A model generated the notes under the pieces. That model was given only the letters and a program-made list of their open reading frames with translations. It was not told the origin of the DNA and did not search any database. Shown piece by piece: positions 1-22,323 of a DNA stretch of 22,323 nucleotides (position 1 is the first letter of the stretch; every line of letters starts with the position of its first letter). A program made the translations under genes and the position numbers. The stretch comes from a virus, in IMG/VR virus record IMGVR_UViG_3300031784_003120, positions 1 through 22,323 of that record; one strand, given 5' to 3'.

Positions 1-369
1 ACGTAGTATTGCTACTGCGTCTTTTGGCATAGTTTTTTCATTATACATTTGTTGCAACAAATCTTTTAGTTTTATTGCTTTATCTGTAAAAAATGATGAA
101 TGAACTTTTGATTGTTTTTGCACTTCCATAATCCAAAATGAATAAACAGGATATGAATCGTCAAACCTATCTGCATCTGTACGATTTTCCCAATATTCAA
201 TTTGATCTTTCAATGGCCACATATAAATTGGAATATTTGGATCTTTTCTTCGACCAGATTTTTGAATCTGATGTTTTTCTTTGTTCATGTTTTTTGTTAT
301 GAACTTATCCATAATGTTAATTGAACGATCTTTTGGCGATTCGCCCGTGTGCGCAGATTTTCTACCCAT
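1..369 (-). CDS. Hypothetical protein, C-terminus beyond window
   Basis: I read an open frame of 123 codons from an ATG at 369 to the left edge, with no stop, so the protein is cut at its C-terminus. It begins MGRKSAHTGESPKDRS and is hydrophilic and charged, with aromatic patches (YMWPLKDQIEYWEN near residues 49-62; YPVYSFWIMEV near 73-83). There is no signal peptide, membrane segment or motif I recognise. Its start overlaps the stop of the upstream gene by 8 bases (ATGGGTAG), the same coupling used throughout the window, which supports both the frame and the start. Function unknown. Confidence 0.7.
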   Translation of the reverse strand, partial: MGRKSAHTGESPKDRSINIMDKFITKNMNKEKHQIQKSGRRKDPNIPIYMWPLKDQIEYWENRTDADRFDDSYPVYSFWIMEVQKQSKVHSSFFTDKAIKLKDLLQQMYNEKTMPKDAVAILR

Positions 370-547
370 TTGTTTTTATTTTATTTGTTAGTATAACTAT
401 TTTACGCCAAGCATCTTCCGCGGCGTATACATATTTTTTGAACTTAATAATGTCATGGTGACTTCGAGCGTTATCAGCACGTTTCATATTTCTATGATAT
501 GTTGCATGTAATAAGCCAATTCGAATTTTTATAAAATATTTTAACAT
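362..547 (-). CDS. Small basic hypothetical protein (61 aa)
   Basis: A short lysine- and arginine-rich protein starting MLKYFIKIRIGLLHATYHRN. I chose the ATG at 547 because it overlaps the stop of the ClpS-like gene by 7 bases (ATGTTAA); an in-frame ATG at 604 would lie deep inside clpS. The middle looks like an amphipathic helix (KFKKYVYAAEDAWRKIV). No family recognised. Tight coupling between clpS and the next gene suggests co-translation. It could be a small host-takeover protein of the type common in large phages, but that is inference. Confidence 0.6.
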   Translation of the reverse strand: MLKYFIKIRIGLLHATYHRNMKRADNARSHHDIIKFKKYVYAAEDAWRKIVILTNKIKTNG

Positions 548-801
548 TTTTCTATTGTAACTTTTAAACCTTCTCGTCTTAACAATTTTGCAACATGTTC
601 GCATTCTGAATATTTATCTTCAAAAATTGGACATCGTTTTGATTCATGTACCAATATTGTACATTGAACTGCTTGCAAATAATTATATCCACATACATCC
701 ATTATACTATCAATAACATGATCAAATGTATTATGATTATCATTATGCATAACTACTTTATATGTTCCCCGCTTCTTCGTCTGTAAGTTCTTTTTCGACA
801 T
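541..801 (-). CDS. clpS: ClpS-like N-degron adaptor
   Basis: ClpS binds N-terminal degrons and delivers substrates to ClpA/ClpC-ClpP. The 86-residue protein has the core fold order: YKVVMHND at 14-21, the helix DHVIDSIMDV at 27-36, the central VHE at 51-53 and a C-terminal strand LKVTIEK. Ligand-pocket residues of E. coli ClpS (N34, D35, D36, H66) align with N20, D21, N22 and H52, so one acidic residue is changed. The gatekeeper M40 aligns with F26. Both changes could shift residue preference. The N-terminal extension that E. coli ClpS inserts into ClpA is short here (about 13 residues) but basic. It overlaps the upstream UVR-motif gene by 44 bases. The family call is secure from the motifs; the role in a phage is inference, either redirecting host proteolysis or shielding substrates. 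Confidence 0.85.
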   Translation of the reverse strand: MSKKNLQTKKRGTYKVVMHNDNHNTFDHVIDSIMDVCGYNYLQAVQCTILVHESKRCPIFEDKYSECEHVAKLLRREGLKVTIEKC

Positions 802-976
802 CTCTTATAACCGCACATTGTTCATACATTTCTCGTTGTTCAGCATATTCGATGCAATGTTTTAAAAATGCTTTTCTACGAGCATAGTCCCATTCTGGTG
901 GCCATTCCCATTCTGATGTCATCATATGGTCAATTGATCGTATAAATAAACGTTCTATAAAATTTGCATCGAACAT
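758..976 (-). CDS. Small UVR-motif-like protein
   Basis: A 72-residue acidic protein starting MFDANFIERLFIRS. Residues about 36-64 (AFLKHCIEYAEQ followed by REMYEQCAVIRDVEKEL) match the UVR motif pattern of UvrB, UvrC, McsA and ClpC: two helices, an aromatic-E/Q-x-A core and the invariant-looking IRD. UVR motifs mediate protein-protein contacts, including in Clp adaptors and activators. It lies immediately upstream of the ClpS-like gene and overlaps it, so a shared role in Clp targeting is possible but inferred. A 36-base gap separates it from the lysozyme gene upstream. No strong Shine-Dalgarno is visible. Confidence 0.6.
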   Translation of the reverse strand: MFDANFIERLFIRSIDHMMTSEWEWPPEWDYARRKAFLKHCIEYAEQREMYEQCAVIRDVEKELTDEEAGNI

Positions 977-1012
977 AACTTATAATATTAAAATCGAATC
1001 AAATATCCAAAT

Positions 1013-1897
1013 TTACATAACCATTAACTTAAGATCATGATCTGTATTAGAATCTCCAGTGCTTAATTTTAAAATATACGTCCCAGGCATTGTTGGCGAT
1101 TCAAATTTTAATACGCCTTGTTGTACATTATCCCAATGATGTTGATCAACAGACTGGCCGGCGCTTGTATATATAATTAAATCGACTGAATCTAATGGTA
1201 ATATATCTGCAGATACGTTTATAGTAATCATATTTCCGGGCTTTGCTGGATTCGGATACATGTTATATTTAATACTAGATTTTGTAGTAGTTGTATTTTT
1301 TGCTGTAGCTGTATTAGTATTAGCTGGTAATTTACCTTTTATAAATTTATCAATCTTTAAAGCATTATCAATCCGTTGTTGTTTGCTTCCTGCTATTGGT
1401 TTGAAAACATTATCCATTAAGTTTGCAGCACTTGCAGCAATATCTCCAGCAACTATACTACGATCATATTTTTTAACATATTCATTTGATAAACCTTTGT
1501 ATGAACCATCTCGTTGTTTGTAATACATTAATGATTTATCAATACCGGGTACTGGTTTACCGTTCCATAGATATCCATTTAATAATTCGCATTTCATGAA
1601 ATCCAATTGTGTTGACAAACTACTCTTTGTTTTACCTATGAATTTTGCAAATGCAGTTAATGCTTGTTTACGTCCAAAGCCTGGATCCCATTGCATTAAT
1701 CCATATCCTCCGGTACCGCCTTCTTCAGTAGTATTAGGTTCACATCCAGATTCATGAGCTATGTTACCCGCTAATGCAACAGCCCCGGTGTAACTAAATC
1801 CTCGCGATTGCAACCCCGTAACAATATCTTTAGCTTTATCTAATTCGCCTGTTTCATTTAAATCAAACTCAAACAATAAGCTTTTCAAACGTATCAT
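1013..1897 (-). CDS. Phage tail-type lysozyme with C-terminal T9SS-like domain
   Basis: A 294-residue protein in three parts. Residues 1-10 (MIRLKSLLFE) resemble a T4-type capsid-targeting peptide ending in L-x-E. Residues about 20-190 are a lysozyme of the phage tail lysozyme type, with AHESG at 48-52 (E49 the likely catalytic acid), GGYGLMQWDPG at 63-73 and the GDIAASAANLMDNV helix; it should cleave peptidoglycan glycan strands. A T/N-rich linker (191-210) leads to an 84-residue beta-sandwich-like domain: YPNPAKPGN at 214-222, IIYTSAGQSV at 241-250, PGTYILKLSTGD at 271-282, then a final strand KLMVM. This is the signature order of Por/T9SS type A sorting domains of Bacteroidota. The start overlaps the upstream stop (TAATG). 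Confidence 0.85.
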   Translation of the reverse strand: MIRLKSLLFEFDLNETGELDKAKDIVTGLQSRGFSYTGAVALAGNIAHESGCEPNTTEEGGTGGYGLMQWDPGFGRKQALTAFAKFIGKTKSSLSTQLDFMKCELLNGYLWNGKPVPGIDKSLMYYKQRDGSYKGLSNEYVKKYDRSIVAGDIAASAANLMDNVFKPIAGSKQQRIDNALKIDKFIKGKLPANTNTATAKNTTTTKSSIKYNMYPNPAKPGNMITINVSADILPLDSVDLIIYTSAGQSVDQHHWDNVQQGVLKFESPTMPGTYILKLSTGDSNTDHDLKLMVM

Positions 1898-2229
1898 TAT
1901 TTGCCTTTTTTATCGCGTATAATCAATTCACCTAATACTTCTAAACGACCTACTTCACGTTGAAATTCGATTGCTGTCATATCCAATGAAATCTTTTTAA
2001 GAGTTTCAGCAAATTCCTTTTTTGCAGAATCAATATCAAAGTTACCTGCAGTAGCTCGTTTATAATATGCAGCTTTTACTTTGAAATGATGCCATGTTAA
2101 TAATGCTAATCCGCCTTTTTCTTCAGCAGTAGAAGCTATCTTAGCAGCTCCTTTGCCTCTTGTTTCTGCAAATTCCTCAAACTTATCGTTAGTTTGATTG
2201 GATTCAAATAATAAATTGTATAATTTCAT
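1897..2229 (-). CDS. Small protein with capsid-targeting-like N-terminus
   Basis: A 110-residue basic protein, mostly predicted helix by eye (AETLKKISLDMTAIEFQREV). It opens with MKLYNLLFES: basic residue, spaced hydrophobics and L-F-E at residues 7-9, like the N-termini of T4 internal proteins and Alt, which the gp21 protease cuts after (L/I)-x-E. The rest has no fold I recognise. It lies directly before the lysozyme in transcription order, TAATG-coupled. The likely role, inferred only from the N-terminus, is an internal head protein packaged with DNA or a prohead core component. No Shine-Dalgarno is obvious at its ATG. Confidence 0.65.
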   Translation of the reverse strand: MKLYNLLFESNQTNDKFEEFAETRGKGAAKIASTAEEKGGLALLTWHHFKVKAAYYKRATAGNFDIDSAKKEFAETLKKISLDMTAIEFQREVGRLEVLGELIIRDKKGK

Positions 2230-2240
2230 ATTAATAAATA

Positions 2241-2903
2241 TTACAATGTAGGAATCAGTTTATATGATTTACAACCAAATAACAACATGGATCTAAAATC
2301 AGCTTGTTGAAATGCATCTAACGAATGTTTTGATAATCGATTAAATCGTTTAATAACGGATATGATTTCGTCCCAATTGGTAAATTCTAATATAGTTTGT
2401 ACGTAGTCGATATCAACTAACATATCTTGTACATTAGGATAATCCCATTCAATATGAACTACAGGCTGAACTCTATCTTCATTAATATAATCTATGCATA
2501 GATCCAGACCGCATTTGAAACTAGTACTTAATATTCGTACTAACTCTGGTCGCTGTTTAGAATAACGTTTTACTTGTTCTGCTGCATCGCCAGCAATAGG
2601 ATATCTAAAAACAAATTGACTATGATCTAATATCAATTCAGATGTGTTTTGTTGAATCAACCATGGTTGAATAATTGCATGCGCTCCTTTTGCTGCATCG
2701 CCATCTTTATACCAAGTAGTGTCGTGCTCTAAAGAAATGCCATTATGTTTATGATATTCTTGTTCAATTTCATTCAAATCAAAACCTTCATGATCTACAT
2801 GGCATGTACCATTTAATAATACACGTTCTGCAATATCTTCTGGTAATGGTTTTGTTATTTGAATGTTTGAATATATTGGTTTATGTGAAATATAACTTAA
2901 CAT
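2241..2903 (-). CDS. Hypothetical protein (220 aa)
   Basis: A soluble-looking, acidic protein starting MLSYISHKPIYSNIQITK. I chose the ATG at 2903, which forms a TGATG overlap with the upstream stop; a GTG one codon earlier is possible. It has several tryptophans and histidines, and a C-terminus ending FRSMLLFGCKSYKLIPTL. There is no signal peptide or membrane segment. Unlike its neighbours it lacks the M-x-L-x-x-L-L-x-E N-terminus, so it may not be head cargo even though it sits in the same run. Family not recognised. Confidence 0.65.
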   Translation of the reverse strand: MLSYISHKPIYSNIQITKPLPEDIAERVLLNGTCHVDHEGFDLNEIEQEYHKHNGISLEHDTTWYKDGDAAKGAHAIIQPWLIQQNTSELILDHSQFVFRYPIAGDAAEQVKRYSKQRPELVRILSTSFKCGLDLCIDYINEDRVQPVVHIEWDYPNVQDMLVDIDYVQTILEFTNWDEIISVIKRFNRLSKHSLDAFQQADFRSMLLFGCKSYKLIPTL

Positions 2904-3301
2904 CACATCATGTTTTTTATTATGTTTGCAAAATTTGTTTTTGAATTATTAAAATCAGAATCAGCATCATCAAACAATTTAGTTTCAAATGAATTTTTGC
3001 TTTTTTGTATCAAACAAACCGTAGCATCGAATTGTTCTAATCCATTAAGTAAATATACAATACCAAAGTATGCATATGTATCTGAAACTTTTGCTACGAA
3101 TTCAGCTTTAGAAAATATCAATTTCAATGTACCTAAATCATCTATAGGTGCACTAAACACATGTTCTTTATTTTTTAATCCTAAATATGAAAATTTAGCA
3201 GATGTTTTCATTTGTTTTGAAAACTCTTTAAAAAATGGTTTTGCTAAAGACATTGGATCTACAACGTTATTTTCCGTTAATATGTTTTTAAGTTTCATCA
3301 T
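2903..3301 (-). CDS. Small protein with capsid-targeting-like N-terminus
   Basis: 132 residues beginning MMKLKNILTENN; the I-L-T-E segment fits the (L/I)-x-E cleavage consensus of T4-type prohead proteases. Two adjacent ATGs (3301 and 3298) overlap the upstream stop as ATGATG. The first has the better spacing (9 bases) from AAGGA, so I use it. The remainder alternates strands and helices (FVAKVSDTYAYFGIVYLL) with a low-complexity D/N/S-rich tail (DDADSDFNNSKTN). No enzymatic motif seen. A packaged internal protein is an inference from the N-terminus and the neighbours. Confidence 0.65.
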   Translation of the reverse strand: MMKLKNILTENNVVDPMSLAKPFFKEFSKQMKTSAKFSYLGLKNKEHVFSAPIDDLGTLKLIFSKAEFVAKVSDTYAYFGIVYLLNGLEQFDATVCLIQKSKNSFETKLFDDADSDFNNSKTNFANIIKNMM

Positions 3302-3714
3302 TTTGTTAAATCCTTATCATCTAAAGCACCTCCAGTAACCCAAGCAGTACAACTTCTGCTGCCGGCACATTTAAAATGAAGGAAGTTGCAATAACCCAAA
3401 TCGGCTTTTTCGATAGTAGCCATTGCATCGATATTTTTTTCATTGCCTTCGATGCCCTTAGCCATACAACCCCACATCTTATTCGAAACATCGAATGCTG
3501 CACAATTTGCACATTTCATGGTTTTTGCAGTTGCTTCATCAATCTTCCAACGCTTTGCAGCATCTTTCCAATACTTGCCAGGTTTTTCTGGATTTGCTGG
3601 ACCGTAATAGTATTCATCTATTGCATGTTGTCTATTTTTTAAATTAACATGTATATCTTGTGTTGCAATCGGACAACCCGTCTTAGCTTCTATTAATAGA
3701 TGTTTTAACTGCAT
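3298..3714 (-). CDS. Cysteine-rich protein with capsid-targeting-like N-terminus
   Basis: 138 residues with N-terminus MQLKHLLIEAK (L-I-E at 7-9). Seven cysteines: C14, then C68 and C71 (MKCANCAAF), C83 (WGCMAKG), C109 (GYCNF), C116 and C122 (FKCAGSRSCTAW). The C-x2-C, then G-C, then Y-C and C-x-x-W layout resembles high-potential iron-sulfur proteins, so a metal or Fe-S site is plausible, though zinc or structural disulfides are equally open. A tyrosine/proline-rich stretch (DEYYYGPANPEKPGKYW) precedes it. TAATG overlap with the upstream gene. I infer head cargo from the N-terminus; the cofactor is unproven. Confidence 0.65.
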   Translation of the reverse strand: MQLKHLLIEAKTGCPIATQDIHVNLKNRQHAIDEYYYGPANPEKPGKYWKDAAKRWKIDEATAKTMKCANCAAFDVSNKMWGCMAKGIEGNEKNIDAMATIEKADLGYCNFLHFKCAGSRSCTAWVTGGALDDKDLTK

Positions 3715-4187
3715 TACTTGCCTCGTTTATTTTTTGATATTTCAACTGCTGCCAATTGAGCTAATGCTGCCTTTTTAGATTTAGCTTGTTTAGATAAACG
3801 ACGACCAGTTTCAGTTGTAGCAAAATAACCCGCTTCTGTTTTTTCAATTCGTTCTGGCATTAATTGTTTTAAATGATTTTTAAATCCTGCAGGAACAAAT
3901 TGTGGTTGTTGCATATTATATGAATTCATTTCTGCATCATGATGCATTTCATTCATTAAGAAATCGCCAACTTCTTGTACATCATCTTTCGATGTTGCAA
4001 TATGATCAGCGGCCCAATCATGTCCATCATTTAATATTTCTTGAACTTGATTAGCATCCATCTCTAACATTGCATCTACATACTTTTTAATAAGTTTTAA
4101 ATTACCAAAAAACATGTAATTGCCATTTTCATCATTACACCCGCCATCGCCTCCGCAACCGCAACTACATTCATTTAATTTTTTCAT
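3714..4187 (-). CDS. Hypothetical phage protein with Cys/Gly-rich N-terminus
   Basis: 157 residues starting MKKLNECSCGCGGDGGCNDE. The ATG at 4187 sits behind a strong TAGGAGGATAAAT, in which the upstream gene's TAG stop is the first part of the Shine-Dalgarno, so this start is well supported over an ATG 36 bases upstream. The N-terminal C-x-C-x-C...C cluster may bind metal. The centre (HDWAADHIATSKDDVQEVG) is helical, and the tail is Lys/Ala-rich with an arginine pair (GRRLSKQAKSKKAALAQLAA). L-N-E at residues 4-6 is a weaker version of the prohead-cleavage-type N-terminus of its neighbours. No known function. Confidence 0.7.
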   Translation of the reverse strand: MKKLNECSCGCGGDGGCNDENGNYMFFGNLKLIKKYVDAMLEMDANQVQEILNDGHDWAADHIATSKDDVQEVGDFLMNEMHHDAEMNSYNMQQPQFVPAGFKNHLKQLMPERIEKTEAGYFATTETGRRLSKQAKSKKAALAQLAAVEISKNKRGK

Positions 4188-4189
4188 AT

Positions 4190-4657
4190 TTATCCTCCTA
4201 CAGCAAATAATGCTCGTACCCACGCTGAACCATTATATATATACAAATAATTATTAGCAAAGTCCCAATATACACTGCCGCGGGTTGGTGTAGAAGGTTC
4301 TGTAGTTGGTAATATGAAATTACCTGATGATCCTAATGTACTTAAATTCATAATCATCGTACTAGAACCAGTAATACTTCCTCCTAGTGATCCATTTAAT
4401 GTTGTACTACCAGTAACTGCTAAACTACCAGTAATTCTTGCAGAACCAGTAAATGGAAAACTAGTTGCATTTGCTGCAAAAGATGCAGTTGTTGCAAATG
4501 ATGCACTAGTTGCTATACCTACTAAAGAACCACTAAATGAACCTGTAGCTACAATTGTATCTGTACTAACACCACTTAATGCATCAATAGCTCTAGTAAT
4601 GTGTTCTGCTTGAATAGTGCCGCCATTAGTAATACCGGTTTTATTTATTATCGCCAT
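4190..4657 (-). CDS. Tail-fibre-like repeat protein
   Basis: 155 residues starting MAIINKTGITNGGTIQAEHI, with AAAGGA seven bases before the ATG. From 37 to 100 the sequence is a Gly/Ser/Thr/Ala repeat with recurring ATGSFSGSL, TASFA and ITGSLAVTGST units, typical of trimeric fibre or baseplate-associated proteins. Residues 128-148 (GSVYWDFANNYLYIYNGSAW) are the short terminal module often found at the end of such fibres. It is much shorter than a full receptor-binding fibre, so it may be an accessory fibre, a head decoration or a truncated fibre tip. Ser/Thr density makes it a candidate acceptor for the glycosyltransferases in this window (inference). Confidence 0.75.
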   Translation of the reverse strand: MAIINKTGITNGGTIQAEHITRAIDALSGVSTDTIVATGSFSGSLVGIATSASFATTASFAANATSFPFTGSARITGSLAVTGSTTLNGSLGGSITGSSTMIMNLSTLGSSGNFILPTTEPSTPTRGSVYWDFANNYLYIYNGSAWVRALFAVGG

Positions 4658-4829
4658 TTATATTCCTTTTTTTATATATAGGCCAATTTTTGGTTTTTTC
4701 ATCTAACCATTCTGCACGTTCGTCACAGCCGCAGTCTTCATTTAATATCTGAGCAATTTGTTTTGCCAATTGATCTAAACCTGTAGCTTTAGTTATTTTT
4801 TTAATATCACTACCTAATCCTTTAGACAT
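4641..4829 (-). CDS. Small phage protein with CGC motif (62 aa)
   Basis: Starts MSKGLGSDIKKITKATGL. The ATG at 4829 is preceded by GGAG with a six-base spacer and overlaps the upstream stop by 8 bases, which beats an in-frame ATG at 4841. It has a short basic helix, then LNEDCGCDERAEWLDEK at 34-50. Small proteins with K/D-CGC-x-(E/K)-R near a C-terminal helix are common next to phage structural genes; I recognise the pattern but know of no assigned role. It also carries L-N-E just before the cysteines, echoing the next gene downstream (KLNECSCGC). Confidence 0.7.
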   Translation of the reverse strand: MSKGLGSDIKKITKATGLDQLAKQIAQILNEDCGCDERAEWLDEKTKNWPIYKKRNINGDNK

Positions 4830-5865
4830 AGCGGTCTCCATTTCTAATTTTATTTGCCAATTGTATCATTAATGTTTGCCATTGAGGTGTTCTAGGTATT
4901 TCAAATACTTGTGTGCCTGGATATGTATATGTTTGTTCTGGTTGCATTAATTGCATATGACCTGTATCATCAATTCCTAATACTTGATGTGGAACTTGTT
5001 TCATTGTAATGTTATTACTTGGAATCATTGTACACTTACCTGGGTGTTTCCATTGGCCCATTGCATCGTGCACCGCATTCGTATGTTTCATCACATGATT
5101 CCAATCTTCCGTAGTCATAAGTTTTTCTTGCATAACATGTTTTGCTAACATATCACTAACTGATTCGAATTGTACATTTTCTAGTGTCATCTGCTTCATT
5201 GCATCTATATGTAACAATTCTTTCAATCGATCAATCAAACCTTTATTTCGCAAATATTTAAATGCTAAATTTTCAACTGAATATTCTCCTTCTGCTTCTA
5301 AACCTGATTTCCTTAAGTTTCGAAGACGTAATAATATTTCGTGAATTCGTTTTTCTAGATTAGGATTATTTTCTTTTAAATTTTCAATCTCCCAAATAAA
5401 TGGCTGAGCTTTCATTTCAATTAAAGAATCATCAATTGATATCAAATCAGCTTTCGGACGATTTATCCATTTATTATGAGTTATAGAATATATACCAACC
5501 GACGAATGTAAATCTTCATTCATATCTTGTGCGTACAATTCTATATTAATACCTTTATATTTTAAAGGATAATTATGATTCCAAATTGCTTTTTTTAAAT
5601 GAAGATAATTTTTTGTCATATGCAAATTATCACCAACTTCCATATAGTTAATTACTACATGTAAATCAATATCACTATATTTAGTCCAATTATAATTTGC
5701 ATTACTACCAATTAAGATGACATCTAGTAATGTGGTATCAATTTCTAAAAATTCATAAAATTTATTTGCAATTTTCATGAATCCTTCTTGCAAACCAGGA
5801 CGTAATTCACCTGCTTCCCATATTGCAGGATTCAATTCACTATGTGTATGATATTCTTTTAGCAT
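4822..5865 (-). CDS. Nucleotidyltransferase-fold phage protein
   Basis: 347 residues. The N-terminal half is a DNA polymerase beta-like nucleotidyltransferase: LIGSNANYNWTKYSDIDL at 51-68 gives the GS motif and catalytic D65-x-D67, and NIELYAQD at 107-114 can supply the third carboxylate (E109). This fold transfers NMP groups to proteins, RNA or small molecules; the target is unknown. The middle (about 155-250) is helical and charged. The C-terminal 90 residues (for example GQWKHPGKCTMIPS, YPGTQVFEIPRTPQW) form a separate domain I cannot name. An L-Q-E at 25-27 might be a late prohead-type site, but that is weak. No Shine-Dalgarno is visible. It follows the lysis cassette after a 15-base gap. 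Confidence 0.8.
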   Translation of the reverse strand: MLKEYHTHSELNPAIWEAGELRPGLQEGFMKIANKFYEFLEIDTTLLDVILIGSNANYNWTKYSDIDLHVVINYMEVGDNLHMTKNYLHLKKAIWNHNYPLKYKGINIELYAQDMNEDLHSSVGIYSITHNKWINRPKADLISIDDSLIEMKAQPFIWEIENLKENNPNLEKRIHEILLRLRNLRKSGLEAEGEYSVENLAFKYLRNKGLIDRLKELLHIDAMKQMTLENVQFESVSDMLAKHVMQEKLMTTEDWNHVMKHTNAVHDAMGQWKHPGKCTMIPSNNITMKQVPHQVLGIDDTGHMQLMQPEQTYTYPGTQVFEIPRTPQWQTLMIQLANKIRNGDRYV

Positions 5866-5880
5866 CTATTATAAATATCA

Positions 5881-6228
5881 TTATTTCCAAAATAGCTGTA
5901 CTAAAATAAGTGAGAATGCTAATACTAAAGATATTCCAGTTTTTACATTAATTGCTTCTTCTCGAAACATATATGTCATAACAGTAAATATAAAAATTCC
6001 TGCAGTAAATGATATAAATCTGCCGGGCCAAAACAAATTTTCAAAACCTGAAACTGAGAATTTAGTTGCTTCCATAAACAACCATGTTATAGGTATACCT
6101 AATACCATCAATAGGTATCTATATTCTTTTGCCCATGGCCAAATTAAAGGTCCATTAACTTGAACCCATACTATAATTTGCCCAAATAAAAATAAAAAGA
6201 AAGAAGCAGCGATGTGTTTATAGTTCAT
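5881..6228 (-). CDS. Small multi-pass membrane protein
   Basis: 115 residues with about four hydrophobic segments: 8-24 (ASFFLFLFGQIIVWV), 38-54 (YLLMVLGIPITWLFMEA), 69-87 (GRFISFTAGIFIFTVMTYM) and 97-114 (GISLVLAFSLILVQLFW). Short polar loops, no signal peptide and no enzymatic motif. Its place directly after the holin-like gene suggests a role in lysis timing (antiholin or second holin) or in superinfection exclusion at the inner membrane. Both are inferences. A 35-base gap precedes it. Confidence 0.7.
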   Translation of the reverse strand: MNYKHIAASFFLFLFGQIIVWVQVNGPLIWPWAKEYRYLLMVLGIPITWLFMEATKFSVSGFENLFWPGRFISFTAGIFIFTVMTYMFREEAINVKTGISLVLAFSLILVQLFWK

Positions 6229-6263
6229 AATAAATAATAAGGAATATTATGATTACATCCAAA

Positions 6264-6689
6264 TTATTTACGATCGCCTTTATGTAGATCTACTTTGTCT
6301 AGAATTGCATTCAATGCTTCCATTTTAATGAAGCCTGCCATTGATGCATTTTTTAATGCACTAATTAATTGAAATATAATAAAAGGGACTAGAACGGTCT
6401 CACTTAACCAACTAGTCCCTTTAAATCCTTTTTCTACCATTAACAACGTTGTAAGAAGAATAATCCAACTTACTAAAGTTTTCAAAACTTTAAGTGCTTT
6501 AAAGGTTTGAAATCCTTCTCGTTTTACTCCAGCAATTACGCCAAAGAAGCCATCTGCCATTACCACTCCAACCAATGCCAAATATTGATCTGAATTTGCC
6601 ATTGCTAAGTTGAAAAAATAAGTGCAGATGAATGCTGCAATTGTACTCACTGAATATATCCCCGCGGTTGTTAATGTAGTTGTTTTCAT
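6264..6689 (-). CDS. Holin-like protein (phage holin family 4 type)
   Basis: 141 residues with hydrophobic segments at about 8-29, 36-56, 70-86 and 97-113, and a charged C-terminal tail (DKVDLHKGDRK). VVMADGFFGVIAGVKREGF at 42-60 fits the D-x-x-x-G core of the toxin-secretion/phage-lysis holin family, followed by LKTLVSWIILLTTLLMVEKG. It would permeabilise the inner membrane to release the two upstream peptidoglycan enzymes. TAATG coupling to the L,D-transpeptidase-like gene. The gene contains an 11-bp perfect inverted repeat (listed separately) followed in the mRNA by a U-rich stretch, so expression of the full-length protein might be regulated. Confidence 0.75.
   Translation of the reverse strand: MKTTTLTTAGIYSVSTIAAFICTYFFNLAMANSDQYLALVGVVMADGFFGVIAGVKREGFQTFKALKVLKTLVSWIILLTTLLMVEKGFKGTSWLSETVLVPFIIFQLISALKNASMAGFIKMEALNAILDKVDLHKGDRK
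6382..6422 (-). repeat. Perfect 11-bp inverted repeat (hairpin) inside the holin-like gene
   Basis: The arms AAAGGGACTAG (6382-6392 on the plus strand) and CTAGTCCCTTT (6412-6422) are exact reverse complements with a 19-base spacer. The spacer contains a further GGT/ACC pairing. In the mRNA the 3' arm runs into TATTATATTT, so the element looks like an intrinsic terminator or attenuator even though it lies within codons 90-103. Codon choice preserves the stem on both sides. Whether it acts on transcription, on translation or not at all is unknown. Confidence 0.7.
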
Positions 6690-7279
6690 TATTTTATATC
6701 CGCTGATTCAATTAATGTATAAGTAAATGATTTACCATGGATAGCAGCTGCTTTACGACAAATTGTCATAAATGCTTCGAAGTCAGCTGACTTCTTAAAT
6801 ACTTGACATCCTTCGGACCAATTCTCAACATATGTCGAATCTGCACCTGCTTTGTGAATATTGATTCCAAATACTCCTTCAGCAATTTTGCTTTCGTCAT
6901 AAGTCATATCACGATTTGGATCGCGAAAAACTTTAACTGGTTTTGCTTGTTTAAGAGCCTCATATTTGCCTTGATGTAATCCTAAAGTATGAGAACCTCT
7001 ATATTGTCCTTCTACTAAACGTGCTACACCTGCTGCATTATGATATTCTTTAACTCCTTTTGTACCTGGATCGGTTGTACAAGGCCACGATGCAAATTTC
7101 CATTCACCATTTTCTTTATACGACACAGTCATAGTATCATCAAATACATTAGTTACTTTGTTTCCCGTATCTGAATTTCTAACTCCTACGATATTAACGT
7201 CGAAGTCTTTTGCGCCTTCAAACCAAACATACCCTTTGGCTTTAACAGCTGTTTCGATTTGTTCTCTTGTATATGCCAT
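6689..7279 (-). CDS. L,D-transpeptidase/carboxypeptidase-fold peptidoglycan enzyme
   Basis: 196 residues. GVFGINIHKAG at 135-145 and VENWSEGCQVFKK at 151-163 supply the H...S-x-G-C signature of the YkuD-type catalytic site (H142, S155, C158 as nucleophile). The N-terminal part (YTREQIETAVKAKGYVWFEG) is a helix like those of phage lysis proteins. There is no signal peptide, so export would depend on the holin. The expected role is cleavage or exchange of stem-peptide bonds during lysis; L,D-carboxypeptidase or endopeptidase activity would also fit. It sits two bases after the GH19 gene, so the two probably act together on glycan strand and peptide. Confidence 0.75.
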   Translation of the reverse strand: MAYTREQIETAVKAKGYVWFEGAKDFDVNIVGVRNSDTGNKVTNVFDDTMTVSYKENGEWKFASWPCTTDPGTKGVKEYHNAAGVARLVEGQYRGSHTLGLHQGKYEALKQAKPVKVFRDPNRDMTYDESKIAEGVFGINIHKAGADSTYVENWSEGCQVFKKSADFEAFMTICRKAAAIHGKSFTYTLIESADIK

Positions 7280-7281
7280 AA

Positions 7282-7893
7282 TTATTTCACGTATTCGTAA
7301 TATTTTTTAGTTTTAGCATTTCTATCTTCTAAACCATGAGTTCCGCCGTTGATTCTTTTTGTCAATGCTAAGATAGCTGCATCATTAACGCCTTGATCAC
7401 AAATAGACCAGAGTTTATTGCGATCAAAAAAGAACATTGCTGATTCAAATGCATATGTTGTTGCAACTAGATCTGGGGTATCTAGTATTTCTGGTTTTTT
7501 AAGATATTCTGCAAATGCTGCATAATTCGATTTTCCTGTGAGTTGTAGTGCACCTCGGCCCCGATACTTCCAACCATCCCCTGATGCTTCATCGCCATTC
7601 CCCATTCGGCTTGCATATACTCGGTTGGCAATCTTTTCTGGTTGCCGCGCATAAGACTCTTCTAATGTTCCAGGAAAGTATTTTCCAAAGATCCCTTGTA
7701 GACCTTGTGCTGAATAATTTAAATTTTCACTAAATGCTTTGAACCCACCTGACTCATGTGACGTTTGAGCAAAAAAGTGAGCTGCTCTAACTGGAGTTAA
7801 TTTATAAAACTCCATTGCTTTTTTCATTGTGCCCGGCCCAAATGCACCATCTGCCGTAACACCAATTTTTTCTTGTAAACTTTTTAAACTCAT
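7282..7893 (-). CDS. GH19-family endolysin
   Basis: 203 residues. A minimal peptidoglycan-binding-like N-terminus (LQEKIGVTADGAFGPGT at 6-22) is followed by a glycoside hydrolase 19 fold: FAQTSHESGGFKAFSENLNY at 41-60 with E47 as likely general acid, GWKYRGRGALQLTGKSNY at 107-124 (the Q-x-T-G-x-x-N-Y substrate motif) and TKRINGG at 178-184. GH19 members in phages act as muramidases or chitinase-like lysozymes that cut peptidoglycan. No secretion signal. The start is TAATG-coupled to the small membrane protein upstream. The call is strong from the motifs and the lysis context. Confidence 0.9.
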   Translation of the reverse strand: MSLKSLQEKIGVTADGAFGPGTMKKAMEFYKLTPVRAAHFFAQTSHESGGFKAFSENLNYSAQGLQGIFGKYFPGTLEESYARQPEKIANRVYASRMGNGDEASGDGWKYRGRGALQLTGKSNYAAFAEYLKKPEILDTPDLVATTYAFESAMFFFDRNKLWSICDQGVNDAAILALTKRINGGTHGLEDRNAKTKKYYEYVK

Positions 7894-8144
7894 TATTCCT
7901 CCTCAGTAGTAGTATCTTTTCCTTTTCCTGCAAATTTTTCTAAACCTGCAATACCTAAACTACCTAATGTTACAATAACGAATGAGTTGTAAATATACTC
8001 ATTCAATTTTAACTCATTACCAAAATATCCGGTAATTAAATCAACAAACATTGCGATTGTCATTACTGCAAATGACATGAAACCAATAATAGTTTTTTCA
8101 TTGAAGTCATTTGAATTTTTAAAAATGTCTGTAAACTTTGCCAT
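7893..8144 (-). CDS. Small two-helix membrane protein, possible holin/antiholin
   Basis: 83 residues with two hydrophobic segments at about 18-38 (TIIGFMSFAVMTIAMFVDLI) and 52-68 (YNSFVIVTLGSLGIAGL), an N-terminal polar helix and an acidic C-terminal tail (KDTTTEEE). GGGAG seven bases before the ATG supports the start. It is the first gene of the lysis cassette, after a 45-base gap from the glycan block. Size and topology fit a class II-type holin, but there is no diagnostic motif. The other holin candidate in the cassette is at 6264-6689, so one may be the antiholin. Confidence 0.7.
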   Translation of the reverse strand: MAKFTDIFKNSNDFNEKTIIGFMSFAVMTIAMFVDLITGYFGNELKLNEYIYNSFVIVTLGSLGIAGLEKFAGKGKDTTTEEE

Positions 8145-8189
8145 AAATTCTCCCTTTTTGTATAAATATGTTATAAAAAGAGAAATGCG
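8145..8189 (-). promoter_or_regulatory. Gap with possible promoter for the lysis cassette
   Basis: This 45-base gap, the longest in the window, separates the glycan block from the lysis genes. Read on the minus strand it contains TATAAC and ATATTTATAC, then AAAAAGGGAGAATTT before the ATG. A TTGTAA lies 19 bases upstream of the TATAAC, inside the preceding gene. This could be a sigma70-like promoter, but in DNA this AT-rich such matches are common. There is no hairpin with a U-run, so I see no terminator here. Confidence 0.25.
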
Positions 8190-8963
8190 TTAGTTTACAA
8201 TATACTTATGATTAGTTTCAATATCATGTTTAATATACGAACCCCATTTATATTTAGCATATTCATGTCCATCTGATTCAGATTGTTTTCTTTGTTGTTC
8301 TTTTTCTGCAGTCATTGTAGTTAATGATACAAAATGATAAAAATGACAATTCCATGTTCTGATCATCTTAAGTCCGGAAAGAGAACATTTTAAAAAGAAA
8401 TCCCAATCGGCAACCATTCCTAATTCATAATTTTCATCCCATCCACCTAATCGTATATAATCTAATTTAGACATAAAAATAGGCAATGTAGAACCAGTTT
8501 CTTCTTTTTTATCTCCAGATGCATAATGATAATCAAATAACCAAAATGCTTCTAAATCAAATGTTTTTGGATCTCGACCCAAATCTTCTATTATAAATTG
8601 TTTAAACATACTAGGATATGGTTCAATCTGATTAGGTGTTATAACAGTGCCATCTTCCCAATCATCCTCTAAAGTAGTATCCCAAAATCTAGGAAATACA
8701 TTGTCATCATTTACTATTAATATTTTGTCATGTTTAGCATTGTATACGCCTAGGTTAGTTCCCCGACAAAGACCTTGATTAATTTCTAAATTCAATATAT
8801 CAATTGAATCTTTCCATCGGTCTAAGACCTCTTTATTTAAGTCATAGAAGCCATCTACAACAACTATTATTTGATTTTTATTTTGTTGTCCAGTAATAGC
8901 TGATTTTAAACATAAATCTAAAGCATCTGGGCTTTTATATGTTGGTATAATTACTGATATCAT
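8190..8963 (-). CDS. GT2-family glycosyltransferase
   Basis: 257 residues starting MISVIIPTYKSPDALDLCLK, the classical GT-A N-terminus. The ATG at 8963 forms an ATGA overlap with the upstream stop; an ATG 12 bases earlier lies inside the upstream gene. ILIVNDDNVFP at 81-91 is the metal-binding D-x-D equivalent, and GGWDENYELGMVADWDFF is the acceptor-side motif of GT2 enzymes. It would transfer a nucleotide-activated sugar to a growing glycan in the cytoplasm; donor and acceptor are unknown. The tail YIKHDIETNHKY resembles the end of the glycosyltransferase at 15813-16769 (YYKHDIQTG). Last gene of the glycan block. Confidence 0.85.
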   Translation of the reverse strand: MISVIIPTYKSPDALDLCLKSAITGQQNKNQIIVVVDGFYDLNKEVLDRWKDSIDILNLEINQGLCRGTNLGVYNAKHDKILIVNDDNVFPRFWDTTLEDDWEDGTVITPNQIEPYPSMFKQFIIEDLGRDPKTFDLEAFWLFDYHYASGDKKEETGSTLPIFMSKLDYIRLGGWDENYELGMVADWDFFLKCSLSGLKMIRTWNCHFYHFVSLTTMTAEKEQQRKQSESDGHEYAKYKWGSYIKHDIETNHKYIVN

Positions 8964-9655
8964 ATTGAGGCCCAATTAGTTAATGGAGATAACCATGCAG
9001 TTTCTCCATGGGTTGAATAACCAGGTAATGTCGTTATCAATAATTCATTTAAATTTCTCAATTCTAAAAACATATGAAAATCATTAGGATGAGTTGATGA
9101 TGTATGTTTTCTTAATATCATTTCTGTTCGTTTTAGTGTAGATACTTTAGATGCAAATGTCATTGTAGTACTATTTGTAATCTTCCAATGACATGAATTA
9201 GTTAAATAAACGCGCGTATCTTCAGCTCCACCCTCACAATATGGATTGCCTCCATTTTGCGGACTTAAATATTTATCTGGATGGTCATATAATGCAACGA
9301 ACGAAGCTCCTAATGTAAAACCTTCTTGCAATACATCTGGAGAATAACGTTTATGTAGATAATCATTTTCAACGAAATAAACAATTTCATCATCATTCCA
9401 TTGCAATGCTTTATCTAAAGCTAAATTAAAAGTGCCGGCACCATGGCCTATAGAAACTTTTTCGATATTATCTGGATTAATATAATTTATAATCATATTA
9501 ATAGTATCATCACTACAATTATCTGCAATAACATATATGTCATTAATATGTTCGTAAAATATATTACAAAAATTTCGCAAACATAATTCATTATTAATAT
9601 ATTCTGGCTTTTCTTTTTTATAACCAGCATCTGATATTCTATAGATTATTTTCAT
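8960..9655 (-). CDS. GT-A-type glycosyltransferase-like protein
   Basis: 231 residues. It begins MKIIYRISDAGYKKEKPEY. IYVIADNCSDDT at 40-51 resembles the nucleotide-binding part of GT2 proteins (DNCSDDT), and IVYFVENDYLHK at 91-102 holds the D-x-D-type triad E-N-D. C-terminal HPNDFHMFLELRN and STHGETAWLSP may form the acceptor site. ATGA overlaps at both ends place it firmly in the operon. It is a divergent member and the substrate cannot be read from the sequence. Confidence 0.75.
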   Translation of the reverse strand: MKIIYRISDAGYKKEKPEYINNELCLRNFCNIFYEHINDIYVIADNCSDDTINMIINYINPDNIEKVSIGHGAGTFNLALDKALQWNDDEIVYFVENDYLHKRYSPDVLQEGFTLGASFVALYDHPDKYLSPQNGGNPYCEGGAEDTRVYLTNSCHWKITNSTTMTFASKVSTLKRTEMILRKHTSSTHPNDFHMFLELRNLNELLITTLPGYSTHGETAWLSPLTNWASI

Positions 9656-10668
9656 AACATTGTTTTTATATATTTAACATAATTTTGAGATGATTGAAAT
9701 ACATCGCCTCCAGATATAGTTGTTTGTAAGTATTCATTAAATTTACCATGATCTAGTTGATATTGAATAGAATCAAATATTTGTTGTTTATTTAAATCAA
9801 CTAAGCCTGGATAATGCTCAAATTTGCCAATTTGACCGCAACCTTTAATCAACACTGTAGGAATTCCTAATTGAATTGGTTTAAATGCTAATGTAGATGG
9901 GGCTGATATAACTACTGCGGATTTTGCTATTAAATCATCAATATTTTCTGAATTTGTTATGACTTCACATTCTAATAAATTGTTTACATATGAAATGTCA
10001 TTAACATAATCCGGTTTATCGAGTCTTGTTTTTATTTTTACTTTTATTGGCAAGTTAAACTGTTTAGATAATTCTAATATTCCAGATTCTTGAACAAATC
10101 TTTGATCAAAATTAATAGGAAATATAGATCCGCGGTTTCCTAGGAAATTAGTTATAACTAATATATGTTGGGGTTGAACTACTACATTAACTAATGTGTC
10201 ATTTGCAGGAATGCCACCATTATGAAATTCCATTTTAACAGTATAACTAATACCTGATGCGTCTTTTGTAATATTTTCATTTCCGTGGACATTGCCAATT
10301 ACTTTGATATTTCTATGCTTACATTCATTATAAAAATGTGGAATATTAAATTCTTGCATTTCTCGATTATCATCATAAATTACAAATTTGTATGAATTTA
10401 TGTCAATAAAATTTAATAATGATTCGTGAATACTGTCTCCGTGGAATTTAATTCCAGGCCCTTGTATTACATTATTAAAATACTGATTGTATTTATTAAT
10501 TGCAACAAGCCGCTCATCAATATCACCAACCCATGGGGTATTTAAACTAAATAACCCAACGCAAAACAAATCAATTTCATATTCAATTGATAACAATGGT
10601 ATTATAGGCCAAAGCTTTTCAGCAACTCTATGATTTGTAAATAATAATAATATTTTACTTTTTGACAT
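9652..10668 (-). CDS. GT-B-fold protein, capsule-synthase-like
   Basis: 338 residues. The N-terminal Rossmann half starts SKILLLFTNHRVAEKLWPII. A second half has KVKIKTRLDKPDY at 209-221 and SAVVISAPSTLAFKPIQLG at 250-268, then IPTVLIKG. That last pattern (a strand, S-T-L, then A/F-x-P and a G-x-P) is the nucleotide-sugar site seen in KpsC/KpsS, CDP-glycerol transferases and, more distantly, UDP-GlcNAc 2-epimerases. I favour a glycosyl- or glycerophosphotransferase. A NeuC-like epimerase would suit the neighbouring NeuB, but the NeuC catalytic acids are not recognisable. It overlaps the upstream gene by 14 bases. Confidence 0.65.
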   Translation of the reverse strand: MSKSKILLLFTNHRVAEKLWPIIPLLSIEYEIDLFCVGLFSLNTPWVGDIDERLVAINKYNQYFNNVIQGPGIKFHGDSIHESLLNFIDINSYKFVIYDDNREMQEFNIPHFYNECKHRNIKVIGNVHGNENITKDASGISYTVKMEFHNGGIPANDTLVNVVVQPQHILVITNFLGNRGSIFPINFDQRFVQESGILELSKQFNLPIKVKIKTRLDKPDYVNDISYVNNLLECEVITNSENIDDLIAKSAVVISAPSTLAFKPIQLGIPTVLIKGCGQIGKFEHYPGLVDLNKQQIFDSIQYQLDHGKFNEYLQTTISGGDVFQSSQNYVKYIKTML

Positions 10669-11368
10669 ATCGATTAGATCTAGGTAAACATTTAAATTGA
10701 TCTGTTAATGGCAAATATGTATTTCTATAGTTATGCGAAACAAATGTTTGTTTTAATCCATTAACTTTAACGCCTGGATGTTTCCATAATGAATACATCA
10801 TTGAAATTTGATCTTCTGTATTCCATTTTGCTGTCTCATCAAACCATGTTTTATTAAAATTTCGTATTATTTCGTTATTTCTTCGATATAATATACCATT
10901 TTCATATAAGCTATTGTTTTCTGGATATCCTTGTTGTTGATAATCTAAACCTTGATTAATAATCATCTCCTTAGGATCGCGCGGTGGGTTTCTATTGATA
11001 GTTTCATTTACTTCTTGATATAAGCACGTTCGATCACAATGAAGATGAACTGCTAAATCAAAATCATTCAAATGTAATGAAAATAAATCATGCGGGTCAT
11101 ATGTAAAATAAATTTCATTATCCATCCATAACCATGCATCATATTCGGGTAATAATTCTTCAGGGGATGTTTTGCATTTTCTAGCAGTCCATCGCCCAGA
11201 TCTCCATACATCCATTTTACGTACATCCCAAAAATTGGATTCTAAATAATCACTATTAGTAAACGCAATATAATCTATTCCGTCTTTGTCATGTACATAT
11301 GGTATAAGATCTCCATATAAATAATCCGGGTGATCTGTAAATAATGCTGTATAAACTGCTAATTTCAT
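10655..11368 (-). CDS. DUF616 (TOD1/MUCI70-type) glycosyltransferase-like protein
   Basis: 237 residues starting MKLAVYTALFTDHPDYLYGD; the ATG at 11368 makes an ATGA overlap with the upstream stop, better than the in-frame ATG at 11383. Family features are in order: DYIAFTNSD at 32-40, TARKCKTSPEELLPEYDAWL at 61-80 and WMDNEIYF at 81-88 (D-x-E in place of D-x-D), LAVHLHCDRTCLYQEV at 105-120, and GQLD-like and ENGILYRRN segments further on. DUF616 proteins are linked to polysaccharide synthesis in bacteria and plants. The donor and acceptor are unknown. Confidence 0.8.
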   Translation of the reverse strand: MKLAVYTALFTDHPDYLYGDLIPYVHDKDGIDYIAFTNSDYLESNFWDVRKMDVWRSGRWTARKCKTSPEELLPEYDAWLWMDNEIYFTYDPHDLFSLHLNDFDLAVHLHCDRTCLYQEVNETINRNPPRDPKEMIINQGLDYQQQGYPENNSLYENGILYRRNNEIIRNFNKTWFDETAKWNTEDQISMMYSLWKHPGVKVNGLKQTFVSHNYRNTYLPLTDQFKCLPRSNRYVKK

Positions 11369-12006
11369 GCTAAGCCTTTCCAAGTTGCACCATTACTAGT
11401 CCAATAATGATTAATTTCTATTTTTGGTGTATAAAAAAATGAATATCCAAGTTCAACTTGATCAATAGCCCAATATCTATCTTCTTTGCCTACTAGTTTT
11501 TCATCAAATGGATACTTTGATAAATGTTCTTTAGTATAAAAACAAAATGCATTATGTAAAAAGTATCTGTCTTCAATAGTTGAAAATAAATTAGTAACTT
11601 CTTTAGTTCCAAAATGACTCCAGATATATCTAGGTGTTATTTTTTTACCTCTATATATAGGAGTTTGTTTTCCAAATACTGCTACATGATTTTTTAAACA
11701 AGACTGAACATATTCATAATCCATTTTATGAATCTGAGAATGTGCAGATAAAATTAAAATAATATCATTACTACATCGTTTTACCGCTTCATTAATAGAT
11801 CTACCAGGACTATAATTATCAATATTGAATATTTGTATATTTGTTTTAAGCGAAAATAAATTTACAATTTCTATAGAATCATCATTAGAATTATTATCCA
11901 TAATGATAATTTCCGGATCTTTAAAATGATCGATAACTGATTGAATTGCAAAACCTATATATTCAGATTCATTGCGATTTCTAATTATAACTGAAATTTT
12001 ATCCAT
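11365..12006 (-). CDS. GT2-family glycosyltransferase with SAH in place of DXD
   Basis: 213 residues starting MDKISVIIRNRNESEYIGFA, a GT2 fold. IIIMDNNSNDDSIEI at 33-47 is the nucleotide-binding segment. The expected D-x-D is ILILSAHSQIHK (S87-A88-H89), followed by VAVFGKQTPIYRG. That SAH plus G-(R/K)-Q-x-P pairing marks a GT2 subgroup often annotated as rhamnosyltransferase-like. The ATG at 12006 overlaps the NeuB-like stop by 8 bases (ATGGATAA). Donor unknown; as the immediate neighbour of the nonulosonate synthase it might transfer that sugar (inference). Confidence 0.8.
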   Translation of the reverse strand: MDKISVIIRNRNESEYIGFAIQSVIDHFKDPEIIIMDNNSNDDSIEIVNLFSLKTNIQIFNIDNYSPGRSINEAVKRCSNDIILILSAHSQIHKMDYEYVQSCLKNHVAVFGKQTPIYRGKKITPRYIWSHFGTKEVTNLFSTIEDRYFLHNAFCFYTKEHLSKYPFDEKLVGKEDRYWAIDQVELGYSFFYTPKIEINHYWTSNGATWKGLA

Positions 12007-12796
12007 TAAATCTACCTGCATAATTCGTTCTAGAATCAAATTCTAATTCATTATAACTAGTTCCATGATCTATCATCATATCATGAATATAATTAATATA
12101 TTTACGTAATCCAAGTAATTCATTTGGAAGTATTGCAAACTTATTATCTCTACCTGGAAGATTATTATCGATTGTAAAATGTTTTTCGATAACAACTGCG
12201 CCTAATCCTAATGCAATTTTAGCAGATTCAATTCCTTCAATATGATCGCTATATCCAATTAAATCATGAAGTTGTTTTAACGCAATCATTTTTGGAAGAT
12301 TTGCGATTTCATATTTTCCAGGATATACTGAAACGCAATGCATTAAATATAATGTTGCTTTATTAAAGAAACTTATACTATATTTAATTTCTTCTAATGT
12401 CGATGTACCCGTTGACATAAATACTGTTTCAAAATGATCGTTGCAATATTTAATTAATTCAATATTTCTAGATTCGAAACTAGGTATTTTAACTGAATTA
12501 CATTTTAATTCCGCTAATAGTTTAGCATCTTCAATACTAAAAACTGATGATAAGAAGGAAATATTCATTTCTTTACAATATGAAATTAATTCTTCATGAC
12601 GCTCTTTTGTTAATTCAGCTTGCTCATAAATCTCTCGACGGCCGTCAATATCCCAGTCACCTGTTTTTAATCTAGAAACAGACCAAGTTTGAAATTTAGC
12701 ATAATCAGCTCCGCTCTCTGCAGCAGCTTTAATCATTTCTTTTGCTAAATTCATATCACCACAATGATTCCAACCAATTTCTGCTATTATTCTCAT
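11999..12796 (-). CDS. neuB: NeuB-like nonulosonic acid synthase, SAF domain absent
   Basis: 265 residues, the TIM barrel of the N-acetylneuraminate/legionaminate/pseudaminate synthase family, which condenses PEP with an N-acetyl-hexosamine. Motifs: IAEIGWNHCGD at 4-14, YAKFQ at 32-36, VKIPSFESRN at 102-111, FMSTGTS at 126-132, LMHCVSVYP at 151-159, GYSDH at 181-185, VIEKHFTID at 202-210 and PGRDNKFA at 214-221. Bacterial enzymes run to about 340 residues because an antifreeze-like SAF domain closes the partner's active site; this one stops after the barrel at RTNYAGRFNG. No second SAF ORF is visible nearby. Exact sugar product not determinable. One base separates it from the methyltransferase gene upstream. 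Confidence 0.88.
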   Translation of the reverse strand: MRIIAEIGWNHCGDMNLAKEMIKAAAESGADYAKFQTWSVSRLKTGDWDIDGRREIYEQAELTKERHEELISYCKEMNISFLSSVFSIEDAKLLAELKCNSVKIPSFESRNIELIKYCNDHFETVFMSTGTSTLEEIKYSISFFNKATLYLMHCVSVYPGKYEIANLPKMIALKQLHDLIGYSDHIEGIESAKIALGLGAVVIEKHFTIDNNLPGRDNKFAILPNELLGLRKYINYIHDMMIDHGTSYNELEFDSRTNYAGRFNG

Positions 12797-12797
12797 A

Positions 12798-13385
12798 TTA
12801 TTTTCTTTTTAATAGCCAAATAAAATAGGCATCGGTTTGGTTGCTAGTTGTTTCTAAAATTAAATCATATTTTTGTAAAAATTGATCATAATTGTGAAAT
12901 AGTCTAGGATGTTCCGGTGTTTCGAATTCTTTTTTTAGTTCGCGTAACATAATGTATTTAGGATTCCAATTTTTTAAAATCATTTTGATAATATAATCAG
13001 CCTTTTCATATTGTAAATGCATAAAATGATCTGAAACTAAAAACAAATCTAAATCTTTAATAATATTATTATCGATAATATCTTGCGAGTCTCCTTCATA
13101 AAATGTAATAATATTCTTTATTGACTCAGACATATTATTCTTAGATGATTCCGCAAATAGATCACTACAATAAATGTTATTAGTTTTAAACTCTTCATTA
13201 ATATAATGCAAATTTCTAGCTGGACCTGATCCTAATTCGAAGATCTTTGATTCAGAATTTAAAACATTATGTTGTTTAAGTAGTTTAACTAATTCTTTTG
13301 AATTTTCATGTAATATTGAACTTGCGTTCATTCCTACTGCATTTTGATAATCGGATGGAAACCGTTCTTTTCCAAATTTTGCCAT
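12798..13385 (-). CDS. Class I SAM-dependent methyltransferase-like protein
   Basis: 195 residues. KIFELGSGPARNLHYI at 47-62 is motif I (E-x-G-x-G-P-x-x-N), the SAM-binding loop, and IYCSDLFAES at 71-80 gives the acidic end of the second strand. DLDLFLVSDHFMHLQ and YIMLREL continue the Rossmann order. It sits between neuB-like and neuA-like genes with one-base gaps on both sides, so I infer that it methylates a sugar or intermediate of the nonulosonate pathway, though a protein or lipid target is not excluded. Confidence 0.75.
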   Translation of the reverse strand: MAKFGKERFPSDYQNAVGMNASSILHENSKELVKLLKQHNVLNSESKIFELGSGPARNLHYINEEFKTNNIYCSDLFAESSKNNMSESIKNIITFYEGDSQDIIDNNIIKDLDLFLVSDHFMHLQYEKADYIIKMILKNWNPKYIMLRELKKEFETPEHPRLFHNYDQFLQKYDLILETTSNQTDAYFIWLLKRK

Positions 13386-13386
13386 A

Positions 13387-13950
13387 TTAACCTATTTTTT
13401 GTTCTACTTGTTTTAAATCATCTAAATAATGAATATCAGTTGCAGCATCTTGTATACAACCAATTCTTTTACTAACCATTGAATTTTTTAAATACTCAAA
13501 TTTAAAAATTCTAACAGACCCGCTTCGTTTATATGAAGGATTAATAGTAATTAAATCATCATAATTATTTGAAATCATATAATCAATACATTCGTCTAAT
13601 GTATGAGATCTATCTGGATTATCTGGCTGTAATGCTACAACCAAATCATACTTTCCATCTTCAATTTTACTACAAAATTCAATATATACATCAGTTACTT
13701 CAGCATCTTTTAAAAGATGTTCAGGTCTTGCAGTCCATAATACATCATTTTTCAAAGCAATATCCCATACATCTGGACTTTCTGATGAAACTACAATTGT
13801 AGGGTTATACTTACTTAATTTTGCATATTCAATTGAATATTCAACCATAGGTTTTCCATTTATTCGTTGAATATTTTTATTCTGAAGTCTTGTTGAATCT
13901 AATTTTGTTGGTATTATTACTAATACCTTTAAAGTTTGTTTACTGCCCAC
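13387..13950 (-). CDS. neuA: NeuA-like cytidylyltransferase (CMP-sugar synthetase)
   Basis: 187 residues. VLVIIPTKLDSTRLQNKNIQ at 9-28 is the family's nucleotide-binding loop (R21, K25, N26), with GKPMVEYSIEYAKLS after it. SSESPDVWDIA matches the S-T-(D/E)-x-x-x-I-A-x-x-A region, and VVALQPDNPDRS at 104-115 replaces the usual LQPTSPLR, keeping D110 for metal. It would activate the NeuB product with CTP. It is shorter than the usual 220-230 residues; the C-terminal dimerisation part is reduced. It starts with GTG: GAAAGG lies seven bases before it, and no in-frame ATG occurs near. It overlaps the dehydrogenase by 22 bases. Confidence 0.85.
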   Translation of the reverse strand: MGSKQTLKVLVIIPTKLDSTRLQNKNIQRINGKPMVEYSIEYAKLSKYNPTIVVSSESPDVWDIALKNDVLWTARPEHLLKDAEVTDVYIEFCSKIEDGKYDLVVALQPDNPDRSHTLDECIDYMISNNYDDLITINPSYKRSGSVRIFKFEYLKNSMVSKRIGCIQDAATDIHYLDDLKQVEQKIG

Positions 13951-14873
13951 GTATATGCCTTTCTTTGTCCTTCGCGAGTCATTCCGCCAATATGTGGAGT
14001 AACTATTATATTTTTTTTATTATTCATTGCTATGATTATCGGTGATTTAGTTAAATCATCAAATTCATTTTCTATAACATCAGTTCCATATCCGGATATT
14101 AAATTTTTATCTAGCGCATCGACAATATCATGTTCTTGTACAATTTCTCCGCGTGATGTATTTATAATATAAGGACTATTTTTACATAATCCAAGAAGTT
14201 TATGATCTATCATATATTTAGTTTCATCAGTAACATGTACATGCAATGAAATTACATCAGATGTTTCAAACATATGTTCCAACGTTGTATAATGATTTAA
14301 TAAAAATGAATCTGAAAAATTTTGTTTTTCATATGGATCATAAACTTTTACGTTAGCTCCAAATGCATTACAATATTCGAACATCATTTTTCCTAAACGT
14401 CCATATCCGATTATACCAATATTCAATCCTTTAATTTGCCTGCCTACGAAATTAGTATAGTCCCATTTATATTCAGAAACGTGTTGATTTGCAGTTGGAA
14501 TATTTCTTAATAACGATAACATCAATCCGAATGCTAATTCAGATGTAGATGGCAATTGTTTTATTAATTCATAATCTTTAGTTAAAGAATATATCTTAAT
14601 ATTATTAGAATTACAATATTCTTGATCGATATGATTCATTCCAGTTGAACATGTATTAATTAATGTTACATCAGTACCATTTAATAATTCATGATCAATT
14701 TTATATGTCTGTTGATTTGGATTACAAATTATAGTATCAATTTTTTCTTTTAATAAAAGTTCTCGTACTTCAGCTTTAGATGCAGTTTCATTTAAAAATA
14801 CATCTCCTTTTGTATGTAATATATCTAATATACCATTAATATGCTGGATCGGAGTAATAACCGCTATTTTCAT
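13929..14873 (-). CDS. D-isomer-specific 2-hydroxyacid dehydrogenase
   Basis: 314 residues. NIGIIGYGRLGKMMFEYCNA at 151-170 is the NAD-binding G-x-G-x-x-G, with D179 (VKVYDPYE) closing the second strand. TSRGEIVQEHDIVDAL at 239-254 carries R241, DVIENEFDD holds E270 and VTPHIGGMT carries H294, the catalytic set of the family. It interconverts a 2-oxo acid and a D-2-hydroxy acid with NAD(H). Embedded between neuA-like and epimerase genes, it may make a hydroxy-acid substituent or an oxidised sugar intermediate (inference). I use ATG 14873; a GTG one codon earlier is possible. Overlap of 38 bases with the upstream epimerase. Confidence 0.88.
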   Translation of the reverse strand: MKIAVITPIQHINGILDILHTKGDVFLNETASKAEVRELLLKEKIDTIICNPNQQTYKIDHELLNGTDVTLINTCSTGMNHIDQEYCNSNNIKIYSLTKDYELIKQLPSTSELAFGLMLSLLRNIPTANQHVSEYKWDYTNFVGRQIKGLNIGIIGYGRLGKMMFEYCNAFGANVKVYDPYEKQNFSDSFLLNHYTTLEHMFETSDVISLHVHVTDETKYMIDHKLLGLCKNSPYIINTSRGEIVQEHDIVDALDKNLISGYGTDVIENEFDDLTKSPIIIAMNNKKNIIVTPHIGGMTREGQRKAYTWAVNKL

Positions 14874-15816
14874 CACTATATACCTTGATTATTTCATCTA
14901 TAACTTGATAAGTTGAATAATTTATATTAAAGTTAATTAAGTCTTTTGCTTTAGTCGTATTTGCAAATCGTTTCATGATTTCTTTATAATTTCCAAATAC
15001 TTGTTCTCGATCATCAAAAATTAATTCAGATTTTGAATTGGTTTTAGATATAATATATTCAGCAACTTCTCGTACCGTAGTTTGTTCATCGGTACCTAAA
15101 TTAATAATTTGTCCATTAACTGAATCCATATGTTGTATTAATTTACTTAAACCATATGCAATATCTAATGCGTGACTAATTGATCTGGTTTGCATCCCAT
15201 CTCCATGAATATGAATTGATTCACCTTTCAAAGCTTTATCTACAAATAATGGTATATGGCCACCTGACCAACTTTTATTAGATCTCCAAGATGCACATCC
15301 AAATACTCTAACTACACATCCTTTTAAATCTGATTGTTGAATTTCATTAAAAATAAATTGTTCGCCATACAATTTAGATAACGCATATGAATATCGTTCA
15401 TTGGTAGGCGGACCTATAGTAATTGATTCAGATTCTAAAAATGTTGTAGAATTTCCATATACATCTGATGTTGACGTAAATATTAAAAATGAGCCATTTT
15501 TTACTGCGTCTGATACGACTGTTTCGATCATTTGATAATTTTCCTTTAAAACATCAACTGACTTTATAATACCATTTGCTGGCTTTTTCATTGATGCTAA
15601 ATGATAGATAGCATCAAACTCTTCTTTCCAAAGATTTAAAAATTGTACTTTTGTTTTTTTAAATTGGAAATTTTTATTTTGATGAGCATTTTTTAAATTT
15701 TCAATATTTCCATATGACATATCATCTACGCCTACTACGCTGTGTCCTTGTTCTAATAAAAAATCTACTAAATGACTTGCAATTAAACCTGCAGCCCCCG
15801 TTACTAATATTTTCAT
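14836..15816 (-). CDS. NAD-dependent nucleotide-sugar epimerase/dehydratase (SDR)
   Basis: 326 residues of extended-SDR type. MKILVTGAAGLIASHLVDFL is the nucleotide-binding loop (G-x-x-G-x-x-x-x-H), VVGVDD gives D31/D32, IYHLAS sits at 70-75, LIFTSTSDVYG at 111-121 is the catalytic Ser/Thr strand, and YSYALSKLYGE at 142-152 is the Y144-x-x-x-K148 pair. GDGMQTRSISHALDIA is the substrate/partner loop. It may act as a 4-epimerase, 4,6-dehydratase or UDP-glucuronate decarboxylase; the motifs do not decide. The C-terminal tail (SGYYSDPAY) overlaps the downstream dehydrogenase, which keeps the whole set co-translated. Confidence 0.88.
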   Translation of the reverse strand: MKILVTGAAGLIASHLVDFLLEQGHSVVGVDDMSYGNIENLKNAHQNKNFQFKKTKVQFLNLWKEEFDAIYHLASMKKPANGIIKSVDVLKENYQMIETVVSDAVKNGSFLIFTSTSDVYGNSTTFLESESITIGPPTNERYSYALSKLYGEQFIFNEIQQSDLKGCVVRVFGCASWRSNKSWSGGHIPLFVDKALKGESIHIHGDGMQTRSISHALDIAYGLSKLIQHMDSVNGQIINLGTDEQTTVREVAEYIISKTNSKSELIFDDREQVFGNYKEIMKRFANTTKAKDLINFNINYSTYQVIDEIIKVYSDENSGYYSDPAY

Positions 15817-16769
15817 AATTCGTATTTTCTTAATGGTCCTGTTTGTATATCGTGTTTGTAATATTCTCCAATTAACGTATTATCGTAACTTTGTTTAATT
15901 GATTCAAAAGTATTTGTATTTTCATAATCCCAGCCCCATCTAGAACGCCATGCATTGAAATTTGAATATTTACCAAAATGATATTCATTTCCTGATTTAG
16001 CACCGGTGGCGGAATTAGCATTAATATTGTATTTTTCTTTTAAAAATTGATTATTTAAACAATATAAATTTGTTAATGTTAAACATGGAAAATTTAAATA
16101 ATTAAACTGCATTGCAATATCTGGTAACCATAAATGAAAATGATATTCATTTGTTGGTTTGATATGTTGATTCCATAGTGAAACATTTATACCAACTGCT
16201 GCCCACATTGGAAATTCTGAAATAAATGGTTGATTCCAATTTCCAGAATTAATTAATGTATCTTGTTGTTTAGGACATAACCATCTTCCGGAATTTGATT
16301 GAATTGATAAATGTGCCATTCCAATCATCCCTAAGGGCGTTTCTCCATTATTAAACTTATCTAAACAATCATTAGTATAATCTCCATTATCTAAAACATT
16401 GAATCCGACAATACCAAATTCATTCAATTTTTCTTCTGAGATATATCTAGATAATGTTTTAAAGAAATTTTCAGAAATTGGATATATGTCATGTTGAAAA
16501 CAAACTACCCATTTACATTTTGGTCGATTTTCATTAATAAAATCAATTAATGTTTGCGTTGCCATTTGAACGCCTCGATCTTTATTCTCTAAAAAAACTA
16601 TGTTATTTTCGGAACAATATTGTTTTCCTTTTCGAATTTCATCTTCAGAAGAATTATCATCTACATTAATTAATTCAAATCCTTCGGTGTTGATGTTTTT
16701 AAATACTTCGCCTTTGAGCATATCATAATTATTGCGCGAAGATATGTATATAATTAAATTATCATTCAT
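15813..16769 (-). CDS. GT-A glycosyltransferase-like protein
   Basis: 318 residues. FELINVDDNSSEDEI at 31-45 is the nucleotide-binding segment and WVVCFQHDIYPISENF at 87-102 supplies an H-D in the metal-binding position. A GMIGMAHLSIQ and FPMWAAVGINVSLW region forms the acceptor side. The C-terminus (GEYYKHDIQTGPLRKYEL) resembles that of the glycosyltransferase at 8190-8963, suggesting related enzymes. It ATGA-couples to the epimerase downstream and overlaps the next gene upstream by 8 bases. Substrate unknown. Confidence 0.75.
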   Translation of the reverse strand: MNDNLIIYISSRNNYDMLKGEVFKNINTEGFELINVDDNSSEDEIRKGKQYCSENNIVFLENKDRGVQMATQTLIDFINENRPKCKWVVCFQHDIYPISENFFKTLSRYISEEKLNEFGIVGFNVLDNGDYTNDCLDKFNNGETPLGMIGMAHLSIQSNSGRWLCPKQQDTLINSGNWNQPFISEFPMWAAVGINVSLWNQHIKPTNEYHFHLWLPDIAMQFNYLNFPCLTLTNLYCLNNQFLKEKYNINANSATGAKSGNEYHFGKYSNFNAWRSRWGWDYENTNTFESIKQSYDNTLIGEYYKHDIQTGPLRKYEL

Positions 16770-17622
16770 ATGATCCTATATAGTTTAAAATATAATCTTT
16801 AATATTAAATTTACATTCCCAATTCAATACAGTTTTAGCTAAAGTAGAATCGCAAAGTGTATTAATTGCTTCACCTGGTTTATCATCATCATATACAATA
16901 TAATCATATTCAAACATATTTGCAATTTCTTGTATAGAATAATTTTTACCAGTACCTAATTCAAAAATATGACCCCATGCATTTTTTTTAAAAATCAATA
17001 ATAATGCAAAAACAATGTCATTAACGTGTGTAAAATCTCTACGTTTGGTGCCATCGCCATATATTACTATAGGATGTTTAGTTTCAATAGCATGTTCCCA
17101 TTTTCCAATAACAGTACAATATCCACCCTCTTTAAGATGATGTGGTCCGTATACATTATAAAATCTAGCTACTGATGCATTTAAATTATAATGTTGTTGA
17201 AATAAATCAATTATTTCTTCCCCAATATCTTTGCTAAACGTATATGGGTTCTTAAATTTACCAGAATGATGTGAGCTAGACCCAGCATAAACTAATGGCG
17301 TATTTGTATCTACACAAAATTTCGCAATTTTCATAGTAGATACTGCATTGTTTTCAAAATATTCTACTGGTAAATTAAATGAGGGCTGAATTCTAGCAAT
17401 TGCAGCTAAATGAAATATTATATCAAATGATCCATATTCAGAAAAATCAGATATAGTTAACAAATCTTGTTTAATATAAGTAGCTCCCTCAATATGATTA
17501 CTTTCAAATCCTGTAAAATAATTATCAATTGATATTACATCAAAATTATTTTGAAGTAGTAATTTAATTAAATTGGTTCCGATAAACCCGGCACCGCCAG
17601 TTACTAAAGCTCGTTTTTTCAT
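16762..17622 (-). CDS. GalE/RmlB-type nucleotide-sugar epimerase/dehydratase (SDR)
   Basis: 286 residues. RALVTGGAGFIGTNLIKLLL at 4-23 is the canonical NAD-binding loop, SIDNYFTG at 31-38 ends the second strand, FHLAAIA at 70-76 the fourth, VYAGSSSHHS at 111-120 gives the catalytic serine strand, and PYTFSKDIGEE at 126-136 the Y127-x-x-x-K131 pair. RFYNVYGPHH and GDGTKRRDFTHVNDI are typical of UDP-hexose 4-epimerases and dTDP-glucose 4,6-dehydratases. It is shorter than the usual 310-340 residues. It provides a precursor sugar to the block; the exact reaction is unresolved. Confidence 0.88.
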   Translation of the reverse strand: MKKRALVTGGAGFIGTNLIKLLLQNNFDVISIDNYFTGFESNHIEGATYIKQDLLTISDFSEYGSFDIIFHLAAIARIQPSFNLPVEYFENNAVSTMKIAKFCVDTNTPLVYAGSSSHHSGKFKNPYTFSKDIGEEIIDLFQQHYNLNASVARFYNVYGPHHLKEGGYCTVIGKWEHAIETKHPIVIYGDGTKRRDFTHVNDIVFALLLIFKKNAWGHIFELGTGKNYSIQEIANMFEYDYIVYDDDKPGEAINTLCDSTLAKTVLNWECKFNIKDYILNYIGSYE

Positions 17623-18248
17623 AAAGTATCGTAATATTTGTTTTGTTTTTCTTGTCGATCAATTGTCTTAGGATGATATAAGGCCCATTCTTCTAATAAT
17701 GGCAACATACCATGGTGCTTAAATCCATTTAATACTTCATGGACTCGATTAACCCATTTAATTTCTGGTTTATTTTTATAAATTCGCATCTGCCAATCTG
17801 CCCAATTTACCCAACCCTTTTCATTCACATTCCATCCCCAACGACGAATATGTTCTTCAGTTAATCCTTCAACCGTATTTACCCGCGGTACTCGAATCAT
17901 ATCTGCTAATGGATTTTCTTCTAATAATAATGGAAGATTTTTCATTAAATTTTCATGAGGAATTTCATCTGCATCTATTTGAAAAATCCACGTACCTGAG
18001 CATTTGGATGTTAATAAATTTTTCCAATCTGCGAAATGTCCTCTAAATGAATCTTCAACTAAGTTAATTTGATCATTAGAACTCAATTTATGTAAATAAC
18101 CTAATAATTCAGAAGTAGGTTCATTTTTTGATAAATCTACTAATACTACAATTTCATCTTGTAATCTTTTATGTTCTAACAAGAAAGAAATAAGTCGTTG
18201 TATTTCAATAAATTCATTACATACTGTTATAGCGTAACTTATTTTCAT
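17619..18248 (-). CDS. GT2-family glycosyltransferase (WaaE-like)
   Basis: 209 residues starting MKISYAITVCNEFIEIQRLI. DEIVVLVDLSKNE at 31-43, the loop FRGHFADWKNLL at 68-79, and WIFQIDADEIPHENL at 87-101 with D92-A-D94-E95 as metal site place it near the WaaE/KdtX-like GT2 enzymes that add the first hexose to a core sugar. WADWQMRIYKN and NRVHEVLNG also fit that group. It ATGA-couples to the epimerase downstream; one base separates it from the GT4 gene upstream. Sugar specificity is not readable. Confidence 0.85.
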   Translation of the reverse strand: MKISYAITVCNEFIEIQRLISFLLEHKRLQDEIVVLVDLSKNEPTSELLGYLHKLSSNDQINLVEDSFRGHFADWKNLLTSKCSGTWIFQIDADEIPHENLMKNLPLLLEENPLADMIRVPRVNTVEGLTEEHIRRWGWNVNEKGWVNWADWQMRIYKNKPEIKWVNRVHEVLNGFKHHGMLPLLEEWALYHPKTIDRQEKQNKYYDTL

Positions 18249-18249
18249 G

Positions 18250-19509
18250 TTATACCTTTTGTAACTTAGGTAACTGTAATTTATTTAAATTTGGAAGTTT
18301 TATTTCAACTGGTTTAGGAATTGATTCTAATAATAAATCTAAATCATTAATAAAATTAGAAAAAATCTTTGTAACTGCAGCATCATTAAAATTAGATTTT
18401 GCAAAAAATCTTTGTCGTTTTGCTAATTCTAACCAAGTTTTATAATTTGAGTTAACTTCTCTGAGACAATGAACTGCGTGATTATAATCTGCAGTAAACC
18501 ATTTTGCATTTTTAATTAAAAACTCATTCTGCGCAGATGGATGAATTTCAGTTAATTTTCCATTAACACTGCAAATAAAATCTTTTTTAAGAAAATCAGA
18601 TTGACCGGAATAATGTGGTGCGATAATTGGCTTTGCAGTTGTTGAAAATTCTAACAACGGACGGCCGAAGCCTTCTGCTTTTGTTAATGAATACATTGCT
18701 TTAATCTTTGGGTGCATATACAATGAATTCATTTGTTTATCAGTTAAATCGCCATGTAATATGTATACATTAGGTAATCGATCTGTTTTCTTATATAAAT
18801 TCTTAATTTGTTGTAGTTTTCTTTCAATTTCTAATCGATCGGTAATTGAATATGTAGCACCGCTTGTTTTCAAGATTAATGCTGGTTGATTTTTTTTATT
18901 CTTGAATGCTTCAAAAAATGAATAAACTGCGCCACTGATATTTTTTCTATCTTCTCCCAATTGTCCTTGCAGCCAATGCCCAACTGTCAAATATGCAAAT
19001 GTCTCAGGAATATCATCTAATTCTGATATCATAGATTCATATGTTCCATCATATATAGTTTCATTAAAATATTCTGGAATTACATGAATTTTAGTTGTTA
19101 ATGGTTTATTATGATCGAGTGCAGTCTTTTCAAAAACTTGTTTTGTAAAGTTAGTAGGAACGATAATCATATTCATTGAATTTAATCTATCAATCCACTC
19201 CGGTGGGCATATATCACCCTCTGTACCCGCAGTAACACCTATATTAATTTTTCCAACTGGCTGAAATTCATTAGGAACGGTAATTTGAACCCAGATATCT
19301 GGTTGATCAGATAATGGTAATGGAACTATTCTAGATTTAATTTCATTACTTAATGGAAACGTAAATGGAGTGTGACCCCACGGCAATGAAACTAATTTAA
19401 TATTCCATTCTAAATTTTTATGTGCAATTAATTGTGAAATTACTTCGCGGGCATGATGTCCATAACCCGACTGCGTTGCAACTGGCGATGCTATAACTAC
19501 ATTTGTCAT
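18250..19509 (-). CDS. GT4-family glycosyltransferase
   Basis: 419 residues, GT-B fold. N-terminal SPVATQSGYGHHAREVIS at 8-25 is the glycine-rich donor-domain loop. YLTVGHWLQGQLGEDRKN at 173-190 corresponds to the phosphate-binding (R)K region. KAEGFGRPLLEF at 277-288 contains the E-x7-E signature (E279, E287), and GQSDFL follows. The C-terminal 24 residues are a leucine/lysine/proline tail (KLPNLNKLQLPKLQKV) outside the catalytic fold. Its LPKLQK repeats the N-terminus of the adjacent GT4 gene (MELPKLQKI), so the two proteins may interact or share ancestry. TAATG coupling to that gene. Confidence 0.88.
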   Translation of the reverse strand: MTNVVIASPVATQSGYGHHAREVISQLIAHKNLEWNIKLVSLPWGHTPFTFPLSNEIKSRIVPLPLSDQPDIWVQITVPNEFQPVGKINIGVTAGTEGDICPPEWIDRLNSMNMIIVPTNFTKQVFEKTALDHNKPLTTKIHVIPEYFNETIYDGTYESMISELDDIPETFAYLTVGHWLQGQLGEDRKNISGAVYSFFEAFKNKKNQPALILKTSGATYSITDRLEIERKLQQIKNLYKKTDRLPNVYILHGDLTDKQMNSLYMHPKIKAMYSLTKAEGFGRPLLEFSTTAKPIIAPHYSGQSDFLKKDFICSVNGKLTEIHPSAQNEFLIKNAKWFTADYNHAVHCLREVNSNYKTWLELAKRQRFFAKSNFNDAAVTKIFSNFINDLDLLLESIPKPVEIKLPNLNKLQLPKLQKV

Positions 19510-20996
19510 TATTGTACTATTCCTGTATTTTTATATTTAATATCTTTAAATTCTGTGAATGTATATGATGGACGAGTTTCTTTATTAACCTCAAATAAAT
19601 AATCAATCATATGAATCATCTTTTCACCCATTTGTTCTGCAGTTAAACCATTTTGCATTGCCCATTCTCGGCCAATCATGCCATGCATGAATCTAGTAGC
19701 AAATGGCAAATCATACCAATAACGAATTGCATCAGCTACATCCTCATATCGTACTCGGTCATCGAATATATATGGCGTTTGTGGAGAACCTTGAAGTGAT
19801 CTGTTACTTGGAAATACTGGTTTAGCCCAGTGACCATGTTTTGTAAATCGACCTGTGTGGTTAGTTGCAAATTCACCATCGAAACGAATCCATTCTCCAT
19901 TTTCATCTTCAAAACCACATTGATCTTGTAATCCGCCAGTTACATTATTAATAATCGGCGTACAAGCTAAAATTGCTTCTGTTGAACTTAAACCCCACCC
20001 TTCATTACTAGCAATATTGACAACAACATCTGCTACATTGTACAATGCATTAAGTTCTTCTGTTAATAGTTTTTGTTCTGAAAAGATTATTTTACAATCA
20101 GGTGCTACTGCATTTCTCACTGCAATTAAATCGGTGCCATTTTCATCAACTGCTTGAGTATGCATTACTAGTCCAACTTTATTCTTTTGGTCTTCTGGTA
20201 ATGAATCAACAAACGTTTTAAATGCTAGGATAACATCCCCTGGTTGTTTTCTTCGAATATTTCTATTATTCCAAAATACCATGAAATCAATATCATTTTC
20301 TTTTTTGAATCGATCGTGCATTTTTTTATACATTTCATCATCCAATTTAAGTGGTTTGAATTTATTATGATTCAATCCATGAGGCACATATCCTGTAACT
20401 ATATCATTCCATTTGACATCTGCAGGAACGGCACCTTCATCATAATCTACAACACCAAATCCGTTCTGTTTAAGCACTTCTCTATGGATATTATCAGATT
20501 GCTTACTAATTCCCATAATTAAATCGCAACTACCATAAAATGGTGCATTCCACATTGGATAAGGTAAATCATCCCAAATAGAGTAATAAACTAATGGAAT
20601 ATTATAAGTAGTTTTAATCTCATGTTCTAATGCGTACAACCAAGTCCAATAACGAGGATCAGTAAAATGAAAAATTGCATCTGGTTGTTCTTGGTTAAGC
20701 AACGCAAATAAAATATTGCGATCTCCATAACCTGACCACGGAATCAATTTAACATTGGCATCTGCTACTCCAGTTTCTTGAGCAATTATTTGAGATAAGT
20801 CAATACCTTTACCATGTTCTGGATGTTGTAATGCAGCACCCAATTGTACCCAATCGTAATGGTGAACGGTATTGTAAATGATTTCTTTGCTAATAGTGCC
20901 TATACCAGATGGTAAACGAAAATCATCTGCTAATAACAGAATTTTTTTCTTTTTAGGCTTGTTTGGATCAATTTTTTGTAACTTTGGTAATTCCAT
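19509..20996 (-). CDS. GT4-family glycosyltransferase
   Basis: 495 residues. After a basic N-terminal extension (MELPKLQKIDPNKPKKKK) comes ILLLADDFRLPSGIGTISKE at 19-38, the donor-domain glycine loop. FMVFWNNRNIRRKQPGD at 238-254 supplies the phosphate-binding R/K, and ASNEGWGLSSTEAIL at 329-343 the E-x7-E (E332, E340) followed by VTGGLQDQ. Longer than typical GT4 proteins, with an insertion around 365-410 that contains several aromatics. Start supported by AAAAGGA at proper spacing. It is the first gene of the glycan block and may set its expression level. Confidence 0.88.
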   Translation of the reverse strand: MELPKLQKIDPNKPKKKKILLLADDFRLPSGIGTISKEIIYNTVHHYDWVQLGAALQHPEHGKGIDLSQIIAQETGVADANVKLIPWSGYGDRNILFALLNQEQPDAIFHFTDPRYWTWLYALEHEIKTTYNIPLVYYSIWDDLPYPMWNAPFYGSCDLIMGISKQSDNIHREVLKQNGFGVVDYDEGAVPADVKWNDIVTGYVPHGLNHNKFKPLKLDDEMYKKMHDRFKKENDIDFMVFWNNRNIRRKQPGDVILAFKTFVDSLPEDQKNKVGLVMHTQAVDENGTDLIAVRNAVAPDCKIIFSEQKLLTEELNALYNVADVVVNIASNEGWGLSSTEAILACTPIINNVTGGLQDQCGFEDENGEWIRFDGEFATNHTGRFTKHGHWAKPVFPSNRSLQGSPQTPYIFDDRVRYEDVADAIRYWYDLPFATRFMHGMIGREWAMQNGLTAEQMGEKMIHMIDYLFEVNKETRPSYTFTEFKDIKYKNTGIVQ

Positions 20997-21029
20997 TTAT
21001 TCCTTTTATAACTTTATTATAAATATATA
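20997..21029 (-). promoter_or_regulatory. Possible promoter of the glycan block
   Basis: The 33-base gap upstream of the first GT4 gene has, on the minus strand, TATATATTTATAATAAAG. A perfect TATAAT lies at 21021-21016, about 20 bases before the ATG, then AAAAGGAATAA as Shine-Dalgarno. No convincing -35 is seen at 17 bases. A short leader fits a phage promoter, but the AT content makes chance matches likely. Confidence 0.3.
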
Positions 21030-21434
21030 CTAACCTAGTATAACCACCGGTTTTTCTAGCTTTTTAACATTATTATATGCTGTTTGAAGAACTGGATCTA
21101 ATTTAGATTCATTGTTTAAAATCATCATGTAATCACAACGTTGTGCAATTAATTTCATGCGATGATGTAATTGAGAAAAATGATATGTTTTACCATAATA
21201 TGTTTCTGGCATTGCTGAATACATATTATATCCTGAAAATGAAGGATTAAATTCTTCATATTGCAAACCGAACTCAATGGCATATTTTTTAATCATATGA
21301 TTTGCGCCCTCATTGCCACCGGCGCCAATCACAACCAATTCTTCACTAAACTGTTGTTTCAATCTTTGCAAAGTTTCTTGTACTTTGCGTTTATTCTGCC
21401 AATTCGTATTTCCTATAACTGCTACTCGTTTCAT
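21030..21434 (-). CDS. SLOG-fold (DUF2493/YspA-like) protein
   Basis: 134 residues, a small Rossmann-like protein: MKRVAVIGNTNWQNKRKVQE, then ELVVIGAGGNEGANHMIKKY at 32-51, whose G-A-G-G-N-E-G-A loop resembles the nucleotide-binding G-G-x-x-G-A-(D/N) of SLOG proteins. CDYMMILNNES at 100-110 and the C-terminal KPVVILG complete the fold. SLOG proteins bind nucleotide-derived ligands, and some act in phage-host conflict. No effector domain is fused here, so the role is open. ATGA coupling to the gene upstream. Confidence 0.65.
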   Translation of the reverse strand: MKRVAVIGNTNWQNKRKVQETLQRLKQQFSEELVVIGAGGNEGANHMIKKYAIEFGLQYEEFNPSFSGYNMYSAMPETYYGKTYHFSQLHHRMKLIAQRCDYMMILNNESKLDPVLQTAYNNVKKLEKPVVILG

Positions 21435-21643
21435 AATTTTTCATACAAAAATTTAACGCCTTTGGGCATATAACCATAAACTATTCGAAGTGCTTCTTCT
21501 AATAACTTTTTATTTGCTTTACTTGTCGGGCCATCATGATTTGTACATAATGTATATTCTTGCGTAGTAAAATGCATACCTTGCCAAGTTGAATGATTAC
21601 GCATTTCAAATTGATAAACGTATATGTGCTTATGATGAAACAT
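21431..21643 (-). CDS. Small hypothetical protein (70 aa)
   Basis: Starts MFHHKHIYVYQFEMRNHSTW; histidine-rich at the N-terminus, with a helical C-terminal half (ANKKLLEEALRIVYGYMPKG). An alternative start at residue 14 cannot be excluded because neither ATG has a Shine-Dalgarno. An 18-base gap separates it from the nuclease gene, and ATGA joins it to the SLOG gene. No family recognised. Confidence 0.55.
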   Translation of the reverse strand: MFHHKHIYVYQFEMRNHSTWQGMHFTTQEYTLCTNHDGPTSKANKKLLEEALRIVYGYMPKGVKFLYEKL

Positions 21644-21661
21644 AATATATTATATGAAAAC

Positions 21662-22323
21662 TTATTCGCGAATCCTATTTTCTTTAGGACAATTTACGTA
21701 ATCTGTTTTAAATGGGCAATACTTACAATTCTTATCGCCTTTGCCCGAAAATGCATGATATACTGCGTCTGCTTGTTTATTACCTTCTGCATCAAAACAA
21801 TTTTCAACAAATGCATCAATTTGACGCTGTACTTTCTTTTGTGTAACAGAGCCAGCTGATGGACGATGGTTTTGAATGCGCTTTTGTGGGAACATTGAAT
21901 CTTCGATCAATTTGCGTTTCACAATAAAGAATTCAACATCAATATTTTCTTGTGGTACTCCAAATTGCTTTGAAAAATAAGTTTTATATGCAACTAACTG
22001 TGCAGACTTCAATGAATCTGATTTTTGATATTTATTCCAACCTGATCGTGATGTTTTAATATCAAACAACACAATACGATTGGTTGCTGGATGACGCATT
22101 ACAACATCGATAAAACCATACCAATAAACTGAAGGATTCTTTTCTGATGCTTGAACACATAAATCTAATTCGATGCCTACGAGCTCCCAACCCTTTGAAG
22201 AAAAATATTGTGCTCGACGTTTCTTAAACCATTCTAATATTGCAACACCATCTTCTAGATATTCTGCTAATTGCAATGGATTAGAAAAATGTTCTCCACC
22301 CATTTCTGTTACGCACTTAACAT
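21662..22323 (-). CDS. PD-(D/E)XK nuclease (Cas4/RecB-like), N-terminus beyond window
   Basis: The frame stays open to the right edge (upstream codons read VKCVTE before MGGEHF), and the N-terminal part of the fold is missing, so the ATG at 22303 is probably internal and the gene is cut by the window. Counting from that ATG: YWYGFIDVV (D66), IVLFDIKTS (D81-x-K83) and SAQLVAYKTYF (Q102, Y106) are the core nuclease motifs of the PDDEXK_1 group. The C-terminus NCKYCPFKTDYVNCPKE has three cysteines (C-x2-C-x8-C) like the Fe-S cluster of Cas4/AddB nucleases; a fourth would lie N-terminal. Likely a single-strand exonuclease for recombination or host-DNA processing. Confidence 0.85.
   Translation of the reverse strand, partial: VKCVTEMGGEHFSNPLQLAEYLEDGVAILEWFKKRRAQYFSSKGWELVGIELDLCVQASEKNPSVYWYGFIDVVMRHPATNRIVLFDIKTSRSGWNKYQKSDSLKSAQLVAYKTYFSKQFGVPQENIDVEFFIVKRKLIEDSMFPQKRIQNHRPSAGSVTQKKVQRQIDAFVENCFDAEGNKQADAVYHAFSGKGDKNCKYCPFKTDYVNCPKENRIRE

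Follow-up and report, generated by a model that had tools for sequence, protein, structure and literature searches.

Gene content and genomic setting

The window, by which we mean the whole 22,323-nt stretch analysed here, contains a block of 15 open reading frames (positions 8190–20996 in the ORF list of the window), all of which lie on the minus strand, as do the flanking features described below. The initial annotation had described these genes as co-oriented and overlapping. The co-oriented block is real and its coding is gap-free from 8190 to 20996: overlap was found at 11 of the 14 junctions and a 1-nt gap at the other three, with the longer overlaps contingent on the start codon picked. 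Upstream of the block lie a PD-(D/E)XK nuclease (21662–22303; PF12705, E 6.2e-10), a conserved anchor that starts beyond the window and whose ORF comprises 329 aa in the related locus L285, and, directly upstream of the island head, a YspA/cpYpsA-related SLOG protein (21030–21434; PF10686, 4.3e-8), for which 79 occurrences were tallied within the three genes preceding GT4a over 80 anchored loci. On the other side, beyond an intergenic junction (8145–8189), are a small membrane protein, a chitinase/GH19-type endolysin, a lysis-associated protein and a holin (6264–8144), assigned through PHROG matches (phrog_181, 1.4e-63; phrog_3000 and phrog_33083; phrog_199, 3.4e-4), with 7893–8144 giving no PHROG match. 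The previously described placement between a nuclease/SLOG segment and lysis genes is therefore upheld by these matches.

A 57-kb contig extends the window, to which it is more than 99.9% identical. It encodes a PolB similar to gp43 polymerases (44% to Mel-JY01, the best isolate), and clamp-loader, helicase and recombination genes were recognised by eye. A Gp23-type major capsid protein is present in 11 of 17 related phage records; the 57-kb contig of the window phage, being a fragment, has none. The window phage belongs to a family of aquatic T4-like phages; a host-chromosome origin was rejected, as the window is an IMG/VR virus record and the contig around it encodes a DNA polymerase of T4 type. 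A megablast search of phages with the window gave no match. Matches to TATAAATA, which we take to be the T4-type late promoter, numbered 6 in the window against 7.4 expected and are uninformative; neither sigma-70 matches (86; shuffles, 114.5) nor terminators (7; shuffles, 5.2, sd 2.2) exceeded chance.

The island opens with three transferase genes, GT4a (19509–20996), GT4b (18250–19509) and a GT2 (17619–18248; PF00535, 1.1e-8), the first of which served as the anchor for locus comparison. Both GT4 proteins fall below Pfam's own cut-off; their assignment is supported by family profiles that match solved GT4 enzymes, the best being chlorovirus B736L (3oy2; E 4.2e-14 for GT4a and 8.4e-6 for GT4b), and by phrog_2170 (3.4e-15 for GT4b), although the choice of a best solved relative is subject to the biased sampling of the Protein Data Bank. 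Review excerpts treat the function of B736L itself as unsettled.

Behind the heads, two SDR sugar epimerases/dehydratases (16762–17622, PF01370, 4.1e-41; 14836–15816, PF01370, 1.8e-37), the latter near the GalE, LegB and RmlB models yet under the cut-off of each, enclose a GT-A fold protein (15813–16769). Neither this protein nor that encoded at 9652–10668 has a Pfam (E 0.01) or PHROG (E 0.001) match, and the former has one NCBIfam rhamnosyltransferase match far below cut-off. Its AlphaFold2 model (pLDDT 93.6) matches 1xhb in Foldseek (E 4.3e-10) and 6e7i by VIA (Z 17.1, rmsd 4.1, 257 aligned), and the predicted fold is nearest to polypeptide GalNAc-transferases. The protein at 9652–10668 (model pLDDT 91.3), originally called a capsule-like GT-B enzyme, retains the GT-B assignment, but its fold ranks closest to UDP-GlcNAc 2-epimerases (NeuC, 5zlr: Z 19.9, rmsd 3.6, 302 aligned; MurG, 1nlm: Z 17.4, rmsd 4.0, 285 aligned), leaving it as a putative transferase or epimerase-like enzyme. 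Assignment as a NeuC-like 2-epimerase was rejected upon hhalign comparison with 12 NeuC rows (probability 1.4%); none of the 17 members of its family has a Pfam match, and the sequence profile has no match in the PDB. The remaining transferases comprise a TOD1_MUCI70-type enzyme (10655–11383; PF04765, 2.9e-7; phrog_26101), the family presumably formerly named DUF616; a weakly supported putative GT-A enzyme (8960–9655; family profile against SunS, E 0.01) with 39% identity to a Mel-JY01 protein; and a GT2 that forms the last island gene (8190–8975; PF00535, 1.2e-12). Over the whole block, matches above the Pfam cut-off were obtained for NeuB, CTP_transf_3, 2-Hacid_dh_C, two Epimerase SDRs, three GT2 and TOD1_MUCI70. 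The earlier count of nine glycosyltransferase-type proteins was reproduced, with two of the nine uncertain.

The NeuB cassette

The centre of the island encodes a D-2-hydroxyacid dehydrogenase (13929–14876; PF02826, 2-Hacid_dh_C, 3.8e-47), a short NeuA/KdsB-type cytidylyltransferase of 187 aa (13387–13950; PF02348, CTP_transf_3, 1.1e-16; 61.7 bits, cut-off 22.6), a putative SAM methyltransferase (12798–13385; PF08242, 0.0018, below cut-off), a NeuB of 265 aa (11999–12796; PF03102, 4.5e-60) and, directly downstream of NeuB, a GT2 with SxH in place of DxD (11365–12039; PF00535, 4.7e-16), which is a candidate ulosonosyltransferase. NeuB covers positions 1–236 of the 241 of PF03102 (203.5 bits, cut-off 22.1), its sole Pfam match at E 0.01, and consists of the catalytic barrel only, with no SAF (antifreeze-like) domain; solved relatives span 290–385 aa. 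Nine residues (E6, K34, K103, S128, Y158, H185, E204, H206 and D217) are invariant in 16 of 16 alignment rows and align with what we take to be the residues of Neisseria NeuB that bind PEP, metal and substrate, while Ser156 occupies a position that is Asn in 2wqp in the pairwise alignment. In the NeuB tree the window protein falls in a clade of 31 rows, all shorter than 300 aa.

The initial annotation took the product to be a nonulosonic acid and the set of enzymes to be complete, and neither claim was borne out. The match of NeuB in the equivalog scan covers 2–266 of 329 profile positions, with scores below the cut-offs for NeuNAc synthase and Pse synthase (TIGR03569, 207 against 400 bits; TIGR03586, 169 against 340). 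Because the SAF domain is absent and these scores lie so far below the cut-offs, the identity of the NeuB-made sugar is not assignable. Family scans of the block recognised no 2-epimerase, phosphatase, aminotransferase or N-acyltransferase, nor any enzyme for making the NeuB substrate.

The neighbouring enzymes carry their own peculiarities. A segment of 36–38 residues is absent from NeuA in 17 of 17 phage rows and present in 4 of 4 bacterial rows, and the phage protein has DIH where the bacterial rows have NID, a position we take to be the metal motif; solved NeuA relatives span 248–264 aa. Owing to these two features, CMP activation by the short NeuA is uncertain. In the dehydrogenase, R242, E271 and H295 are invariant in 18 of 18 rows. 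Our guess is that this enzyme acts on the precursor or on a substituent, since it would be counter-productive to reduce the NeuB product.

The cassette itself is conserved. Across 23 NeuB loci, a dehydrogenase lies within six genes in all 23, NeuA in 22 and an adjacent GT2 in 20, and the order dehydrogenase, NeuA, NeuB is kept in each of the 22 loci with all three (NeuB identities 46–100%); the exception, L017, has a dehydrogenase match of only 25% and no NeuA. The methyltransferase is an optional member, present in 9 of 23 loci. When bacterial SAF-less NeuBs were subjected to the same neighbourhood test, four of eight had no dehydrogenase nearby and five of eight no NeuA. Two bacterial loci, from SAR86 (L109) and Desulfobacterales (L111), do have a SAF-less NeuB, a GT2, NeuA and a hydroxyacid dehydrogenase side by side (NeuB 45–46% and dehydrogenase 39–40% identical to those of the window), but their NeuA is longer (255 and 242 aa) and the GT2 of L111 is only 25% identical to that of the window. 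Unlike the phage cassette, that of L109 lies beside an ABC transporter and that of L111 beside Wzx-, acyltransferase- and Wzy_C-like genes. We found no phage-encoded NeuB synthesis cassette among the titles and abstracts listed in searches of the open-access literature. Acinetobacter prophage enzymes act on nonulosonic acids and, according to parts of the two reports (PMC12053666, PMC6586298), modify the capsule sugar of the host, with no synthesis cassette of the kind found in the window.

Exchange of the island among related phages

Comparison of this block across related phages, suggested in the initial annotation as a check for a swappable island, revealed common flanks and a replaced middle in two relatives. 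Relative to the window, L034/L189 and L025/L195 share a nuclease with 99.5% aa identity, GT4a with 91 and 84%, and endolysin with 98 and 99%, and lack any nucleotide similarity from ~8183 to ~17630. The upstream break point in these two relatives falls at 17626–17640, inside the third-head GT2, and on the lysis side similarity stops at 8126–8183 in all 22 matches with at least 800 bp beyond, counts that include close relatives and so are not independent events. The reverse case is seen in L003–L005, where the core from the second SDR to the GT-B gene is 83–97% identical in aa and the leading genes 57–81%; at the nucleotide level, core-sharing relatives show ~90% in the core and ~75% in the leading flank.

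Among 50 islands bearing GT4a, GT4b is present in 50 and the third-gene GT2 in 46. These islands, 40 of which are not closed at the lysis side and may be partial, hold 190 gene families, of which 96 occur once; the commonest family after the three heads is found in 14 of the 50. Conserved flanks around an exchangeable middle, a trait of capsule/O-antigen-type loci, are thus present in the phage island. Swapping of the island, its gene content, the conservation of its cassette and the lack of predicted polytopic membrane proteins are computed observations. A rival proposal is that the island is without dedicated function, consisting of acquired bacterial polysaccharide genes carried as filler for headful packaging. 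'Stuffer DNA' was raised for cyanophage LPS genes in a portion of PMC3037559, but we regard this reading as highly improbable here: NeuB and the dehydrogenase keep their catalytic residues, the dehydrogenase–NeuA–NeuB order is invariant, and coding is gap-free, with no opposite-strand gene among 604 genes of at least 150 aa in the 50 islands. The phage-encoded glycan pathway originally proposed is supported.

The heads occur in further phages. GT4a matched all of 17 phage records, 16 with E ≤1.3e-88 and one with 1.1e-6, and tblastn with GT4a returned 8 phage records, including Mel-JY01 and, weakly, S-EIVl, with no P-SSM2-type phage among them. The Flavobacterium phage immuto (MW353176) has, like the window, a PD-(D/E)XK nuclease followed by GT4a, GT4b and GT2 heads (48, 46 and 61% identity), then sugar-enzyme and glycosyltransferase genes, with chitinase and holin nearby. 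It differs in having no NeuB match and no annotated NeuA or hydroxyacid dehydrogenase, with WecE-type aminotransferases instead, and in placing chitinase and holin upstream of the nuclease rather than behind the island. RM378 has the GT4 pair without an island.

The probable acceptor of the predicted glycan

The initial annotation reported no transporter, flippase or polymerase, which holds for the block, for 50 related islands and for 17 phage records. The 50 islands, 40 of which may be partial at the lysis side, encode 625 proteins of 100 aa or more, of which 602 have no predicted membrane segment, 22 have one and one has two, so that polytopic flippases, permeases and polymerases of the capsule/O-antigen type are found in none of the 50; bacterial NeuB loci contain 65 of 1046 proteins with at least four predicted segments, distributed over 40 of 80 loci. 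Family searches with PF02397, PF01943 and PF01061 yielded no initiating phosphoglycosyltransferase, Wzx or ABC2 permease in 17 phage records of 57–298 kb. Serotype-converting gtr-type clusters carry membrane GtrA/GtrB-type proteins, and no protein with at least three predicted segments occurs in the window block or the 50 islands.

These results weigh against a role in remodelling the host surface (O-antigen, capsule or lipooligosaccharide), by which the island would exclude competitors or stop progeny from re-adsorbing. Soluble phage transferases could nevertheless lengthen lipid-linked precursors of the host at the cytosolic face, leaving export to host flippases and machinery, and the bacterial copies of the cassette do lie in polysaccharide-type loci. 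Large, variable clusters of glycosyltransferase and sugar-enzyme genes in other T4-like phages, namely the LPS clusters of P-SSM2 and S-SSM7 and the host recognition cluster of pelagimyophages, together with jumbo-phage clusters, have been read as host surface modification, at least in sections of PMC3037559, PMC7824862 and PMC7029224; unlike the present island, the cyanophage and pelagimyophage clusters are described there as lying near hli03, phoH or tail fibres. The GT4 heads, however, are also found in phages whose recorded hosts are Flavobacterium, Microcystis and Rhodothermus, unrelated bacteria whose surface acceptors would differ, so a phage-borne acceptor fits better than a host-specific one. 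Moreover, the island adjoins the lysis genes, and a surface change would come late if both share a transcript. We consider host-surface remodelling unlikely.

Less likely still is a glycan on phage DNA bases, serving as an anti-restriction hypermodification. T4-like phages are known to glycosylate DNA, and 7-deazaguanine-type genes are present, FolE in 10 of 17 records and FolE with a QueE-like protein in the window phage, while DpdA is annotated in immuto; a search for DpdA with PF01702 (0 of 17 over cut-off) is uninformative, as the profile also misses the annotated DpdA of immuto. The sugar genes of YerA41 were interpreted by their authors, in a part of PMC7354516, as making sugar-modified nucleotides. 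Yet the 7-deazaguanine genes lie outside the island, the 57 kb of the window phage show no evident hydroxymethylase (a TS-family gene considered as a dCMP hydroxymethylase passes the thymidylate synthase cut-off, TIGR03284), and the number and turnover of transferases are better suited to an oligosaccharide exposed on a surface than to a modified base.

We therefore favour, with moderate confidence, the reading that the island serves a T4-like myovirus lineage as its glycan ('glycotype') locus and that its soluble enzymes add the glycan to a virion protein; our best prediction is that phage proteins are glycosylated directly in the cytoplasm. The island comprises the soluble transferases and sugar-nucleotide enzymes that characterise virus-encoded glycosylation machinery. 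Chloroviruses glycosylate their capsids with virus-encoded transferases, most without membrane segments according to portions of PMC5408694, and no solved structure matches the GT4 heads better than their B736L; they are eukaryotic viruses with known glycan structures, whereas the phage island is known from genes alone. Mycobacteriophage glycosyltransferases are likewise reported to modify capsid or tail proteins (Freeman 2023, as relayed in parts of PMC10877033 and PMC11256854).

For the window phage we infer the enzyme activities, the identity of the sugar, the virion acceptor and the selective benefit of the island as follows. GT4a, GT4b and GT2, which are conserved and soluble, would most likely initiate glycan synthesis in the cytosol, and the first sugars would probably be placed on a virion protein; the exchangeable genes behind them would supply activated sugars and lengthen the chain. 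A CMP-activated 3-deoxy-ulosonic acid is most likely among the sugars used by the window phage: a precursor would be shaped by the 2-hydroxyacid dehydrogenase and SDRs, the SAF-less NeuB would condense phosphoenolpyruvate with a sugar aldehyde, the short NeuA would activate the resulting ulosonic acid, and the SxH-type GT2 adjoining NeuB would transfer it. Recombination in the conserved flanks would exchange the middle of the locus and thereby switch glycan type, with a possible benefit in evading surface-reading defences, grazers or antibodies, or in tuning adsorption. We tentatively suggest, going further, that these phages have serotypes, a polymorphic virion coat of acidic ulosonic glycan built by soluble enzymes only and switched at one locus in the way that bacteria change capsules, and that the cassette makes a new ulosonic acid by a route not described before.

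Variable sugar clusters of marine phages have been described for years and may modify either the host or the virion. The present lineage offers a clean test case, having a fixed locus, a conserved transferase head and no predicted polytopic membrane proteins, and immuto, grown on Flavobacterium sp. LMO8, provides a cultured relative with the same head. The cassette is in addition a pointer to the enzymes by which marine bacteria, among them SAR86 and SAR11 relatives, may make an uncharacterised acidic sugar. Were the glycan carried by virions, phages would come in antigenic types renewed through cassette exchange, which would matter for adsorption and grazing, for phage ecology and for the immune recognition of phages.

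Gene content of the window phage

The window is one complete IMG/VR virus record of 22,323 bases, and a 56,986-base contig extends it, as indicated by two near-identical locus matches (99.93% over 20,322 bases and 99.99% over 17,893 bases). The extension (L286) encodes thymidylate synthase, FolE, a QueE-like protein and a gp43-type DNA polymerase, for which the best isolate match is Microcystis phage Mel-JY01 (44%), as well as GroEL and GroES, recognized by eye. Its QueE-like and FolE genes (L286 5308–6126 and 6901–7608) represent a 7-deazaguanine-type pathway. Among 17 related records, the T4 major capsid protein Gp23 was found on 11 and FolE in 10.

As initially annotated, the 15 genes at 8190–20996 (minus strand) all share one orientation, with no intergenic gap exceeding 1 nt. 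Pfam matches over cut-off were obtained for NeuB, a CTP_transf_3 cytidylyltransferase, a D-2-hydroxyacid dehydrogenase, two SDR epimerase/dehydratases, three GT2 proteins and one TOD1_MUCI70 (DUF616) protein; two GT4 proteins and the methyltransferase fell below cut-off, and three block proteins had no Pfam match. The GT4 pair at the head (GT4a, 19509–20996; GT4b, 18250–19509) is supported by profiles against solved structures, with chlorovirus B736L (3oy2) the best match (E 4.2e-14 and 8.4e-6), and by phrog_2170. The product of 15813–16769 adopts a GT-A fold in its predicted model (pLDDT 93.6), nearest polypeptide GalNAc-transferases (6e7i; Z 17.1, rmsd 4.1, 257 aligned). That of 9652–10668 adopts a GT-B fold (pLDDT 91.3) ranked closest to UDP-GlcNAc 2-epimerases (5zlr; Z 19.9, rmsd 3.6, 302 aligned), then MurG (Z 17.4); sequence kinship with 12 NeuC rows was not found. 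For 8960–9655, SunS was the sole profile match, and a weak one (E 0.01). The annotated count of nine transferase-type proteins is therefore fair, comprising seven supported by fold or family, one epimerase or transferase, and one weak case.

Outside the block, an N-terminal leader, M-(I/K)-(R/K)-L-x-x-L-L-x-E, is shared by 13 of the 242 minus-strand ORFs that the window phage and one relative have together, where shuffled N-termini predict 0.8; among the 13 are window ORFs 1013–1897, 1897–2229 and 3298–3714 and others in stretches L284, L287, L289, L291 and L293. It was present in 0 of 625 island proteins, in 4 of 1143 bacterial ORFs (3.9 expected) and in 6 of 167 from Flavobacterium phage immuto (0.6 expected), some of these not leader-like. 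The motif resembles the T4 capsid-targeting sequence and may mark packaged, ejected proteins. A ClpS family protein is encoded at 541–801 (PF02617, 3.8e-15), with a relative (~45%) in L025 and L034, two related phage loci; ClpS is an adaptor of the host Clp protease, and the phage protein is possibly used to redirect host proteolysis. The 155-aa Ser/Thr/Gly-rich, repeat-like product of 4190–4657, with weak PHROG matches to families without assigned function, could be a fibre protein or an acceptor of the glycan. The 347-aa product of 4822–5865 matches another such family (phrog_36119, 1.8e-42) and by eye resembles a nucleotidyltransferase.

Exchange of the island between conserved flanks

Relatives were gathered via NeuB (22 loci), endolysin (80 kept of at least 597), GT4a (80 kept of 331) and the dehydrogenase (16). 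Comparison across these phages confirmed a swappable island, with common flanks and an exchanged middle. In two contigs, L034/L189 and L025/L195, protein identity to the window is 99.5% for the nuclease, 91 and 84% for GT4a, and 98 and 99% for endolysin; between ~8183 and ~17630 there is no nucleotide-level match. Among the matches listed, similarity on the lysis side ended at 8126–8183 in all 22 with at least 800 bp beyond, and at exactly 8183 in nine, several of the 22 being closely related to one another. The reverse case is seen in L003, L004 and L005, in which protein identity is 83–97% for the core, SDR2 through the GT-B gene, and 57–81% for the leading genes; nucleotide identity in L004 is 89.9% over 8331–18048 versus 75.2% over 18484–22297.

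Each island was taken to start at GT4a and to stop at a lysis-side gene or at the locus end; 50 of 102 remained once near-duplicates and islands of fewer than six genes were dropped, and in 10 of these a lysis-side gene marks the end. Counting proteins of 100 aa or more, the 50 islands encode 625, which form 190 families, 96 confined to a single island. GT4a is in every island by construction, GT4b in 50 and GT2 (17619–18248) in 46; the next family occurs in 14. NeuB occurs in 11 of 50, a share inflated by the NeuB- and dehydrogenase-anchored loci in the set; among 41 loci anchored by GT4a and extending 8 kb or more downstream of it, near-duplicates kept, three have the same cassette and five more another NeuB type (31–32%). 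One replacement island encodes an RmlC-like isomerase, two SDRs, a SIS-domain protein, a different CTP_transf_3 protein, an FAA-hydrolase-family protein and a methyltransferase, and may specify a second ulosonic-type route. In two of four records checked, GT4a is carried as two adjacent ORFs with the same split point, at residues ~192–199 of the GT4a in the window and close to where the GT-B domains presumably meet (L298 91–1610, G004; L299 42–1533, Mel-JY01).

An uncommon ulosonic cassette

NeuB (11999–12796) retains the residues that align with those of Neisseria NeuB binding PEP, metal and substrate, except that Ser156 replaces Asn. It ends ahead of the SAF domain, and its scores reach roughly half of the equivalog thresholds; the annotated nonulosonic steps thus stand as NeuB/NeuA-type genes, not as a defined nonulosonic acid. 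The product is best described by class only, as a probable 3-deoxy-ulosonic acid, and the glycan pathway of the block is incomplete, contrary to the complete set first annotated.

Within six genes of 23 distinct SAF-less NeuBs on viral contigs, we found the dehydrogenase in 23 (one only 25% identical), NeuA in 22 and the methyltransferase in nine; GT2 occupies the next position in 20, the exceptions being one locus end and two L023 paralogues. For eight bacterial SAF-less NeuBs the same interval held the dehydrogenase in four, NeuA in three and GT2 in four. All three lie near NeuB in L109 (SAR86), L110 (an alphaproteobacterium; dehydrogenase only 24% identical, genes on both strands) and L111 (Desulfobacterales; GT2 only 25% identical). 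Across 18 of 18 rows the cassette GT2 (11365–12039), with SxH at the expected DxD position, has invariant KEDR-W and TWK, and the dehydrogenase (13929–14876) invariant R242, E271 and H295. The phage NeuA (13387–13950) lacks a 36–38-residue segment found in bacterial rows.

In a tree of 106 NeuB sequences, midpoint-rooted for drawing only and with long branches in places, 31 SAF-less NeuBs fall together with support of 100/100; their group spans SAR86, Pelagibacteraceae, another alphaproteobacterium, a Desulfobacterales genome, two L023 NeuBs and a supported subgroup of 21 phage sequences (100/100). Four further short NeuBs fall elsewhere, so that the SAF-less label requires four changes; two of them are the second phage type, an unrelated 276-aa NeuB (~31% identical) carried by different islands of this lineage (L214, L254). 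SAF loss itself need not be new, since the best solved match, 6ncs, is already a short chain of 290 aa. The 297-kb viral contig L023 carries, around 10001–10783, a tandem pair of SAF-less NeuB genes with a dehydrogenase and a 236-aa NeuA; its best GT4a match reaches only E 1.1e-6.

Predicted soluble enzymes and candidate glycan acceptors

The reported lack of a transporter, flippase or polymerase holds for the block. By a simple hydropathy rule, 602 of the 625 island proteins lack predicted membrane segments, 22 score one and a single protein reaches the maximum of two; within the block, the soluble-looking GT-B protein and SDR1 each score one. In 80 bacterial NeuB loci, 65 of 1046 proteins, spread over 40 loci, have at least four. 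PF02397 (initiating sugar transferase), PF01943 (Wzx) and PF01061 (ABC2 permease) were found in 0 of 17 phage records, with positive controls; because most records are fragments, this is no proof for any single phage.

With moderate confidence, we rank a virion protein first of three candidate acceptors. The exclusively soluble enzymes favour this reading, as do a head common to phages recorded on Flavobacterium and Microcystis, with the GT4 pair also in a Rhodothermus phage (28 and 23% identity), the relatedness of the head to a chlorovirus transferase, and the likeness of 15813–16769 to protein O-glycosyltransferases, a likeness of fold alone and no proof of function. The host envelope is the second candidate: host lipid-linked precursors are open to soluble enzymes, and in bacteria the cassette has polysaccharide-type surroundings. 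In direct contrast to the phage islands, L111 encodes Wzx-type (PF13440), acyltransferase and weak Wzy_C-like proteins, with 11, 8 and 8 segments predicted, and an ABC transporter is present in L109; a protein of at least three segments occurs in six of the eight bacterial SAF-less loci and in neither L107 nor L121. Published accounts of cyanophage and pelagimyophage sugar clusters (PMC3037559, PMC7824862, PMC7029224) likewise interpret them as acting on the host envelope. For DNA, the third candidate, the lineage has 7-deazaguanine genes, but these lie outside the island, and a hydroxymethylase was not found on the 57-kb contig of the window phage. A virion protein accordingly remains the favoured acceptor.

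Variable sugar clusters of T4-like phages are already known; this one is set apart by its fixed locus, conserved transferase head, demonstrated exchange of cassettes and uncommon ulosonic cassette.
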